This document shows positions 1-64,000 of a stretch of 64,000 nucleotides of DNA, piece after piece. Every line of letters begins with the position of its first letter. Position 1 is the first letter of the stretch. Source of the stretch: Halorubrum hochsteinianum. GTDB taxonomy: Archaea; Halobacteriota; Halobacteria; Halobacteriales; Haloferacaceae. Both the position numbers and the translations under genes were made by a program. The DNA is taken from positions 2,666,001 through 2,730,000 of the forward strand of contig NZ_CP098415.1 of NCBI RefSeq assembly GCF_023702125.1, given 5' to 3'. Under the pieces are notes generated by a model that worked only from the letters and a program-made list of their open reading frames with translations, was not told the origin of the DNA and did not search any database.

Positions 1-2
1 CG

Positions 3-155
3 CTCATCCAGAACGCCGAGACTGTGAAGATCGCCACGAGCGAGGGCCGCAAGGCGGTCACCGAGGTCGAGCCGGGCGACGAGGCGCTCGTCTACTACGA
101 GGACGTGGCGCGCCACTTCGGCGAGGCCGTAGAGGAGAGCATCATCGAGAAGTGA
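3..155 (+). CDS. 3-dehydroquinate synthase II, C-terminal end (partial)
   Basis: The first 51 codons in phase from base 3 encode the tail of a protein that starts before the window and stops with TGA at 153-155. The tail has the pattern GDEALVYYEDVARHFGEAV and ends IIEK, which I recognise from the archaeal type II dehydroquinate synthase. That enzyme converts the aminodeoxy-sugar precursor to 3-dehydroquinate early in the shikimate pathway used by many archaea. Only the C-terminus is visible, so the call rests on this short stretch. No linked shikimate gene lies downstream. Confidence 0.8.
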   Translation, partial: LIQNAETVKIATSEGRKAVTEVEPGDEALVYYEDVARHFGEAVEESIIEK

Positions 156-393
156 GCGGCCTCCCTCCGGTCGGCCGCTAGCAACGAGCGGGCCTGTGGC
201 CCGCGAGTAGCGGGGTCGACTACACGGGAGACCACGTCTGGCGAGCGATGTCGCCGCTGGCGACGAGCGGTGTCCGCCACGCGTGCTGACTCGCGGTCGC
301 CGAGGGCGACCGCTCGCAGGCACGCGCCACCGCAGTATCGACTCTCCGCCACACGCGATTGTTTATAAAGAACGCAGAAACGGCTGAAGCTGT
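156..393. other. Intergenic region, no gene seen
   Basis: A 238-base convergent gap between the dehydroquinate synthase end and the M32 peptidase end. It holds a TATA-like stretch (gtttataaag, about 360-369) but no convincing short gene. Confidence 0.5.
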
Positions 394-1929
394 TTAAATT
401 CCGTACAGCTCGCCGTACTTCTCGTCGACGTAGTCGAGGAACGCGTCGGCGGTGAAGTCCTCGCCGGTCGCGCGCTTCACGAGCTCGTTCGTCTCGTAGC
501 GGGAGCCGTGCCGATGGACGTTCTCGCCGAGCCAGTCGTGGAGGTCGTCGAAGTCGCCCTCCGCGATCTTCGCGTCGAGGTCGTCGATGTCGTCCTCGGC
601 GGCCGCGAACAGCTGTGCGGCCATCACGGAGCCGAGCGAGTAGGTCGGGAAGTAGCCGAAGTTGCCGTGGCTCCAGTGGATGTCCTGAAGGCAGCCCTCG
701 CTGTCGGTCTCCGGCCGGATGCCGAGGTACTCCTCGTACTTGTCGTTCCACACCTCGGGCACGTCCTCGACGTCGAGGTCGCCGCGGATCAGGTCGCGCT
801 CGATCTCGAACCGGATCACGATGTGGAGGTGGTAGGTGAGCTCGTCGGCCTCGACCCGGATGAAGTTGTCCTCGTACACCTGGTTGAACGCCTCGTAGGC
901 ATCCCGGACGGTGGCGTCGTCGGTCTGCGGGAAGTGCTCCTGGAAGACGGGGAGGAACCGCTCCCAGAACGCCTCGCTGCGCCCGACGTGGTTCTCCCAG
1001 AGCCGGGACTGCGACTCGTGGACCGAGAGGTCGCGGGACTGGCCGAGCGGCGTGCCGAAGTGCTCCTGCGGGAGCCCGAGGTTGTACTGGGCGTGGCCGA
1101 ACTCGTGGATCGTCGAGCCGACCGCACCGAGCGGGTCGGTCTCGTCGAACCGGGTGGTCACGCGGCAGTCGAACTGGTTGCCGGAGGTGAACGGGTGCGA
1201 GGAGACGTCGAGGCGGCCGCGGTCGAAGTCGTAGCCGACGAGCTCCAGCGCCTCCCGGGAGAGTTCCTCCTGGGTCTCCTCGTCGAACGTGCCCTCGAAG
1301 GTGTCGACCGCGAGCTCGACATCGGAGTCGCGGATGTCGTCGATCATCGGGACGAGCGCCTCTCGGAGCTCGGTGAGGATCGACTCGGCGCGCTCCATCG
1401 ACAGGCAGGGCTCGAACTCCTCGAAGAGGACCTCGTAGGGGTCGCGGTCGGGGTCGATGTGCTCCGCGTACTCGCGTTTCAGCTCGACGTGCTTCTCGAG
1501 ATGCGGGGCGAACGTTTCGAAGTCGTCCTCGGCCTTCGCCTCCTCCCACGCCTGGAGCGCCTCGGAGCCGGTCTCCGAGATCTCCTCGACGAGGTCGACC
1601 GGGACCGCGTCGGCGCGCTCGTACTCGCGTCGGACCTCGCGGACGACCGCGGCCTGCTCGTCCGTGAGGTCGGCGTCGTCCAGCTCGTCGAGCAGCTCGC
1701 CGGTCTCGTCGTCGGTGACCATGTCGTGGTGGACCGAGGAAAGCGCCGAGAGCTGCTTCGACCGGGCGGGCGTGCCGCCCTCCGGCATCATCACCTGCTG
1801 GTCCCAGCCGAGGACGCCGGAGGCGCTGCCGACCGCGTTCCACCGCTGGACGCGGTCGAGGAGGGCGTCGTATGCGTCCGGTGCGTCAGACGCGTCGTCC
1901 GTGTCGTCTGCCGTGGCTTCCGTTGCCAT
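394..1929 (-). CDS. M32 family metallocarboxypeptidase
   Basis: A 511-residue protein of the M32 (Taq carboxypeptidase) family, cytoplasmic zinc enzymes that remove C-terminal residues from peptides. The zinc motif HEFGH lies in TIHEFGHAQYNLGLP near residue 267, and family blocks such as DLSVHESQSRLWEN and HWSHGNFGYFPTYSLG follow in the expected order. Length matches the family (about 500). The ATG at 1929 gives a short acidic leader (MATEATADDTDDASD) typical of haloarchaea. It is divergent from the threonine aldolase gene, with about 120 bases between them for both promoters. No signal peptide or membrane segment is present. Confidence 0.93.
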   Translation of the reverse strand: MATEATADDTDDASDAPDAYDALLDRVQRWNAVGSASGVLGWDQQVMMPEGGTPARSKQLSALSSVHHDMVTDDETGELLDELDDADLTDEQAAVVREVRREYERADAVPVDLVEEISETGSEALQAWEEAKAEDDFETFAPHLEKHVELKREYAEHIDPDRDPYEVLFEEFEPCLSMERAESILTELREALVPMIDDIRDSDVELAVDTFEGTFDEETQEELSREALELVGYDFDRGRLDVSSHPFTSGNQFDCRVTTRFDETDPLGAVGSTIHEFGHAQYNLGLPQEHFGTPLGQSRDLSVHESQSRLWENHVGRSEAFWERFLPVFQEHFPQTDDATVRDAYEAFNQVYEDNFIRVEADELTYHLHIVIRFEIERDLIRGDLDVEDVPEVWNDKYEEYLGIRPETDSEGCLQDIHWSHGNFGYFPTYSLGSVMAAQLFAAAEDDIDDLDAKIAEGDFDDLHDWLGENVHRHGSRYETNELVKRATGEDFTADAFLDYVDEKYGELYGI

Positions 1930-2048
1930 GCGTTTCGAATCGATCCCCGTCGTTAAGAAGGAACCGAACGCGGAACGCCGTTCGCGGCCGCTGACGGCCG
2001 CCGCGAGCGCGGGATATATGCCCGGCGGCGCGGAACGGCCTACAACCG

Positions 2049-3101
2049 ATGCCCGAAGCCGACGAACTCGACATCGACCTGCGCTCGGACACCGTGACGA
2101 CGCCCTCGGACGCGATGCGCGACGCGGCCGCGACCGCCGAGGTCGGCGACGACGTGTACCGCGACGACCCGACGGTCAACGAGCTGGAGGCCCGCGCTGC
2201 CGAGGCGGTCGGCACCGAGGCCGCGCTGTACGTCCCCTCGGGGACGATGGCGAACCAGATCGCGGTCCACGTCCACACGGAGCCCGGCCAAGAGCTCCTC
2301 TTGGAGCGCGAGTCGCACATCTACCGCTGGGAACTGGCCGGCGCGGCGAAGCTCTCGGGCGTCCAGACGCGGACGATAGACGCCGGCGACCGCTGCGTCC
2401 CGACCCCCGAGGCGGTCCGCGAGGGGCTCGTCGACGAGGACCTCCACCGGCCCGGGACCGGCCTCCTCGCCGTGGAGAACACGCACAACTATCGGGGCGG
2501 CAAGGCGGTCCCGGTCGACCGGATCGCGGCCGCGGCCGAGGCCGCCCGCGAACGCGACGTGCCGGTCCACCTCGACGGCGCGCGCGTGTTCAACGCCGCG
2601 GTCGCGCTCGGCGTCGACGCGAGCGAGGTCGTCGAGCCCGTCGACAGCGTCACCTTCTGTCTCTCGAAGGGGCTCGGCGCGCCCGTCGGGTCGATCCTCG
2701 CCGGCGACGAGGCGTTCGTCGAGGACGCCCGCCGCGTCCGGAAGCTGTTCGGCGGCGGGATGCGACAGGCCGGGATGATCGCCGCGCCCGGGCTGAAAGC
2801 GCTGGAGAACGTCGACCGCCTCGCCGACGACCACGCCAACGCGGAGCGGCTCGCGGCCGGCCTCGACGCGCTCGACGGCGTCGACGCGCCCGCGCCCGAC
2901 ACCAACATCGTGGTCGCTCACACCGAGGCGGCCGGGATCGAGGCCGCGGACCTCGTGACGGCGTGTAAGGCGGCCGGCGTGGGCTGCGTCGAGTTCGACG
3001 ACCACACGACGCGGTTCACCACGCACCTCGACGTCGACGCCGACGAGGTCGACGCCGCGGTCGACCGGATCGCCGGCGTCGTCGAGGACCTGCGGGCCTG
3101 A
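2049..3101 (+). CDS. ltaE: Low-specificity L-threonine aldolase
   Basis: A 350-residue PLP enzyme of the beta-eliminating lyase family that splits L-threonine or allo-threonine into glycine and acetaldehyde. The N-terminal block DLRSDTVTTPSDAMR is diagnostic. The PLP lysine is in TFCLSKGLGAPVGS (about residue 208), and the cofactor aspartate precedes it in VHLDGARVFNAA. Length is normal for the family. The ATG follows a GC-rich leader. It is the first of a same-strand run (aldolase, DUF2209 protein, HflX), but a 66-base gap separates it from the next gene, so co-transcription is possible rather than shown. Confidence 0.92.
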   Translation: MPEADELDIDLRSDTVTTPSDAMRDAAATAEVGDDVYRDDPTVNELEARAAEAVGTEAALYVPSGTMANQIAVHVHTEPGQELLLERESHIYRWELAGAAKLSGVQTRTIDAGDRCVPTPEAVREGLVDEDLHRPGTGLLAVENTHNYRGGKAVPVDRIAAAAEAARERDVPVHLDGARVFNAAVALGVDASEVVEPVDSVTFCLSKGLGAPVGSILAGDEAFVEDARRVRKLFGGGMRQAGMIAAPGLKALENVDRLADDHANAERLAAGLDALDGVDAPAPDTNIVVAHTEAAGIEAADLVTACKAAGVGCVEFDDHTTRFTTHLDVDADEVDAAVDRIAGVVEDLRA

Positions 3102-3167
3102 ACCGCGGCACGGAAACGTTCAATTCGCCGGCCGACGTAGGGCGGCGCATGGACGAGACGACAGCCG

Positions 3168-3584
3168 ATGCGAGGGCGCGGAACCGCACAACCGAGGTGG
3201 AGCGCCCCCGCCCCTGAGGTCGTCGGCGTCGACATCAGCGGCCGCCACGAGGAGGACGGCGAGTACCTGATGGTCGCGGCCGCGGTCCACGCGCGGATCG
3301 ACTCGGCGCGGATCCGGTCGGTCGAAGGGATCGGGTTCGCCGCCGCGCGCGAGGGACCGACGCTGGAGGCGACCGTCGCGCTCACCGCGGAGGCGGTCGG
3401 CCGCCTCCCGGAACCGCCGGACGGACCGATCGTCGCGGAGGGCGGCGAGTTCTACGAGGAACCGGCGGAGCGCGTCGGACTCAGCTTCCAGCCCGACTTT
3501 AAATACGTCGAGAGCATAGGCGAGCGCGAGACAGTGCAGGCAGCACACCACGCCGCGTACGCCGCCCGGGACCTCCTGTTATGA
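3168..3584 (+). CDS. DUF2209-type conserved archaeal protein
   Basis: A 138-residue protein whose core starts VVGVDISGRHEEDGEYLMVAAAV, matching the small archaeal DUF2209 family; its function is not known to me. The VDISG opening resembles the first strand of RNase H-like or actin-like folds, which is only an impression. The ATG at 3168 is the in-frame start I can see; an ATG at 3149 is in another frame and soon stops. The stop overlaps the start of hflX (ATGA at 3581-3584), so the two genes are very likely translationally coupled. Confidence 0.72.
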   Translation: MRGRGTAQPRWSAPAPEVVGVDISGRHEEDGEYLMVAAAVHARIDSARIRSVEGIGFAAAREGPTLEATVALTAEAVGRLPEPPDGPIVAEGGEFYEEPAERVGLSFQPDFKYVESIGERETVQAAHHAAYAARDLLL

Positions 3585-4939
3585 CCGGAGACGCCGCGGG
3601 GGCGGACGCCGACGCCGGTCCGACGGTCGAGGGACGCCGAGCAGTCGTCGCCAAGCGCGTCGACGCCGGCGAGGCCGACCTCTCGGAGATCACCCAGCTC
3701 GCGGCCGCCGCGGGGTACGACGTGGTCGGCGAGCTCACCCAGACCCGCACGGAGGACGCCGCGTTCATGTTCGGCGAGGGGAAGGTCGCGGAGCTCCGGG
3801 ACCACGTCCGCCGCACCGACGCCGGGGCGGTGATAATCGACAACGACGTGGGGCCGTACCAGACGTTCAACATCGGCGGGAAGCTCGCCGAGGGCGTCGA
3901 GGTGATCGACCGGTTCACGCTCATCCTCGAGATATTCGGCCAGCGCGCTAACACCCGGAAGGCGCAGCTGCAGGTCGAGCTCGCGGAGCTGCGCTACGAG
4001 CTGCCCCGCGCCGAGGCGAAGGCGAGCCTCGCCAAGCGCGACGAGCGGCCGGGGTTCATGGGGCTCGGCGAGTACGACGAGAGCGTCGAGCGCGACATCA
4101 AACGCCAGATATCCGAGATCCGCGACGAGCTCGAATCGATCGCGGAGAAGGAGGAGGCGCGCCGCGAGCAGCGCCGCGACTCCGGCTTCGACCTCGTCGC
4201 GCTCGCGGGCTACACCAACGCCGGCAAGTCGACGCTGATGCGGCGGCTCGCGGCCGAGATCGACGTCGACGAGAACGCCGAGCGCCACCCGGACCTCGAC
4301 ACGACCGCCGAGTCGCAGGACATGCTGTTCACGACGCTCGGCACCACCACCCGGCGGGCCGAGATGGAGAAGCGCGACGTCCTCCTGACCGATACGGTCG
4401 GGTTCATCTCGGATCTCCCCCACTGGCTCGTGGAGTCGTTCGAGTCCACGCTCGACTCCGTCTACCGCGCCGACCTCGTCCTCCTCGTCGTCGACGCCAG
4501 CGAGCCCGTCGAGGCGATGCGCGAGAAGCTCGTCACGAGCCACGACACCCTCTACGAGCGCAACGAGGCCCCGGTCGTCACCGTCTTCAACAAGATAGAC
4601 CGGCTGGACCCCGGCGAGCTTGCCGACAAGCGCGCCGCCCTCTCGGGCGTGGCACCCGACCCGATCGGCGTCTCGGCGAAGACGGGCGCGGGCGTGGCCG
4701 AGCTCCGCGACCGCGTCGAGGGCGAGCTCCCGGACTGGGAGCGCGAGCGACTCGTCCTCCCAGTCACCGACGACGCGATGAGCCTCGTTTCGTGGGTCCA
4801 CGACCACGGCCACGTCGACGAGGAGGCGTACGCGGGCGACCAGGTGACCGTCGACTTCGAGGCGAAGCCGTCGATCGTCGCCCGCGCCAGGGCGAAAGCA
4901 GCGGACATCACGGCGCGGCCGCCCGAGGAGTCCGTCTGA
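3581..4939 (+). CDS. hflX: GTPase HflX
   Basis: A 452-residue translation-associated GTPase. Residues 1-190 form the HflX N-terminal domain with the glycine-rich GEGKVAELRDH motif and a long charged helix region (RAEAKASLAKRDERPGFMG). The G domain follows: P-loop GYTNAGKST (about 207-215), switch region TTLGTTTRR, DTVGFISDLPHWLVESF, and the NKID base-recognition motif (about 335). HflX binds the large ribosomal subunit and rescues or splits stalled ribosomes in bacteria; the archaeal role is less studied. Its start overlaps the previous stop by four bases. Confidence 0.95.
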   Translation: MTGDAAGADADAGPTVEGRRAVVAKRVDAGEADLSEITQLAAAAGYDVVGELTQTRTEDAAFMFGEGKVAELRDHVRRTDAGAVIIDNDVGPYQTFNIGGKLAEGVEVIDRFTLILEIFGQRANTRKAQLQVELAELRYELPRAEAKASLAKRDERPGFMGLGEYDESVERDIKRQISEIRDELESIAEKEEARREQRRDSGFDLVALAGYTNAGKSTLMRRLAAEIDVDENAERHPDLDTTAESQDMLFTTLGTTTRRAEMEKRDVLLTDTVGFISDLPHWLVESFESTLDSVYRADLVLLVVDASEPVEAMREKLVTSHDTLYERNEAPVVTVFNKIDRLDPGELADKRAALSGVAPDPIGVSAKTGAGVAELRDRVEGELPDWERERLVLPVTDDAMSLVSWVHDHGHVDEEAYAGDQVTVDFEAKPSIVARARAKAADITARPPEESV

Positions 4940-5003
4940 CCGCGGCTCCCACCGGACGGGGAGCCGGACAAAGTATAGGTTTCTCCGCCGGCCATACGAT
5001 GCC

Positions 5004-6959
5004 ATGGACGAATCCGGGAGCCGCGGTCGGCTCGTCGACGGCGACGGGGACGCCGTCCCGCCGCCGGCCGACTTTCGGGAGCGAGCGGCCGCGAGCGACC
5101 CCGCGGTGTACGAGCGGTTCGACCGGGAGGGGCCGGACGCGTGGCGCGAGGCCGCCGACCTGTTGACGTGGGACCGCGAGTACGAGACGGTCCTCGACGA
5201 CTCCGAGCCGCCCTTCTACGAGTGGTTCCCCGACGGTCGGCTCAACGCCGCGGCGAACTGCGTGGACCGACACCTCGACGAGCGCCGGAACCAGCTCGCG
5301 ATCCGGTGGTTCGGCAAGCGCGGCGAGCGCCGGTCGTACACCTACCTCGACCTCCACCGCGAGGTGAACGCGCTCGCGGCCGGGCTCCGCGACCTCGGCG
5401 TCGAGGAGGACGACGTGGTCACGCTCTACCTGCCGATGGTCCCGGAGCTACCGATCGCGATGCTGGCGTGCGCGCGCATCGGCGCGCCGCACAACGTCGT
5501 CTTCGCGGGGCTGTCCGCGGAGGCGCTCGCGACCCGGATCGACGCCGCCGACTCCGAGTACCTGATCACCTGCGACGGCTACTACCGCCGGGAGGACGCG
5601 TTCAACCAGAAGTCGAAGGCGGACAACGCCCGGATCCGCGCCGAGGGGGACCTCTCGGCCGCGGTCGTCGTCGACCGCCTCGGGGACGAACTCTCCGTCT
5701 CGCTGGGCGACGACGAGCACGAGTACGAGGCCCTCGTCGAGGCGCACGACGGCGAGACGGTCGAGCCGGTCGCGCGCGACGCGACGGACCTGCTGTTCGT
5801 GATGTACACCTCCGGGACGACGGGGCGGCCGAAGGGCGTCGAACACGCGACCGGCGGCTACCTCGCACACGTCGCGTGGACGACCCAGAACGTCCTCGAC
5901 GTGCGCCCCGACGACACCTACTGGTGCGCCGCCGACATCGGCTGGATCACGGGCCACTCCTACGGCGTCTACGGTCCGCTCGCGACGGGGACGACCACCG
6001 TGCTGTACGAGGGGTCGCCCGACTACCCGGACCGCGACCGGGTGTGGGACCTGATCGAGCGCAACGCGGTGAGCGTCTTCTACACCTCGCCGACCGCGAT
6101 CCGCTCGTTCATGAAGTGGGGCGCGGAGTACCCCGACTCCCACGACCTCTCGTCGATCCGGCTGCTGGGGACGGTCGGCGAGTCGATCACGCCGAAGGCG
6201 TGGCGCTGGTACCGCGAGCACGTCGGCGGCGGCGACGCGCCGATCGTCGACACGTGGTGGCAGACCGAGACCGGTGCGATCGCGCTCGCCACGCTCCCGG
6301 GCGTCACGCCGATGAAGCCGGGGAGGGTCGGACCGCCGCTCCCCGGTATCGACGCGCAGGTCGTCGACGAGGACGGCGAGCCGGTCGACCCCGGCGAGTC
6401 CGGCTACCTGACGCTCGCCGCCCCGTGGCCCGGCATGCTGCGCGGGCTCCGCGAGGGCGACGAGCGCTACCTGCGGGAGTACTGGCTGAACGGCGAGGAC
6501 GGCTGGCGCTACCGCACCGGCGACGGCGCGACCGTCGACGAGGACGGCTACGTCACGATCCTCGGCCGCGTGGACGACGTGATCAACGTCCGCGCGCAGC
6601 GGTTCAACACCGGCGAGCTGGAGGCGGCCATCGTCGACGCCGAGGGCGTGACGGAGGCCGCAGTCGTCGGGGACGACGACGGGCGGATCGTCGCGTACGT
6701 GACGACGAAGAGCGGCGTCGAACCGGGCGAGGCCCTCCGCGACGCCATCGCGGACCGACTGACGAGCGCCGTCGGGGACGTGGCCCGCGCCGACCGGATC
6801 GTGTTCACCCCGGAACTCCCGAAGACGCGCTCCGGGAAGATCATGCGACGGCTGCTGGAGGACATCGCCCGCGGCGAGGAGTTCGGCGACGTGAGCGCCC
6901 TCCGCAACCCCGAGGTCGTGGGCGAAATCGAGTCGACCGTTCGGGAAGAACGAAACTGA
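5004..6959 (+). CDS. acs: Acetate--CoA ligase (AMP-forming), paralogue 1
   Basis: A 651-residue adenylate-forming enzyme that turns acetate (or another short acid), ATP and CoA into acyl-CoA, AMP and PPi. The ATP/AMP signature YTSGTTGRPKGVEH lies near residue 271, the substrate-site motif DTWWQTETGAI near 416, and the C-terminal catalytic lysine in PKTRSGKIMRRLLEDI near 615. It is a close paralogue of the gene at 9358 and shares long identical blocks such as LPIAMLACARIGAPH. Differences at the N-terminus and near residue 533 (NVRAQRFNTGE instead of the usual SGHRLGT) suggest a different substrate preference or regulation of this copy. Confidence 0.9.
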   Translation: MDESGSRGRLVDGDGDAVPPPADFRERAAASDPAVYERFDREGPDAWREAADLLTWDREYETVLDDSEPPFYEWFPDGRLNAAANCVDRHLDERRNQLAIRWFGKRGERRSYTYLDLHREVNALAAGLRDLGVEEDDVVTLYLPMVPELPIAMLACARIGAPHNVVFAGLSAEALATRIDAADSEYLITCDGYYRREDAFNQKSKADNARIRAEGDLSAAVVVDRLGDELSVSLGDDEHEYEALVEAHDGETVEPVARDATDLLFVMYTSGTTGRPKGVEHATGGYLAHVAWTTQNVLDVRPDDTYWCAADIGWITGHSYGVYGPLATGTTTVLYEGSPDYPDRDRVWDLIERNAVSVFYTSPTAIRSFMKWGAEYPDSHDLSSIRLLGTVGESITPKAWRWYREHVGGGDAPIVDTWWQTETGAIALATLPGVTPMKPGRVGPPLPGIDAQVVDEDGEPVDPGESGYLTLAAPWPGMLRGLREGDERYLREYWLNGEDGWRYRTGDGATVDEDGYVTILGRVDDVINVRAQRFNTGELEAAIVDAEGVTEAAVVGDDDGRIVAYVTTKSGVEPGEALRDAIADRLTSAVGDVARADRIVFTPELPKTRSGKIMRRLLEDIARGEEFGDVSALRNPEVVGEIESTVREERN

Positions 6960-6960
6960 A

Positions 6961-7003
6961 ATAGGTTACTTTTCTCGTCTCAAGGACCGTCGATAGGTTA
7001 CTT
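6961..7003 (+). repeat. Direct repeat ATAGGTTACTT, two copies
   Basis: The 11-mer ATAGGTTACTT occurs at 6961-6971 and 6993-7003, 32 bases apart, in the gap between acs paralogue 1 and the DUF2061 gene. The second copy runs into ttatcat, about 26-30 bases before the ATG at 7029, so it may overlap that gene's TATA element. A regulatory role is inference. Confidence 0.5.
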
Positions 7004-7028
7004 ATCATCGGCGGTCGAAGAACGGGGC

Positions 7029-7268
7029 ATGGACGCGAGCGTCTTCTCCCGGGACGCGGTCAACGCGCGACGCCGAGCGGTGGTCAAGACCCTCTGCTAT
7101 CGGGCGTTGATGGTGACTATCACCGTCCTCGTCGCGTGGCTCGTCGTCGGGGACGTCGGGCAGGCGGCGAGCATCGGCCTCGTGACCAACGCCGTAAAGA
7201 CGCTCACTTACTACGGCTACGAGCGCCTGTGGGACCACGTGTCCTGGGGCGTCGGCGTGTCGGGCTGA
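7029..7268 (+). CDS. DUF2061 small membrane protein
   Basis: A 79-residue protein with a basic N-terminus (RRRAVVKTLCYRALM) and two hydrophobic stretches (about 27-42 and 46-60), ending in YYGYERLWDHVSWG. This pattern (K-T-x-C-Y-R ... YYxxERxW) is the DUF2061 family of small two-helix membrane proteins of unknown function. The ATG at 7029 is about 26 bases after an AT-rich stretch, consistent with leaderless transcription. It lies inside the acetate block, but nothing in it points to a role there. Confidence 0.85.
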   Translation: MDASVFSRDAVNARRRAVVKTLCYRALMVTITVLVAWLVVGDVGQAASIGLVTNAVKTLTYYGYERLWDHVSWGVGVSG

Positions 7269-7394
7269 TCGCTGCCGACCGTTTCGGAACCCGCTGGATC
7301 CCCGAAGGAAGCCGTCGCCCTCGGCGGTCGGTTCCGGGGGCATCTCGGCCGAGACGAGTCGCTCACCGCCGAGAAGTCCGACTATCGGAACAGT

Positions 7395-7428
7395 TTTGTT
7401 TCGGCTACGTGTTGAGTTCCGAAACAAA
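7395..7428. promoter_or_regulatory. Perfect inverted repeat at the start of the Bat-type regulator gene
   Basis: TTTGTTTCGG (7395-7404) and CCGAAACAAA (7419-7428) are perfect 10-base inverted arms around a 14-base spacer. The right arm ends in the A of the ATG start codon at 7428. A dyad of this size and spacing fits a dimeric regulator site and could allow autorepression, or it could form an RNA hairpin covering the start. The half-site core GTTTCGGAAC also appears at about 7280-7289, and a near match (GTTCCGAACA) lies before the symporter operon at about 11378-11387. Confidence 0.6.
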
Positions 7429-9260
7429 TGGTCGACGGCCTCGCCCCGGACGCCTACGACGCGCTCGTCACCGCCGCGGAGACGTATCGCGCGGCGCTCG
7501 TCGTGAGGCTGGCCGGCGAGGCCGGACTCCGGACCGAGGAGATGACCCGCGTCGCGCCGCGGCACCTCCGCGAAGCGGAGTCGACCGCGGGCGTTCGGAT
7601 CCTCTCGGTGCCCGCGGCCGGGGGGGACGGCGACGCGGGCGCGGCCGCGACCGGTGATTCGGGGACGACCGCGGCCGGCAACGACGCGGATGCGGCCACG
7701 GTCGACGGCGGACGGATCGACAGGGAGACCGTCGTCCCGGCCTCGCTCGCGGCGGATCTCGACCGGTACGCGAGGAGCGAGGGGCTCGACGACGACGAGC
7801 CGTACGTCGACGTCTCGCCCCGCCGCGTCCAGATGATCGTGAGCGAGACTGCGGCGCGGGCGGCCGACCTCGCCGACGGGGCGCTCGACGAGCGGGTCAC
7901 GCCAAGCCTCCTCCGGAAGACGTTCGCCCGGCGGCTGCTCGTCGACCGCGACGTCGACCCGCGGGCGGTCCGCGACGCGGGCGGGTGGGAGTCGCTCGGC
8001 ACGCTCGACCCCTACCTCGACCCGCTCGACGGGGAGGCGCTCGCGGCCGCGATGGCCGGCGGCGGAGACTCGGCCGACGCGGCCGCGGGACGGACCGGAA
8101 CGACCGTCCTGTCAGGGTTCGAGGCGCTCGCGGACCCCGGATCGGCGGACCCCGTCGCGGCCGTCCCCGAGGGACTGACCGAGGCGGACCGCTGGGCCGA
8201 GGCCTGGGTCGTCCGCCGCGCGGTCGGGGGCGAACGGACGGACGTGGCCGCGGCCGCGGGCGTCGACCCCGAGGCCCTCGCGGACCGCGTCGCGGCCGCC
8301 GAGGGGCCGTGGCTGGACGCGATAGCCGACGGCGTGCCGGCCGCGACCGACGGCGGAAAGGGCACGGCGGGGCGGCCGGCGCTTGCGGTCCCGGCGACCT
8401 ACGAAGGCGTCGTTCACGGCGCGCTCTGCGTCGTCGCGGTCGACGACGACCCGGTCGAGGAGAGCGAGCGCCGGGCCCTCGCCGCGCTCGGTCGGTGTCT
8501 CGGGCGGGCGATCACCGCCGACCGGTGGCGGGAGCTGCTCCACTCGGACGCGGTCACCGAGGTCGAGTTCCACACGGCCGACGAGGGGGCGTTCCTCGCG
8601 CGGGCGAGCGACCGGCTGGACTGCCGGATCGAACTGGCGTCGACCGTTGACGTCGACGACGACGTGTCGCGGGCGTACCTCTCCGTCGACGGCGCTCGGC
8701 CGCAGGACGTCGCGGCCGTCGTCGAGGCAGCGACGGGCGTCTCCGACTTCCGAGTGATCGAGACCCGCGAGGACGGCTGTTCGGCGTCGCTCCGCCTCGC
8801 CGACGGCTCGCTGGTCAGGGCGCTCGTCGACCACGGCGCGACGGTCCGCGACGCGTCCGCCGCCGACGGGCGGGTCCGCGTCGTCGCCGACTTCCCGGAG
8901 GGAACGAACGTCAGGCCCATCGCCGACGGCCTCCGGGAGCGGTTCGCCGACGTGCGGCTCGCCAGCAAGGAGTCCGTCGCCCGGTCGCCCCGGGCGGAGT
9001 CGTCGCTGCGCGAGGGCGTCGCGGACCGGTTCACGGATCGCCAGTGGGCCGCGCTGTCGGCGGCGTACCACGGCGGCTACTTCGACTGGCCGCGCGGCAG
9101 CACCGCCGAGGAGGTGGCCGACGCGATGGGCGTCTCCTCGCCGACGTTCCACAACCACCTCCGGAAGGCGCAGCGCGCCCTGCTCGACGGCGTCTTTGAG
9201 GAGGAGACGGAGCGCTCCCTCCGCGAGGGCGAGGAGCGCGCGGTCCGCACCGACGGCTGA
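7428..9260 (+). CDS. Bat-type HTH regulator with recombinase-like N-terminal domain
   Basis: A 610-residue fusion. Residues 1 to about 205 resemble the catalytic domain of tyrosine recombinases: box I Arg in AGLRTEEM, LLRKTFARRLL in place of the usual HxxR helix, GGWES, and a Tyr in TLDPYLDPLDG. The HxxR histidine is serine here (PSLLRKTF), so strand exchange is doubtful and the domain may only bind DNA. A GAF-like region follows (about 240-365), then a bacterio-opsin-activator region (about 370-530), and a C-terminal HTH_10 domain (FTDRQWAALSAAYHGGYFDWPRG, split here by function: helix VADAMGVSSPTFHNHLRKA). Its place between two acs genes and before a symporter suggests it controls acetate genes; that is inference. 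Confidence 0.82.
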   Translation: MVDGLAPDAYDALVTAAETYRAALVVRLAGEAGLRTEEMTRVAPRHLREAESTAGVRILSVPAAGGDGDAGAAATGDSGTTAAGNDADAATVDGGRIDRETVVPASLAADLDRYARSEGLDDDEPYVDVSPRRVQMIVSETAARAADLADGALDERVTPSLLRKTFARRLLVDRDVDPRAVRDAGGWESLGTLDPYLDPLDGEALAAAMAGGGDSADAAAGRTGTTVLSGFEALADPGSADPVAAVPEGLTEADRWAEAWVVRRAVGGERTDVAAAAGVDPEALADRVAAAEGPWLDAIADGVPAATDGGKGTAGRPALAVPATYEGVVHGALCVVAVDDDPVEESERRALAALGRCLGRAITADRWRELLHSDAVTEVEFHTADEGAFLARASDRLDCRIELASTVDVDDDVSRAYLSVDGARPQDVAAVVEAATGVSDFRVIETREDGCSASLRLADGSLVRALVDHGATVRDASAADGRVRVVADFPEGTNVRPIADGLRERFADVRLASKESVARSPRAESSLREGVADRFTDRQWAALSAAYHGGYFDWPRGSTAEEVADAMGVSSPTFHNHLRKAQRALLDGVFEEETERSLREGEERAVRTDG

Positions 9261-9319
9261 TCGCGGCGGTCCGTCTGGATTCGACGGTAGTCTGTCACGA
9301 TTTTTCGTATTTAGCGTCA

Positions 9320-9330
9320 GCGTTTATATG
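9320..9330 (+). promoter_or_regulatory. TATA element of acs paralogue 2
   Basis: The stretch gcgtttatatg lies about 28-35 bases before the ATG at 9358, the spacing expected for an archaeal TATA box of a transcript with almost no leader. This supports the start at 9358 over upstream in-frame codons. Confidence 0.55.
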
Positions 9331-9357
9331 CCGATATCGGTTGGATACGACCGTACC

Positions 9358-11352
9358 ATGACAGAGGGAGACGGCCAACTGGAAGCGAGACTGGCGGAAC
9401 AGGAGGTATTCGAGCCGTCGGAGTCGTTCGTCGAGCAGGCGAACGTCTCCGACCCGGAGATATACGAGGAGTTCGAGGAGAACTGGCCCGAGTGCTGGGA
9501 GGCGGCCGCCGACCTGCTGGAGTGGGAAACCGACTACGACCAGGTGCTCGACGACGGCAACCCGCCCTTCTACGAGTGGTTCACGGGCGGCGAGCTGAAC
9601 GCGTCGGCGAACTGCCTCGACCGACACCTCGACGAGCGCGGCGACGAGGCCGCCATCGAGTGGGTCGGCGAGCCGGTCGACGAGGACGACCGCACGTACA
9701 CGTACGAGGAACTCCACCGCGAGGTCAACGAGTTCGCGGCCGCCCTTCGGGAGCAGGGCGTCGAGGAGGACGACGTCGTCACGATGTACATGCCGATGAT
9801 CCCGGAGCTACCGATCGCGATGCTGGCCTGTGCGCGCATCGGCGCGCCGCACAGCGTCGTGTTCGCCGGGTTCTCGGCCGACGCGCTCGCGACGCGGATG
9901 AACTCCGCGGAGTCGGAGTACCTCGTCACCTGCGACGGCTACTACCGCCGCGGCGACCCGCTCGACCACCTCGACAAGGCGAACGAGGGGCTCGCGGACG
10001 TCGAGCACGACACGACCACGGTCGTCGTCGACCGCCTCGGTCCGAACGGCGACGACTTCGGTCACGACCTCGGCGACGACCAGATCGACTACGGCGACCT
10101 CGTGGCCGAACACGAGGGCGCGGAAGTCGAGCCGGTCACGCGCGACGCCGAGGACATGCTGTTCCTGATGTACACCTCCGGGACGACGGGGGAGCCGAAG
10201 GGCGTGAAACACACGACCGGCGGCTACCTCTCGTGGGTGTCGTGGACCTCGCAGTCGGTCCTCGACATCGAGCCGGATGACACGTACTTCTGTTCGGCCG
10301 ACATCGGCTGGATCACCGGCCACTCGTACATCGTCTACGGCCCGCTCTCGCTCGGGACGACGACGATGATGTACGAGGGGACGCCCGACCACCCGGAGCG
10401 CGACCGCCTCTGGGAGATCGTCGAGGAGCACGAGGCGACCCAGCTGTACACCGCCCCGACGGCCATCCGGGCGTTCATGAAGTGGGGCGAGCAGTTCCCG
10501 GACCGCCACGACCTCTCCTCGCTGCGGCTGCTCGGCACGGTCGGCGAGCCGATCAACCCGCGCGCGTGGAAGTGGTACTACCAGCACATCGGGAACAAGG
10601 AGTGCCCTATCGTCGACACGTGGTGGCAGACCGAGACGGGCGGGATGATGGTGACGACGCTGCCCGGCGTGAAGGACATGAAGCCCGGCGCGGCGGGCCC
10701 GGCGCTGCCGGGACTCGACGTCCAGATCCTCGACACGCTCGGCGACGAGGTTGAGCCGGGCAAGGCCGGATATCTCACCGTCCAGAAGCCGTGGCCGGGG
10801 ATGCTCCGGACGCTGTACAACAACGACGAGCGCTACATCGAGGAGTACTGGGCTGAGTACTCGGACACCGACAGCGACGACCCCGACGACTGGGTGTACT
10901 TCCCGGAGGACGGCGCGAAGATCGACGAGGACGGCTACATCACCGTCCTCGGCCGCGTCGACGACGTGCTCAACGTCTCCGGCCACCGGCTGGGGACGAT
11001 GGAGATCGAGTCCGCCATCGTCGGCGTCGAGGGCGTCGCCGAGGCGGCCGTCGTCGGCGGGAACCACGACATCAAAGGCGAGGCCGTCTACGCGTACGTG
11101 ACGACCGAGGACGGCTACGAGGGCACCGACGAGCTCCGCGACGCGATCGTCGCGGGCGTCGAGGACGCGATCGGCCCGATCGCGCGGCCCGAACAGGTCG
11201 TGTTCACCCCGGACCTGCCGAAGACGCGCTCCGGGAAGATCATGCGTCGCCTGCTCGAAAACATCGCCGACGGCGAGGAGCTCGGGAACACGAGCACGCT
11301 TCGGAACCCCGAGATCGTCGAGGAGATCCAGCAGAAGGCCAACGCCGAGTAG
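9358..11352 (+). CDS. acs: Acetate--CoA ligase (AMP-forming), paralogue 2
   Basis: A 664-residue acetyl-CoA synthetase from the ATG at 9358 (MTEGDGQLEARLAEQ). It has the AMP-binding signature YTSGTTGEPKGVKH, the acyl-site block DTWWQTETGGM, the hinge region LGRVDDVLNVSGHRLGT and the catalytic lysine in PKTRSGKIMRRLLENI. These match canonical Acs better than paralogue 1 does. In-frame codons upstream (to about 9196) overlap the regulator gene and lie before the TATA element, so I reject them. Together with the symporter downstream, the gene would activate imported acetate for the glyoxylate or methylaspartate route. Confidence 0.94.
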   Translation: MTEGDGQLEARLAEQEVFEPSESFVEQANVSDPEIYEEFEENWPECWEAAADLLEWETDYDQVLDDGNPPFYEWFTGGELNASANCLDRHLDERGDEAAIEWVGEPVDEDDRTYTYEELHREVNEFAAALREQGVEEDDVVTMYMPMIPELPIAMLACARIGAPHSVVFAGFSADALATRMNSAESEYLVTCDGYYRRGDPLDHLDKANEGLADVEHDTTTVVVDRLGPNGDDFGHDLGDDQIDYGDLVAEHEGAEVEPVTRDAEDMLFLMYTSGTTGEPKGVKHTTGGYLSWVSWTSQSVLDIEPDDTYFCSADIGWITGHSYIVYGPLSLGTTTMMYEGTPDHPERDRLWEIVEEHEATQLYTAPTAIRAFMKWGEQFPDRHDLSSLRLLGTVGEPINPRAWKWYYQHIGNKECPIVDTWWQTETGGMMVTTLPGVKDMKPGAAGPALPGLDVQILDTLGDEVEPGKAGYLTVQKPWPGMLRTLYNNDERYIEEYWAEYSDTDSDDPDDWVYFPEDGAKIDEDGYITVLGRVDDVLNVSGHRLGTMEIESAIVGVEGVAEAAVVGGNHDIKGEAVYAYVTTEDGYEGTDELRDAIVAGVEDAIGPIARPEQVVFTPDLPKTRSGKIMRRLLENIADGEELGNTSTLRNPEIVEEIQQKANAE

Positions 11353-11448
11353 CGCTCGGCGGCCCGTTTTCGTCCGTTCCGAACACGACCACGACGGGCG
11401 ACACGACGACAAACATCACGAAAATACCACACAAACACACGCCAAAAC

Positions 11449-11958
11449 ATGACAGATAATAACTCACGCGAACGAGACGACGCCACCGCTACCGGCGGCC
11501 GCGCAGCCGACGACGCGGCGACCGATGGTGGCCGCGCAACTGACGACGCGGCGACCGATGGTGGCCGCGCAACTGACGACGCGGCCACCGACGGCGGCGT
11601 CGCGACCGGCGCGGCACAGACGCACAACGACACCGACTACCTCGGGGCGGAAGTGAACATCCTAAACCCGAGCACGCCGTACATGCGGGATCACCTCCGC
11701 ATCGTCTGGTCCGGGTTCGCCGTCTGGGTCCTCGCGGTGTGGGGTCCGGTGACGCTGACGAACTTCGCGCCCGGCGTGATGACGAGCCCGATGCCGATCT
11801 TACAGTTCCCGCTTCACTACTTCCTCGTCGCGTTCGGCGCGCCGACCAGCGCGCTCATCCTCGCGTTCTGGTACTCCCGGAAGCGGGACGCGCTCGACGA
11901 GAAGTACGGCATCGAGCACGGTGACGTCGCGGCGACCGACGGAGGGACCGACGAATGA
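11449..11958 (+). CDS. DUF4212 small subunit of a sodium:solute symporter
   Basis: A 169-residue protein. The first 53 residues are an acidic, low-complexity tail with three 11-residue repeats (unit DDAATDGGRAT). The conserved DUF4212 part follows with two membrane helices (about 85-105 and 122-143), ending in FWYSRKRDALDEKYG. DUF4212 proteins pair with SSS-family permeases. Its stop overlaps the permease start by four bases (11955-11958), so the two subunits are translationally coupled. The leader is unusually rich in A and C (11385-11445). Confidence 0.88.
   Translation: MTDNNSRERDDATATGGRAADDAATDGGRATDDAATDGGRATDDAATDGGVATGAAQTHNDTDYLGAEVNILNPSTPYMRDHLRIVWSGFAVWVLAVWGPVTLTNFAPGVMTSPMPILQFPLHYFLVAFGAPTSALILAFWYSRKRDALDEKYGIEHGDVAATDGGTDE
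11509..11607 (+). repeat. Three in-frame 33-bp tandem repeats
   Basis: Residues 21-31, 32-42 and 43-53 of the DUF4212 protein repeat the unit DDAATDGGRAT, the third with V for R. Copies one and two are almost identical at base level. A related 33-bp unit occurs near the 3' end of the partner permease gene (13635-13724). Confidence 0.9.
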
Positions 11959-13754
11959 CGGCCGCGTCGCTCCTCCTACAGAGCGACCTCCTGCCGGAGG
12001 CGCTCGACATCTCGTTCAAGCTCGCGCCGTCGATCCTCGTGATCGCGATGCTGGGGCTGTTCCTCACCATCGGATTCGTCTTCCGCGTCGCCGACACGGA
12101 GAACATGTGGGTCGCCGGCCGCTCGATCGGGAACGTCGAGAACGGGATGGCGATCGGGGCGAACTGGATGTCCGCCGCCTCCTACCTCGGCATGGCGGCC
12201 TCGATCGCGCTCGCGGGGTTCTACGGGCTCGTGTACGTCGTCGGCTGGACGACGGGCTACTTCATCCTGCTCATCTTCCTCGCGGCGCAGCTGCGCCGGT
12301 TCGGGAAGTACACCGCGCCGGACTTCGTCGGCGACCGGTTCAACTCCGACACCGCGCGCGCCATCGCGGCGGTGACGACGTTCCTCATCGGCTTCGTCTA
12401 CGCCATCGGGCAGGCGAAGGGGATGGCGCTGGTCGGACTGTACATCTTCGGCGACTACGGCGGACTCATCCCCGGCCTCGACGGGTACCAGGTGATGGTG
12501 GTGGCGATGATGGTCGTCACCGTCGGCTACCTGACGCTGTCCGGGATGCTGGGCGCGACGAAGAACCAGGCGGTCCAGTACGTCATCCTCATCTTGGCGT
12601 TCGTCGTCGGGCTGTTCGTCGTCGGCTACACCAACGGCTACTCCACGGTGTTACCGCAGCTCGAGTACGGCGCGCTGATCAGCCAGCTCGGCAGCGAGTT
12701 CTCCGAGCCGTTCGCCTCGTCGAGCTACTACCTGTGGGTCGCCACGACCTTCTCGCTCATCGTCGGGACCTGCGGGTTGCCGCACGTGCTCGTCCGGTTC
12801 TACACGGTCGAGAGCGAGCGGACGGCCCGCTGGTCGACGGTCTGGGGGCTGTTCTTCATCTGTATCCTGTACTGGAGCGCCCCGGCGTTCGCGGCGTTCG
12901 GTACGGACCTCTACTCGCAGAACGTCGGCGCGACGTACGGCGACCCCGGCATGACGGGCGCGGCCAGCGAGGTCATCGTCGTGCTGGCGGCACAGCTGTC
13001 CGGGCTCCCGGACTGGTTCGTCGGCATCGTCGCGGCGGGCGGTATCGCCGCCGCCATCGCGACGGTCGCCGGGCTGTTCATCGCCGGCTCGTCGGCGATC
13101 AGCCACGACATCTACACGAACATCATCAACGAGGACGCGACGCAACGCCAGCAGATCCTGGTCGGTCGCCTCTCGATCGTCGCGCTGGGCGCGCTGACCA
13201 CGCTGGCAGCGCTCAACCCCGCGTCGTCGATCGCGGCGCTCGTCGGCTACGCGTTCTCGCTCGCCGGCTCCGTCCTGTTCCCGATGTTCTTCCTCGGCAT
13301 GTGGTGGGAGAACGCCAACCGGCAGGGCGCGCTCGCCGGCATGACGACGGGACTGACGCTCTGGTCGATCCCGATGATCAACCAGATCGTCCCGACGTAC
13401 GTCAGTTCCCTCGAAGCGCCGCTGTCGGCCGGGCTGGCGACGTGGATGCCCGCCATCGGCTCGGCGCTCATCACGCTCCCGGTCGTGTTCGTCGTCACCA
13501 TCGTCGTCTCGATGGCGACCGACGAGCCGTCGCTGGAGACGAAGCGGATCGTCCGGCAGTGTCACAGCCCCGAACCGATGGGACAGCAGCAGACCGCCGA
13601 GGACGTCGTCGCCGCGGACGGCGGCGAGGACGTGGCGACGGACGGCGGCCGCGCAGTTGACGACGCGGCCGCCGAGGGCGACCGCGCAGTTGACGGCGCG
13701 GCCGCCGAGGGCGACCGCGCAGTTGACGACGAAGTCACGGAGGAGTCGGAGTAA
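11955..13754 (+). CDS. Sodium:solute symporter, acetate-permease-like
   Basis: A 599-residue polytopic membrane protein of the SSS family (ActP/VC_2705-like branch), with about 12-13 hydrophobic helices. Family marks include NWMSAASYLGMAASIALAG (residues about 70-90), GGLIPGLDGYQ, TCGLPHVLVRFYTV and AGLFIAGSSAISHDIYTNI. It probably imports acetate or another short monocarboxylate with sodium, working with the DUF4212 subunit whose gene overlaps it. The last 45 residues form an acidic tail with repeats (unit DDAAAEGDRAV). Substrate is inferred from family and from the two acs genes upstream. Confidence 0.9.
   Translation: MTAASLLLQSDLLPEALDISFKLAPSILVIAMLGLFLTIGFVFRVADTENMWVAGRSIGNVENGMAIGANWMSAASYLGMAASIALAGFYGLVYVVGWTTGYFILLIFLAAQLRRFGKYTAPDFVGDRFNSDTARAIAAVTTFLIGFVYAIGQAKGMALVGLYIFGDYGGLIPGLDGYQVMVVAMMVVTVGYLTLSGMLGATKNQAVQYVILILAFVVGLFVVGYTNGYSTVLPQLEYGALISQLGSEFSEPFASSSYYLWVATTFSLIVGTCGLPHVLVRFYTVESERTARWSTVWGLFFICILYWSAPAFAAFGTDLYSQNVGATYGDPGMTGAASEVIVVLAAQLSGLPDWFVGIVAAGGIAAAIATVAGLFIAGSSAISHDIYTNIINEDATQRQQILVGRLSIVALGALTTLAALNPASSIAALVGYAFSLAGSVLFPMFFLGMWWENANRQGALAGMTTGLTLWSIPMINQIVPTYVSSLEAPLSAGLATWMPAIGSALITLPVVFVVTIVVSMATDEPSLETKRIVRQCHSPEPMGQQQTAEDVVAADGGEDVATDGGRAVDDAAAEGDRAVDGAAAEGDRAVDDEVTEESE
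13635..13724 (+). repeat. 33-bp repeats in the symporter C-terminal tail
   Basis: Codons for ATDGGRAV, DDAAAEGDRAV and DGAAAEGDRAV at residues 561-590 form a partial plus two full 33-bp units. The first part (ATDGGRAVDDA) is nearly the same as the repeat of the DUF4212 gene 2.1 kb upstream, at protein and base level. Confidence 0.85.
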
Positions 13755-13757
13755 TCC

Positions 13758-14219
13758 ATGTACGAACGCATCCTCGTCCCCACGGACGGTAGCGACGTCG
13801 CGGAGGCCGCCGTCGACCACGCGCTCGACCTCGCGGAGCGGTACGACGCCGAGGTCCACGCGCTGTACGTGGTCGACATCGACTCGGTGAACTTCAGTCT
13901 CGGGACCGAGCAGGTCGACCGGCTCAAGCAGGGCCGGTTCGACGAGATGGGAGAGCTGAAAGACCAGGCCGACGAGGCCACCGGCGTGGTCGCCGACCGC
14001 GGCGACGAGCGCGGCGTCGACGTCGTCGAACACGTCTCCGGCGGCCGACCCCACAAGGTGATCGCCAACTACGCCGAGGACCACGGCATCGACCTCATCG
14101 TGATGGGGAGCCACGGCCGGGCCGGCGTGCGCCGCGCGCTGCTCGGCAGCGTGACGGAGCGCACCCTGCGCTCGACGCACGTCCCCGTCCTCGTCGTCGA
14201 CTACCTCGAGGAGGACTGA
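13758..14219 (+). CDS. Universal stress protein (UspA family)
   Basis: A 153-residue single-domain Usp. It starts MYERILVPTDGSDVAEAAV and has the ATP-binding pattern G-x2-G-x9-G-S (GSHGRAGVRRALLGSVTERT) near residues 115-135. It starts three bases after the symporter stop, so it is in the same operon. Usp proteins next to transporters are common in archaea and are thought to sense nucleotides and adjust transport; the exact role here is inferred. Confidence 0.92.
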   Translation: MYERILVPTDGSDVAEAAVDHALDLAERYDAEVHALYVVDIDSVNFSLGTEQVDRLKQGRFDEMGELKDQADEATGVVADRGDERGVDVVEHVSGGRPHKVIANYAEDHGIDLIVMGSHGRAGVRRALLGSVTERTLRSTHVPVLVVDYLEED

Positions 14220-14368
14220 CACCGCCTCGACGGGAACTGACACCGCCTCGACGGGGACCGACCCCCGACGAGCGCGGCCGCCTCGGCAGTCGATGAATCG
14301 CTCCGTCGCGCGGTCGACGGCGCGCGATTCCGCAACACCGACGTACCCCCTCCGCACACACTCACCTC

Positions 14369-14644
14369 ATGCCCGACTCGGACGCCGCAGAGCCGCCGGA
14401 CGACGAGCCGACCGACCCGAGCGTCGCCGACCGCGCCCGGCACGTGCTCAGCGAGAACGGGACCGGAATGTTACAGGACCTGCTGTTCGCGCTCGTGTGG
14501 GTGGGGCTCGCGTCGGCGCTGTACAACGTCGCCTTCTCGACGGCCCCGCAGTGGGTCCTGTACATGTTCATGCTCGCGGGGATCCCGGCCTACTTCGGCT
14601 TCTTCATCTCGCTGGAGATGGCGAAGGAACGCAGCGCGCGCTGA
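14369..14644 (+). CDS. Small two-helix membrane protein, unknown function
   Basis: A 91-residue protein with an acidic N-terminus (PDSDAAEPPDDEPTD), hydrophobic helices at about 35-52 and 56-76, and a charged end (EMAKERSAR). I do not recognise a named family. It lies 149 bases after the usp gene on the same strand and is convergent with the epimerase-like gene. Codon use and GC match the core genome, so it looks like a real conserved gene. Confidence 0.7.
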   Translation: MPDSDAAEPPDDEPTDPSVADRARHVLSENGTGMLQDLLFALVWVGLASALYNVAFSTAPQWVLYMFMLAGIPAYFGFFISLEMAKERSAR

Positions 14645-14672
14645 GTCGGACCGCTCTCTTCCGTTCGGTCGG

Positions 14673-15329
14673 TCAGTCGGCGAGGTCGCGGATGTCCGAG
14701 ACGTCGAGCAGCCGCTCGCCCGGGTCCAGCGCGGCGCGATACGCGGCGCGCGCGACGGTGCCGACGGCGAGCGGCCGCGACTCGCCGAGCCGGGACGCGA
14801 TCGGCGGCGCGCTCGCGGCGAACCGGAGGACGCGGTCGGCGACCCCTGGGAGGTGCGGCTGTCCCTCGCCGTACACCGGTCCCGGCCGGAGGACGACGGT
14901 GTCGAGGTCGAGGTCGGCTATCGAGGCCTCCGTCCGGCGCTTTGCGGTCAGGTAGGCGTTCCGGACGCCGGGCGGCTTCGCGGCCGCGGAGAGGAACACG
15001 AAGGCGTCGACGCCGGCGCGCTCGGCTTCTAAGGCCGCGAGAACGCCCGCGTCGCCGTTGACGCGCTCGAAGGTGACGCCCTCCGTCGGCGACTCGGTGA
15101 GCGTTCCGACCGAGTGGACGACGGCGTCGACGCCGTCGAGTCGGTCGCGCCACGCGTTCGGGCGGAAGAGGTCGGCGCTCGTCCACGAGACGGCCTCGAC
15201 CCACTCCTCGTCGACCTCGGGGCGACCGCTCCGCGACACGCTGCGGACCTCGTGGCCGTCGCGGACGGCGAACCGACAGACGTCGCGTCCGATGAAGCCG
15301 CTGCCGCCGACGACGAGGAGGGTCGACAT
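14673..15329 (-). CDS. NAD(P)-binding epimerase/NmrA-like protein
   Basis: A 218-residue short Rossmann protein of the atypical SDR type. The nucleotide-binding motif GGSGFIGRDVCR lies at residues 8-19 (GxxGxxG), VDAVVHSVGTL at about 70-80, and AVLRPGPVYGEGQPH-like wording (VVLRPGPVYGEGQPH) at about 150. It lacks the YxxxK pair in its usual place, so it may act as a cofactor-binding or low-specificity oxidoreductase, like the NDUFA9-type proteins. It is convergent with the small membrane protein and 81 bases downstream of the copper ATPase stop. Confidence 0.8.
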   Translation of the reverse strand: MSTLLVVGGSGFIGRDVCRFAVRDGHEVRSVSRSGRPEVDEEWVEAVSWTSADLFRPNAWRDRLDGVDAVVHSVGTLTESPTEGVTFERVNGDAGVLAALEAERAGVDAFVFLSAAAKPPGVRNAYLTAKRRTEASIADLDLDTVVLRPGPVYGEGQPHLPGVADRVLRFAASAPPIASRLGESRPLAVGTVARAAYRAALDPGERLLDVSDIRDLAD

Positions 15330-15409
15330 ACCTCGGGGTACGGCCCGGGCCGTCTTGGGGCTTCGGGACGGCGTTCAAAAGTGAAGCGGGGGTGGCGGCC
15401 GCGAGTCGA

Positions 15410-18094
15410 TCAGCGCCGGAGGAAGCCGAGGAGCGCGTAGTCGCGGTCGGGGTCGTACCGCCGGAACAGCAGGCTGTTCGTCAGCACCGACACCGACGAG
15501 AACGCCATCGCGCCGGCCGCGAGGGCCGGCTGGAGTAGTCCGAGCGAGGCGAGCGGGATCATCGCGGTGTTGTAGCCGAGCGCCCACACGAGGTTCTGTT
15601 TGATCTTCCGGAGCGTCGCGTCCGAGACGCGGATCGCCTTCACGACGTCGAGCGGGTCGTCCCGCATCAGCGTCACGTCGGCGGCCTCGATGGCCACGTC
15701 GGTCCCCGAGCCGATGGCGGTCCCGACGTACGCGACCGCGAGCGCCGGGGCGTCGTTGACGCCGTCGCCGACCATCATCGCCTTTCGGCCCTCGTCTTGG
15801 ATCGTCTCCACGGCGTCGGACTTGTCCTCGGGGAGGACCTCGGCCCGGACGTTCCCGGGGTCGATCCCGACCCGCTCGGCGACCGCGCGGGCCGTGCGCT
15901 CGTTGTCGCCCGTGATCAGCATCACGTCGACGCCGCGCTCGCGCAGCTGGCTCACCGCCTCCGCGGCGCTTGGTTTCACCGTGTCGGCGTCGGCGACGAC
16001 GCCGAGGAGCTCCCCGCCGTCAGCGCCGGCGGGGACGCGGGCGACGAGCATCGCGGTCTTCCCCTCGCGTTCGAGCCGCTCCATCGTCTCCGCGGCCGGC
16101 TCGGGATCGATCCCGGCGTCGCGCAGCAGCTTCCGGTTGCCGACCAGCACCTCGTCGCCGTCCACGGTCGCTCTCACACCGTGACCCGGCACGTTCTCGA
16201 ACGACTCGGGGTCGGAGAGGTCGAGCCCGCGCGCCTCGCCCCCGTCGACGACGGCGCGGGCGAGGGGGTGTTCGCTGCCGCGCTCCGCGCTCGCGGCGAG
16301 CCGAAGCACCTCTTCTTCGGCCGTCGCCGTCGAATCGCCGGTCGCCGCGTCCTCGCTTGCCGCCGCTTCGCTCCCGCTCTCGACGACAGCGCCCCCGTCG
16401 GGCACCTCGCCGACCGCGACAACGTCCGTGAGCTCCATCTCGCCGCGCGTGAGCGTCCCGGTCTTGTCGAAGACGACGGTGTCGACGTCCTTCGTGCGTT
16501 CGAGGACGTCGCCGCCCTTGAACAGGACGCCGTTCCGGGCCCCGATGGTGGTCCCGACCATCGTCGCGGCCGGGGTCGCGAGGCCGAGCGCGCAGGGACA
16601 CGCGATCAGGACCGAGGAGGCGAACACGACCACCGCGAACTCGAACACGGAGACGCCCCCGCCGACCGGCGCGGGCCCGCCCGCGACCTGTCCCCACAGC
16701 GGGAGCCGGTCGACGAACGCCGCGAGCGTCTCGGGGAAGAGGAACCAGACGACCCCCCACAGCAGGGCGTTCGCGATGACCGCCGGCACGAAGTACGCGG
16801 AGATGCGGTCCGCGAGGTTCTGGATGTCGGGCTGGCGCGACTGCGCCTCCTTCACGGTCCGGACGATCTGCTGGAGGGCGGTGTCCGCGCCGACCTTCGT
16901 CGCCTCAACCACGAGGAGCCCGTTCTCGTTGACGGTCGAGCCGACGACCTCGTCGCCCTCGGTCTTCTCGACCGGGACGGACTCGCCGGTGACCATCGAC
17001 TCGTCGACGGCTGACTGCCCCTCGACGACGACGCCGTCGGTCGGGACGCGCTCGCCCGGCCGGACCTTCATCCGGTCGCCGACGGCGACCTCGTCGAGCG
17101 GGACCTCCTCCTCGTCGCCGTCCTCGTCGACGAGGGTGGCGGTGTCGGCCTCCATCTCCAACAGCTTCCGGAGCGCCTCGCCGGCCCGCCCCTTCGAGCG
17201 CGCTTCGAGGTAGTTGCCGAGCGTGATGAAGACGAGGATGAGCGCGGCCGTGTCGAAGTAGACGCTCCCGGCGACCAGGTCGAGGAGGACGGCGACGGAG
17301 TAGACGTACGCCGTCGTGGAGCCCAACGCGATCAGCACGTCCATGTTGGCGCGCCCGTTCGTGACGAGCGCCGTGTAGGAGTTCCTGTAGAACGGCCGGC
17401 CGAGCACGACCTGGACCGGCGTCGCGAGCGCGAACGCGACCCAGTGGATCCCGACGCCGAAGACCCGGTCCGGGACGACCGCGCCGCCGAGGAGGAGGGC
17501 GTCGATCATGAAGAAGAGCAGCGGCGCGGAGAGCGCGGCCCCGAACAGCGTCAGCCGGCGCTGCCTGCGGATCTCGGCGTTCCGGGCCGCATCGCGCGCG
17601 CTCTCGTCCGAGCCGTCCCCGCCCGTGCCGTCGGCCCCCTCACCGCCATCTCCCCCGCCGTCGCCGCTGCCGTCCTCGCGGACCGGCGAGTACCCAGCGT
17701 CCTCGACGGCGTCGTACAGCGCCGAGAGCGAGGTGTCGGCGGGGTTGTACCGCACCCGCGCCTCGTCGGTCGCGTAGTTCACGTCGGCCTCGATGACCCC
17801 GTCGACCGCTTCGATGGCGTCGCGGTTGGCGTCCGCGCAGTTCGCACAGCTCATGTCGGTGATCGCCACGGTCACCGTCTCGGAGACGGCCCCGTAGCCC
17901 GCGTCCTCGATCGCCTCGTAGATCGCGGCGAGCGAGGTCCGCTCCGGGTCGTACTCGACGCTGGCCTCGTCGGTCGCGTAGTTCGCGTCCGCCCGCGAGA
18001 CCCCGTCGAGCGACGCCACGGCGTCGCCGACGGTCGCCGAGCAGTTGGCGCAGCTCATCCCCGTGATGTCGAGGTGGGCGGTTCTGGTGCTCAT
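15410..18094 (-). CDS. copA: Copper-translocating P-type ATPase
   Basis: An 894-residue P1B-type ATPase. Two heavy-metal-associated domains sit at the N-terminus, each with a CxxC (GMSCANC near residue 13, DMSCANC near 79). A Gly/Asp-rich linker and eight membrane helices follow. The transport motif [10 protein letters not shown] is near residue 487, the phosphorylated Asp in DKTGTLT near 533, SEHPLARA near 605 and the hinge [11 protein letters not shown] near 790. The CPC motif points to Cu(I) export. The start at 18094 puts the first HMA domain directly at the N-terminus. No CopZ or copper regulator is next to it. Confidence 0.95.
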
Positions 18095-18240
18095 CTTGGG
18101 TAGTACTACGGGCTACTCCCTTAGTGCGTTTTCCCATTCGGAAGCAAAGTCTGAGGCGGATCGGATTTTGGAATCGAAAGCGATCGGCGCGGATCGGCCG
18201 AGTTCGGTCCGAGTTTCGGTCGGCGGTCGCGGCGCACGCA

Positions 18241-18250
18241 ACACTTATAC
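18241..18250 (+). promoter_or_regulatory. TATA element of the cold-shock gene
   Basis: The stretch acacttatac lies about 27-34 bases before the ATG at 18277, fitting an archaeal TATA box and an almost leaderless mRNA. Confidence 0.55.
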
Positions 18251-18276
18251 GCACGTCGGGAGACAGTTGAGACGCG

Positions 18277-18471
18277 ATGGCGACAGGCAAGGTCGACTTC
18301 TTCAACGACACCGGCGGCTACGGATTCATCGAGACTGACGACGCTGACGAGGACGTGTTCTTCCACATGGAAGACGTCGGCGGCCCGGACCTCGAGGAGG
18401 GACAGGAGGTAGAGTTCGAGATCGAGGAGGCGGACAAGGGTCCGCGCGCGACGAACCTCACTCGGCTGTAA
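18277..18471 (+). CDS. cspA: Cold-shock domain protein
   Basis: A 64-residue single cold-shock domain. It starts MATGKVDFFNDTGGYGFIET, with RNP1 (GGYGFIET) and RNP2 (DVFFHM) intact. Such proteins bind single-stranded RNA or DNA and melt RNA structure. The domain is highly acidic (ADEDVFFHMEDV, DLEEGQEVEFEIEE), as is usual for haloarchaeal versions. The gene stands alone with its own TATA element. Confidence 0.96.
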   Translation: MATGKVDFFNDTGGYGFIETDDADEDVFFHMEDVGGPDLEEGQEVEFEIEEADKGPRATNLTRL

Positions 18472-18588
18472 CTCGCCCGGCGGTATCCGCTACCGGCAGA
18501 CTCGGACAGCTCTCGAAACGCGTTCCCGTATATTCACGCCCCGAGCGACTGCGCCGCCGTTTTGGTCGGCGAGCGTCGATCGCCCTCC

Positions 18589-19176
18589 ATGGCGGGTGAC
18601 GACACTCACGCGGCCCCGGACGACGACGACGCTCACGCGGTCACGGACGACCTCGACGCGTTCGTCGCCGAGAACCTCGACCGCTACGCCGAGACGCAGG
18701 GCGTCCTCCCCGAACGGCTCGACGAGTTCGGCGAGACGTACCGCTCGCAGGGCCACCTGACCCGGGACCAGCTGTACGAGATCGCCTACGAGTCGTCGAC
18801 GCGGAGCGCCTACCACGTCGAGAAGAACCCCGAGGCGCGGTGTCGGGAGGTCACCGAGAACGCCCGCGCGGTCGACGGTGACTTCTCGACGATCCACCTG
18901 ATCACGGGGCTCGCCGGGTTCAAAGCGCCGACCGCGTCGTGCGTGGTCGCCGCGCTCGACGGCGACCGGCACGCCGTCGTCGACACTCGGGTCTGGGCGT
19001 CGCTCGAACGGTTGGGCTACCTCGACGGGCGCAAGGAGTCGTTCGACGCCGGCGACTACGTCGCGATGATCGGGCCGATCCGCGAGATCGCCGACGAGAC
19101 GGGCCACCGGGCGGTCGACGTGGGGTACGCGCTGTTCGCGCACGACGCGCACGTCAGGGAGGGGACGCTCCACTGA
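18589..19176 (+). CDS. Conserved protein with DNA-glycosylase-like core, function unknown
   Basis: A 195-residue protein from the ATG at 18589. The middle holds GLAGFKAPTASCVVAAL followed by VVDTRVWASLERLGY, which recalls the helix-hairpin-helix and following Asp of HhH-GPD base-excision glycosylases (GxGxKTAxxV ... D). No FeS-cluster cysteines are seen. The N-terminal 25 residues are an Asp-rich leader. An upstream TTG at 18562 is in frame but less likely. I would call it a possible HhH-fold protein, with no claim of activity. It stands alone, convergent with the SDR gene. Confidence 0.62.
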   Translation: MAGDDTHAAPDDDDAHAVTDDLDAFVAENLDRYAETQGVLPERLDEFGETYRSQGHLTRDQLYEIAYESSTRSAYHVEKNPEARCREVTENARAVDGDFSTIHLITGLAGFKAPTASCVVAALDGDRHAVVDTRVWASLERLGYLDGRKESFDAGDYVAMIGPIREIADETGHRAVDVGYALFAHDAHVREGTLH

Positions 19177-19219
19177 GGCGGTCACCGCGTCGGCGAGGCG
19201 GTCGACCGCGCCGGTCCCG

Positions 19220-20215
19220 TCAGACCGGGAACTCGACGCCGGTCGCCTCGGTCGAGTACTCCCAGAGCCTCCGAGCGTCCTCGCGGTCGTAGGAGGCGTC
19301 GTTCGACCGGCCGACGGTCGGATGTCCGCGCATGTTCATCAGGCCGCCCGGCTCGACGTACGCGCCGCCGTCGACATCGGCCGTCGCGGCGTACAGCATG
19401 GGTTCGACGCCGACATCGGGATCCTGCCCGAGGACGGCGTTCGCGGCCTTCATCCCGACCTTCATCAGCGGATTCCCGCTCTCGTCGGCGGTCCGCATCT
19501 GGAGGTTCGTGTCGGTGTAGCCGGGGTGGCAGGCGACGCTCCGGACGCCGCTTACGTCCTCGGCGTCGTCGAGCCGCCGCTGGAGTTCGTAGGCGAAGAG
19601 CAGGTTCGACAGCTTGCTGCGCCCGTACGCCTTCCACTTCCCGTACGACCGCTCCCAGTTGAGGTCGGTGAAGTCCATCTCGCCCTGCTCGTGCGCGCCC
19701 GAGGACTGGGTGACGACGCGCGCGTCGCCGGACTCCGTCCGGCTTCCAGCGGCGCTGTGCGCCGCCCCGTCGCCCCCGATCCCCTCTGCGGCGTCGAGGA
19801 GCGGAAAGAGCCGGCCGGTGAGCGCGAAGTGGCCGAGGTGGTTGACGCCGAACTGGGTCTCGAACCCGTCCTCGGTCTCGCTCCGCGGGATGGCCATCAC
19901 GCCCGCGTTGTTACAGAGCACGTCGACCGCCTCGTAGTCGTCGGCGAGCCCCTCGGCGAACGCCGCCACGGAGTCGAGCGACGCGAGGTCGCACTCGCGC
20001 ACGTCGAGGTCGCCGTCGACCGCGCCGCCCGCGTCGGCGCGGATCTCGGCGGCCGCGTCCTCGGCGCGCTCGACGCTCCGGCACGCCATCACGACGGTCG
20101 CCCCCTTGGCGGCGAACGCGCGGGTTCCCTCGAACCCGAGCCCGCTGTTCGCCCCCGTGACGACAACCGTCTTCCCGTCCAACCGCGGCATGTCCTCGGC
20201 CGTCCAGTCGGTCAT
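19220..20215 (-). CDS. Short-chain dehydrogenase/reductase
   Basis: A 331-residue SDR related to the retinol dehydrogenase/protochlorophyllide reductase-like group. The NAD(P) motif is TGANSGLGFEGT near residue 21, the NNAG strand LCNNAGVMAIPRS near 100, and the active-site YGRSK is in KWKAYGRSKLSNLLF near 205. I chose the ATG at 20215 (MTDWTAEDMPRLDGKTVVV) because MTDWT is the usual start in haloarchaeal relatives. A longer in-frame start at 20335 would run into the topoisomerase promoter. A Ser/Gly-rich insert lies around residues 165-180. Confidence 0.88.
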   Translation of the reverse strand: MTDWTAEDMPRLDGKTVVVTGANSGLGFEGTRAFAAKGATVVMACRSVERAEDAAAEIRADAGGAVDGDLDVRECDLASLDSVAAFAEGLADDYEAVDVLCNNAGVMAIPRSETEDGFETQFGVNHLGHFALTGRLFPLLDAAEGIGGDGAAHSAAGSRTESGDARVVTQSSGAHEQGEMDFTDLNWERSYGKWKAYGRSKLSNLLFAYELQRRLDDAEDVSGVRSVACHPGYTDTNLQMRTADESGNPLMKVGMKAANAVLGQDPDVGVEPMLYAATADVDGGAYVEPGGLMNMRGHPTVGRSNDASYDREDARRLWEYSTEATGVEFPV

Positions 20216-20385
20216 GTCACGACGGAGGGGCGTCACGGTGAGAAACCTGTCGGCCGGATCGGAGGTCGCCGTCCCGTGGGAGACGCTCCCGAACAGGGCG
20301 ACAAGACGGCGTCTGCCGCGGAGATACACTTTCACCGCGCCGCCGGTGCGTTTTTAACTGCCTCGGTGGAAGGGAGGGACACCGA

Positions 20386-22860
20386 ATGACGTCCTTCCAG
20401 TCGACGATCGGCGACGAGGAGGGGATCGCGGAGGAGCTGGCGGAGGGCCAGCGCGAGATCTCCATCGCCGAGTTCTTCGAGAAGAACAAACACATGCTCG
20501 GGTTCGACTCGGGCGCTCGCGGGCTCGTCACCGCCGTCAAGGAGGCGGTCGACAACGCCCTCGACGCGACCGAGGAGGCCGGCTACCTCCCCGACATCTA
20601 CATCGAGATCGAGGAGGTGGGCGACTACTACCGGCTCGTCATCGAGGACAACGGGCCGGGCATCACGAAAGAACAGCTCCCCAAGGTGTTCGGGAAGCTC
20701 CTGTACGGCAGCCGGTTCCACGCCCGCGAGCAGTCGCGCGGCCAGCAGGGGATCGGCATCTCGGCGGCCGTGCTCTACTCCCAGCTGACCTCCGGCCAGC
20801 CGGCGAAGATCACCTCGCGGCCGAAGGGCCAGTCGCGGGCGCAGTACTTCGAGCTCATCATCGACACGGACACGAACGAGCCGGAGATCCAGACCGACGA
20901 GGAGACGACGTGGGACCGCCCGCACGGCACGCGGATCGAGCTGGAGATGGAGGCGAACATGCGCGCCCGCCAGCAGCTCCACGACTACGTGAAACACACG
21001 GCGGTCGTCAACCCCCACGCGCGGCTCGAACTGCGCGAGCCGGGGCTCGACGAGCCGATGAAGTTCGAGCGCGCGACCGACGAGCTGCCGGCGGAGACTC
21101 ACGAAATTCGACCGCACCCGCACGGCGTCGAACTCGGGTCGCTGATCAAGATGCTGGAGGCGACCGAGTCGTACTCGGTCTCCGGATTCCTCCAAGAGGA
21201 GTTCACGCGCGTCGGCAAGAAGACCGCCGACTCGGTCATCGACAACTTCCGCGACGTGTACTACGGCCGGGAGCTGTCGTGGTCGCCGCCGCGCGCCCAC
21301 GCCGACCGCGACGTCGCGAGCACGGTGGCCGAGGCGGTCGCCAACAAGGGCAAGGACGCGACGACCGCCTTCGCCGAGGGCGTCGCGGAGGCGGTCGGGA
21401 ACAACGACCGGCTCGCCCGGTCCGAGGTCGCCGCGATCGTCGACGAGGTCGCCGAGACGGTCGCGGACGACACGGGCAAGACGTTCGGCGGCACCGTCCG
21501 CGAGAACGCGGTCGACGCCGCGTGGCGAGCGGTCACCGGAGTCGGCGGCGACGAGGACGGAGACGCGGCCGACGCGTCCGGCGAGGGCGACGCGGACGAC
21601 GAGGGCGACACCATCGAGTCCCCGCTCGTCCCCGACATCTACGCCCTGGTCGACGACGCGACGTCGACCCGGAAGGACGACGCCGCGATCCAGGCGATGG
21701 CCGAGGCGCTGGCGCGCCGGTTCGAGAACCTCGACGGCGACGCGTTCCGGGTCACGCTCGACGACCTCGAACGGCTCGTCGCCGACGCGGCGTCGTTCGT
21801 CGCCGAGCAGCGAGACGCGACGTTCGGCGAGACCGCCCGCGAGAACGTCGTCGAGGCGTTCTGGTCGCGGGCGGTGACGGTCCCGGACGACCCGCCGAAG
21901 GTGAAGGCGATCGCGGGGAGCCGGGACGCGGCCGCCGACCTGCTCGAAGCGATGCGGACCACGGACATCCTCGCGCCGCCGACCGACTGCCTCGCGCCGA
22001 TCACGGAGGAACTGGTCGAGGCGGGGCTGCGGAAGGAGTACGACGCCGACTTCTACGCGGCCGCGACCCGCGACGCCGACGTTCACGGCGGCGACCCCTT
22101 CATCGTCGAGGCCGGCATCGCCTACGGTGGGGAGATCCCGTCGGAGGGGTCGGTCGAACTGCTGCGGTTCGCGAACCGCGTCCCGCTCGTCTACCAGCGC
22201 GGCGCGTGCGCGACGACGGACGTGATCAAGGGGATCGGCTGGCGGAACTACGGGTTAGACCAGCCCGGCGGCTCCGGCATGCCGAACGGGCCGGCGGTCA
22301 TCAGCATCCACGTCGCCTCCACCAACGTCCCGTTCACGAGCGAGTCGAAGGACGCGCTCGCGAACGTCCCGGAGATCGAAGACGAGATCGAACTGGCGGT
22401 GCGCGAGGCGGCCCGCGAGCTGAAGTCGTTCCTCAACAAGCGGCGCTCGATGCAGCAGCGCCGGGAGAAACAGGACGTCCTCGGTCGGATCCTCCCCGAG
22501 ATGGCCGACAAGGTGTCGGAGGTGACGGGCCGGTCGCGCCCCGACATCGACGGGGCCTTGGCGCGGATCATGAACAACGTCAGCGTCGAGCGCGAGGTGA
22601 ACGGCGAGACGGTGACGCTGGTGGTCGAGAACCACTCGGACGTGAACGAGGAGCTGGAGATCACGGACATCGTCTCGGCGGAGCCGACCGACCTCTCGGA
22701 CGGGACGGCCGTGGACATGGACGGCGAGTGGTTCGTCCAGTGGAAGCCCGAGGTGCCCTCGGGCGACGAGCGGGAACTGACGTACGCGGTCGACGGCGAC
22801 GCGGAGTTCGAGGTCAGCGTCGGCGGCGTGGAGACGGAGAAACTGACGGTGAACGCCTAA
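20386..22860 (+). CDS. top6B: DNA topoisomerase VI subunit B
   Basis: An 824-residue GHKL ATPase subunit of topoisomerase VI, the type IIB enzyme that relaxes and decatenates DNA in archaea. ATP-site motifs are [14 protein letters not shown] (N box, about 51), IEDNGPGI (about 86) and [16 protein letters not shown] (lid, about 120-135). The transducer block with the switch lysine region is near INKxx-like [10 protein letters not shown] at about 683. The protein is longer than crenarchaeal homologues (about 530) because of an acidic linker (about 385-412) and two similar segments of about 75 residues (about 308-385 and 434-506). A TATA-like gcgttttt-aac lies about 30 bases upstream. Confidence 0.96.
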
Positions 22861-23946
22861 ATGACGACCGAAAGCGACGCACGAGACGAGCTGATCGACC
22901 TGGCCGCGGACTTCTACGACCAGTTCGCGGACGGGAGGATCCCGGAGATGACGCTCCCCACGCGGACGAAGAGCAACATCGAGTACGACGAGGAGAGCGG
23001 CGTCTGGACGTACGGCGACCGCACCTCGACGCGCAGCGCCAACTCGGTGCGGGGCGCGCGCAAGCTGTTGAAGGCGGCGTACACGATCGAGTTCCTCGCC
23101 GACCAGCTGGACGACGACCGCTCCTCGACGCTGCGTGAGCTGTACTACCTCTCGGAGTCGTGGGACAACGACGAGGCGCAGTTCAAGAGCCAAGACGAGT
23201 CGAACGACCTCGTGGAGGACCTCGAAATCGTCACGGGCGTCACCCGCGAGGACTTCCACATGCGGCCGGAGGAGTCCGGCGCGAAGGTGATGGGACCGCT
23301 GGAGATCCGCGAGCAGACCAACCGCGGCGACCGCGAGATCCACTGCCAGCTCGACGTGGGACAGGGCGGCTACCAGATCCCAAACAACCCGGACACGATC
23401 GAGTTCCTCGACAACGACGCCGAGTTCGTCCTCTGCGTCGAGACCGGCGGCATGCGCGACCGGCTCGTCGAGAACGGGTTCGACGAGGCACACGACGCCC
23501 TCGTCGTCCACCTCGGCGGCCAGCCCGCCCGCGCCACGCGCCGGCTGACGAAGCGGTTCCGCGACGAGCTCGACCTCCCCGTGGTGGTGTTCACGGACGG
23601 CGATCCGTGGTCGTACCGGATCTACGGCTCCGTGGCGTACGGCTCGATCAAGTCCGCGCACCTCTCGAAGTACCTCGCGACGCCGGAGGCGCGGTTCATC
23701 GGGATCCAGCCCGAGGACATCGTGGAGTACGACCTCCCGAGCGACCCGCTCTCGGACTCCGACATCAACGCCCTCGAATCCGAGCTGGAGGACCCGCGCT
23801 TCCAGACCGACTACTGGGAGGAGCAGATCGAACTACAGCTCGACATCGGGAAGAAGTCCGAACAGCAGTCGCTGGCGAGCCGCGGCCTCGACTTCGTCAC
23901 CGACACCTACCTCCCCGAGCGGCTCGGCGAGATGGGCGTGCTGTAA
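22861..23946 (+). CDS. top6A: DNA topoisomerase VI subunit A (Spo11-like)
   Basis: A 361-residue DNA-cleaving subunit. The catalytic tyrosine is in [13 protein letters not shown] (near residue 99), in the 5Y-CAP domain. The TOPRIM metal-binding motif is [13 protein letters not shown] (near 244), and [17 protein letters not shown] follows. Length matches archaeal Top6A and eukaryotic Spo11 cores. The ATG starts directly after the subunit B stop with no spacer, so the subunits are co-translated in a fixed ratio. Confidence 0.97.
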
Positions 23947-24138
23947 GAAGAGACCCCGAAACATCGACGATGGCGCGTGCCTGCGAGCGCCCGACAGGGC
24001 GCGAAGCCAGCACGCGCGAGGTCGTCGGGCTTCGCCCGACTGCCCGTGGCGCGTCGCGCCACGCTGTCGCCGGCGCTGCGCGCCGGCTGCCAGAGGGACC
24101 GAAGGTCCCTCGCTGGACGCGGCGAACGCGAGCGACAA

Positions 24139-24175
24139 AGCCGCGAGCCGTGAGCCGCGAGCCGTGAGCCGCGAG
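24139..24175 (+). repeat. 14-bp tandem repeat, 2.6 copies
   Basis: AGCCGCGAGCCGTG occurs at 24139-24152 and 24153-24166, followed by a partial copy at 24167-24175. It lies in the non-coding gap after top6A. Confidence 0.85.
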
Positions 24176-24324
24176 GCTGGGGAGGCGTGAGGTGCGGCCG
24201 CTGTGCGTTCCCGCGAGCGAAGTGAGCGGGAGCACGGGAGTCGCAGCCCGCACAGCGAAGCGAGCAGGAACGTCTTCCGGTGGGGCGGGACTCGAAGGGG
24301 CAGTCGCGAGGCGGTCGCGGGCGT

Positions 24325-24347
24325 TCACGAGAGCGGAGCTCTCGTGA
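24325..24347. repeat. Perfect 10-bp inverted repeat (hairpin)
   Basis: Arms TCACGAGAGC and GCTCTCGTGA enclose the three bases GGA. Such a stem would be very stable as RNA or DNA. It is followed five bases later by another hairpin. Confidence 0.85.
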
Positions 24348-24352
24348 GCCAA

Positions 24353-24373
24353 TCAGAACGCTTCGTGTTCTGA
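24353..24373. repeat. 7-bp inverted repeat (hairpin)
   Basis: Arms TCAGAAC and GTTCTGA enclose GCTTCGT. Together with the hairpin at 24325-24347 it forms a two-stem element that may be a dispersed repeat family or an RNA fold. Confidence 0.75.
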
Positions 24374-24505
24374 TGACGACGCGAGCACCGCAAGGAGCGG
24401 GTGAAACGAGCGACTGAGGAGCGCGGCGAGCGTGCGCCCGCCTCCCGGCTGGGGCTTCGGCCGTGTTCACATCCCCGGTCGGCTGACTATCCGATCCCGT
24501 GATCT

Positions 24506-24742
24506 TCACTCCTCGTCATCCGCGATCTCGCCGACCTCGCGTCGCTCGCCGTCGGCGTCGTCGTTCGCGTATTTATAAACGACGCCCGCCTCCTCGTCGG
24601 CAGTCGCGTTGTGCGACCCGTCACAGAGCGGTTTCGAGTCCGACAGGCCGCACTGACAGACGTAGATCTTCCCGTCGTCCCCCTTGTCGTCGTCGTCGAG
24701 AATCGCCGGTCCGTCCGCTTCATGTGTCACTTCCCGGGCCAT
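24506..24742 (-). CDS. CDGSH iron-sulfur domain protein
   Basis: A 78-residue protein with the 2Fe-2S motif CQCGLSDSKPLCDGSH (about residues 29-44), matching C-x-C-x2-S-x3-P-x-C-D-G-S-H exactly. The cluster is bound by three Cys and one His and is redox-active and labile. I use the ATG at 24742 (MAREVTHEADGPAIL), which keeps the domain near the N-terminus as in small archaeal members; longer frames upstream overlap the msrB promoter. It is divergent from msrB, with 84 bases between starts, so the two redox genes may share control. Confidence 0.92.
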   Translation of the reverse strand: MAREVTHEADGPAILDDDDKGDDGKIYVCQCGLSDSKPLCDGSHNATADEEAGVVYKYANDDADGERREVGEIADDEE

Positions 24743-24826
24743 GAATCGCGAGTCGGCCGCGACTCGCATACCGTTTGCGACGCCGACCGCCGCAACCCCC
24801 TTGCCCGTGGGGGACGTATCGGTGGT

Positions 24827-25255
24827 ATGAGCGAGACGAGCGATTCGACCGAGACAGGCGGCGTCGACCCGGAGGAACTGACCGACGAGGAGTGGCGCGA
24901 GCGACTCACGGACGAGGAGTACCGCGTGCTGCGCGAGAGCGGCACAGAGGCGAAGTTCTCCGGCGAGTACGTCGACCACCACCCCGACGACGGGGAGTAC
25001 CGCTGTCGGGCCTGCGGAACCGTCCTCTTCGAGGCCGAGACGAAGTACGAGTCGGGCTGCGGCTGGCCCGCCTTCTACGCCGCCGAGGAGGAGAACGTCA
25101 CGACCACGATAGACACCAGCCACGGGATGCGCCGCACCGAGGTCCGCTGTGCGAACTGCGACTCCCACCTCGGGCACGTGTTCGACGACGGGCCGGAGCC
25201 GACCGGGAAGCGGTTCTGTATCAACTCGGTCGCGATGGAGTACGACGACGAGTAG
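24827..25255 (+). CDS. msrB: Peptide-methionine (R)-S-oxide reductase
   Basis: A 142-residue MsrB that repairs oxidised methionine (R form) in proteins. Two zinc-type CxxC pairs (CRACG and CANCD), CGWPAFYAA, the HLGHVFDDGPEPTG block and the catalytic cysteine in RFCINSVAMEY are all present. The ATG at 24827 gives the acidic start MSETSDSTETGG. It stands divergent to the CDGSH gene. Confidence 0.96.
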   Translation: MSETSDSTETGGVDPEELTDEEWRERLTDEEYRVLRESGTEAKFSGEYVDHHPDDGEYRCRACGTVLFEAETKYESGCGWPAFYAAEEENVTTTIDTSHGMRRTEVRCANCDSHLGHVFDDGPEPTGKRFCINSVAMEYDDE

Positions 25256-25297
25256 GCGGGTTCGACGGGGATCGCCCCCGCTACCCGGACTAACGCG

Positions 25298-26047
25298 TCA
25301 CCCCTCGCAGAGCGGCAGCCTGACGACGAATATCGCGCCCTTCGGCTCGTTGTCCTCGATCCACACGTCGCCGCCGTAGATCTCGACGAGCGACCGGACC
25401 AGGTACAGCCCGATCCCCGCGCCCGGGCTGTCGAGCCCCTTCTCTCCCTTGCCGAACACCTCGTCCCGCTGGTCTTCGGGGATCCCCGGTCCGTTGTCCG
25501 CGACCCGCACCTCGGCGACGCCGTCGTCCGCCTCGACGGTCGCCGAGACCGTCACCTTCGGCGGCGTCTCGTCGTTGTGCTGGACCGCGTTCCGCAGCAG
25601 GTTCCGGAACACCGAGCTCAGCATCTCGTCGCCGGCCACCTCGACCGCGGGGAACGACCCCTCGACCGTGAAGACCGCCTCCGAGTACGCCGACCGGACC
25701 TCCTCGACCTGCTGTGAAAGCACGCGGTCGAGCGAGATGCGGCTCGGTTCGGCGTCGTCCCGGAGCATCACCTCCGCGAGGTCGCGGACCGTCGTGGTGA
25801 GCGAGACGGCGCTCTGGGTGTTGCGCTTGATGACGTCGAGGTACTCCTCCCCTTCCTCGTCGACGTGGTCGTCGAGGAGTTCCGCGTACGCGCCGACGAG
25901 CTGGAGGTCGTTTCGGATGTCGTGGCGCATCACCTGATTCAACAGCCGGAGGTCGTCGCGCTGGCGCTTGAGCCGCTCTTCCGGGTCCGCCTCCTCGCCG
26001 GTCCGAACGGTCCCCCCGTCCGTCTCGGCGTCCGCGTCGTCGCTCAT
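25298..26047 (-). CDS. Sensor histidine kinase without visible sensor domain
   Basis: A 249-residue kinase core. The H-box is MRHDIRNDLQLVGAYAELL (His near residue 44), of the haloarchaeal HisKA type with Asn two residues after Ile. The ATPase part has the N box NLLRNAVQHND, DNGPGIPEDQRDEVF and a G box GAGIGLYLVRSLVEIYGG. Only about 40 residues precede the H-box, without PAS, GAF or membrane helices, so it must sense a cytoplasmic signal through a partner. No response regulator is adjacent. Confidence 0.9.
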   Translation of the reverse strand: MSDDADAETDGGTVRTGEEADPEERLKRQRDDLRLLNQVMRHDIRNDLQLVGAYAELLDDHVDEEGEEYLDVIKRNTQSAVSLTTTVRDLAEVMLRDDAEPSRISLDRVLSQQVEEVRSAYSEAVFTVEGSFPAVEVAGDEMLSSVFRNLLRNAVQHNDETPPKVTVSATVEADDGVAEVRVADNGPGIPEDQRDEVFGKGEKGLDSPGAGIGLYLVRSLVEIYGGDVWIEDNEPKGAIFVVRLPLCEG

Positions 26048-26134
26048 GCCGGGATCGTACGCTCGCCCGGCGCTTCTACGTACCGATCGCGATCGGGGTG
26101 CCGGTCGCCCCCAGACTCTCTCGCCGACTCGCCC

Positions 26135-27289
26135 TCAGACCCCCTCGTCGAGCAGTTCCCGGGCGACGATGTTCTTCTGGATCTCGGTGGTTCCCTCGTA
26201 GATCTGGGTGATCTTCGCGTCGCGGTAGAGCCGCTCGACGTCGTGGTCGTTGACGAAGCCGGCACCGCCGTGGACCTGGACCGCCTCGTCGGCGACCTCG
26301 ACCGCGGTCCGGGAGGCGAACTCCTTGGCTATCGACGCGAGCGCGGTCAGGTCGCCGGCCTCGTTGTCGACCGCCCACGCGGAGCGGTAGGTGAGCCAGC
26401 GGGCCGCCTCGGTGTTCGTGTGCATCTCCGCGAGCTTGTGTTTGATCGCCTGGAAGTCGCTGATCGGGCGGTCGAACTGTTCGCGTTCCTCCGCGTACTC
26501 CAGCGCCCGCTCGGCCGCGCCGCGCGCGATCCCGACGCCCTGCGCGGCGACCGAGGTTCGGGTCTCGTCGAAGAACTGCATGAGCTGGAGGAACCCCATC
26601 CCGCGCTGCCCGATCAGGTTCTCCTCCGGCACCCTGACGTCGTCGAACCGCAGCTCCGCGGTGTCGCTCGCGCGGATCCCGAGCTTCCCGGTGATCTTGT
26701 CGGCCGTGAGTCCGTCGCGGTCTCCCTCGACGAGGATCTGCGAGTAGCCCGAGTAGCGGTCGTCGATCTCGGGGTCGGTCTCGCAGACGACGACGAAGTA
26801 GTCGGCGACGGTGCCGTTCGTGATCCACATCTTCGAGCCGTTGATCACCCACTCGTCGCCGTCCTTCTCCGCGCGGGTCGCCACCGAGGTCACGTCCGAC
26901 CCCGCCTGCGGCTCCGAGATGGCCGACCCCATCACCGCGTCGCCGGCGGTCACCTCCGGCAGAACGCGCTCCTTCTGTTCTTCCGTCCCGAACTCCATCA
27001 GCGCCTCCGCGCCGAACCCGGCGCTGGAGATACACAGGCCGATCCCGGGATCGGCCGCGAACAGCTCCTCGGTGAGGATCGCGTTCTCCAGCGACGAGTA
27101 GCCGATGCCGCCGTACTCGACCGGGACGTGCGGCGCTAACAGCCCCATGTCGGCGGCCTTGTCCATGACCTCGTGCGGGTACTTCTCCTCGACGTCGTAC
27201 TCCGTGGCGACCGGCTTGATCTCCTCCTCGGCGAACTTCCGCACCTCGTCGCGTAGCTGTTTCTGCTCGTCCGTTAGCTGGAACTCCAT
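26135..27289 (-). CDS. Acyl-CoA dehydrogenase
   Basis: A 384-residue FAD enzyme that introduces a trans-2 double bond into acyl-CoA and passes electrons to ETF. It has the family signature VMGSAISEPQAGSDV (about 125), WVINGSKMWITNG (about 155), RTSVAAQGVGIARGA and the C-terminal catalytic Glu region QIYEGTTEIQKNIVAREL (about 358-375). Length is typical. It stands alone; the next gene upstream is an aminotransferase on the same strand, 142 bases away. It could serve fatty acid or branched-chain amino acid breakdown. Confidence 0.94.
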   Translation of the reverse strand: MEFQLTDEQKQLRDEVRKFAEEEIKPVATEYDVEEKYPHEVMDKAADMGLLAPHVPVEYGGIGYSSLENAILTEELFAADPGIGLCISSAGFGAEALMEFGTEEQKERVLPEVTAGDAVMGSAISEPQAGSDVTSVATRAEKDGDEWVINGSKMWITNGTVADYFVVVCETDPEIDDRYSGYSQILVEGDRDGLTADKITGKLGIRASDTAELRFDDVRVPEENLIGQRGMGFLQLMQFFDETRTSVAAQGVGIARGAAERALEYAEEREQFDRPISDFQAIKHKLAEMHTNTEAARWLTYRSAWAVDNEAGDLTALASIAKEFASRTAVEVADEAVQVHGGAGFVNDHDVERLYRDAKITQIYEGTTEIQKNIVARELLDEGV

Positions 27290-27431
27290 ACGCCGACGAT
27301 CAGGATCGAGCGTGATAATCGTTGGCGAACGCTGATAAATTCGCGAAAAGTTGTCCGTTTACCCGTCCGGATCCCAGCTGGAGAGGCCGATTCCGTCGCC
27401 GCGATCGGCTGTGGAACTCCCAGTCCGAGGC

Positions 27432-28571
27432 TCAGCGGTCCTCGACGAACGTCGCGATCCGGTCGGTCGCCTCCTTCAGCTCGCGCATCGAGGTCGCGTA
27501 CGAGACGCGGAGGTGCCCCTCGCCGCCCGCACCGAAGACGGATCCGGGGACGACCGCGACGCCCTCCGCCTCCAGCAGTTCCTCGGCGAACGCCTCGTCG
27601 TCGCCCCCGCACTCGGGGAACGCGTAGAACGCGCCGCCCGGCTCGAAGGTGTCGAGGCCCATCTCGTTGAACCGCGAGACGACCAGCCGGCGGCGGCGGT
27701 CGTACTCGTCGACCATCTCCGCGACCTCGTCGTCGCAGCGGTCGAGCGCCTCGATCGCGGCGTACTGCGGCGTCGTCGGAGCCGACAGCATCGTGTACTG
27801 GTGGATCCGGTTCATCGCGTCGATCGCGTCCGCGGGCCCCAGCGCGTACCCCAACCGCAGCCCCGTCATCGCGTACGCCTTCGAGAAGCCGTTGACGACG
27901 ACGGTGCGCTCGCGCATCCCCGGCTGGGTGGCGATCGAGGCGTGGTCGTCGCCGTAGGTGAGCGCGGCGTATATCTCGTCGGCGACGACGCGGAGGTCCT
28001 CGTCCCGGCAGAACGCGGCCACCTCCGCGAGCTCCTCGTCGGTCATCGTCGCGCCCGTGGGGTTGTTCGGGTAACAGAGAACGAGGAGGTCGGCGTCGGC
28101 CGCGCCCGCCGCCTCCAGCGACTCGCGGGTGAGCGCGAAGTCGTCCGCGGCCCGCGTGGAGACCGTCAGCCGCTCGCCGCCCGCCAGCTCGATCCCCGGC
28201 CCGTACGAGATGTAGGTCGGCTCGTGGACCGCGACCGTGTCGCCGGGGTCGACGAGGGCGCGGAAGGCCAGGTCGACCGCCTCGCTCGCGCCGGTCGTGA
28301 CCAGCACCTCCGACTCCGGCTCGTACGACTGGTCGTAGCGCTCGTGGTGGTCGGCGATCCGCTCGCGCAGGGCGGCCATTCCGCGGTTCGCGGTGTAAGA
28401 GGTCTTCCCGCGTTCGAGCGAGTCGATGGCGGCCGTGCGGGCGGTCCACGGCGCGGAGAAGTCCGGCTCGCCGACCCCGAGGGAGATCACGTCGTCGCGC
28501 GCCTCCGCGAGCTCGAAGAACTTCCGGATCCCCGACTCTGGCAGGGTGCGCGCGCGGTCCGAGATCCTCAT
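27432..28571 (-). CDS. PLP-dependent aminotransferase, class I/II
   Basis: A 379-residue fold type I aminotransferase of the aspartate-aminotransferase gamma-like archaeal group. Motifs are SLGVGEPDFSAPW near residue 31, CYPNNPTGATM near 160 and the PLP lysine in NGFSKAYAMTGLRLGY near 225. The start ATG at 28571 overlaps the stop of the Lrp gene (ATGA, 28568-28571), so the regulator and enzyme are coupled. Substrate (aspartate, alanine or aromatic) cannot be read from the sequence. Confidence 0.93.
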   Translation of the reverse strand: MRISDRARTLPESGIRKFFELAEARDDVISLGVGEPDFSAPWTARTAAIDSLERGKTSYTANRGMAALRERIADHHERYDQSYEPESEVLVTTGASEAVDLAFRALVDPGDTVAVHEPTYISYGPGIELAGGERLTVSTRAADDFALTRESLEAAGAADADLLVLCYPNNPTGATMTDEELAEVAAFCRDEDLRVVADEIYAALTYGDDHASIATQPGMRERTVVVNGFSKAYAMTGLRLGYALGPADAIDAMNRIHQYTMLSAPTTPQYAAIEALDRCDDEVAEMVDEYDRRRRLVVSRFNEMGLDTFEPGGAFYAFPECGGDDEAFAEELLEAEGVAVVPGSVFGAGGEGHLRVSYATSMRELKEATDRIATFVEDR

Positions 28572-29056
28572 GGCGACACGGAGAGGCGGTCGTCGTCGTC
28601 GCCGTCCTCGAACCGGATCCCGCCGTCCTTGTACGTCTCCATGATGTAGTGGGTCACCGTCTGGGTGACCGCCGGCATCGGCGCGACCTGCTCGGAGATG
28701 AACTCGGAGACGTCCTGCATGTTCTCGCCGAGCACCTCGACGGCGAAGTCGTAGTCGCCGGAGACCAGATGGAGGGCGTCGACCGCGGGGAACTTCGCGA
28801 TCCGGTCGGCGACCTGCTCGTAGCCGGTCTCGCGGTCGAGTTCGACGTTGATCTCGACGACCGCGCGGATCTTCCCCTCGTCGACGCGGCCCCAGTCGAC
28901 GACCGCCTGGTAGCCGTGGACGACGCCGTCCGCCTCCAGCGCGTCGATCGCGTCCGCTACCGCCGCCGCGTCGAGGCCCGTCTGGGCCGCGATGTCGTCG
29001 ATGTCCTCGCGGGCGTTCCGCGCCAACACGTCGAGTACCTCGCGCTCGGCGTCCAT
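28568..29056 (-). CDS. Lrp/AsnC family transcription regulator
   Basis: A 162-residue regulator with an N-terminal winged helix (VLDVLARNAREDIDDIAAQTG, listed in two parts: helix one VLDVLARNA and turn EDIDDIAAQTG) and a C-terminal RAM ligand domain (KIRAVVEINVELD ... YDFAVEVLGENM). It overlaps the aminotransferase downstream by four bases, which suggests it controls amino acid use through that enzyme or itself. The ATG at 29056 gives MDAEREVLDVL, the normal start for the group. Confidence 0.93.
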   Translation of the reverse strand: MDAEREVLDVLARNAREDIDDIAAQTGLDAAAVADAIDALEADGVVHGYQAVVDWGRVDEGKIRAVVEINVELDRETGYEQVADRIAKFPAVDALHLVSGDYDFAVEVLGENMQDVSEFISEQVAPMPAVTQTVTHYIMETYKDGGIRFEDGDDDDRLSVSP

Positions 29057-29208
29057 ACCCCACGATCGCGCGGGGGCGGTATATGAGTAGCGACGGGCGC
29101 AACACGGGCGATCGGCCGGAAGGATCGAGAGGGCCCTCGAAACGACGCGCCGTCACGCGCGTTTCCGCCACCCCCACCGCTTTCCGCGTGGCGCGGGATC
29201 GGTCGATC

Positions 29209-30075
29209 ATGGCTTCGGACACCACCGGCAGGAGCGAGACGTTCGACATCGGCGGCGACCTGACCGTCGACCGCCTCGGCTTCGGCGCGATGCGGGTAAC
29301 GGGCGATGACATCATCGGGCGACCGGGAGACGAGGAAGCGGCGAAGGAACTCCTCCGGCGGGCCGTCGACCTCGGCGTCGACTTCGTCGACACCGCGGAC
29401 TCCTACGGTCCGGGCGTCTCGGAGCGGCTCATCGGCGAGGCGCTCGGCGACCTCGACGACGTGGTCGTCGCCTCGAAGGCCGGCCTGCTCCGCAACCGCG
29501 AGGGCGACTGGCTCCCCCACGGGGACCCCGACTTCCTGAAGAACCAGGTGCTGTGTAGCCTCGACCGCCTCGGGACCGACGAGATCGACCTCTACCAGTA
29601 CCACCGTCCGGACCCCGACACCGACTTCGAGGAGTCGGTCCACGCGTTCGCGGAGATGAAAGACGCCGGCCAGATCGCCCACGTCGGGCTCTCGAACGTC
29701 ACCGTCGAGCAGCTGGAGACCGCGATGGAGATCGTCGACATCGCCACGGTCCAGAACCGCTACAACGTCGGCCACCGCGACGACGAGGACGTACTGGAGG
29801 CCTGCGAGCGCCACGACGTGGGGTTCATCCCGTGGGGGCCGATGTACGCGGTCGAGGAGGGCGAGTCGGCCGAGACGTTGGAGGAGGTCGCCGGCCGGCG
29901 CGACGCGACGCCCCAGCAGGTCGCGCTGGCGTGGCTGCTCGACCACTCCGACGTGACGCTGCCGATCCCCGGTACCTCCAGCGTCGACCACCTCGAATCG
30001 AACGTCGCGGCCGCCGACCTGTCGCTGACCGACGAGGACCTGTCGGCGCTCGACGCCGTCGACGCGCAGGAATAG
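29209..30075 (+). CDS. Aldo/keto reductase
   Basis: A 288-residue NADPH-dependent TIM-barrel oxidoreductase. The active-site Asp and Tyr are in DFVDTADSYGPGVSE (about 58-72), Lys in VVASKAGLLR (about 88), and the barrel end has IPGTSSVDHLESNVAA. I start at the ATG at 29209 (MASDTTGRSETFDIGGD); an ATG at 29083 in frame would overlap the divergent Lrp promoter. The substrate is not predictable. It is convergent with purA. Confidence 0.92.
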   Translation: MASDTTGRSETFDIGGDLTVDRLGFGAMRVTGDDIIGRPGDEEAAKELLRRAVDLGVDFVDTADSYGPGVSERLIGEALGDLDDVVVASKAGLLRNREGDWLPHGDPDFLKNQVLCSLDRLGTDEIDLYQYHRPDPDTDFEESVHAFAEMKDAGQIAHVGLSNVTVEQLETAMEIVDIATVQNRYNVGHRDDEDVLEACERHDVGFIPWGPMYAVEEGESAETLEEVAGRRDATPQQVALAWLLDHSDVTLPIPGTSSVDHLESNVAAADLSLTDEDLSALDAVDAQE

Positions 30076-30107
30076 ACGCGGAGTCCGGCCCGCAGAGGGG
30101 GCTCGCC

Positions 30108-31460
30108 CTACTCGTCGAACGGGTTCGTCAGTTCGACCGTCTCCTCGCGGTCGGGGCCGACGCCGACCGCGTAGATCGGGGTGTCGATCTCGTCGGCGAC
30201 GAACTCCAGGTACTCGCGGGCGGCCCCGGGTAAGGCGTCGTACCCCTCCTCGGCGACCGCGGCCGAGTCGAACGGCTCCCACGTGTCGAGCGTCTCGTAC
30301 ACCGGCTCGCAGCGCTCCCAGCGCTCCGTGGTGGTCGGAACGGTGTCGAGCTCTTCCCCGTCGAGTTCGTACCCCGTACACACCTTCAGCTCGTCGAGTC
30401 CGGCGAGCACGTCGACGTGGTTGACCGCGACGCCCGTGAAGCCGGAGACGCGCGCGGCGTGCTGGAGCATCGGGAGGTCGAGCCAGCCGATGCGGCGCGG
30501 GCGTCCGGTGACGGTGCCGAACTCGCCGCCCTTCTCGCGGATCTCGTCGGCGAGCGCCTCCTCGTCGGCGTCGCCGTCGAGTTCGGTCGGGAGCGGCCCC
30601 TCGCCGACCCGGGAGAGGTACGCCTTCACGATGCCGACGACCTCGCCGTCGCCGACCGTCGTGACGCCCACGCCGGAGCCGACGGCCGCCGCGCCGGCGG
30701 TCGGGTTCGAGGAGGTGACGAACGGGTAGTTCCCGTGGTCGACGTCGATGTGGGTCCCCTGCGCGCCCTCGAAGACGATCTCGTCGCCCGCCTCGCGGCG
30801 GCGGTGGAGGTAGTCGGAGCAGTTGACGGTCATCCCCTCGTCGGCGAGGCGCTCGCCGATCGCGGCGTACCGCTCGTGGAGGGCGTCGACGTCGAACGCG
30901 TCGGCGCGGCCGTCGTCATCGAGGTCGAGCCCGTACACGTCCTCGACGAGCGCGCGCTTCTGCGGGACGACGTACTCCAGTTTCTCGCGGAGCACGTCGG
31001 GGTCGAGCAGGTCGGCGATCCGGACCCCGCGCCGGCCCGCCTTGTCCTCGTAGGTCGGACCGATGCCGCGGCCGGTCGTGCCGACCGCGTCGCCGGCGTC
31101 GTCGTCGGCCTTGACCTCCTCCTCGATGCCGTCGAGCACGCGGTGATACGGCATGATGACGTGCGCGCGGCGGGCGACGCGGACGTCCGGGTCGAGCCCC
31201 CGCTCGCGCAGGTCGTCGATCTCCGTGAACAGCGTCTCGGGGTTGACGACGCAGCCGTTTCCCAAGATTCCGACGGTCCCGCGGACCGCGCCGCTCGGAA
31301 CCAGAGAGAGCTTGTACTCCGTGCCGCCTTCGACGACGGTGTGGCCGGCGTTGTCGCCGCCCTGATAACGGACTACGACGTCCGCGTCCCCTCCCCATCG
31401 GTCGACGAGCGCGCCCTTGCCCTCGTCGCCGAGCTGGGAGCCGACGATGGTGAGTGTCAT
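30108..31460 (-). CDS. purA: Adenylosuccinate synthetase
   Basis: A 450-residue enzyme that joins IMP and aspartate with GTP in AMP synthesis. The GTP P-loop GSQLGDEGKGALVD lies at residues 7-20, GGDNAGHT near 38, GTTGRGIGPTYEDKAGRRG near 124 and the C-terminal GRPRRIGWLDL near 300. The ATG at 31460 gives MTLTIVGSQLGDEGKG, the standard start. Frames that extend further upstream enter the intergenic region and are not used. A TATA-like ggttatatcg (31513-31521, minus strand) lies about 55 bases upstream. Confidence 0.96.
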   Translation of the reverse strand: MTLTIVGSQLGDEGKGALVDRWGGDADVVVRYQGGDNAGHTVVEGGTEYKLSLVPSGAVRGTVGILGNGCVVNPETLFTEIDDLRERGLDPDVRVARRAHVIMPYHRVLDGIEEEVKADDDAGDAVGTTGRGIGPTYEDKAGRRGVRIADLLDPDVLREKLEYVVPQKRALVEDVYGLDLDDDGRADAFDVDALHERYAAIGERLADEGMTVNCSDYLHRRREAGDEIVFEGAQGTHIDVDHGNYPFVTSSNPTAGAAAVGSGVGVTTVGDGEVVGIVKAYLSRVGEGPLPTELDGDADEEALADEIREKGGEFGTVTGRPRRIGWLDLPMLQHAARVSGFTGVAVNHVDVLAGLDELKVCTGYELDGEELDTVPTTTERWERCEPVYETLDTWEPFDSAAVAEEGYDALPGAAREYLEFVADEIDTPIYAVGVGPDREETVELTNPFDE

Positions 31461-31773
31461 ACGACCTGCCGATTCCCGGCCGGGGGTAAAACCGATTACG
31501 GTCTGTGATCGCGATATAACCACGAACGTGGATCGAGAAATTAGTACACGGATCCGAATACGCTCGTTCGTGTATTCTCGCGTCGCCGTGCCGCGGCGGC
31601 TCCTCCCGCCGTCCGCCGCGTCGGATCGATACCGCGTCGCCGTACCGCGATCGAACACGTTAACTACTCCCATGTCGAAGGCCGAGATCAACGCGTCCGT
31701 TCCGCCGCGGACGCACGCTTCTCCGCCGCCGACAGCAACTTTTAAACGGGGGCATGACGAGTTAACATGTGCC
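31461..31773. promoter_or_regulatory. Divergent promoter region of purA and a small HTH gene
   Basis: A 313-base gap with no gene. It holds a TATA-like element for purA (31513-31521, read on the minus strand) and ttttaaacg (31740-31748) for the plus-strand gene starting at 31774, 27-34 bases away. A short dyad GAATAC/GTATTC encloses about ten bases at 31556-31577. Confidence 0.5.
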
Positions 31774-32079
31774 ATGATAGACCGATTAGAGAAAGAGGTA
31801 GACATGCTGGAGCGGCACCTTCAGGTCCTGCGAATGGTCATCGAGAACGAGCCGATCGGCATCGTGAAGATGTCGAACGAGACGGGCTACCCGCACCACA
31901 AGGTCCGGTACTCGCTGCGCGTCCTCGAAGAGGAGAACCTCATCGAGCCGTCCAGTCAGGGAGCGATCACCACGGAGCGGACCCACGAGTTCGTCGACGA
32001 ACTCGACGAGAAGCTCGACGAGACCGTCGAGAAGCTCGGTTCCATGCGGATCGACGACGCAGCGGAACTCGAGAACTGA
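31774..32079 (+). CDS. Small winged-helix regulator
   Basis: A 101-residue protein. An N-terminal helix (MIDRLEKEVDMLERHLQVL) leads into a winged helix with KMSNETGYPHHKVRYSLRV as the recognition part and EENLIEPSSQGAITTER as the wing. A C-terminal coiled coil (ELDEKLDETVEKLGSM) would dimerise it. It looks like a conserved haloarchaeal DNA-binding protein, related to PadR/ArsR-like folds; its targets are unknown. Leaderless transcription from ttttaaac about 30 bases upstream supports the ATG at 31774. Confidence 0.82.
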   Translation: MIDRLEKEVDMLERHLQVLRMVIENEPIGIVKMSNETGYPHHKVRYSLRVLEEENLIEPSSQGAITTERTHEFVDELDEKLDETVEKLGSMRIDDAAELEN

Positions 32080-32162
32080 ACGGAACTCCGATTTCGCCCG
32101 CCGACGCACGAGCCGCGTTTCCTCGCAGCCGAAAAGGACTGATTCGAAGCGCCTAACGACGC

Positions 32163-34433
32163 CTACAGGTCGGGGACCGTCATGTGGAACCCGCCGTCGC
32201 GCGCCTCGACGAGACACAGGTGGAACCCCCGCTTGCGCGAGAGCTTCACGAAGCTCGCCCGCTTCGACCGGCTGAACAGCCCGCCGCCGACCGCGTCGCT
32301 CGCGGTCTCCAGCGCGCCCGGCTCGAAGAAGCTCTCCGTCACGGCGAACGCCCCGGCGAACGTCTCGTTCGACTCCGCGATGTCGCGCCCGTTCCCGACG
32401 AGCGACTCCAGCGTCCCCTCGGGCGTCGGGTCCCGGCTGTCGTTCAGGTCGGCGACGAACAGCGGGTGGCCCATCCGGTCGCGCAACACAAGGTCGAAGG
32501 TCCGCTGCTCTCTGGTCTCCTCGCCGCCCTCGCGGAGTTCGATCGACACCGAGCCGCCGATCTCGGCGCGGTCGACCTCGGGGAGCGCGTCGTAGAGGTC
32601 GCGGAGCGTCCCCTCGTTGCCGGTCCCGCGGACCTCGAACGGGAGGTCCTCGACGAGCCAGCGCGTGAACCCGTACTCGATGGTGTCCTCTAGGAACTCC
32701 TCGAACCCCCGCCCGTCCACGGCGAGCCCGTCTGTCTCGAAGCTCGTGTGGTGTTCGACCCGGAGGTTCTCGCGGAGCGTCTCGCGGTCGACGCTCCCGT
32801 CGTGGGCGTCGGCGAGCGTCGCGCCCTCCTTCGACTCGTACCTGATGAACAGGTTCGTGCCGTTGCGCGCCTCGGCCGGCGTGAGCGCGCGCTCGGCGTC
32901 CGGGAGCCGCTCCTTCGCGTCCGAGAGCTCGCGGCGGAGGCGGTCGCGCTCGTCTCTGAGCTCCTCCGTCTCGGCCTCCAGCCGCTCGACCTCGTCGGCG
33001 AGTTCGTCGCGCTCCGTCGCTATCTCGTCGCGCTCGACCGCCAGCCGGTCGCGCTCGTCGGCGAGCGACTGCCGCTCCGTCTCGGTCTCCTCCAAAGCCG
33101 CCTCCAGCTTCCGGACCCGCTCGGGGTCCGCGCCGCCCGCCGCGTCGCGGCCGTCGCGTTTCGAGACCGCCGACGATGTCGACGACGACGACCGCCCGGT
33201 CGACCGCGGCGACGGGGACCCGCCGTCGGGGTCCGACTCGCTCCGCTCGGTCCGGCCGCGTTCGTCGGCCGACCGGGAGCGCTGCGAGGACGCGGCGCGG
33301 CGGTCGTCCGGCGCTCGGGGCTCGCCGCCGGCTTCGGAAGGATCGAGCGCGGGGATCGACTTCTGTTCGCGCCATTCGGCCTCCTCCGAGAAGACGTCCT
33401 CGGAGCCGGGCGCGTCGCCGGCCTCGGACCCGTTCCCTCCGGTCGGCGACGGTCGTCCGCGGCCGGCGTCGCCGGGACCGTCGCCCTCCGCGGCGTCGGC
33501 GGCGTCGGATGCGTCGGCGTCCCCGATCCGGACCGCGTCGGACGTCCGCTCGCCGTCGTCCGCGGCGGGAGCCGTCTCGGAGCCCGTCGCGTCGGCGGAC
33601 GTGCTGTCGTCGCCCTCGACGGGTGTCCCGGGCGCGTCGCCGACCGTCGGATCGCGGTCGGCCCCGACGCCCTCCGGCTCCTCGGCCGGTTTCCCGCCGG
33701 CTGGTTTCCCGTCGGCCGGTTCCCCGGCGGCGTCGTTCGGGGCGTCGGGGTCCGTCGAGGCGGTCGGGTCGATCGCGGCGTCAGCGCCGGCCGAACCGTT
33801 CGGGTCGGCCGACCCGGTCGTCTCGGCGGCGTCGCTCTCGTCGGTCGTCTCGGCCGGGGCGGCGGTGCCCGAGTCGTCCGCCGGGCCCTCCGCGCCGTCC
33901 GGGAGGGGGCGCACGTCCAGGTCGACCTCGTACACGGTGTAGATCCCGACCTCGTCGGCGGCGAGGTCGAACGCCTCCTCGCCGGTCTCCAGCCGCCTGG
34001 CGTTGCCGACGTACGCGGCCGCCATCGACTCGCCGCCGGTGTAGGCGACGTAGTAGTCGCCCGAGAGGACGTTCTCCGACAGCTCGATGTAGCCGGTGAA
34101 TCCCCCCTGCGAGAGCTTGCGGTCGGCCTCGGTCAGCGGCGTGTCGTTGGTGTAGTACTTCGCCCGCGGCTCGCCGCCCAGTTCCTGCATCGCGAAGAGC
34201 ACGGGGAGCGCCTCGTCCGGGGCCCGGTAGACGGTCCCCGAGGCGTCGGCGAAGGCGTCGAGCGTGCCGTCGACGACGCCGACGACCTTCCCGTCGGCGA
34301 AGAACAGCCAGCCGGTCCCGTCGGTCGCTGCGCCGGAGAACCCGTCGCTGACGATCCGCCCGAGTCCCGCGAACCCGTCGGAAAACGAGCGGTCGTCCCA
34401 CTCGCCGATCGCTTTCCGTCGCTGTGCGTCCAT
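32163..34433 (-). CDS. Large haloarchaeal coiled-coil protein, function unknown
   Basis: A 756-residue protein in three parts. Residues 1-180 form a compact domain (GLGRIVSDGFSGAATDGTGW ... SGDYYVAYTGGESM). Residues about 185-420 are a disordered, extremely acidic linker of Ala, Asp, Gly, Pro and Ser. A coiled coil follows (about 430-505, ALEETETERQSLADERDRL). The C-terminal part (520-756) has FEVRGTGNEGTLRDLYDALP and VLRDRMGHPLFVADLNDSRD, which could be a nuclease-like alpha/beta fold because of the D ... D/N-x-D spacing; that is weak. No membrane segment. It stands alone, convergent with the HTH gene. Confidence 0.7.
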   Translation of the reverse strand: MDAQRRKAIGEWDDRSFSDGFAGLGRIVSDGFSGAATDGTGWLFFADGKVVGVVDGTLDAFADASGTVYRAPDEALPVLFAMQELGGEPRAKYYTNDTPLTEADRKLSQGGFTGYIELSENVLSGDYYVAYTGGESMAAAYVGNARRLETGEEAFDLAADEVGIYTVYEVDLDVRPLPDGAEGPADDSGTAAPAETTDESDAAETTGSADPNGSAGADAAIDPTASTDPDAPNDAAGEPADGKPAGGKPAEEPEGVGADRDPTVGDAPGTPVEGDDSTSADATGSETAPAADDGERTSDAVRIGDADASDAADAAEGDGPGDAGRGRPSPTGGNGSEAGDAPGSEDVFSEEAEWREQKSIPALDPSEAGGEPRAPDDRRAASSQRSRSADERGRTERSESDPDGGSPSPRSTGRSSSSTSSAVSKRDGRDAAGGADPERVRKLEAALEETETERQSLADERDRLAVERDEIATERDELADEVERLEAETEELRDERDRLRRELSDAKERLPDAERALTPAEARNGTNLFIRYESKEGATLADAHDGSVDRETLRENLRVEHHTSFETDGLAVDGRGFEEFLEDTIEYGFTRWLVEDLPFEVRGTGNEGTLRDLYDALPEVDRAEIGGSVSIELREGGEETREQRTFDLVLRDRMGHPLFVADLNDSRDPTPEGTLESLVGNGRDIAESNETFAGAFAVTESFFEPGALETASDAVGGGLFSRSKRASFVKLSRKRGFHLCLVEARDGGFHMTVPDL

Positions 34434-34575
34434 CGTTGTGATTACGTCGCCAGCACCGACCCAAATACCTTCCGGAGCGTGAGACGGCCGTCTGACGCGG
34501 GATTTTCGGACCGGACGGATCGCCGACGGTCGGCGGCGGTCGCCGGATCGGCCCGGCCTCCCGACCCCGGATCGC

Positions 34576-35049
34576 TCAGTCGTCGCCGACGGCGGCGATC
34601 GCCTCCCGGCCGAGGTCGACGACGTCCTCGGGGAGGTCGCTCGCCGCGAGTTCCGCCGGGGCGTACCAGCGCCAGCGCTCCGGGTCGACCTCGTCGTCGC
34701 CCTCGGGGGCTATCTCGCGGGAGTCGACGCGGGCGTAGTAGAGGTGGTCGACGTGCTGGTGCCCCACCGACCCGTCCTCGTGGACGTTGATGTCGTGGAG
34801 CATGAGGTGGGCCGGCTCCGGGAGTCCGCGCGTGTTCGGGCCCGTAACCGCCGACTCCGTCGCGACCAGTTCGGGCTCTAGCCCCGTCTCCTCGCGGACC
34901 TCGCGGCGCGCGGCCTCGTGCGGCAACTCGTCGCGGTCGACGTGGCCGCCGGGCGGCAGCCTGATTCCGAGCCGCTCGTGGTCGTGTAGGGCGGTCGCCC
35001 CGTCGTTGACGATGTACGTCGTCGCCGTGAAGTGGCGAGTCGTCTCCAT
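34576..35049 (-). CDS. NUDIX hydrolase
   Basis: A 157-residue NUDIX protein. The Nudix box is complete: G-x5-E-x7-REVREETGL in GGHVDRDELPHEAARREV and onwards (about residues 34-57). These enzymes cleave nucleoside diphosphates linked to another group; the substrate here is unknown. The start METTRHFTATTYIVN fits members with a short strand before the core. It lies on the same strand 94 bases after the TFB stop. Confidence 0.92.
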   Translation of the reverse strand: METTRHFTATTYIVNDGATALHDHERLGIRLPPGGHVDRDELPHEAARREVREETGLEPELVATESAVTGPNTRGLPEPAHLMLHDINVHEDGSVGHQHVDHLYYARVDSREIAPEGDDEVDPERWRWYAPAELAASDLPEDVVDLGREAIAAVGDD

Positions 35050-35143
35050 GGTTTCGGGTGGCGACCCGCCGCCTTCGCGGTTTCGGCTCGGGCGAAACGC
35101 GAGGGGGTGTCGAACGCGTCGAGAGAACGAGACGACGGAGCGG

Positions 35144-36118
35144 TCAGTTCAGCGCGACCGAGTCCTCGGCTTCGAGGAGCTCGTGGTACCGGTTGCGGAT
35201 GGTGACCTCGCTGATGTTCGCGACCTCGCTGACCTCGCTCTGGGTCACCTTCTCGTTGACGAGCAGCGAGGCGGCGTACACCGCGGCGGCGGCGAGGCCG
35301 ACCGGCGACTTGCCGGAGTGGATGCCCTGTTCCTTCGCGGTGTCGAGCAGGCTGCGGGCCCGGCGCTCGGCCTCGTCGGAGAGGCCCAGATCCGAGGCGA
35401 ACCGCGGGACGTAGCTCTCGGGGTCGGCGGGCTGGATCTCCAGTTTCAGCTCGCGGACGACGTAGCGGTAGGTCCGGGCGATCTCGTCCTTCTCCACCCG
35501 CGAGACGGCCGCGATCTCGTCGAGGCTGCGCGGCGTCCCCGCCTGCCGGGCGGCGGCGTACAGCGACGACGTCGAGACGCCCTCGATGGAGCGGCCGGGA
35601 AGCAGGTCCTCGTCGAGCGCGCGGCGGTAGATGACGCTCGCGGTCTCGCGGACGTTGTCGGGGAGGCCGAGGGCGCTGGCCATGCGGTCGATCTCGCCGA
35701 GCGCTTGCTTGAGGTTGCGCTCCTTGGAGTCGCGGGTGCGGAACCGCTCGTTCCACGTCCGCAGCCGCTGCATCTTCTCTCGCTGGCGGCTGGACAGCGA
35801 CTTGCCGTAGGCGTCCTTGTCCTGCCAGCCGATGTTCGTCGAGAGCCCTTTGTCGTGCATCATGTTCGTCGTCGGGGCTCCGACGCGCGACTTGTTGTCC
35901 TTCTCCTTGGAGTCGAACGCGCGCCACTCCGGCCCGCGGTCGATCTCGTCCTCCTCGACGACGAGCCCGCAGTCGACGCAGACGGTCTCGCCGTGTTCGG
36001 TGTCGGTCGCTAACTGTCCGCCGCACTCGGGACACCGAAGCTCCTCCTCTTCGGTCTCCGACTCGGTCTCGCTCTCGTCGACGTGCTCTGTCGTGTACGT
36101 TCGAAGGTTCTCGCTCAT
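35144..36118 (-). CDS. tfb: Transcription initiation factor IIB (TFB)
   Basis: A 324-residue archaeal TFB that bridges TBP at the promoter and RNA polymerase. The zinc ribbon is CPECGGQLATDTEHGETVCV followed by DCG (about 25-47). A B-finger/linker region (RGPEWRAFDSKEKDNKSRVG) and two cyclin repeats follow, with SLDEIAAVSRVEKDEIARTY (first) and VTQSEVSEVANISEVTIRNR (second) as helix-turn-helix parts. I use the ATG at 36118 (MSENLRTYTTEHV); in-frame upstream codons pass through the promoter. Haloarchaea carry several TFBs, so the paralogue number is not assigned. Confidence 0.95.
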   Translation of the reverse strand: MSENLRTYTTEHVDESETESETEEEELRCPECGGQLATDTEHGETVCVDCGLVVEEDEIDRGPEWRAFDSKEKDNKSRVGAPTTNMMHDKGLSTNIGWQDKDAYGKSLSSRQREKMQRLRTWNERFRTRDSKERNLKQALGEIDRMASALGLPDNVRETASVIYRRALDEDLLPGRSIEGVSTSSLYAAARQAGTPRSLDEIAAVSRVEKDEIARTYRYVVRELKLEIQPADPESYVPRFASDLGLSDEAERRARSLLDTAKEQGIHSGKSPVGLAAAAVYAASLLVNEKVTQSEVSEVANISEVTIRNRYHELLEAEDSVALN

Positions 36119-36198
36119 TGGTTTGGTACGTGGAGGGAACAACGGAACCGAGAGACGATTCTCGGTGTTTTCCTCACCCTCAGGTAAGTGACCCAAAT

Positions 36199-36237
36199 AG
36201 TTAAAAGTTCGCGTGTTTGGTGTGTCGAGAACACACC
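36199..36237 (-). promoter_or_regulatory. TFB promoter with an adjoining inverted repeat
   Basis: Read on the minus strand, cttttaac (36200-36207) is TATA-like. Directly upstream of it, GGTGTGT (36219-36225) and ACACACC (36231-36237) form an inverted repeat around CGAGA. From here to the ATG at 36118 about 60-80 bases remain, so this mRNA would have a leader, unlike many genes here. The dyad could be an upstream activator or repressor site. Confidence 0.5.
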
Positions 36238-36452
36238 CGAAAACGACGTGTAAAACCCTGTAAAAATCGGGTTTAGCGACGAGACGGACGGAAGAAATCC
36301 GAGAGCGAAACCGACGCGTTCCGAGCGGGGGTGTGGTATATAGTCGTTTCGCGGCGTCGGCGCGGTGTCCCGCCGGTCCGCCGCGGTCTCGCTCGCCCCC
36401 TCGAAGTTCCGCGAGGACAACCGCTTTGAGCGTCGCCCGAGCAGTATGGCTC
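36238..36452. other. Divergent intergenic region, no gene
   Basis: The rest of the 334-base gap between TFB and the M24 peptidase. It contains gtggtatatag (about 36331-36341), a TATA-like element on the plus strand that could serve the peptidase with a leader of roughly 90 bases. Confidence 0.4.
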
Positions 36453-37628
36453 ATGAACCGAACGCGGCTCGACGAGACGCTCTCCGATCTGGACGCCGAC
36501 GGCTACCTGCTCGACGCCTCGCAGGAGGACGCCAACCAGCTGTACCTCTCCGGGTTCACCGGCCCCGACCCGTTCCTCACGCTGTACGCCGACGGCGAGG
36601 TCCACGTCCTCGTCGGCGGGCTGGAGTACGGCCGTGCGAAGGACGAGGCGACGGCCGACACCGTGGAGCGCCACGCCGACTACGACTACGAGTACGGCGG
36701 CCGCGAGGAGCGCAACGACATGTACGCCGCGTTCGTCCGCGACAAGGGCGTCGAGTCCGTCTCGATGCCGCCCCGGGGGCCGGTCGGTACCGCGGACGCC
36801 CTCCGCGAGCGCGGCGTCGACGTGGCGGTCGACACCGACGACCGGCTCCAAGACGTCCGCGCGGTGAAGACCGACGAGGAGATCGACGCGATCCGCGAGG
36901 CGCAGAAGGCGAACGAGGCCGCGATGCGGGCCGCCGAGGACCTGATCGCCGGAGCCGACGTGGCGGGCGAAGGCGACGACGCGGAGGCGGGCGTCCTGCT
37001 CCGCGAGGGCGAGCCGCTCACCAGCGAGCGCGTGACCGAGGAGATAGAGGTGACGCTCCTGCGGCACGGCTGCGCGCTCGACGAGACGATCGTCGCCGGC
37101 GGCGCGCAGGCCGCGGACCCGCACGACCGCGGCTCCGGCCCGCTCCGGGCCGATGAGGCGATCATCGTCGACATCTTCCCGCGCTCGAAGGCGACGAAGT
37201 ATAACGCCGACATGACGCGGACGTTCTGCGTCGGCGAGCCGGACGAGACGCTCCGCGAGTGGTACGACCTCACCGAACGCGCGCTGGAGGCCGCGCTCGA
37301 CGCGGTCGAACCCGGCGCGACCGGCGCGGAGGTCCACGCCGCCGCCTGCGAGGTGTACGAGGAGGCGGGCGAGCCGACGTTCCGCACCGACCCCGAGACG
37401 GAGACCGGGTTCATCCACTCGACCGGTCACGGCATCGGCCTCGACGTCCACGAGTCGCCGCGGCTCGCGAGCGGCGGGGAGGAACTGGAGCCGGGCCACG
37501 TGATCACGGTCGAGCCCGGCCTCTACGACCCGGAGGTCGGCGGCGTCCGGATCGAGGACCTCGTCGTCGTCACCGAGGACGGGTACGAGAACCTCACCGA
37601 CTACCCGATTCGGTTCGCGGCCGAGTGA
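36453..37628 (+). CDS. M24 family aminopeptidase (Xaa-Pro type)
   Basis: A 391-residue creatinase/prolidase-family enzyme. The N-terminal domain (MNRTRLDETLSDLDADGYL) is the Pro-peptidase N-lobe. The C-terminal pita-bread domain holds the two-metal ligands: Asp in IIVDIFPRS, Asp in NADMTRTFCVG, His in HSTGHGIGLDVHESP, Glu in ITVEPGLYD and Glu in GVRIEDLVVVTEDGYENL. It probably removes N-terminal residues before proline. The ATG at 36453 precedes a normal N-lobe; further in-frame codons upstream lack homology. The next gene (MFS) is 99 bases downstream. Confidence 0.93.
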   Translation: MNRTRLDETLSDLDADGYLLDASQEDANQLYLSGFTGPDPFLTLYADGEVHVLVGGLEYGRAKDEATADTVERHADYDYEYGGREERNDMYAAFVRDKGVESVSMPPRGPVGTADALRERGVDVAVDTDDRLQDVRAVKTDEEIDAIREAQKANEAAMRAAEDLIAGADVAGEGDDAEAGVLLREGEPLTSERVTEEIEVTLLRHGCALDETIVAGGAQAADPHDRGSGPLRADEAIIVDIFPRSKATKYNADMTRTFCVGEPDETLREWYDLTERALEAALDAVEPGATGAEVHAAACEVYEEAGEPTFRTDPETETGFIHSTGHGIGLDVHESPRLASGGEELEPGHVITVEPGLYDPEVGGVRIEDLVVVTEDGYENLTDYPIRFAAE

Positions 37629-37727
37629 CTCCCGGCGGCGGGCCGGAGCCGCGACGGCCGCCCCGCCACACCCGGCCCGTCTGACCGCGATCGGAAGCCG
37701 CTTTGACCCGCGTCGGGTACGTCGACC

Positions 37728-38912
37728 GTGAACTGGCGGTACGAACACACGGCGCTCGCGCTCTGTACGCTCGCGTTCACCGGGACGATGGTGGCGCGGC
37801 TGGTCGTCAGCCCGCTCGTCCCGCAGATCACGGCGCAGTTCGGCGTGACCAACGGCACCGTCGGGCTGGCGCTCAGCGGGATGTGGCTCACCTACGCGCT
37901 GGCGCAGTTCCCCTCCGGCGTCCTCGGCGACCGCTACGGCGAGCGCCGCGTGATCCTCACCGCTGTCGGTGCCACCGCGGTCGCGTCGGTGCTCCTCGCG
38001 GCGTCGCCGTCGATGCTCGCGTTCGCGCTGTTCGCGGCCATGCTCGGCGTGGGGGCAGGGCTCCACTACTCGGTCGCGACGACGTTCCTGACGCGGCAGT
38101 TCGCCGACACCGGCCGCGCCGTCGGCGTCCACGTCGCCGGGGGGCCGCTCGCGGGCTTGGCGGCACCGCCGGCCGCCGCGCTCGTCGGGTCGCGCTACGG
38201 CTGGCGCGCCGGCGTCCTCCTCGGGGCGGCCGTCGCGGTCCCCGTGTTCGCGCTGTTCGCGTGGCGGGTCCGCCCGACGGAACCGCTCCGCCCGGACCAG
38301 CCGATGGGCGAGCGGTTCGCGCTCGGCCCGCTCGTCGAACTGCTCTCGCGGCCGGGGATACTGTACACGACCGCGCTGGCGACGATGGGCGCGTTCGCGT
38401 GGCAGGCGACAGCCTCCTTCCTCCCCACATTCCTGGAGGTCGACACCGGGCTGTCGACCGCGCTGTCGGCGCTGCTGTTCTCGGTGTACTTCCTCGTCCA
38501 CGGCGGCACCCAGCCGGTGACCGGCTCCGTCTCCGACCGGATCGGCCGCGACGCCACCGCGATGGTGACGATGGCCGCGGGCGTCGTCGGCTACGGGACC
38601 CTCGTCGCGGCCGCCACGCTCGACCTGGGACTGCCCGTCACCGTCGCCGGCGTCGGCTTCGTCGGCCTCGCGATGTCGTGGGGCGCACCGGTCCAGTCGC
38701 GGTTCATGGACCTGCTCTCCGACGAGGAGCGCGGGGCCGGGTTCGGGCTCGTCCGGACCGCCTACATGGTCACGGGCGCGTCCGGCAGCGTCGTCGTCGG
38801 GAGCGTCTCCGACGCGGCCGGGTGGCCGGTCGCGTTCGCGCTGCTCGCCGCCGTGATGGCGCTCGGGCTGGCGACGCTGTCGGCGAACCGGCTGCTCGGA
38901 CTGGGGTACTGA
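37728..38912 (+). CDS. MFS transporter
   Basis: A 394-residue protein with twelve hydrophobic helices and the loop 2-3 motif GVLGDRYGERRVI (residues about 64-76), the mark of the major facilitator superfamily. The second half carries SVSDRIGRDATA in the corresponding loop. A GTG start at 37728 places MNWRYEHTALAL directly before helix 1. Substrate unknown; drug or small-metabolite export is common for this type. Confidence 0.9.
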   Translation: MNWRYEHTALALCTLAFTGTMVARLVVSPLVPQITAQFGVTNGTVGLALSGMWLTYALAQFPSGVLGDRYGERRVILTAVGATAVASVLLAASPSMLAFALFAAMLGVGAGLHYSVATTFLTRQFADTGRAVGVHVAGGPLAGLAAPPAAALVGSRYGWRAGVLLGAAVAVPVFALFAWRVRPTEPLRPDQPMGERFALGPLVELLSRPGILYTTALATMGAFAWQATASFLPTFLEVDTGLSTALSALLFSVYFLVHGGTQPVTGSVSDRIGRDATAMVTMAAGVVGYGTLVAAATLDLGLPVTVAGVGFVGLAMSWGAPVQSRFMDLLSDEERGAGFGLVRTAYMVTGASGSVVVGSVSDAAGWPVAFALLAAVMALGLATLSANRLLGLGY

Positions 38913-38949
38913 GTCGGACGGTCGGGAGAACGAGGTCGGCGCGCGAGCC

Positions 38950-39186
38950 TCAGAGCCGGTCGTCTTCGAGGCTACCGGGGTCTTCGGCGGTGTCGAACAT
39001 GTTGTTCTCGGCACCGTCGAGCATCTCGTCGCGGCGCTCGTCGTCCACGACGCTCACGTTGTACGCCTCGATGCCGGACGCGATGAGGTCTTCGGCGGCC
39101 TGCTCCTCCGAGACGAACTCCTGTTCCGCCAGCTGCTGGAACTCCGCGTACACGTCGTCCGAGAGATTCAGTTCGAAAGTGGGCAT
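38950..39186 (-). CDS. Small acidic ribbon-helix-helix-like protein
   Basis: A 78-residue protein starting MPTFELNLSDDVYAEFQQLA, in which one beta strand and a helix match the opening of CopG-type ribbon-helix-helix proteins, followed by an acidic C-terminal tail (NNMFDTAEDPGSLEDDRL). I think it is a conserved haloarchaeal family, with DNA binding only inferred. A TATA-like ttttaaatt (39209-39217, minus strand) is about 25-30 bases upstream, so the transcript is leaderless. It is the last clearly intact core gene before the accessory region. Confidence 0.72.
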   Translation of the reverse strand: MPTFELNLSDDVYAEFQQLAEQEFVSEEQAAEDLIASGIEAYNVSVVDDERRDEMLDGAENNMFDTAEDPGSLEDDRL

Positions 39187-39294
39187 ACCCCCCGTTCCGA
39201 CCGGACGCTTTTAAATTGTTCCCTCGTCGCGGCCGACGCTGCCCCGAAGACGTTCGGGGTCAGGGGTACCCGGCCGGGACGACGACTCGTATCC

Positions 39295-39892
39295 ATGCCC
39301 AGTTTCCCGTCCCCCTTCGGCTCCGACGACGACGGCCTGTTCGACGGCTACGACGAGTTCGTGGCCGGGAGCCCCCCGTGACCAGGGATATTCCTCGACG
39401 GCCACGACGTCCTCACGGGCGCGGACCACCTCGCGTTCCATCGGCTCACCCGCGACTGCTTCGAGGAGTGAAAGTGTACGACATGACGTTCGACTGCAAC
39501 CTCGCACGGTTGAACCTCGACACGCGCCACGAGGACGCCGGGTTCCGCTACGCCGTCGAGCGGGGCGACGCGCCGGACACCGCAGACGCCGTCGCGGCCG
39601 AAGACGCCGCCGTCGGCGCTGACCGCGTCCTCCGCGCGGAGTCCACGCCGACGACGGCGTTCTGCCCCCAGACGCACACGCTGACCGTCGGCGCGTTCCG
39701 GGCGTGGAACGGCCTCGCCGACCGCCACGAGTACGACCTCGCCGGGTCCGCGCGGCCCCGATGTACAACCAGAGCAAGGCGGTGAACGACCGGCTCGCCG
39801 AACTGGAGGCGAGCTACCTCGAAACGGAAGCTGTTGCGGTCGAATCGAACGAAGGCGTCGAGGCCGGGCCGACTGTACCGACGGAGCGATAG
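39295..39892 (+). pseudogene. Decayed conserved haloarchaeal gene
   Basis: One ancestral protein seems spread over three frames. Frame A (39295-39471) reads MPSFPSPFGSDDDGLF and, after an in-frame TGA at 39379-39381, GIFLDGHDVLTGADHLAFHR. Frame B (about 39472-39737) continues VYDMTFDCNLARLNLDTR up to AWNGLADRHEYDL. Frame C resumes RVRAAPMYNQSKAVNDRL and stops at 39892. The breaks lie near 39470 and near 39735. The joined text reads as one protein of about 190 residues whose function I do not know. It cannot be translated whole, so it is a pseudogene at the edge of the accessory region. Confidence 0.65.
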
Positions 39893-39986
39893 GGACGCGG
39901 AGCAGTTCGACGGGTGCGCCGTTGCGACGATCCACGACGATCCAAGTTGTTCCGGCCCTTCGACGGCGGGAAACAGTGACCGGCAG

Positions 39987-40595
39987 CTATGACGAGAACA
40001 TATCGTCGTCGTCGGCCCGCGAGTCGAGGTTTCGCGCAATCGTCTCCACGACGAGTTCTGTCTCTCGTGGCGAGAGTTCCGCGGTGACGTCGCCCAGTTC
40101 GGCACTGGTCTCGGTCGTCTCCTCGACGAACTCGGCGAAGTCCTCCCTGTCGTCGAGCGCGGTCGGGTCCTTCTCGCGCTCGATGGCCGCCTGTTTCACC
40201 GAGCGCGTGATGTACTCCCTGACTTCGTTGTCGAGGGAGCCAAGTGTCACGAGCCGCTCCACCAACCGACTGAGTTCCGACATGTCGGTCGGCTTGTTCA
40301 GGTAATCGTCGAAGCCGATCTCTAGAATATCCCAGTCTGGTGCGACCGCGGTAAGCATCGCCACCGGCTGGTCGTGACCGTCGTCGCGGAGTCGTTCAAG
40401 AACCTCACGGCCCGATAACCCGGGCATTTTCCTGTCGAGTAACACCACATCGGCCTCGTCATCGAACTCGTCGAGCGCTTCCTCGCCCGAGTTCGCCACG
40501 CTGACGGCGTACTCGTCTTCGAGTGCCGTAGCGTACATGCTGGCTAATCGCTCCTCGTCTTCCACTATCAGAACTGTTTCTTGCTCACTTGTCAT
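39987..40595 (-). CDS. Response regulator with HalX domain
   Basis: A 202-residue two-domain protein. The receiver (residues 5-120) has the acidic pair VEDEERLA, the phospho-acceptor Asp in VVLLDRKMPGLSG (about residue 53) and the conserved Lys in YLNKPTDM. The HalX domain follows (SLDNEVREYITRSVKQAAIE to LVVETIARNLDS). HalX regulators have no DNA-binding domain of a standard type; the output is unknown. It is the last gene of the minus-strand unit kinase, CBS protein, regulator. Its cognate kinase is the one interrupted by the island, so its phosphorylation may be lost. Confidence 0.9.
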   Translation of the reverse strand: MTSEQETVLIVEDEERLASMYATALEDEYAVSVANSGEEALDEFDDEADVVLLDRKMPGLSGREVLERLRDDGHDQPVAMLTAVAPDWDILEIGFDDYLNKPTDMSELSRLVERLVTLGSLDNEVREYITRSVKQAAIEREKDPTALDDREDFAEFVEETTETSAELGDVTAELSPRETELVVETIARNLDSRADDDDMFSS

Positions 40596-40621
40596 GACAA
40601 TCTCCGTTGTTGGTGATTTCA

Positions 40622-41047
40622 CTACGCATCGGTCCACTCACTCCGCCTGTCGTCCCGCCGTAGCGTATCGCTGGTGATGTTCGAAACGTTGTCGATGATG
40701 TCGTCTTTGGTGAGTATCCCGAGCACCTCCATCTCGTCGACGACCGGCAGACACGACACCTCGGAGTTCTGTATGCGCCCGACGGCGAGCAGCGCAGTGG
40801 TGTTCGGCTCTATCATCGCCTCGAACCCCCGATCGAACCCGGACACTGGGATTTCGCTGAGCGGGGAGTCCGTCTGGTAACACGCGTGGAGAACCTTCCT
40901 CCGAGTGATGATGGCCGAGGGAGTTTCCCCCTCCTCGACGACGACGTGATTGACATCGTCGCGAAGCATGGCGCGGACGGCCCGGTCGAGCGTCTCGTTC
41001 CGCTCGACGGCAGCGAAGTCCTCCGTCATTATCTCTTTTATCAACAT
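40622..41047 (-). CDS. Two-CBS-domain protein
   Basis: A 141-residue protein made of two CBS motifs: MLIKEIMTEDFAAVERNET to NHVVVEEGETPSAIITRRKV, and SGFDRGFEAMIEPN to LPVVDEMEVLGILTKDDIID. Such pairs bind adenine nucleotides and act as sensors. It starts four bases after the stop of the interrupted kinase and ends 26 bases before the HalX regulator, so the three genes form one signalling unit. With the kinase cut, this gene may depend on read-through from the IS or a weak internal promoter. Confidence 0.92.
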   Translation of the reverse strand: MLIKEIMTEDFAAVERNETLDRAVRAMLRDDVNHVVVEEGETPSAIITRRKVLHACYQTDSPLSEIPVSGFDRGFEAMIEPNTTALLAVGRIQNSEVSCLPVVDEMEVLGILTKDDIIDNVSNITSDTLRRDDRRSEWTDA

Positions 41048-41051
41048 GGGA

Positions 41052-41352
41052 TCAATTCAGTGAGGCGTCCGGCTCGGCCGTCGGGAACACGAGTCTGACC
41101 ACGGATCCGCGGGGTTCGTTCTCCGCAAACTCGAGACCGCCGCCGGAGTTCGTGACGACCCAGTTGACGAACCAGAGACCGAAGCCACTGAGATGTTGTA
41201 GCTGATCTTCCTGATCCGCTCTGAGAACGTCGATCTCTTCCTGTGGAACCCCGGGGCCGTTGTCGGCGACGCAGAGTGCTACCTCGTCTCTGTCCGTCCT
41301 CCGTTCGAGAGTTACCTCGATTCGGGGCGTCTCGGCGTCGTTGTGTTCGATC
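41052..41352 (-). pseudogene. Histidine kinase, C-terminal half (cut by IS)
   Basis: On the minus strand this piece reads EHNDAETPRIEVTLERR, then VADNGPGVPQEEIDVL (G1 box), GFGLWFVNWVVTNSGGGL (G2 box) and stops after AEPDASLN at 41052-41054. It lacks the H-box and N box. Its first bases, at 41345-41352, are the 8-base target duplication. The missing N-terminal half is at 63528-63999 and joins in frame (NAIE|HND). It directly precedes the CBS gene. Confidence 0.9.
41345..41352. repeat. Target-site duplication, left copy
   Basis: GTTCGATC lies directly before the left IS end and is repeated directly after the right IS end at 63528-63535. An 8-base duplication fits IS5-type (ISH1-like) insertion. 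Confidence 0.85.
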
Positions 41353-42292
41353 GGCTGTGTTGAATCGCTGTAAGGCGTAGAGATTCACTGTTTGACGAAG
41401 CGCTTGATGTTGTAGACCATACACATCAGAGCGATCTCGCGGAACTCACGGAACCAGGACCGCGCTCGCACGGCGAAGCCGAGCGAGCGCTTCACAGCCG
41501 AGTTCACGGTTTCGGTCATAGAGCGCTGATTGTAGCGATTATCGTCGATTCTGGCGTTGTGTGCGTGGTCGTACGGCGCGAAGATGCGGTGCTTGATCAG
41601 CGGTCTGATCCCAAGATCGCGTAATCCTTCGCGGAGCGATTTCTTGTCGTAGCCCTTATCGGCCGCAAGAGACCGCAGATCGCCCGCGTTCCGGCGGGCG
41701 ATCTGCTCAGCGAGATCTGCGTCACTTCCTTCTCGGTTCGTCGAGCAGTGAACGTCAAGGACAGCTTGCGACGCTGTATCGACGAGTTTCGTGACTTTCA
41801 GCTTTTGAACGCGGTAGCTGATTCGCTGGCAGTAGTGGCGGCTGGCTGGTGAGCGGTCGTAGAATGTGGCGTCGATCGCGGCGTGTTCGGAGAGATCGTG
41901 CAGCTGCGCCGACTGGCGCAGCAGCACTCGACAAACACTCATACTGATCCGGTCGAACGCCTTACACAACGTGGACGGCGCAGGGAGATCGGCCGCGCTA
42001 AGGCCGATCTCCCCGGTTATTTGTGGCATCTCTTTGAGCAGGCCGATCGTCATGCGGTACGATGTATCGAGGTAAATTCGCAGACAGTGGAGGGAAACGA
42101 GTGCGTAGTCGGCGAATCCGCCGCCGCCTTCCGGGGCGGCGGATTCGCCTCCATCGCCAGTAACTCTTTGAGCAACCGGCACAACCTCCCCGATGAAGCG
42201 GGAGATTTGTGTCATAGGCAACCGAATCTTCCCGCTTCAACGCCTTTGATTTAGCGACCTACCCTGCCGCCGTATGGCGATTCAACACAGCC
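41353..42292 (-). mobile_element. IS5-family element, left copy
   Basis: A 940-bp insertion sequence with terminal inverted repeats GGCTGTGTTGAATCGC at 41353 and its complement ending at 42292. It carries one transposase gene on the minus strand. The copy at 62588-63527 encodes the same protein without any change. Confidence 0.92.
41385..42221 (-). CDS. IS5-family DDE transposase, left copy
   Basis: A 278-residue transposase. The N-terminal part (MPMTQISRFIGEVVPVAQRV) includes a helix-rich DNA-binding region. The catalytic core has the first Asp in AAIDATFYDRSP, the second in LAADKGYDKKSL, and the last Glu in RSMTETVNSAVKRSLG, in the DDE order and with the IS5-type Y-x2-R-x6-K-like ending (VYNIKRFVKQ). 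It looks intact and the element may be active. The family is firm; the exact ISH name is not assigned. Confidence 0.93.
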   Translation of the reverse strand: MPMTQISRFIGEVVPVAQRVTGDGGESAAPEGGGGFADYALVSLHCLRIYLDTSYRMTIGLLKEMPQITGEIGLSAADLPAPSTLCKAFDRISMSVCRVLLRQSAQLHDLSEHAAIDATFYDRSPASRHYCQRISYRVQKLKVTKLVDTASQAVLDVHCSTNREGSDADLAEQIARRNAGDLRSLAADKGYDKKSLREGLRDLGIRPLIKHRIFAPYDHAHNARIDDNRYNQRSMTETVNSAVKRSLGFAVRARSWFREFREIALMCMVYNIKRFVKQ

Positions 42293-42295
42293 GTT

Positions 42296-42313
42296 TGAGG
42301 GTTTTAACAGAGC
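42296..42313 (-). repeat. Possible end of a second, related IS
   Basis: Read on the minus strand, GGCTCTGTTAAAACCCTC resembles the ends of the flanking IS (GGCTGTGTTGAATCGC) and sits next to it. It may be the terminal repeat of the element whose transposase tail remains at 62392-62583. Confidence 0.4.
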
Positions 42314-42348
42314 CAGAAGACTCGTTCGATTTTGAGGAGTTCCTCCGG

Positions 42349-42522
42349 CTACGCTGCGCGTTTCAGCACTTGCGGAGTCATAACGACTGCCATGACAGCA
42401 AGACCAAGTGCGAACAGGCGCGGGACTCCAGTAAAGAAGGTGACCCCGATTACTGCGACAATCGCTGCCTGTGTGAGTGCAATGCCGTAGCGGACTACTG
42501 GTCGCCCAAGGATGGAGGACAT
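42349..42522 (-). CDS. 57-residue membrane protein
   Basis: A short gene with ATG at 42522 and stop at 42349-42351. The product starts MSSILGRPVVRYGIAL and has two hydrophobic helices (about 12-30 and 35-50), ending QVLKRAA. It resembles the 74-residue protein at 52318 (KRPVVRWGIAGVYLA ... PSALKD), both in the R-P-V-V-R-[YW]-G-I-A start and in layout. AT-rich sequence with attaataac upstream may serve as promoter. The family is unknown; similarity to a second island gene makes it credible despite its size. Confidence 0.6.
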   Translation of the reverse strand: MSSILGRPVVRYGIALTQAAIVAVIGVTFFTGVPRLFALGLAVMAVVMTPQVLKRAA

Positions 42523-42786
42523 CAACCTGAATTGTAATTACTTAGTTATTAATACCTTCTCTGTGTCTCTCGCGATGAAATTTATCACATACAGGTGCTG
42601 CCGGCATGATGAGATCGTCTATATACCGATTCCCGAGTCTGCCCAATATTTTCGATGACTGAATATGTGCGTTGTATCTTGTACAGTGATCTAAACATCA
42701 TACGCAGCTGATAGCCATTCCAGCAGTCAACACGTGACTCTATTACTGGCCTAGTTCAGGATGAGTCGGACCGCTCAGTGACAGTT
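42523..42786. other. AT-rich intergenic region, no gene
   Basis: About 260 AT-rich bases between the small membrane gene and a kinase remnant. I see stop codons in all frames and no structured repeat. Confidence 0.5.
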
Positions 42787-42985
42787 TATTGCGGTCGAGG
42801 ACAACGGTCCGGGGATCCCGCCCAACGAGCTGACGCTGCTCGAACCCGGCCAAGAGGACGTGCTCAATTACGGGAGCGGCATCGGCCTCTGGATCGTCAC
42901 CATGGTGATCGACGAGATCGACGGAGCGCTCCGATACGACGCCGGTGACGACGGGACGAGGATCACGCTTCGGATCGAGGGCTAA
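42787..42985 (+). pseudogene. Histidine kinase C-terminal remnant
   Basis: The plus strand reads FIAVEDNGPGIPPNELTL, then NYGSGIGLWIVTMVIDEI and stops at 42983-42985. This is the G1 and G2 part of a HATPase_c domain, without the N box, H-box or a start. The left border is abrupt against AT-rich DNA. It is a different kinase from the one split by the island. Confidence 0.75.
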
Positions 42986-43079
42986 CCCTCACGTTCTAGA
43001 CGCGTCGCGTCGTCCCCACCGTCTCAGACCCAGAAACTGGACTCCAGTGTATATGATCCAGCGGTTCGGACAGTCACGT

Positions 43080-43445
43080 ATGCAAGCACGACAGCCGGAG
43101 CGTGAAGTGGACGCGGCGGAGCGAACCGACTCACGGGCACCGAACTCTGAGAGTGCGTTCGTCCGGAATTACGACAGCGCGGAGGCCCGCACCGTCACCG
43201 TCACTGTCATCGATTCGGACGACAAAACCGTCGTTGAGCGGTCCGTGACCGTCAGCCCGTCCGCGGCGTCGAGCCTTCGATTCCCACTCGAACGCGGAGT
43301 GTACCGCGTGGAGGTGCGTTTGGCCGATGGAACCGACGATAGTGCTATGTGTCCGATCGGCAGCGACCCCGAAGAGTGCGCGGTGGTCGAGTGCGGGAAC
43401 GGAATCGTCAGCGTCACGACGCTCGCCGAACCCTCGGCGTGCTGA
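43080..43445 (+). CDS. Small beta-rich protein with four C-terminal cysteines
   Basis: A 121-residue soluble protein with no signal peptide. The middle (EARTVTVTVIDSDDKTVVER to YRVEVRLADGT) reads like one Ig-like beta sandwich. The tail has four Cys (MCPIGSDPEECAVVECGNG ... EPSAC), which could bind metal. The ATG at 43080 is 25-30 bases after gtatatga (about 43049-43056), so leaderless expression favours it over the ATG at 43053. I do not know the family. It is unrelated to its neighbours. Confidence 0.62.
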   Translation: MQARQPEREVDAAERTDSRAPNSESAFVRNYDSAEARTVTVTVIDSDDKTVVERSVTVSPSAASSLRFPLERGVYRVEVRLADGTDDSAMCPIGSDPEECAVVECGNGIVSVTTLAEPSAC

Positions 43446-43792
43446 ACCGGCGGATCCGGTTCGGAAACGGCGTGAGCGGTCAGATTCCGAGAAACGAACG
43501 GAACCAACGTCAGGGGGTGTCGCGACCGCGTCTCCGTGTCTCCACCTCACCGACGCCAACGTCGACTCGCGCCCGCTCGCGTCTCTACATAGCTAGACAC
43601 GCACAAGCTGCCGTGAGTGCGGTGGCCGACGCGAGCGTCGAGAGGAGGGCCATCGCTGCTACGTCTACTTGATCATAACACCTAGTTCCCGTAAGAAACT
43701 ACTGGGTCACGTCGCCCGTATCGACGGCTGCGGAGTTGCTCGTTGTGAAGCACGCGGCCGGATTTATGCGGTGTCTTAGTATTTGTGTTCGT
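43446..43792. other. Intergenic region before the AIM24 gene
   Basis: A 347-base gap with no supported gene. Its end carries gatttatgcgg (about 43761-43771), a TATA-like element 22-30 bases before the ATG at 43793. Confidence 0.5.
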
Positions 43793-44446
43793 ATGGACGT
43801 TTCACAGTTCACGTCCGAACACGGCCCGACCGACAGCGACGAACAGTTTCAGTTGGAGAACAAGTATCTGCTCGACGTCGCCGTCGACGGGAGCGTCGTT
43901 GCGAAAGCGGGTTCGATGGTGGCGTTCACCGGGGACCTCTCGTTCACCGGTTCGGCCTCTGCGGGGGGCGGTATCACGGGCTTCCTGAAGGAGGCCGCCA
44001 CCGGTGAAGGGACACCGGTGATGACCGTCGGGGGACACGGCGACGTGTACCTCGCCGATCAGCAAAAGAAGATACAGGTCCTTCACCTCGGCGCCGACGA
44101 TGCCATCACGGTCAACGGCGAGGACGTGCTTGCGTTCGAGGACCGCGTCAAGTACGAGATCAGCACCATCGACAGTCTGGCCGGGTCCTTCGCCGGTGGG
44201 TTCACGAACGTCTACCTCGAAGGCCCCGGCACTGTCGCAATCACCACGCACGGCGACCCGGTCGTGCTCGAACCGCCGGTGTCGACGGACCCGAGTGCGA
44301 CAGTTGCGTGGAGCGGCGTGTCACCCGACGTGAAGATGAACACGAACCTCTCCGATATGGTCGGCCAAGAGTCCGGCGAGCGTTTCCAGATGAACTTCGA
44401 CGGCGCCGGCGGGTTCGTCGCTGTCCAGCCGCACGAGGAGCTGTAG
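43793..44446 (+). CDS. AIM24 family protein
   Basis: A 217-residue protein of the AIM24/TIGR00266 family, beta-rich proteins of unknown biochemical role (in yeast linked to mitochondrial inner-membrane organisation). Family marks are VAKAGSMVAFTGDLSFTG, GGGITGFLKEAATGEG, GHGDVYLADQ and SFAGGFTNVYLEGPGTVAIT. I start at the ATG at 43793, which has a TATA-like element at leaderless distance; an in-frame codon at 43736 lies before it. Gene GC is like the core genome, so it may be an older passenger in the island. Confidence 0.9.
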   Translation: MDVSQFTSEHGPTDSDEQFQLENKYLLDVAVDGSVVAKAGSMVAFTGDLSFTGSASAGGGITGFLKEAATGEGTPVMTVGGHGDVYLADQQKKIQVLHLGADDAITVNGEDVLAFEDRVKYEISTIDSLAGSFAGGFTNVYLEGPGTVAITTHGDPVVLEPPVSTDPSATVAWSGVSPDVKMNTNLSDMVGQESGERFQMNFDGAGGFVAVQPHEEL

Positions 44447-44454
44447 CCAGCGCC

Positions 44455-44619
44455 TTGACCGCTTGGAAGAGTTCGTCAAGTATTACCGAGCCGGCGACGG
44501 TGTCCGCCACACGGGCCGCCTCGACCCGGCCCTCGGCGAGCTCAACCCCGACCCGAGGCGGACGAAATCGAGGCCACGACCCCGCGTCCTCAGAGCCTGA
44601 CGCCGACCCGTTCGACTAG
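44455..44619 (+). pseudogene. Gene remnant
   Basis: Two frames together read like the end of one haloarchaeal protein: LDRLEEFVKYYRAGDGVRHT and GRLDPALGELNP in one frame, then EIEATTP and SSEPDADPFD with stop at 44617-44619 in another. No start is present and the frame changes near 44560. The parent family is not recognised. Confidence 0.4.
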
Positions 44620-45556
44620 TTCTAGGAAACGGACTTCCGAGCCGCGACCGATCGAGGAAGACGGTGAGCGACGTGGCAGCGGGTCGGCAGGCTCACACAA
44701 CAATAATCCCGATTCCCATACTTGCGTGGAGCGCACTAAACCGCTGCTGGAGACGAGGCCGTAGGAAGCCGCGCCAGCCTAACTCCTCTAGCCCGCTGGC
44801 CATTCAGCGGTTATTCGGAAGCAAATGGCGCGATAGCACTCTTTGAAATGGCCATGAGATTCTTTTACCATGTGATCGTACTTGTGGAACAGTCTCTCCG
44901 TCAGACACAATGGCCAGGTGTTTTTTATTGGCCGGTTTTAATTAGCAATCGATGATTGAGGGAGTTTGGCTAAGTCATCCACATGGCGTACTCCTCAACA
45001 CTGGGGCAAGGAGTCTGACCGGTATTGTGTTGACTATCGGGTTTGTCGTTGTGGTGAATCTCGCGATCAAGCTAATCAAAAGTATGTTCAACTAATCAGC
45101 TTTGTTGAGCTACTATTTTTAAAATACAGTACTGCTTGGAACAGCAGGTCGATGAGACTGCGTCTACCCTTATCTGGGCTGACACAGAGGATAATAATAT
45201 GCCGGATATTAGACCCGAGAAAACCGTCATCTAACTGAAACAGTCCTACCGATAGGTCTTGGTCTTCTACTGGTCATGTACACCATAGCCCGGTGGACAG
45301 ACATTCGCACCTACACTCCCTCGATTATCGGGTATTTCATCCTATGTATTGATCTCTCGTTGTGGGGTGTTTCACCTAATCGGCGCTGGTGACATTACTC
45401 ATCTGTACTGACCGCAAGAGAGACAAACCACATATTTTAATTATTTTAACAGAGCTAATTAGCTACAAAATCACAAACAGCACCCAACGAATAAATCCTC
45501 ACTATGATCGCAGGTTATGTTCGATACTCGGGGGAGCTGCCCACTCAGAACACGTC
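44620..45556. other. AT-rich, gene-poor stretch
   Basis: About 940 bases with markedly lower GC than the core. It contains one short possible membrane peptide gene (44952-45095). Near 45240-45390 a stretch on the plus strand reads VLPIGLGLLLVMYTIARWTD without a proper start, probably a remnant of a membrane protein gene. Nothing else is supported. Confidence 0.5.
44952..45095 (+). CDS. Possible 47-residue membrane peptide
   Basis: ATG at 44952 to TAA at 45093-45095. The product MIEGVWLSHPHGVLLNTGAR is followed by one strong hydrophobic helix (GIVLTIGFVVVVNLAIKLI) and a short basic end. An AT-rich stretch (ggttttaattagc, about 44934-44946) lies just upstream. It has no relatives I can name. 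It could be a small toxin-like or peptide-precursor gene, or chance. Confidence 0.35.
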   Translation: MIEGVWLSHPHGVLLNTGARSLTGIVLTIGFVVVVNLAIKLIKSMFN

Positions 45557-46129
45557 TCACTCTAGATCTAACACATAGCGGATAGTTGCGCCACACCCAT
45601 GCGCAATCACTAGTGCCGGCAACAAGATAGCAGAAAACCCAACGAGAGCCGGGAATAGATCAGGAACGGATCCAACAGCGATTGCGGCAACGATGACTGA
45701 AAACACGCTTGTGAGAACCGTGACTGCTAGTAGTGTTTCAACGGCCCGGGTTATCGTGTAGATGGTCGATATGACTCCTTGGCCATCGGTGAACGAGACC
45801 CCGTGACGTCGGACCTCGACTTGGGCATGAAATAGTAATAGAGACGACAGTACACCGAGCGAAACAAATGCGATAGCCGCGATGACGCTGCCGATACTAA
45901 GAATGGTCGTCTCACCCTCTATGGCGGTGAAAACGCCAAACGTGACGAAGGGAACAGATAATATACCAACACCGATCGCGATGACTGCGAGAGCGGCCTC
46001 GACGTAGAGACCGTTTGCGGCTACCCACGCACCGAATCGCTCTGTGCGTGAGCGTAACGGAGGCTCTGGCCCAGTAGGCTCGTTTGGGGAAGTCTGCTCT
46101 GTATCCGCCGTACTGTTGGAGGGGTCCAC
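45557..46129 (-). CDS. Four-helix membrane protein, unknown function
   Basis: A 190-residue protein with a soluble acidic N-terminus (MDPSNSTADTEQTSPNEPTG), then four hydrophobic helices at about 43-66, 75-98, 125-150 and 155-178. It ends CGATIRYVLDLE. No family is recognised. A TATA-like cttatgcgg (46155-46163, minus strand) lies 26-34 bases before the ATG, so it is leaderless. It is the first of the membrane-protein genes of the island. Confidence 0.72.
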   Translation of the reverse strand: MDPSNSTADTEQTSPNEPTGPEPPLRSRTERFGAWVAANGLYVEAALAVIAIGVGILSVPFVTFGVFTAIEGETTILSIGSVIAAIAFVSLGVLSSLLLFHAQVEVRRHGVSFTDGQGVISTIYTITRAVETLLAVTVLTSVFSVIVAAIAVGSVPDLFPALVGFSAILLPALVIAHGCGATIRYVLDLE

Positions 46130-46324
46130 AACAGGTGTACTGAACGACTGACCCGCATAAGTTCCTTACTGGCTGTTTCCCAGAGAGCAACTGTTGGCTA
46201 CCCTCCTCTTCACGAGTGGGCCTCCACGCTGTTACTGCTGTGACCTGTCTACGGAAGGAATCGGTTGATGGTTAAAACAACTGAATGAACCGATTTTGCT
46301 TCCCATTGGAAGAGTAAGACTCGA

Positions 46325-47044
46325 TCACACTGGGAGCAGTAGCCAGTACCCGGCGTGTGCCAAAATCGGTACGCTCAGATTCTTCGTTCGCTCATATCCC
46401 GCGCCCCAGAGAAGGCCTCCACAGAACGTGAATATCACTGAAACAAGCCCTCCGGAGAGGAGGAAATGTATCCCCCCAAACAGGAGAGCACCGATGACGA
46501 CGCGACCGGACGCTTCGAACGCATCTTCGAGAGTGTCATGAATGACTCCTCGAAACAAGAGCTCCTCTATCGGCGCCATAACGAGGAACATGATCGCGAG
46601 CCCGGGAACAGCGAGTTCTGGCTGTTCAACGAAGACACGCCACTTCGATACCCCGCCGCTGTGGCCACCGTGACTGAGACCGACCACGGGTAACAACGGC
46701 GTGATAATGTTCACACTCAGTTGATATCCCACCACGCCCGCGACGACCCATCCAAGCCCCTCCGCTGACGGCTTCTGAATCCGTTCCATAACACGGAAAT
46801 CGTCACGCCATCGGACGTAGCCGAGCACAACAAGCCCGAACCCGGGCTGTACGACGTAACCGCCTAGCAGATTCCCAAATACACTCCATATTGTCGAAAT
46901 CTCGGCGTATATCGGGGACACGACGATAATCGACACAAACGCACAGAAGACGCCCAGTGCTGCGAGTGTCGCGGCTCTGATGACAGTCTGAGAGCGATCC
47001 CATAACGCCGGGACCCGGGACGACAGGTCGGCTTTCGTTTTCAT
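46325..47044 (-). CDS. CPBP family intramembrane metalloprotease
   Basis: A 239-residue membrane protein with about seven helices. The CPBP (Abi/CAAX) motifs are in order: motif 1 EELLFRGVIHD (Glu-Glu plus Arg, near residue 160), motif 2 FGGIHFLLSG (His, near 190) and motif 3 ILAHAGYWLLLPV (His, C-terminal). These form the glutamate/histidine active site. Bacterial relatives process or give immunity to bacteriocins, or mature membrane proteins. A minus-strand gtattaac about 27-33 bases upstream fits leaderless transcription. Context with two ABC transporters favours a peptide-related role, which is inference. Confidence 0.9.
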   Translation of the reverse strand: MKTKADLSSRVPALWDRSQTVIRAATLAALGVFCAFVSIIVVSPIYAEISTIWSVFGNLLGGYVVQPGFGLVVLGYVRWRDDFRVMERIQKPSAEGLGWVVAGVVGYQLSVNIITPLLPVVGLSHGGHSGGVSKWRVFVEQPELAVPGLAIMFLVMAPIEELLFRGVIHDTLEDAFEASGRVVIGALLFGGIHFLLSGGLVSVIFTFCGGLLWGAGYERTKNLSVPILAHAGYWLLLPV

Positions 47045-47069
47045 GCTTCACTCACGGGGAGTCAGCCAG

Positions 47070-47279
47070 TTAATACGGATTTGGGCGTTTCACCTTGGGA
47101 AACAACGCGTTCACAGCAGCGTCGAGAATCAGTATACAAAGCGGTTGCTTATCTCGTTTTAACCGTCTCTCGCGCGCAATCTCATTAGTCACCCATTCCC
47201 CAGATAACCCCGGAACAGCCGTCTCTCCACTGTCAAAGTTGAATCCTGAATAGCCCTCTTCTCGGAGATCCTGCCTCAC
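47070..47279 (-). CDS. Possible fragment of an unknown protein
   Basis: A 69-residue open frame from a GTG at 47279: VRQDLREEGYSGFNFDSG, then VPGLSGEWVTNEIARERRLK and a C-terminal ILDAAVNALFPKVKRPNPY. It reads more like the end of a longer protein than a whole one, and the frame directly upstream is closed by stops. It may be a remnant. The stretch 47280-47433 holds nothing else I can support. Confidence 0.3.
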   Translation of the reverse strand: MRQDLREEGYSGFNFDSGETAVPGLSGEWVTNEIARERRLKRDKQPLCILILDAAVNALFPKVKRPNPY

Positions 47280-47433
47280 ACGCTCTCAGTCCTTCATTAG
47301 TCATCTCATTGAGCAATTCCGATGATAAGCATTTGCTCTGTATTGTACACGATCGGTCAGAATGTATCACTTCCTTAGAATTTTGACAGAGTCGGAGCTG
47401 CCAATACCAGCCGAGCACTCGCACGGCGTTGGC

Positions 47434-48828
47434 TCAGGCGCCTGGGAGCGCCCACTTCCACGCCGATCTGAAGATGACGACGCCGAACGGGCCACCGAAC
47501 CCGGCGGCGACCGCCCCAACGGAGGGAGCAGAGTAGGCGATCCCGGCGACAGCGGCGGCACCACAGGCTCCGACCACGGCTATCACTCCGGCGACGCGCC
47601 GATCGAGTGGGCCGAACGCCGTCGTCTCGACGGGGAGTTCGAACGCCCCGACGGCCTGGTTGTACTCTCGGAGGTGTGCGACGCTGTAGTCGTACTCACC
47701 CGCAAACGTGGTGATCGAGAACGTCCGAGTGCGACAGGCGCGGTCGACGAGCTCTCCTTCACACAGCTCGGCGTCCCAGATGTCGTCGATGGGGGTTGCC
47801 CACTGGACTGTCTTGGTGAGGTCGTCGTACGCGACTACCGTTTCGTCGCGGCGCTGGTACGTCAGCGTGCCGTGGGCAAGAGCGTACTCGATGGCTTTCA
47901 GCCCGCCGATGCCGGCTGGTAGGAGGCCGAAACAGACCACCGCGGCGGTGAGCGCCCTTACCGACCCGGCGGTGAGCCCGACCCACGCGAAGAGATATAC
48001 TGGCCCGCTGCTGACTGCGGCCGTCGCGCCCTGCCAGAGCGCGGTGGCCCGAACAGCGCGCCGGCCCGGACGGACCTCGGCTGCCGGTGGCGCGTCTGGA
48101 GCCGCCACCGGCGGGAGCGTTCCTTCTCCCTCCTCTGGGTCGAACGCCACCCCGCTGCGGTAGCCACGCCACTCCGCGAACAACTTCACCGCGACGAACG
48201 CGACCAGCGCGCCGGCCGGGCCACCGACGATCGCGACTATGAGTGCCACCACGGCCAGCGTGCCTTCAGTCGTCGCGCTCGCGACGACGTCTCGGGGCGT
48301 GCTTATTTCGTAGCGTCGCGTCCGGAAGTACTCGCGCTCTATGACGCCGATCTGGGAAACGATGAGGAAGACGATGCTCGCCGCCACGCTTGGGTCGGCA
48401 AGCGTCGCCGGCACGTCGACGAACCGGCCCAATACGAAGAGGAACGCCCCGGCGAGCGAGACGGCAGCCCCGAACGCCCGCAAGGCAAACGGGACGTTTC
48501 GAGGGTAGATCGGGGGGAGCGCTTCGATGATCGCGGCGCTTCCGCGCCGGCGGTTGAGGTCGCTCGGGCCGACGGATACTCCGCCTGACTCGTCAGACTT
48601 GAGCGGGTTGTCCTCGTTGGGACGCTCTAGCTCGTCGTAGTTCGGCGGGCGGCGCGCGAACAGCGCCTTCACCCCGGCGAACGGGACGGCGACGACCAGT
48701 TCGATCGCATAGACGACCGCGAACGTCTGGGCGCTCCACCCAAGGTAGAACACGCCGACTAGTGGGACGACGTTCGCTACGACTGTCAGCAGAAATCCAG
48801 CAGACGAACCGTTCGACCGTGACGCCAT
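47434..48828 (-). CDS. Polytopic membrane protein, DUF6498-like with PH-like domain (copy A)
   Basis: A 464-residue membrane protein with about ten helices. The N-terminal part has the pattern VVPLVGVFYLGWSAQTFAVV ... KALFARRPPNYDE, then LPPIYPRNVPFALRAFGAA, and EREYFRTRRYE. A soluble segment near residues 330-400 (YALAHGTLTYQRRDETVVAY to LTKTVQWATPIDDIWDAEL) looks like a bacterial PH-type domain. A second gene of the same design lies at 50123. It is preceded by a lipoprotein gene with 69 bases between. The DUF6498 link is from memory and moderate; the function is unknown. Confidence 0.72.
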   Translation of the reverse strand: MASRSNGSSAGFLLTVVANVVPLVGVFYLGWSAQTFAVVYAIELVVAVPFAGVKALFARRPPNYDELERPNEDNPLKSDESGGVSVGPSDLNRRRGSAAIIEALPPIYPRNVPFALRAFGAAVSLAGAFLFVLGRFVDVPATLADPSVAASIVFLIVSQIGVIEREYFRTRRYEISTPRDVVASATTEGTLAVVALIVAIVGGPAGALVAFVAVKLFAEWRGYRSGVAFDPEEGEGTLPPVAAPDAPPAAEVRPGRRAVRATALWQGATAAVSSGPVYLFAWVGLTAGSVRALTAAVVCFGLLPAGIGGLKAIEYALAHGTLTYQRRDETVVAYDDLTKTVQWATPIDDIWDAELCEGELVDRACRTRTFSITTFAGEYDYSVAHLREYNQAVGAFELPVETTAFGPLDRRVAGVIAVVGACGAAAVAGIAYSAPSVGAVAAGFGGPFGVVIFRSAWKWALPGA

Positions 48829-48897
48829 CGATTCAGTATATGTCAGTAGTCGATAAAAGCTGTTGATGTGGGATCTATTGAGCAGGCGGAGCCGGTA

Positions 48898-49806
48898 CTA
48901 CCCGGCAACGGGTCGCTCGCTCCGATTAAAACCCCCGTACGAAAGGTCCGCGGTGTACACCTTCCCATCGTAGCGCACCAGCCAGGTACCACCGTAGCTG
49001 TCGGCCTCGATTGCCGACTCCGCCGAGAACTGGTCCATTATCGACCGGAACGACTTGTCGTCGGTGTCCTCGGCGTAATAGACGCCGTCGATCGCCTCGT
49101 TCATCACTGACCGCTCGCCTTCCGAGAGCCCGGACAGTCTGAATAGATGCTCATCGCGAAGCTGTTGCGCGTACGAGTTAGTGCTATCGGCGACCCTGCT
49201 GACGGTGTAACGGTACCGGGTCAGCGTCACCTCTCTGCGTTCCTCCAACACGAAGGGGTAGACGGTGCCATTGTACCGAACGGCGCTGTACTCGCCGGAC
49301 AACAACACGCTCTCGTTGGTTTCCGCTATCGTGTACTCCTCCGGGATGGCGATTTCGGGGCCGGGACTGAGCCGGGGCTCGCGCTCGCTCGTAGCCGTGA
49401 GCAAATCACCTAACAACCGGCGGTCACGCTCGGAAAGTTCCTCGAACCAGACTGTCTCGTCGGCTGGCGCTGTCCCGTTGAGATCGACGCCGACGGCGAA
49501 CGCGGTTCCGGGCTCGGTGCCGGTGGCGTTCCAGTCGATCTCGTAGTAGCTGCCCTCGTATGCGAGCGGTAGTCCCCGCTTGACCGGCGGATCAGTAGCC
49601 ATGGCTGTCCCCGAGCCGTCCTTGATCGCCTCTCGGACCACCCGTCGGTCGTCAGGAGCTGGACTATCCACGACGGCCGGCCGGCTGGCGGCTTCTGTAA
49701 TCTCCGCGTCGTCCGCGGTCTCCATGGACAACGATCCCGTTGCTGAGCAGCCTGCGAGCGCCACCAACGCCAGTAGGCAGAGCGCTGCGAGCGCTTTGCG
49801 TTCCAT
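48898..49806 (-). CDS. Lipoprotein, unknown function (module A)
   Basis: A 302-residue secreted protein. The signal peptide MERKALAALCLLALVALAGC ends in a lipobox LAGC, so the Cys at residue 20 would carry the lipid. The mature part is acidic and beta-rich (YEIDWNATGTEPGTAFAVGV, YNGTVYPFVLEERREVTL) with several N-x-S/T sites that could be glycosylated. A helical part (YAQQLRDEHLFRLSGLSEGE) follows. It stands directly upstream of membrane protein copy A on the same strand. A TATA-like ctatttacc lies about 28 bases before the ATG. Confidence 0.75.
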   Translation of the reverse strand: MERKALAALCLLALVALAGCSATGSLSMETADDAEITEAASRPAVVDSPAPDDRRVVREAIKDGSGTAMATDPPVKRGLPLAYEGSYYEIDWNATGTEPGTAFAVGVDLNGTAPADETVWFEELSERDRRLLGDLLTATSEREPRLSPGPEIAIPEEYTIAETNESVLLSGEYSAVRYNGTVYPFVLEERREVTLTRYRYTVSRVADSTNSYAQQLRDEHLFRLSGLSEGERSVMNEAIDGVYYAEDTDDKSFRSIMDQFSAESAIEADSYGGTWLVRYDGKVYTADLSYGGFNRSERPVAG

Positions 49807-50122
49807 ATCGGAAGTCGTTCTCTCTCCGGTAAATAGCTGGAGGCCGCGTTACACATCCCGCAACAGGGATAATCGCGCTAGACAGGATAAGCCACTCATT
49901 TACCGGAATCAACTGGCAGTAGCTACGAACTACACGAAAGGCCGCAAGCGAGTGAGTGTAAGAACTTCTTGCTCTGTGGGATTACAATCGGAAGCTACGC
50001 AGGAACGACAGGAGCGGTGTCGGGAGAAGTGATTGAACGATATCTTGAGGAAATAAACATGGATCAAGTGTCTGGCTTCCCTTCGACTCCGGTGGGTCGA
50101 TGAGCTTGCCCTCGCAGATCAT
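49807..50122. other. Intergenic region, no clear gene
   Basis: About 316 bases. A frame without a start codon (about 49892-50104, plus strand) reads GSYAGTTGAVSGEVIERYLE and may be a remnant. I see no other support. Confidence 0.4.
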
Positions 50123-51523
50123 TTAGATTCGAGCGAGCATCGCATATATGAGGACGCTGAGTAAAATCATAAAAAACGGTGCGATCAACACTGTGACAGC
50201 CGCCATTTCTGTGCCATTCACTTGGGGGGAGCCAAGCAGCAGTAGTGGAACACTAAGGAAAACTAGTGCCAACACGAGTGCGGCACCGACGACTGCGGGA
50301 TCCTGCTCAGGGCGTTCCTCGTGTTTGATCGGCAGATCAAGTGTCTCGGTCGCGTGGTCGAGATCAGCGACAGGACCAAACTGAACTGTGTTTGTCGGGG
50401 CTGTTTCGACGTTTGAAATCCGTAGTGTTCCGGTACCGAATAGGCGGTCAGGAATGGCGTTCTTGATTTTAAATCGTGCTCGCGAGTGAATCGGAACTAA
50501 CCACTGCGGCGCATCAAGTACGGTATCGTATGCGACGAGCATCTCACCACGCCGTTGGTACTCAATAGTGCCGTACCGGAGGTAGTAGCTCCCGGCCCGG
50601 ATGATAAAAATTCCCAGTAGCACCGCGAGGCCAATGCCGCCCCACAAAAAATGCGCTGTAACCATTGCGGCGACAACACCAACCAGCAGCAGCGCGACAC
50701 CACGATTGACTATCGCGAGCAGTATTGTGGTGGTGCTTCCAAGTAGTACAGATCGAGGGTTGACTGTCACTCGTGCCTGAACCGGCTCATCTGGGAGGCT
50801 TAGCTCTGGTTGCGACCGACTGAACTCACGGTCAGCGCTCAGTCGGTCAAAGAGCCCTTGGAATGCGCTTGCTATTGGACCGGAAGACTCCCACGATACA
50901 GCGAGAATTGTTTTAATGATCACAAATCCTCCAAGCACAGCTACTCCGGTTGACTGGCCCATTGACAGACCGATCACCCCCAAAAACATCATCCCAAGCG
51001 TGAGCTGAGACGGTTGTCGTAGAATTTCACGGGCAGACACGTTCTCGTATGTCTTCCCCCCGAGATACTCACGGCGAAACTCGATCCCGTGTGCGACTAT
51101 GAGGGCACCAATACTCACAGCGACCTCCCACGAAAGCACTATTGATGTTTCAATCAACGCCCAGGAGAGTACCGTAATCGGCACAATAGTAGAGGCCCAA
51201 ATACCGAGGATTGACAGCGCAAACGGCACATTACGGGGGTATATTGGTGGAAGCGTTGGGAGAGGGCGCCAACCACCCCGTTTGTGCCGTAGTTCATGAA
51301 GGGGTTCTCGTTCTCCAACAACATCGGGAGATCCTTGCTTTGCGAACAACGACTTTACGACGCCGAGGAGGACTGTACTAAATGCTTCAACCCAGTAGAG
51401 TAACAAAAGTGTCCAAATATTCCAACCACCATAGATTACGCCAGCTAAGGGGAGAAGATTTGCTCCGATGATCACAAGATCTGTAGCTGACCGGTTCGGG
51501 ACCGTGGAGGGCACACCGCGCAT
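50123..51523 (-). CDS. Polytopic membrane protein, DUF6498-like with PH-like domain (copy B)
   Basis: A 466-residue paralogue of the protein at 47434. The ATG at 51523 gives MRGVPSTVPNRSATDLVI and a length matching copy A (464); longer in-frame starts overlap the next lipoprotein gene. Shared blocks are NLLPLAGVIYGGWNIW, VKSLFAKQGSP, LPPIYPRNVPFALSILG, EFRREYLGGKTYE and YGTIEYQRRGEMLVAYDTVL with WLVPIHSRARFKIKN. Identity is scattered, so the duplication is old. GC is lower than in copy A, which hints at separate origins. The function is unknown. Confidence 0.72.
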   Translation of the reverse strand: MRGVPSTVPNRSATDLVIIGANLLPLAGVIYGGWNIWTLLLLYWVEAFSTVLLGVVKSLFAKQGSPDVVGEREPLHELRHKRGGWRPLPTLPPIYPRNVPFALSILGIWASTIVPITVLSWALIETSIVLSWEVAVSIGALIVAHGIEFRREYLGGKTYENVSAREILRQPSQLTLGMMFLGVIGLSMGQSTGVAVLGGFVIIKTILAVSWESSGPIASAFQGLFDRLSADREFSRSQPELSLPDEPVQARVTVNPRSVLLGSTTTILLAIVNRGVALLLVGVVAAMVTAHFLWGGIGLAVLLGIFIIRAGSYYLRYGTIEYQRRGEMLVAYDTVLDAPQWLVPIHSRARFKIKNAIPDRLFGTGTLRISNVETAPTNTVQFGPVADLDHATETLDLPIKHEERPEQDPAVVGAALVLALVFLSVPLLLLGSPQVNGTEMAAVTVLIAPFFMILLSVLIYAMLARI

Positions 51524-51653
51524 ACCGCGAATTATTTGCTCGTGATAGATATGTTCCCGTGATATCGCGTCAATGGTGTCTACCTGCTTGTCGTGGCTGA
51601 TCTCTCTGAGGTTTCGTTTATTGTGCCCTTGAATACAGCCGGTGTCGAGAGAA

Positions 51654-52148
51654 TCACCCAGTCTCGTTCCCCCGACCAAGATCAGAGAACGACTCACCCA
51701 CTCGAAGAGCGATTGGCTCAGTTTCCTCGCTTGAGCCGATGGAGATTGCGACGATCTCCTCTTCGGGGTTTGTAATTGAGAATCGCTGATTGAGCTGGGA
51801 TGTGCCTGCGACTTCGGTGTCCGAGAGGCTCAAATCGACTTCGTACTCACCAGAGGTGGTCCAGACCTCGCCATAAGCGACGATGTTGCTGTCTCCATCC
51901 GACTCAGTGGAAGGCACGTCGAATGATGTGTCAAGGACTGTCTCGCCGTTGGGATCTATGATCTCGATTGATCCACTGACCTCATGATTCAGCTGGTTGA
52001 GTAGATTCACTTGCTCGAAAATTTGGTTCCCGACCGCGTCGAGGACGGTTGTACAGCCCGCGGTTGAGGCGAGAGCGGCACTGGCTCCGATTGTAAGCGC
52101 TCGCCGTCGTGTGAGAGACTCGAATGTTGAACGCGTATTCTGATTCAT
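51654..52148 (-). CDS. Tat-type lipoprotein, unknown function (module B)
   Basis: A 164-residue protein with a twin-arginine signal (LTRRRALTIGASAALASTAG) followed by Cys, so export would be through Tat with a lipid anchor at the cell surface. The mature part is one beta domain (GSIEIIDPNGETVLDTSFDV, WTTSGEYEVDLSLSDTEVAG). I use the ATG at 52148 (MNQNTRSTFESLTRRR). It lies upstream of membrane protein copy B, mirroring the lipoprotein before copy A, although the two lipoproteins are not clearly related. Confidence 0.75.
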   Translation of the reverse strand: MNQNTRSTFESLTRRRALTIGASAALASTAGCTTVLDAVGNQIFEQVNLLNQLNHEVSGSIEIIDPNGETVLDTSFDVPSTESDGDSNIVAYGEVWTTSGEYEVDLSLSDTEVAGTSQLNQRFSITNPEEEIVAISIGSSEETEPIALRVGESFSDLGRGNETG

Positions 52149-52317
52149 TCGTGGAGGACATTTGATTGTTGGCACGGTTGGAAAGTAAAACCGCAGTGAG
52201 TGTCTCAGGCAGTGAAACCGAGTGGCGCAGGTCACGGACTGACGACATCTCTCCTGTTTCGCGTGTCGGTTATGTTATCTGAGCATTCTAATCTAATCCT
52301 TCGTTTGAATTAATATC

Positions 52318-52542
52318 ATGTGTGGCATTACAGAGAACATCGTGAACTACAAGCGGTTTCTCAAGAGACCGGTAGTTCGTTGGGGAATTGCTGGGGTCTA
52401 TCTTGCCACGTCGTTGCTGCTGCTCATCGTCATTGGTGACCTCCCCCGCCCGGACCAAATCGTGGTGACGGTGATGTGCGTGATCGGATTTTTTATTCTA
52501 CCGTCGGCGTTGAAAGACTTCGCGGAGTCGGGACCGATGTGA
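52318..52542 (+). CDS. 74-residue membrane protein
   Basis: A small protein starting MCGITENIVNYKRFLKRPVV, with two helices (about 25-40 and 48-64) and the end PSALKDFAESGPM. It resembles the 57-residue protein at 42349 in the RPVVR[WY]GIA start and helix layout. The upstream DNA is AT-rich (attctaatctaatcc, about 52283-52297). It is the only plus-strand gene among minus-strand membrane genes here, pointing at the gap before the ABC transporter operon end. The function is unknown. Confidence 0.6.
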   Translation: MCGITENIVNYKRFLKRPVVRWGIAGVYLATSLLLLIVIGDLPRPDQIVVTVMCVIGFFILPSALKDFAESGPM

Positions 52543-52635
52543 GCAGCGATGTCTAGCCGGTCAGAGAGATACCGGAGTTTGGTTATCTAGATCTCGGCTA
52601 GCACGGGAGAGACAGTAGAATACGTAGGGATCGAT

Positions 52636-54315
52636 TCAAACACCGGACGCGTAGACCCGACGCCGTCGTGCTGCGAGCATAACAGCGAAGACGCCGGCCG
52701 CAGCGAACACGAGTGGGACCGCGTTCGCCACACTTCGTGTGGTGCTTCCGACGAAGTCAGCGAAGTACCCACCGTTCAGCGGACCGATGTACCAGAGTCC
52801 GAGATATAATGCTTCGAACAGTCGAGGCGAGCCGGTCCAGAGCCCGGCCACGAGGGCAAGGGATGGCGGAAACAGGACCGTGCCGGCGATGCTTGCCAAT
52901 GCCGTCGGTCCAGCTGTTGCGGCAATGAGTACGAACGCACTTGAGCCGATTCCGATGGTGACCAGACAGCCAGCAAGCCACTCGGCAAGAAGCTGACCGA
53001 TCGGATACTCAGACGCGATGATTTGCGGTCGGACGCCGTGACGGGCGGTCCGGGACCCGATCCGAGACCAAACGAATAGCGGCCAGATCGACACCGGAGT
53101 GAGTAGGCGACGGGGTGATTCGATCCCACCACTGGTGAGAACAATTCCCGCCGGGATGACGATCAACAATCCCGCACCGACATACCACCACCGTGGCTGC
53201 TCTCGGAGCAGCCGCCGAAGTTCAAGCCCAATCACTCGTCTAAATCCACCAGCACCACGCTCGGTAACTGAGGGTAGTGACATGCTTTCGACGGCGACGG
53301 GACTCTCAGCTACTACCGGACGGCTAATCGTCTCAGACCCAGCGACTGTGGCAGGGGAAACTGCTTGTTGTTCGGTAGTTCCGAGAGGAACCTGCTGGGA
53401 AACCCAAGAGAGGAGACCAGAACGCTCCGCTCGAAACCAATCAAACGGTAGTGCTGCGATAAGAGTGAGACTGAGCGCAGCGACGAGCGTTCCGAGCCGC
53501 TGAACAAAGAACCATGTCGGCCACGGCCCGCCGGTATATGTGAAGGTTCGAGCATTCGACCCGCCCGTTCCGAAGCTCGCATAGCCACCTTCGAATCCCG
53601 GTACAGCGGTCTGTATCGACTGAAACGTCAGGTCATATGCCAGTGTGATTCCGATGACGTCAAGCATCTTTACGATGGTCGGGACGGACGGCGGAAGGGC
53701 AGTTTCTGGCCGTAGCATCTGTCCAGAAATCAAAAAGATGGCTGCGAAAAAGTACGCCACTCTACCGAACGTTCCATCGAGAAACCCGATCGTTCCAAAC
53801 AGGAGTGCCACCGCACCAACGAACACCGTGAGCGGAACAACCATTACGAATACCGGCCACACGATTGCGACTGGAGCCGTCGAGCCCACGCCGTGGATGA
53901 CGTGGTTGATGACCGCGGCACCGCCGAGTACGGTAGCCGTCACAAGGCCGACGGCAGCATTACTGCTAAGCTTCCCGAGCAGGTACACGGGTTTGCTGGT
54001 CTGTGAACTCGACAAGACCGGTGCGTGTCCGTGGCGCTCGTCACGCGCAACAGTCCCACGCAACACGTAGAATCCAGCGAGTAGCATGACCATCGAACCG
54101 GCCATGCCAGCGTTGAGTCCAACCAGTTGTGAGGTCAAGGCACCGTTGATATTTGGCCCGTCAGTGACGGTATAGAAGACGCCAAAAGACCCCGAGTTGA
54201 TTAGATACCCGAGGTAGATGATGACCGCGAGAAAGACAAACAGTTTCCGAGACCGGAGCCGTGCGATGAAGTCCGTCCGAGCAACGTGGTAGGCTCGTCT
54301 CGCCTCAACTCGCAT
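52636..54315 (-). CDS. ABC-2 type transporter permease (system 1)
   Basis: A 559-residue membrane protein with about 12 helices in two sets separated by a soluble stretch (about 305-355). It starts MRVEARRAYHVARTDFIARL, a basic amphipathic start typical of ABC-2 permeases. Other marks are ARDERHGHAPVLSSSQTSKP (the conserved cytoplasmic loop) and LRREPRWWY-like LRRLLREQPRWWYVGAG at the second set. The start overlaps the end of the ATPase gene upstream by 11 bases, so both form one operon. Its size suggests a fused two-domain permease. It probably exports a peptide or lipid; the substrate is unknown. Confidence 0.82.
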   Translation of the reverse strand: MRVEARRAYHVARTDFIARLRSRKLFVFLAVIIYLGYLINSGSFGVFYTVTDGPNINGALTSQLVGLNAGMAGSMVMLLAGFYVLRGTVARDERHGHAPVLSSSQTSKPVYLLGKLSSNAAVGLVTATVLGGAAVINHVIHGVGSTAPVAIVWPVFVMVVPLTVFVGAVALLFGTIGFLDGTFGRVAYFFAAIFLISGQMLRPETALPPSVPTIVKMLDVIGITLAYDLTFQSIQTAVPGFEGGYASFGTGGSNARTFTYTGGPWPTWFFVQRLGTLVAALSLTLIAALPFDWFRAERSGLLSWVSQQVPLGTTEQQAVSPATVAGSETISRPVVAESPVAVESMSLPSVTERGAGGFRRVIGLELRRLLREQPRWWYVGAGLLIVIPAGIVLTSGGIESPRRLLTPVSIWPLFVWSRIGSRTARHGVRPQIIASEYPIGQLLAEWLAGCLVTIGIGSSAFVLIAATAGPTALASIAGTVLFPPSLALVAGLWTGSPRLFEALYLGLWYIGPLNGGYFADFVGSTTRSVANAVPLVFAAAGVFAVMLAARRRRVYASGV

Positions 54316-55174
54316 GCTCTACCGTCTGAAGGTATGCGTCTTCGAGCGATGCAGCGACCGGTTCGGCGTCGACAACCGGTGTATCAGCACTTACGAAGCG
54401 GACATCAAACCCGTCAGCCCGTCGGACGGTGTTACAGACTCGGTAGTTCTCGCGGACGGTTTCAAGCGTCGACGGCGACACGCGGGACTCGTAGACATCG
54501 CCTTTTACATTGTGAATGAGGTCGCTGGTGTCAGCGTGAGTAATCACCTCACCATCTTCTAGTACCGTGACCGTGTCCGCAGTCGCTTCGATGTCGGTAA
54601 CGACGTGCGTTGAGAAGATCACTACCCGGTCGTCAGCGGTGTCGGACAACACGTTCCGCATCCGAACCCGCTCTTCAGGGTCGAGACCGACGGTCGGTTC
54701 ATCGACAACGAGCAGTTCAGGATCGTTCAACAGCGCCTGTGCGATGCCCGCTCGTTGGTGCATCCCTCCTGAAAACGTATCGAGTCGGCGGTCTCGAACA
54801 TCGGTGAGATTGACCAGTTCGAGCAGCGCCTCAATCCGTGCGCTGGCCGTTTCGGCGCTGAGTCCCCTGAGTGCCGCTACGTAATCGAGGTACTCTTCCA
54901 GCGTCAACGTCGGATACGTGTCGAAGTCTTGAGGAAGATATCCGAGAACCCGCCTGACAACACCCGGTGATTCGGTCACAGCGGTCCCGTCCCAGTATAT
55001 TTCTCCCTCCGTCGGTGCCATCACCGTCGTGAGCATCTGCATGAGCGTTGATTTTCCCGCACCGTTCGGCCCGACGAGCCCGTGAACGCCGGCGTCTAGT
55101 TGTAGTGTCACGTCGTGGACGCCCCAAGTGTTCTCGCTGTACCGTTTTCCGAGCGCTTCCGTTCGGAGTCGCAT
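54305..55174 (-). CDS. ABC transporter ATP-binding protein (system 1)
   Basis: A 289-residue ATPase. Walker A is GPNGAGKST (about 37-45), the Q loop YLPQDFDTYPTL, signature TFSGGMHQRAG, Walker B LLVVDEPTVGLDP and the switch His in VIFSTHVVTDIEAT. The C-terminal extension (about 215-289) is typical of ABC-2/CcmA-like ATPases. I start at the ATG at 55174 (MRLRTEALGKRYSENTW), which is 25-32 bases after the TATA-like gatataaac (55198-55206, minus strand); longer frames upstream pass through that promoter. It is the first gene of the two-gene operon. Confidence 0.9.
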   Translation of the reverse strand: MRLRTEALGKRYSENTWGVHDVTLQLDAGVHGLVGPNGAGKSTLMQMLTTVMAPTEGEIYWDGTAVTESPGVVRRVLGYLPQDFDTYPTLTLEEYLDYVAALRGLSAETASARIEALLELVNLTDVRDRRLDTFSGGMHQRAGIAQALLNDPELLVVDEPTVGLDPEERVRMRNVLSDTADDRVVIFSTHVVTDIEATADTVTVLEDGEVITHADTSDLIHNVKGDVYESRVSPSTLETVRENYRVCNTVRRADGFDVRFVSADTPVVDAEPVAASLEDAYLQTVEHAS

Positions 55175-55280
55175 GGCGTCCCAATCGTGTCTGAACGGTT
55201 TATATCCGCAGCAGATGTTTCTGGGTGTGTAACACAAAGGAAGGTAGTCCACGCTTCAGACTGGTGTTTCCACCATACCT

Positions 55281-55450
55281 GGCAAGAGACGAGACGGCGG
55301 ATACCCGCTCGTCGGAGCCGCAGTAGCACTAATCGCGGTCATCGGATGGATGCTTTTCGATTGGGTTTCGGTGTCGGCGACGGAACGGTGCCGCTGTTAC
55401 TCGGTCTGAGAGCGGCCGTGGTCGCCGTCGGCGTACGTCTCAAGTCGTGA
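55281..55450 (+). pseudogene. Frameshifted small membrane protein gene
   Basis: One frame reads GKRRDGGYPLVGAAVALIAV and IGWMLFDWVSV; after a shift near 55375 the next frame reads GDGTVPLLLGLRAAVVAVGV and RLKS with stop at 55448-55450. Joined, this is a two-helix membrane protein of about 57 residues, similar in design to the other tiny membrane proteins of the island. No start codon is evident. Confidence 0.35.
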
Positions 55451-55579
55451 CACACGGCGTGTACATCGCCGCTTACGGGGGTACGAGGCAGGACTCCACG
55501 AGTTCAGTCATGGGTGACTAACACGGGGAACCGACGACCGGCACAGGCGAATCTCTCCCCTTCCAGCGGTGTGAGGAGG
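55451..55579. other. Short gap, nothing seen
   Basis: The remainder of the 405-base interval between the two ABC systems. No gene or repeat was found in it. Confidence 0.4.
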
Positions 55580-56380
55580 TCACCCAATCTGGACGTCTCG
55601 GAAACCGAGATAGCCGCCTACAACCGGCACGACGAACCAGACAAGCAGGAGACACACCGGGAGCCAAACCGACGCAAACGGGTCAGTACCGAAGAGCCGG
55701 CCGTCAACGGTGGCCCGGAAGCCGGCTATAGCCGCATTATTGGGTGGGAGTAACCCAACCATCTGTAACCACGCCGGCTGGCTACTGGCCTCCATCAAGC
55801 CAAGTTCGACGGCGCCGAATTGAATACCCCTCTCAATGAGGTTCCACAGAGCAACCAAGATCATGTAGGCCCCGACAACTATCGCCGTAGCGCGATTGTC
55901 ACTCGCACTGGCTGCTGAAACGCCAACACCGATCGCAACGAACACCACCCCCATCACGCCAAGGAAGCCGACAAACGGAATCAGAATGCCGATCTCACCG
56001 CCAAGCAATGCGAAGACGACGAGCCCGGTGGTGAGGCCGCCGACAAGTGTCGCGATGAGCATCAGCACCGCCCGGCCGAGCAGTTTCCCGAGGAGTATGT
56101 CGCTGCGCGACGGCGGCAGGCTCAACAGCACTCGGAGCGATCCAGATTCACGCTCGCCAGTGATCGATCCCTTGGCGAGAATGAGTGCGATGATCGGAAG
56201 GGTGGTCACAGCGAGCTGGAATGCGAGCCCGAACACCTCTCGAGCCGGCATACTGGTTGTCGCCGCAACGAGGCCCGTGACCCCGGCCATCGACAGCAGG
56301 ACGAGTACGGCCACCACCCAGAGCATCTTCGACCGGCTGGCGTCGGCGAGGTCCTTCCGAGCGATTGTTCCGACGCTCAT
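55580..56380 (-). CDS. ABC-2 type transporter permease (system 2), NosY-like
   Basis: A 266-residue permease with six helices. It starts MSVGTIARKDLADASRSKML, the usual amphipathic start, and has the loop KGSITGERESGSLRVLLSLP followed by SRSDILLGKLLGRA, the mark of NosY-type permeases. The ATG at 56380 shares one base with the TGA of the ATPase gene (TGATG), so the two are co-translated. NosFY-like pairs handle very different substrates, so the substrate stays open. Confidence 0.88.
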   Translation of the reverse strand: MSVGTIARKDLADASRSKMLWVVAVLVLLSMAGVTGLVAATTSMPAREVFGLAFQLAVTTLPIIALILAKGSITGERESGSLRVLLSLPPSRSDILLGKLLGRAVLMLIATLVGGLTTGLVVFALLGGEIGILIPFVGFLGVMGVVFVAIGVGVSAASASDNRATAIVVGAYMILVALWNLIERGIQFGAVELGLMEASSQPAWLQMVGLLPPNNAAIAGFRATVDGRLFGTDPFASVWLPVCLLLVWFVVPVVGGYLGFRDVQIG

Positions 56381-57330
56381 CACGCGACACCCCCCGGCGC
56401 GACCGGTTCCCCGTGACTGTTCGATGTTTCCTCATTAGTGTAGCTGGCGAACAGGTCCTCCAACGATGACTCCTCGATTCGGACGTCCGTGACCGTGGTC
56501 ACCTCGCGGACCCGATCGATGAACTGGAGCTTTGCCGCCGGCTCGAGACAGGTCCCTCGGACGACCCCGTCAGCCACCACGACATCGCGAACGTTCGGCA
56601 GGTCGTCCAGTTTTTGGTCCGGTTCTCTGTTAACCTCAAGTGCCACCTGCGCTCCGGTGTCGAGCTGTCCCCTGAGCCGATCGATAGTATCAGTTGCGAC
56701 GACTTGCCCGTCGTTCATGATCCCGACTCGGTCGGAGGCCGCTTCGACCTGTTCGAGAATGTGACTCGAAAAGAACACCGTCGCCCCTCGCTCGTTTTCA
56801 TCGCGGATAAGTTCTCTGAGCTCCCGAGCGCCGTTCGGGTCCAGACCGCTCGTCGGTTCGTCGAGGATGAGCAACTCCGGCGACCCGACCAACGCCATCG
56901 CCAGCGCCAGTCGTTGGCTCATCCCCGTGGAGTACTCCCCCGCCGAGCGGTTTGCGTCGTCTGTAGACAGTCCGACCCGGTCGAGTAACTCGTTCGGATC
57001 GTCGGCGGCTTCTTTCAACTCGATAGCGAGTTCTACGTGTCGGCGGCCGCTTAGCCGGTCGTATAGTCCGTAGTTCTCTGGCACGACGCCGATCCGACCG
57101 TGGAGTGCCTCGCGGTCCTCGGAGACGTCCAGTCCGAGCATCGAGGCCGTTCCAGTCGTCGGCTTGACGAAGTCCAGAAGCACGTTGATTGTGGTCGATT
57201 TCCCGGCGCCGTTCGGGCCGAGAAATCCAAATATCTCGCCCCGCTCGACGGTCAGGTCTATCCCGTCAACAGCGGTCACGTCACCGAACTGTTTCGTCAA
57301 CTCATTCGTCTCGATCGCGGGGTCTGTCAT
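56380..57330 (-). CDS. ABC transporter ATP-binding protein (system 2), NosF-like
   Basis: A 316-residue ATPase. Walker A is GPNGAGKST (about 38-46), the Q loop VVPENYGLYDRL, signature EYSTGMSQRLALAMAL, Walker B LLILDEPTSGLDP and the His switch VFFSSHILEQVEAA. About 90 residues of C-terminal extension follow (VALEVNREPDQKLDDLPNVR). The ATG at 57330 has a TATA-like gttttaacc about 29-37 bases upstream. It is the first gene of the operon with the NosY-like permease. Confidence 0.92.
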   Translation of the reverse strand: MTDPAIETNELTKQFGDVTAVDGIDLTVERGEIFGFLGPNGAGKSTTINVLLDFVKPTTGTASMLGLDVSEDREALHGRIGVVPENYGLYDRLSGRRHVELAIELKEAADDPNELLDRVGLSTDDANRSAGEYSTGMSQRLALAMALVGSPELLILDEPTSGLDPNGARELRELIRDENERGATVFFSSHILEQVEAASDRVGIMNDGQVVATDTIDRLRGQLDTGAQVALEVNREPDQKLDDLPNVRDVVVADGVVRGTCLEPAAKLQFIDRVREVTTVTDVRIEESSLEDLFASYTNEETSNSHGEPVAPGGVA

Positions 57331-57424
57331 CCGTATATGCCTCGTGACGACGGCTCTCGGGTTAAAACGCGAGTTAGTGTGTCCGAGCCTGAAACATCGT
57401 CTCTATCTCGGGTTCGACGACATT

Positions 57425-57460
57425 GACATCCTCCCCGCGCTGAAGCGCGAGGCTTTCTAC
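57425..57460. repeat. Hairpin resembling the end of an IS200/IS605-type element
   Basis: The stretch GACATCCTCCCCGCGCTGAA, then GCGCGAGGCTTTC, contains a GCGC-TGAA-GCGC stem extended by CCTC...GAGG. I recall this form from right ends of haloarchaeal IS200/IS605 or IS1341 elements. No transposase or TnpB gene adjoins it, so it would be a remnant. Confidence 0.5.
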
Positions 57461-57532
57461 TCGATTCTCCGTAAGTTTCACAGACGGAAACGGTCCTGAC
57501 TGAACTTTTATTTCAGACATATAGATCCAGCC

Positions 57533-58180
57533 ATGACACGATGGTTTCCACCGCTGCCAACCTCGGTCCATGAGAAACCGTTGCGCGTCAGTTTTGATGT
57601 CCGCTGGGCAATCGCGTTCGTCGCACTCTTATTCGTTCACAACGAGATCCATGAGATTGCGCACACGGCAGTCGGTCGAGTGATCTGTGGAGCATGGGGC
57701 CCGCGAAATTTCAATAGCTGGCGGGTCGCATGTCAAGAAATAACGCCAGAGCTCGTCTTAGCACCTATCGCTGGGCTTGTTTTCAGCTATGGACTGATGT
57801 GGATTGGGTATCGTCTGCTAAGGCCGGGCGAGTCACCAACAAAACGATCACTCGGTTTCTGCCTCATATTTGCGGCAATGCCGTTCGGCCGGATATCGAC
57901 GGTAGCACAGTCTGGGGGCGACGAGATGGTTATACTCAGAGGTGTTTTTCCCGAGATAGACTCATTTTTCAGGCTTATGATGGGCATAGGCGTCGTTTTG
58001 GTTCTCATTTGCCCGCCTCTGTTCCGGGCTTTGTCCGTTCTGCCCCGGCGGCAGCAGTTACTTGTTTTTCCTGGGTTCTTACTGCTCCCGGACGCTTTGT
58101 TCAGGGTTCTCGTGTTGGGAGTAGCCAATCCCCTTCTCGAGCAGGGGATACTCAGTACCTCACAAAGCATCCTCGGCTAA
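57533..58180 (+). CDS. Membrane protein with HEIAH zinc-protease motif
   Basis: A 215-residue protein with about five helices. In the first helix HNEIHEIAHTAVGRVICG holds HExxH (HEIAH, about residues 41-45), as in site-2-protease (M50) type membrane metalloproteases. A later Asp (LLLPDALFRVLV, about residue 192) is a possible third ligand, as the Asp in M50 LDG/NPDG motifs. Overall similarity to M50 is weak, so activity is inferred. TATA-like cttttattt (57505-57513) lies 20-28 bases before the ATG at 57533. It faces the two ABC systems and could process an exported peptide. Confidence 0.7.
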   Translation: MTRWFPPLPTSVHEKPLRVSFDVRWAIAFVALLFVHNEIHEIAHTAVGRVICGAWGPRNFNSWRVACQEITPELVLAPIAGLVFSYGLMWIGYRLLRPGESPTKRSLGFCLIFAAMPFGRISTVAQSGGDEMVILRGVFPEIDSFFRLMMGIGVVLVLICPPLFRALSVLPRRQQLLVFPGFLLLPDALFRVLVLGVANPLLEQGILSTSQSILG

Positions 58181-58261
58181 CTGTTTCTAAAGCCTGAGTT
58201 CTGTGACGAAGCGGTTCACTGACGGTCTCGACGAGAGAATCTTCGACGAACCGACGGAGAG

Positions 58262-58298
58262 CTGTCGCTGTCGGCGGCGGCTGCCGCCGACGCGACAG
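58262..58298. repeat. Strong hairpin in the 3' part of the ISH3-like element
   Basis: CTGTCGC-T-GTCGGCGGC (58262-58278) pairs with GCCGCCGACGCGACAG (58283-58298) around GGCT, a 16-bp stem with one bulged T. It lies between the transposase stop and the IS end and could stop transcription or control translation. Confidence 0.75.
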
Positions 58299-58333
58299 TG
58301 TCGCCACTCCCACTGGAGGCTGTCTGGGTGTGA

Positions 58334-59500
58334 TTACCGGGTAAACCGGTCGTCCGGTGGTCGGTTTGCGGGGACGGCCCGACGCACCGCGAGGGCCGTC
58401 CACGCTGCCCGTCGAATCATATTGATGAACTCCTTGAACGACCACTCCCAGAGGCGACGCCCGCCTCGGCGGGGCGTCGCCACGTACTCCCAGTGCAGAT
58501 ACCGCCAGACGTTCTGTAACAGCAAGCTCACCACGACGTACAACAGCCGTACGACCGGATTCTGTGTCGAGGTCGTCGCAATACTTTGCTCGGAGAGCCG
58601 ATAGCTCGACTCGATACCGAAGCGTTTCGCGTAGTGGTATCGAGCGTCTCGTGGTGAGTCGATGAACGGCGCGTCAGCGGCGTAGCCGTGACGCGCCACG
58701 CCATGGTCGTCGTACCGTCCGTTTTGGTAGGTACAGTCGATGTAGACGGGAAACTCGACGGTCCAACTGTGACCGTCGAGTTTCGCCGTCATGTCGTGTT
58801 GAATCACGCGACTCCAGCCTTCCGAGAGTTCTTGCTTGATCGTCTGTCCCCAGCGGACGATCGGCATGACGTAGGCGTGGTTGTGCGCCTGAAGCAGCGT
58901 CAAGCACTTGCTGTCGTAGAATTCACGGTCAAGAAAGACGGCCTTGACGTCGAGGTCAAGGCCGTCGAGAATACCAAGAAACTCTGCGAGGACACTGCTG
59001 GCGGTGTCGCCGTCTTCGAGACGGCGCACCGCCAGCGTGTAGCGCTTGTTCTTTACACGCGCGTAGAGTGTCGCGTAAGCGTGGAACGCGGTGGTTCCAC
59101 GCTTGGCTTGGGAGTGATAGAGACCGTCTGTATCGTCTTCGTCGCCGTAGTAGGGCCGCAGGTGGAGGTCTGAAACGACCTCCACCTGCTCGGGGAGGAC
59201 ATCGAGAACGTCTTTCTGGAGGAGCGTATTACCAACTTGTTCGAGCGTCTCTAGGTCGAACTCGGTACGGAGGTGGTAGAGAACCGAGTTCTCGTGGGGT
59301 GCATCTTCGCTTCTCTCACAGAGCGTTGAGACTGAGGTCCCGTCGGCGCAAGCGCCGACGAGGACCTCGTAGATGTCTTCAGCATCGAGTTCGGCGTTTT
59401 CAGCGAGTGTGAGAGCAACTTCCTCGTCAAGAGCATTGACGAGGAAGTTAACGAGTTGGTCCTCGTGGATTGAACCGTCTGCTTGCTGGGTTTTAGACAC
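58334..59500 (-). CDS. ISH3-family transposase
   Basis: A 388-residue transposase with a GTG start at 59500 (MSKTQQADGSIHEDQLV). The N-terminal part is helical; catalytic Asp residues are in LRPYYGDEDDTDGLYHSQAK (LHLRPYYGDE, about 119) and KAVFLDREFYDSKCL (about 215), and the Glu in AKRFGIESSYRLSEQS (about 300). The order and length match ISH3. The frame is intact up to the stop at 58334, so the element may still move. Confidence 0.85.
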   Translation of the reverse strand: MSKTQQADGSIHEDQLVNFLVNALDEEVALTLAENAELDAEDIYEVLVGACADGTSVSTLCERSEDAPHENSVLYHLRTEFDLETLEQVGNTLLQKDVLDVLPEQVEVVSDLHLRPYYGDEDDTDGLYHSQAKRGTTAFHAYATLYARVKNKRYTLAVRRLEDGDTASSVLAEFLGILDGLDLDVKAVFLDREFYDSKCLTLLQAHNHAYVMPIVRWGQTIKQELSEGWSRVIQHDMTAKLDGHSWTVEFPVYIDCTYQNGRYDDHGVARHGYAADAPFIDSPRDARYHYAKRFGIESSYRLSEQSIATTSTQNPVVRLLYVVVSLLLQNVWRYLHWEYVATPRRGGRRLWEWSFKEFINMIRRAAWTALAVRRAVPANRPPDDRFTR

Positions 59501-59630
59501 ACCTTCTACAAGCAGACCTTCTAACTAAGCGGCTTTGTGAAGTACTGAAGCTTCCCCATCACCGAAGACACCAGTCTAGATCATAGGACTGACCCTATGG
59601 CATCTATGTCATCTGCTGAAGATTTCGAGT

Positions 59631-60866
59631 CTACGCGACATCATCAATTTCTTCGAGGGCCTCCGTGGCCACGTCCCCTAACTCACCAGCTTCGATGTGG
59701 GAGTACCGTTCACGAACCATTTCCTCAGAGTTGTCGAGATACCGGGCTGCCACAGTGTATCCGAATGCCCGGACAAGAACTTCTCCCATCCCACGACGGC
59801 CACCGTGCGGAGCAAGATAGTCGTGTTTCGGGTGGTCGATATCAATCTCCGTGGCCTCCGTGAGTCGCTTGAGAATCGAGCGAGCGCCGTCCGTAGTGAT
59901 TGACGGTGGCCGGATGTCTTCGTCGAGCGCTAGCAGGAGGTCGCGAGCGTATTCCTCACGTCGCTGATCGATCACATCCGGTCGCTCACCCCGGTCAGCT
60001 AGCTCCTCCTGCACGAGTCCTGCGAGCGTCCGCTGGTCGAACGTGGGGAACACTGGCCACCGATCCATCGGCGAGTTCATCAATTTTCGATAGCTCCGCA
60101 ACGGGGAGATGACAGGATCAGGCAGACTGGCGGCGTCCCATTGCTGCTTCTTCCGATAGACGTCCATGCTTCCGTCCTCGAGAGAGATATCCTCCCAGCG
60201 AACCCCACGGCGTCGTGGGTCGTCGGGGTCACGAAGAAGTTCACCCACACGGACAGCCGTGTACGCGAGGACGAACACCAGCGCCCGGTCGCGGGCCACC
60301 TTCAGCGCCGCGTAGCGGGCCCGCTGTCTGTCGAGTGGGTCGACATCCTCGGGGAGGCTGGTATACGTCTCGATGGCCGCACGCGCTTGCTCGTCGACGT
60401 GACGGGTGAGTGCGTGGCGTTGCTCGGACGTCCACGCCTGCTGGTCGCCCGGCTTGCGACCGTCGTCATCAGGAAGCGGCGCCGTGGCACTGGCCCGCTG
60501 GGCGTAGTGTGCGTCGAGATACCCCTCGTTGACACACCAGCCACACCACGCCGAGATGTACGCGTAGTAGGTCTGGACGGTGTTTTGCTTGAGTCCACGG
60601 TCGCCGGCGAGGTGACGGGCGTACTCGCGGAAGACGCGCTCGTCGAGATCACCGAAGGTCGGGTCGCGGTCAGTATCAGGAGGACCGATACCGGTCCATT
60701 CCTCGTCGCCGCGGTCGCCACGGGCCCACTCCGCGAACCAGTCCAGTTCGCGAGCGGCGTTGCGGCGATAGTTCCCGCCGTCGCCACCACGACCCTTGCC
60801 CTTGTCTTGGAGATACCGTTCGAAGGAGCTCACCAGCGACCGATCGGTGCGTTCTCGTGGTGTCAT
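59631..60866 (-). CDS. Tyrosine recombinase/integrase
   Basis: A 411-residue site-specific integrase. The N-terminal core-binding domain (LVSSFERYLQDKGKGRGG to HYAQRASATAPL) is SAM-like. Catalytic residues are the box I Arg in YTAVRVGELLRDP, HGGRRGMGEVL (HxxR) and the Tyr in VRERYSHIEAGELG near residue 393. The ATG at 60866 overlaps the stop of the next gene upstream by four bases. It probably integrated or excised the element of which the island is the remainder. No tRNA or att repeat is visible beside it. Confidence 0.9.
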   Translation of the reverse strand: MTPRERTDRSLVSSFERYLQDKGKGRGGDGGNYRRNAARELDWFAEWARGDRGDEEWTGIGPPDTDRDPTFGDLDERVFREYARHLAGDRGLKQNTVQTYYAYISAWCGWCVNEGYLDAHYAQRASATAPLPDDDGRKPGDQQAWTSEQRHALTRHVDEQARAAIETYTSLPEDVDPLDRQRARYAALKVARDRALVFVLAYTAVRVGELLRDPDDPRRRGVRWEDISLEDGSMDVYRKKQQWDAASLPDPVISPLRSYRKLMNSPMDRWPVFPTFDQRTLAGLVQEELADRGERPDVIDQRREEYARDLLLALDEDIRPPSITTDGARSILKRLTEATEIDIDHPKHDYLAPHGGRRGMGEVLVRAFGYTVAARYLDNSEEMVRERYSHIEAGELGDVATEALEEIDDVA

Positions 60867-61321
60867 GGGTCCTCGTTCTCGTACTGGTAGGTCGGACGGA
60901 CATCCTCAAGGAGCGCTTCGATGATCTCCCAGAGGATCAGCGAGGGGGTCTCGTGGTCGAACGAGATTTCCCAGCGATCCTCTTCATTGACGGCAGAGTA
61001 CTGGAAATGCGTCCGTCCGAGATCGGGATGGTCTTCGTCCTGGTGCCAGCCAGCGTGAAAATCCGTGTTCGGGTCGGTGTAGTTGATACGGAACCAATCG
61101 TGTGGCTCCTGCCGGTACCATTTGATGGTTAGTTCAGGTGAGTCGGGGCCTGTCGGTGGGGCAAGACGAGCCGGATCGAAAACTGCTCGCAACTGCTTGG
61201 CCTCGATATCGTCAGGAACGAACTCAACCGTCGTAATCTGTGGTACTCGGTCGAGGACGTCCCGCTTCAGCTGGGCGTAGAAGTTCGCGTTCGGATCACC
61301 ACCTGGATGCGGGACCGACAT
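60863..61321 (-). CDS. Conserved small protein of unknown function, integrase operon
   Basis: A 152-residue soluble protein, MSVPHPGGDPNANFYAQLKR, then TIKWYRQEPHDWFRINYTDP, a His/Asp-rich AGWHQDEDHPDLGRTHFQYS and SLILWEIIEALLEDVRPTYQ. The mix of beta strands with a C-terminal helix recalls TumE-like small toxins, but only loosely. It sits between an HTH gene (3 bases upstream) and the integrase (4-base overlap), so all three form one operon. A toxin-antitoxin or integration-control role is possible and unproven. Confidence 0.72.
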   Translation of the reverse strand: MSVPHPGGDPNANFYAQLKRDVLDRVPQITTVEFVPDDIEAKQLRAVFDPARLAPPTGPDSPELTIKWYRQEPHDWFRINYTDPNTDFHAGWHQDEDHPDLGRTHFQYSAVNEEDRWEISFDHETPSLILWEIIEALLEDVRPTYQYENEDP

Positions 61322-61324
61322 CCG

Positions 61325-61864
61325 TTAGCCGCTGGCCTCGGCGGGCTCTGTCGTCGGCGCGAGAAAGTCCCATTCGCGGATGGCGAAGCCGACGATCTCG
61401 ATGCGCCGTTTGAGGTGTTCCCACTCACGAGCGATGTCGCGCCGGCGGTCCTCTTCGTCGGCATCGAGCCCTTCCTCGGCGAGCGTTCCGCGAAGCTGAT
61501 TCGGCGACTCGACATCGAACTCCGCCTCCCAGTCGCGGATTTGTGTCTTCATCTCGGCGAGCCGGTCCGTAAGCTCCTCGACAGTGTGTCCGCTGTCGCG
61601 AAGCCGCATCGCCTCCTGCATCGCCTGGCGGCGGTAGTCGGGGTAGTACGTGGTGTGGGTCCCGCTCTCGTCTCGGTGGAGAATCCCGTCGTCGACGAGC
61701 CGTTCGAGGACGCGCTTGGTCGGCTCGTGTGACCAGCCCGCTTCCGACGCGATCCAGTTGGCCGTCCGTGGCTCCGATAGCTGCCGGGCGGCCATCCGCA
61801 CGCGGTCTTCGCCCGTGGTCTGGCGCTCCATCAGCCCCTCGGGGTTCGATTCATCTTCGGTCAT
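61325..61864 (-). CDS. Winged-helix regulator (DUF7342/TrmB-like)
   Basis: A 179-residue protein. The winged helix covers about residues 10-75 (RVRMAARQLSEPRTANWIAS to VDDGILHRDESGTHTTYY). A helical C-terminal part (DRLAEMKTQIRDWEAEFDVE, REWEHLKRRIEIVGFAIRE) would dimerise. I choose the ATG at 61864 (MTEDESNPEGLMER); the in-frame ATG at 61891 would overlap the TATA box. It leads the operon with the 152-residue protein and the integrase, and probably represses it. Confidence 0.8.
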   Translation of the reverse strand: MTEDESNPEGLMERQTTGEDRVRMAARQLSEPRTANWIASEAGWSHEPTKRVLERLVDDGILHRDESGTHTTYYPDYRRQAMQEAMRLRDSGHTVEELTDRLAEMKTQIRDWEAEFDVESPNQLRGTLAEEGLDADEEDRRRDIAREWEHLKRRIEIVGFAIREWDFLAPTTEPAEASG

Positions 61865-61887
61865 ACCGTACCATTCACACTGTGTCT

Positions 61888-61896
61888 TCATATAGA
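61888..61896 (-). promoter_or_regulatory. TATA element of the integrase operon
   Basis: On the minus strand, atctatatg lies 24-32 bases before the ATG at 61864, the expected spacing for a leaderless archaeal mRNA. It decides between the two possible starts of the regulator. Confidence 0.55.
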
Positions 61897-62391
61897 TTGA
61901 TGTCCTTCGTCCTATATTGAATGGCTGTGTTCCGCCAGTCCTTCGACCTAGCTGACTGGAACCTCAGCAAACTCGAAGCCTCGTCTCGGCGGCTCTACCC
62001 CGGGGGAAGCGCCGTTCTGAGCCGGTTACAGTATTCGTGCTTACCCGACAGCGGCGGGGTACTTCAAAATGGTCGTGATTACTATTTTAATCACGAGCAA
62101 TTGGGAATTTGCCTGAAGTGCCGATTTCCGGGTATACAAGCCCTGATAGTCCAAATAACCCATCTATAAATTGTATGCTGCTATACTAAAACTGAGTCAG
62201 GGGAAGTTGAGACTACACCGGGTTTAGCGGGGCTGTGATGTGTGAATTTGTCCGATTCAGTCAACGAAAACCACCTCAAATCACTCCCCAAGCGGCCATT
62301 CCTGTCATACTTCCAATTGTATGGGCGAATTTTCGAGACTCCCAACAGTGTAGCCACTCAGACGGCGCGCTGACCTGGACTGAGTGCCTCT
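61897..62391. other. Intergenic region, no supported gene
   Basis: About 495 bases between the integrase operon and a transposase remnant. An open frame at 61921-62169 (plus) lacks family features and crosses AT-rich DNA, so I do not call it. The region may hold the attachment site or end of the integrated element. Confidence 0.45.
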
Positions 62392-62583
62392 CTACCCAAT
62401 TCCGGTCTCCTTCTTCAGCAGCGTCAATGTGTTATCTGCCGTCACCATCGGCGAGTGCCCGTACTCACTAGTCAACGCAACCTGGACGAGCAAGTCGACG
62501 GCTCGCCAGATAGAGTACAGCAGACACGCGAACGCGAAGTAGAAGAATCGCAGCCCGAAATCCTTCGACGTGGTGGCAGCCAT
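62392..62583 (-). pseudogene. Transposase C-terminal remnant
   Basis: The frame reads MAATTSKDFGLRFFYFAFAC, then LYSIWRAVDLLVQVAL and ends KKETGIG. It matches in style the C-terminal end of haloarchaeal DDE transposases (SKDFGLRFFYFAFACLLYSI block with the IWRAVDLLVQ helix). The rest of the gene is missing because the right IS5 copy begins four bases later at 62588. The other end of the same element may remain at 42296-42313. Confidence 0.65.
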
Positions 62584-62587
62584 GAAC

Positions 62588-63527
62588 GGCTGTGTTGAAT
62601 CGCTGTAAGGCGTAGAGATTCACTGTTTGACGAAGCGCTTGATGTTGTAGACCATACACATCAGAGCGATCTCGCGGAACTCACGGAACCAGGACCGCGC
62701 TCGCACGGCGAAGCCGAGCGAGCGCTTCACAGCCGAGTTCACGGTTTCGGTCATAGAGCGCTGATTGTAGCGATTATCGTCGATTCTGGCGTTGTGTGCG
62801 TGGTCGTACGGCGCGAAGATGCGGTGCTTGATCAGCGGTCTGATCCCAAGATCGCGTAATCCTTCGCGGAGCGATTTCTTGTCGTAGCCCTTATCGGCCG
62901 CAAGAGACCGCAGATCGCCCGCGTTCCGGCGGGCGATCTGCTCAGCGAGATCTGCGTCACTTCCTTCTCGGTTCGTCGAGCAGTGAACGTCAAGGACAGC
63001 TTGCGACGCTGTATCGACGAGTTTCGTGACTTTCAGCTTTTGAACGCGGTAGCTGATTCGCTGGCAGTAGTGGCGGCTGGCTGGTGAGCGGTCGTAGAAT
63101 GTGGCGTCGATCGCGGCGTGTTCGGAGAGATCGTGCAGCTGCGCCGACTGGCGCAGCAGCACTCGACAAACACTCATACTGATCCGGTCGAACGCCTTAC
63201 ACAACGTGGACGGCGCAGGGAGATCGGCCGCGCTAAGGCCGATCTCCCCGGTTATTTGTGGCATCTCTTTGAGCAGGCCGATCGTCATGCGGTACGATGT
63301 ATCGAGGTAAATTCGCAGACAGTGGAGGGAAACGAGTGCGTAGTCGGCGAATCCGCCGCCGCCTTCCGGGGCGGCGGATTCGCCTCCATCGCCAGTAACT
63401 CTTTGAGCAACCGGCACAACCTCCCCGATGAAGCGGGAGATTTGTGTCATAGGCAACCGAATCTTCCCGCTTCAACGCCTTTGATTTAGCGACCTACCCT
63501 GCCGCCGTATGGCGATTCAACACAGCC
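62588..63527 (-). mobile_element. IS5-family element, right copy
   Basis: A 940-bp copy in the same orientation as the one at 41353, with the same terminal repeat GGCTGTGTTGAATCGC. The two encode identical proteins, so they are recent duplicates or kept equal by recombination. Confidence 0.92.
62620..63456 (-). CDS. IS5-family DDE transposase, right copy
   Basis: A 278-residue transposase identical over its full length to that at 41385 (MPMTQISRFIGEVVPVAQRV ... VYNIKRFVKQ), with the same DDE residues in AAIDATFYDRSP, LAADKGYDKKSL and SMTETVNSAVKRS. Intact copies in direct orientation permit deletion of the island by homologous recombination. Confidence 0.93.
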   Translation of the reverse strand: MPMTQISRFIGEVVPVAQRVTGDGGESAAPEGGGGFADYALVSLHCLRIYLDTSYRMTIGLLKEMPQITGEIGLSAADLPAPSTLCKAFDRISMSVCRVLLRQSAQLHDLSEHAAIDATFYDRSPASRHYCQRISYRVQKLKVTKLVDTASQAVLDVHCSTNREGSDADLAEQIARRNAGDLRSLAADKGYDKKSLREGLRDLGIRPLIKHRIFAPYDHAHNARIDDNRYNQRSMTETVNSAVKRSLGFAVRARSWFREFREIALMCMVYNIKRFVKQ

Positions 63528-63535
63528 GTTCGATC
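63528..63535. repeat. Target-site duplication, right copy
   Basis: GTTCGATC directly follows the right IS end and equals the 8 bases before the left IS (41345-41352). Confidence 0.85.
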
Positions 63536-63999
63536 GCATTTTGGATCACGTTTCGCAGTGCTTGGTCGACGAGGTCGCTCGTGACCGCATGCTGGGCGGC
63601 CGGCAGATTGACAGCGAACGTCACTTCGCTCCGCTCGGTCCGGAGCGACGCTACCTGTGACCGTGCGCGATCGGCGACGTCAATCACCGTGTTGTAGTCT
63701 TCGCCCTCCTCGAACAGTTTCTGGGACTTGCGGACCTTCTTGCTCAACGCGAGGGTCTCTTCGACGACTTGGTAGATCGCTTCGACCTGTGTCTCCACCT
63801 CCGGTTCGTCTGACTGTCGATCGATGAGCTGTGCTGCGAGGAGAGCCTCGTTGAGGTTGTTTCGGAGGTCGTGACGAAGCACGCGCTGTAACACCGAGAG
63901 CCGCTGCTCTCGGCGGTACCGCTCCGTGATGTCGCTGGCGACCCCGACGTATCGCGTTGGACTGCCGCCCTCTCTCCCGTAGACCGGCGAAACGGACAA
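63528..63999 (-). pseudogene. Histidine kinase, N-terminal half (cut by IS, start outside window)
   Basis: The minus strand reads the end of a PAS domain (VYGREGGSPTRYVGVASDIT), the H-box LQRVLRHDLRNNLNEALLAA (His near the middle), a dimerisation helix and part of the ATPase domain to QALRNVIQNAIE, where the IS begins. The N box NAIE continues as HND in the fragment at 41344. The real start lies beyond base 64000. The kinase is therefore a PAS sensor kinase, now split by 22 kb. Confidence 0.9.
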
Positions 64000-64000
64000 C

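Follow-up and report, generated by a model that had tools for sequence, protein, structure and literature searches.

A mosaic low-GC island of recurrent envelope-protein genes in Halorubrum hochsteinianum, with a possible role in tolerance of membrane-active peptides

Haloarchaea antagonise one another with halocins, and their resistance to membrane-active peptides is little known. Loci of the halocin C8 type are haloarchaeal and carry transporters. In Bacillus, YdbST, SppA and ABC transporters shield the cell from peptides (PMC8144471). Leaderless bacteriocins are handled by PH proteins together with an ABC transporter (PMC8657885). Here, we analyze a 12.6-kb tract (positions 45557-58180) within a 64,000-nucleotide stretch of the Halorubrum hochsteinianum chromosome, hereafter the window. 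A first-pass annotation had proposed that the tract is an envelope-protein island forming one system for peptide export, processing or immunity. Its description of the gene content holds, since nearly all the genes encode envelope proteins. Among these are a CPBP protease, a pair of DUF6498 proteins, two lipoproteins whose lipoboxes contain the cysteine, and tiny membrane proteins. The idea of one system does not.

The tract is a section of a low-GC island that measures about 27 kb in all (approximately 40 to 67 kb) and whose GC content is 0.48-0.66 versus about 0.70 for the Halorubrum chromosome; positions 40000-64000 lie in the window and the island extends past it to about 67.2 kb. Two identical copies of a 944-bp IS with a DDE_Tnp_1 transposase are found at 41352-42295 (minus strand) and 62587-63530, and a third, near-identical copy lies elsewhere in the genome. 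A composite transposon bounded by the two identical copies is unsupported, their outer flanks having no shared direct repeat. An integrase gene, a 152-aa gene and a DUF7342 gene (59631-61864, minus strand) form a block common to many haloarchaeal plasmids. At lower coordinates than the tract are g42 (42349-42522, minus strand), whose tiny membrane protein of 57 aa belongs to a family present in many related islands (PVVRWGxP...TPQxLKRA), and X43 (43793-44446, plus strand), an AIM24-family protein (PF01987) that is 97% identical in genome G021. A search for structured RNA gave no Rfam match. A known anti-phage system is rejected, as there is no PADLOC match of note: nine of ten proteins had none, and the single marginal, JetB-like match lies outside the tract.

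By DNA comparison, the 12.6-kb tract falls into six or more units that differ in closest relative, namely A+B, C, D+E, F, H-K, and M. Because the best DNA partner and the identity differ from unit to unit, the tract is a mosaic, and both a single operon and a single acquisition are ruled out. One unit boundary falls at 47114/47117, and a 69-aa open reading frame (47070-47279) straddles a recombination junction. The genes that were compared have open reading frames and evolve under purifying selection, with dN/dS values of 0.06-0.37, taken only where dS was unsaturated. Altogether, it is well supported that this chromosomal, plasmid-like island is a mosaic of units drawn from one haloarchaeal envelope-protein gene pool.

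The A+B unit is 88% identical to genome G020. Gene A (45557-46129, minus strand) encodes a 190-aa protein with four transmembrane segments that belongs to no Pfam family and usually adjoins F in relatives. From its family membership, B (46325-47044, minus strand) is a predicted CPBP/Rce1-like intramembrane protease (PF02517, 61.7 bits for a cut-off of 22.4), and its sequence contains the EExxxR (EELLFR) and downstream His motifs. D (48898-49806, minus strand) is a 302-aa lipoprotein whose AF2 model has a pLDDT of 32; it is found close to E in two other Halorubrum genomes. F (51654-52148, minus strand), a 164-aa Tat-type lipoprotein with a dN/dS of 0.06-0.08, recurs more often than any other member of the pool. 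Judged by relatives, F starts at 52148 and E at about 51523 rather than 51697; hence, the apparent E/F overlap is not real. The tiny protein G (52345-52542, plus strand) has two transmembrane segments and is 57-58% identical in two other Halorubrum. Profile searches of the PDB gave no convincing match for F, E or M.

The two DUF6498 (PF20108) proteins, C and E, score 49.8 and 66.2 bits, respectively, for a cut-off of 23.7, and our literature search found no paper naming this family. The C unit (47117-48885, minus strand; gene C, 47434-48828) has counterparts with 93-94% identity in Natrinema gari and with 91% in a Halobellus; C is a separately mobile gene. E (50123-51523, minus strand) combines a DUF6498 membrane region with a C-terminal domain that, like that of C, probably has a PH-like fold. 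This assignment, which is new, draws on several comparisons. The AF2 model of E has an overall pLDDT of 80, and PH/PTB/Pru folds fill the VIA list for residues 241-403 at Z 6-8; the matches include the bacterial PH structures 3hsa and 3dcx, Z values of at most 8 being modest. Foldseek alone gives the PH fold an E-value of about 1. Neither C nor E has a Pfam bPH_2 (PF03703) match, and profile-profile comparison aligns bPH_2 in register with the C-terminal domain over 89 columns (p 0.0006; control family, p 0.35). Whatever the function of the pool, the PH-like assignment makes DUF6498 testable.

The first-pass annotation had also listed two ABC-2 ATPase/permease pairs. The pair K/J is typical, with K the ATPase (56380-57330, minus strand) and J a PF12679 permease (55580-56380, minus strand). 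In the other pair, I is an ABC ATPase (54305-55174, minus strand) and H a 559-aa polytopic protein (52636-54315, minus strand; 11-bp overlap with I) that is a permease without any Pfam family match. Each pair is coupled, and the K-J-I-H block is retained in genome G021. H copies are interrupted in G021 and in H. ezzemoulense, so the system is often dispensable. It is highly improbable that the tract simply holds two ordinary ABC-2 efflux pumps amid housekeeping genes of the envelope that have nothing to do with them, for lipid or solute efflux or for osmotic adaptation. In favour of this reading, 54 of 59 genomes have J-type permeases, K-type ATPases are common and H-I is also found on Halobacterium plasmids without the rest of the pool, but it leaves unexplained why A, F, CPBP proteases, PH proteins and kinases recur jointly.

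The membrane protein M (57533-58180, plus strand) does carry the HEIAH (HExxH) motif that had suggested a membrane protease, but its gene is incomplete in this genome. Its 3' end is replaced by an ISH3-like element (58151-59549, minus strand; transposase 58334-59500; ends TCAGTACyTCACAAAG) inserted into M, and the final codons lie within the element. Relatives of M have 234-283 aa, with one more C-terminal membrane helix. The H, E and H of the motif are invariant in all four sequences, and an invariant GGDE could supply a candidate third zinc ligand. M has no Pfam or PDB match, and a match to the M50/site-2 protease family was not obtained.

A recurring neighbourhood, the check proposed for the island, was found. 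Genes for A, F, CPBP proteases, DUF6498 proteins, the H/I exporter and M occur together in genomes of Halorubrum and on the megaplasmid of H. ezzemoulense. The neighbourhood of F recurs more widely, in Haloquadratum as well as on a plasmid of Halorientalis. Neighbours of the pool include YdbS/YdbT-like PH-domain pairs, DUF3592 proteins and histidine kinases. Fuller versions add membrane and PAS histidine kinases, response regulators, helix-turn-helix (HTH) regulators and the same PH-domain pairs; the window tract has neither kinases nor a bPH_2 pair. The order is CPBP, PAS kinase, E, D, F, A, HTH, CPBP, PH, PH in H. aquaticum, kinase-F-A-HTH-CPBP-PH-PH in genome G174 and HK-bat-RR-wHTH-HK-F on the Halorientalis plasmid. 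The gene beside F on that plasmid was considered as A and ruled out by alignment; it belongs to another pool family, f49. The H. ezzemoulense megaplasmid gathers some 25 pool genes within 45 kb, and a block of it contains a PH pair, S49 peptidase, DUF4097, SHOCT and CAAX genes. Shared plasmids and insertion hot spots can by themselves make accessory genes cluster.

The families defined in the window cluster in genome G026 (six of ten loci in 20 kb) and in G021 (8 of 16 loci in 81 kb), to a degree matched in each case by none of 20,000 permutations. A and F are both present in seven genomes, F alone in one and neither in 27 (Fisher p ~1e-6, hand-computed and ignoring kinship). That the same families recur together is observed. 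The alternative that survives best holds that unrelated accessory envelope genes were collected by chance on plasmid-derived mobile DNA, through shared vehicles or hot spots and with no joint function. We consider it somewhat unlikely. It agrees with the differing histories of the units, with the abundance of IS elements and remnants and the presence of a plasmid-type integrase block, with the independent movement of C (C, J-K and D are also found far from the pool) and with the frequent breakage of pool genes in relatives. However, the genes are under purifying selection and small-scale linkages are kept over deep divergence. Indeed, a PAS kinase directly precedes F in several Halorubrum records and persists as remnants in two Haloquadratum, A adjoins F even where the identity of A falls to about 34%, and HTH/CPBP2 and PH/PH are recurring pairs.

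A second alternative is a bacteriocin- or halocin-like production locus, in which K-J and I-H would export a small unmodified peptide, B would process it and E and D would confer immunity. The model for this is the leaderless bacteriocin cluster, where PH-domain proteins commonly accompany ABC exporters. The suggestion that a precursor hides among the tiny membrane proteins leads to one candidate, the sole small peptide seen that could play this part: a 47-aa, one-helix membrane peptide with a cationic end (44952-45095, plus strand; 60% identical in G021, dN/dS 0.23), conserved between two species that both have K-J-I-H. Against this, its gene lies 7.5-12 kb from the exporter genes on the opposite strand; the G021 copy is about 4 kb from K, yet among the loci searched no third copy occurs. 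No precursor gene recurs beside the exporters, H-I included. A Cys-rich, halocin-type peptide locus is ruled out for the screened loci, as no such peptide is encoded by any 40-320-aa gene call of the island in the window or of 18 related loci. With units of differing history, an independent C and a truncated M as well, a single locus for peptide export and processing is quite improbable; of export, processing and immunity, immunity remains the most plausible.

We accordingly prefer, with a probability of about 0.5, an explanation combining the mosaic, recurrent pool with a tolerance function. The functional part is tentative: by analogy, the pool may be an accessory system for tolerance of envelope stress or antimicrobial peptides (halocins) rather than for peptide production. 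In full versions, kinases would sense envelope damage and switch on effectors, among them the surface lipoproteins F and D. Membrane-anchored PH-domain proteins (E, the bPH pair) would attach to the membrane or alter its shape. Regulators or peptides inserted in the membrane would be cut by CPBP proteases, and peptides would be removed by ABC-2 pumps. The window would hold the effectors A, B, D, E, F and H-K without the kinase cluster, and these would consequently be constitutive or controlled in trans. An unlikely extension is an undescribed, plasmid-traded and kinase-controlled envelope-defence regulon of archaea. Its membrane proteins with PH domains, of the DUF6498 and bPH_2 types, its Tat lipoproteins, its CPBP proteases and its ABC-2 pumps would shield haloarchaea against membrane-active peptides made by other haloarchaea, and one of the tiny membrane proteins might be an unmodified archaeal peptide toxin. 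To our knowledge, no pool gene has a tested function in archaea. Should the tolerance system be real, F, A, DUF6498-PH, the PH pair, CPBP and the kinases form a named set of knock-out targets.

Compared with described systems, the tract shares a PF12679 permease and a DrrA-like ATPase with haloarchaeal ABC-2 efflux operons of the J-K type, but here they are adjoined by a second pump, H-I, whose permease belongs to no Pfam family. Unlike halocin C8-type loci, the screened loci have no Cys-rich halocin-type peptide. Transport and immunity clusters of leaderless bacteriocins (enterocin DD14 DdE/DdF and DdHIJ, geobacillin 6, lacticin Q) combine PH-domain membrane proteins with an ABC transporter of several subunits and lack modifying enzymes; the tract likewise lacks such enzymes and has PH-domain proteins near ABC transporters (E/C and H-K), whereas it has no identified core peptide and no bPH_2 pair. 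A survey of PSP envelope stress makes no mention of Halobacteria, haloarchaea, CAAX, bPH or AIM24. With the Bacillus subtilis sigma-W and LiaRS modules (YdbST, SppA, YknWXYZ, and others), the fuller haloarchaeal versions share two-component control and parts of the same kinds, namely paired PH-domain membrane proteins, an S49 protease and ABC pumps, but no sigma factor is present in the haloarchaeal pool. We know of no counterpart there of the lipoproteins F and D or of the DUF6498-PH proteins. As a tolerance system, the pool would be an archaeal counterpart of the Bacillus sigma-W/Lia response.

The tract at 45557-58180 contains all the genes listed in the first-pass annotation, which had delimited an envelope-protein island of 12.6 kb. 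Read in the direction of transcription, the minus strand encodes an ABC-2 pump (K, 56380-57330, and J, 55580-56380), a second pump (I, 54305-55174, and H, 52636-54315), a Tat lipoprotein (F, 51654-52148), a DUF6498 protein (E, 50123-51523), a lipoprotein (D, 48898-49806), another DUF6498 protein (C, 47434-48828), a CPBP protein (B, 46325-47044), and a protein with four TM segments (A, 45557-46129). The plus strand carries a tiny 2-TM protein (G, 52345-52542) and a HEIAH protein (M, 57533-58180). The starts of two genes were shifted inward, guided by alignment with relatives. The window is 2666001-2730000 of contig C1 in a two-contig genome, which falls in a genus whose named species belong to Halorubrum. 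Counted from the window start, GC stands at about 0.70 before 40 kb, lies at 0.48-0.66 beyond that point, and recovers at about 67 kb; the tract is thus part of a larger island. Lipoprotein D harbors about three internal repeats, each ending in a VRYxGxVY-like string, and 37 of 59 genomes, from 15 of 23 genera, encode related lipoproteins. The tiny membrane proteins at 42349-42522 and 52318-52542 share a PVVRWG/PVVRYG motif; the former type adjoins kinases in many islands.

The tract is a mosaic, each stretch having its own best DNA partner. A and B are closest to genome G020 (88%), the C unit (47117-48885) to a Halobellus and Natrinema gari (93%), D and E to Halorubrum aquaticum and H. ezzemoulense (89-91%), H-K as one block to genome G021 (79%), and the AIM24 block also to G021 (94%); F reaches 70-77% identity. 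The A+B and C stretches abut at 47114/47117, within 3 bp, and the recombination junction falls inside an ORF (47070-47279). C is found without other tract genes in several genera, at some sites near transposases. Since dS in the G021 comparison is 0.44 for J-K vs. 1.0-1.3 for H-I, the H-K block may itself have two histories.

Apart from M and the ORF at 47070-47279, the compared window genes are open, with dN/dS of 0.06-0.37 against relatives where dS is unsaturated. The 3' end of M is replaced by an ISH3-like element (termini TCAGTACyTCACAAAG), while its relatives run on through one more membrane helix. On a H. ezzemoulense megaplasmid (L180:41213-46553), an ISH3 element 84% identical to this one splits I and a TnpB element splits H. 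Identical 944-bp IS copies (41352-42295 and 62587-63530) lie on either side of much of the island, and a third, elsewhere in the genome (L164:3677-4620), matches at 943/944 positions. The block of integrase, 152-aa, and DUF7342 genes (59631-61864), present at about 80-84% identity in many haloarchaeal plasmids, may serve replicon upkeep or integration. The stretch 57374-57520, encoding ESLALQRGEDVN, is repeated at many sites in related loci, sometimes with stops, and is perhaps a mobile-element remnant.

In both E and C, the final third of the protein carries the motif YxRYGTxEYQRRGDxLVAYD...PDRLFxTGTL... and is modelled as strands that form a sheet, together with helices (pLDDT 80). Foldseek by itself gave a weak match. 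PH, PTB, and Pru domains, two bacterial PH proteins among them, fill the structural alignment list for residues 241-403 at Z 6 to 8, and in a profile comparison with haloarchaeal bPH_2 proteins the entire domain aligned in register (p 0.0006, against 0.35 for a control family). The domain likely has a PH fold and may belong to the bPH_2 family. A bPH_2 pair lies elsewhere in the genome that holds the window (L164:7132-10446), about 2 kb from a distant F-like gene, and G020 (L165) has both in the same order.

The recurring neighbourhood envisaged by the first-pass annotation was found: the pool, that is, the recurring haloarchaeal envelope-protein families, clusters again in genomes G026 and G021, H. 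aquaticum, and H. ezzemoulense. Six of 10 window-defined loci lie inside 20 kb of G026 (one contig) and 8 of 16 inside 81 kb of G021, each matched by none of 20,000 permutations, which account for where the densest window falls but not for the two widths, picked post hoc. Ignoring kinship, A occurs in 7 of the 35 genomes of the genus, and strong F matches in those seven and one more. Genes in related loci were predicted with a simple caller based on codon usage, with a minimum ORF length of 40 aa. About 20 kb of H. aquaticum reads CPBP, PAS kinase, E, D, F, A, HTH, CPBP, PH, PH. A single 45-kb region of the H. ezzemoulense Fb21 megaplasmid carries kinases, regulators, CPBP, M, F, A, a PH pair, DUF6498-like proteins, DUF3592, SHOCT, DUF4350, and an S49 peptidase, along with I and H in broken form. 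A plasmid of Halorientalis, from a different family, carries HK, a bat-type regulator, RR, wHTH, HK, F, and pool family f49. A PAS kinase immediately precedes F in several Halorubrum records, and two Haloquadratum walsbyi have PAS kinase remnants beside F. F-family genes occur in 47 of 170 Haloferacaceae genomes, but most of the distant ones lack the pool around them.

The tract had initially been proposed as a candidate system for peptide export, processing, or immunity. Peptide production is the less likely role, because no precursor gene recurring with the exporters was found in the compared loci and no Cys-rich halocin-type gene in the screened loci; a 47-aa peptide gene at 44952 (dN/dS 0.23 between relatives) is the remaining candidate precursor. 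A role of the pool in envelope stress or peptide tolerance is favoured, because its parts resemble those of bacterial peptide protection; the window would then hold effectors of this pool, without the kinase cluster. In Bacillus subtilis, protection from amylocyclicin is provided by the PH-domain membrane pair YdbST, from lantibiotics by SppA, and from SDP by ABC transporters (PMC8144471). Leaderless bacteriocins leave the cell via PH proteins and an ABC transporter (PMC8657885; PMC10311245; PMC11580447). The haloarchaeal pool comprises the same kinds of part as these systems, under two-component control.
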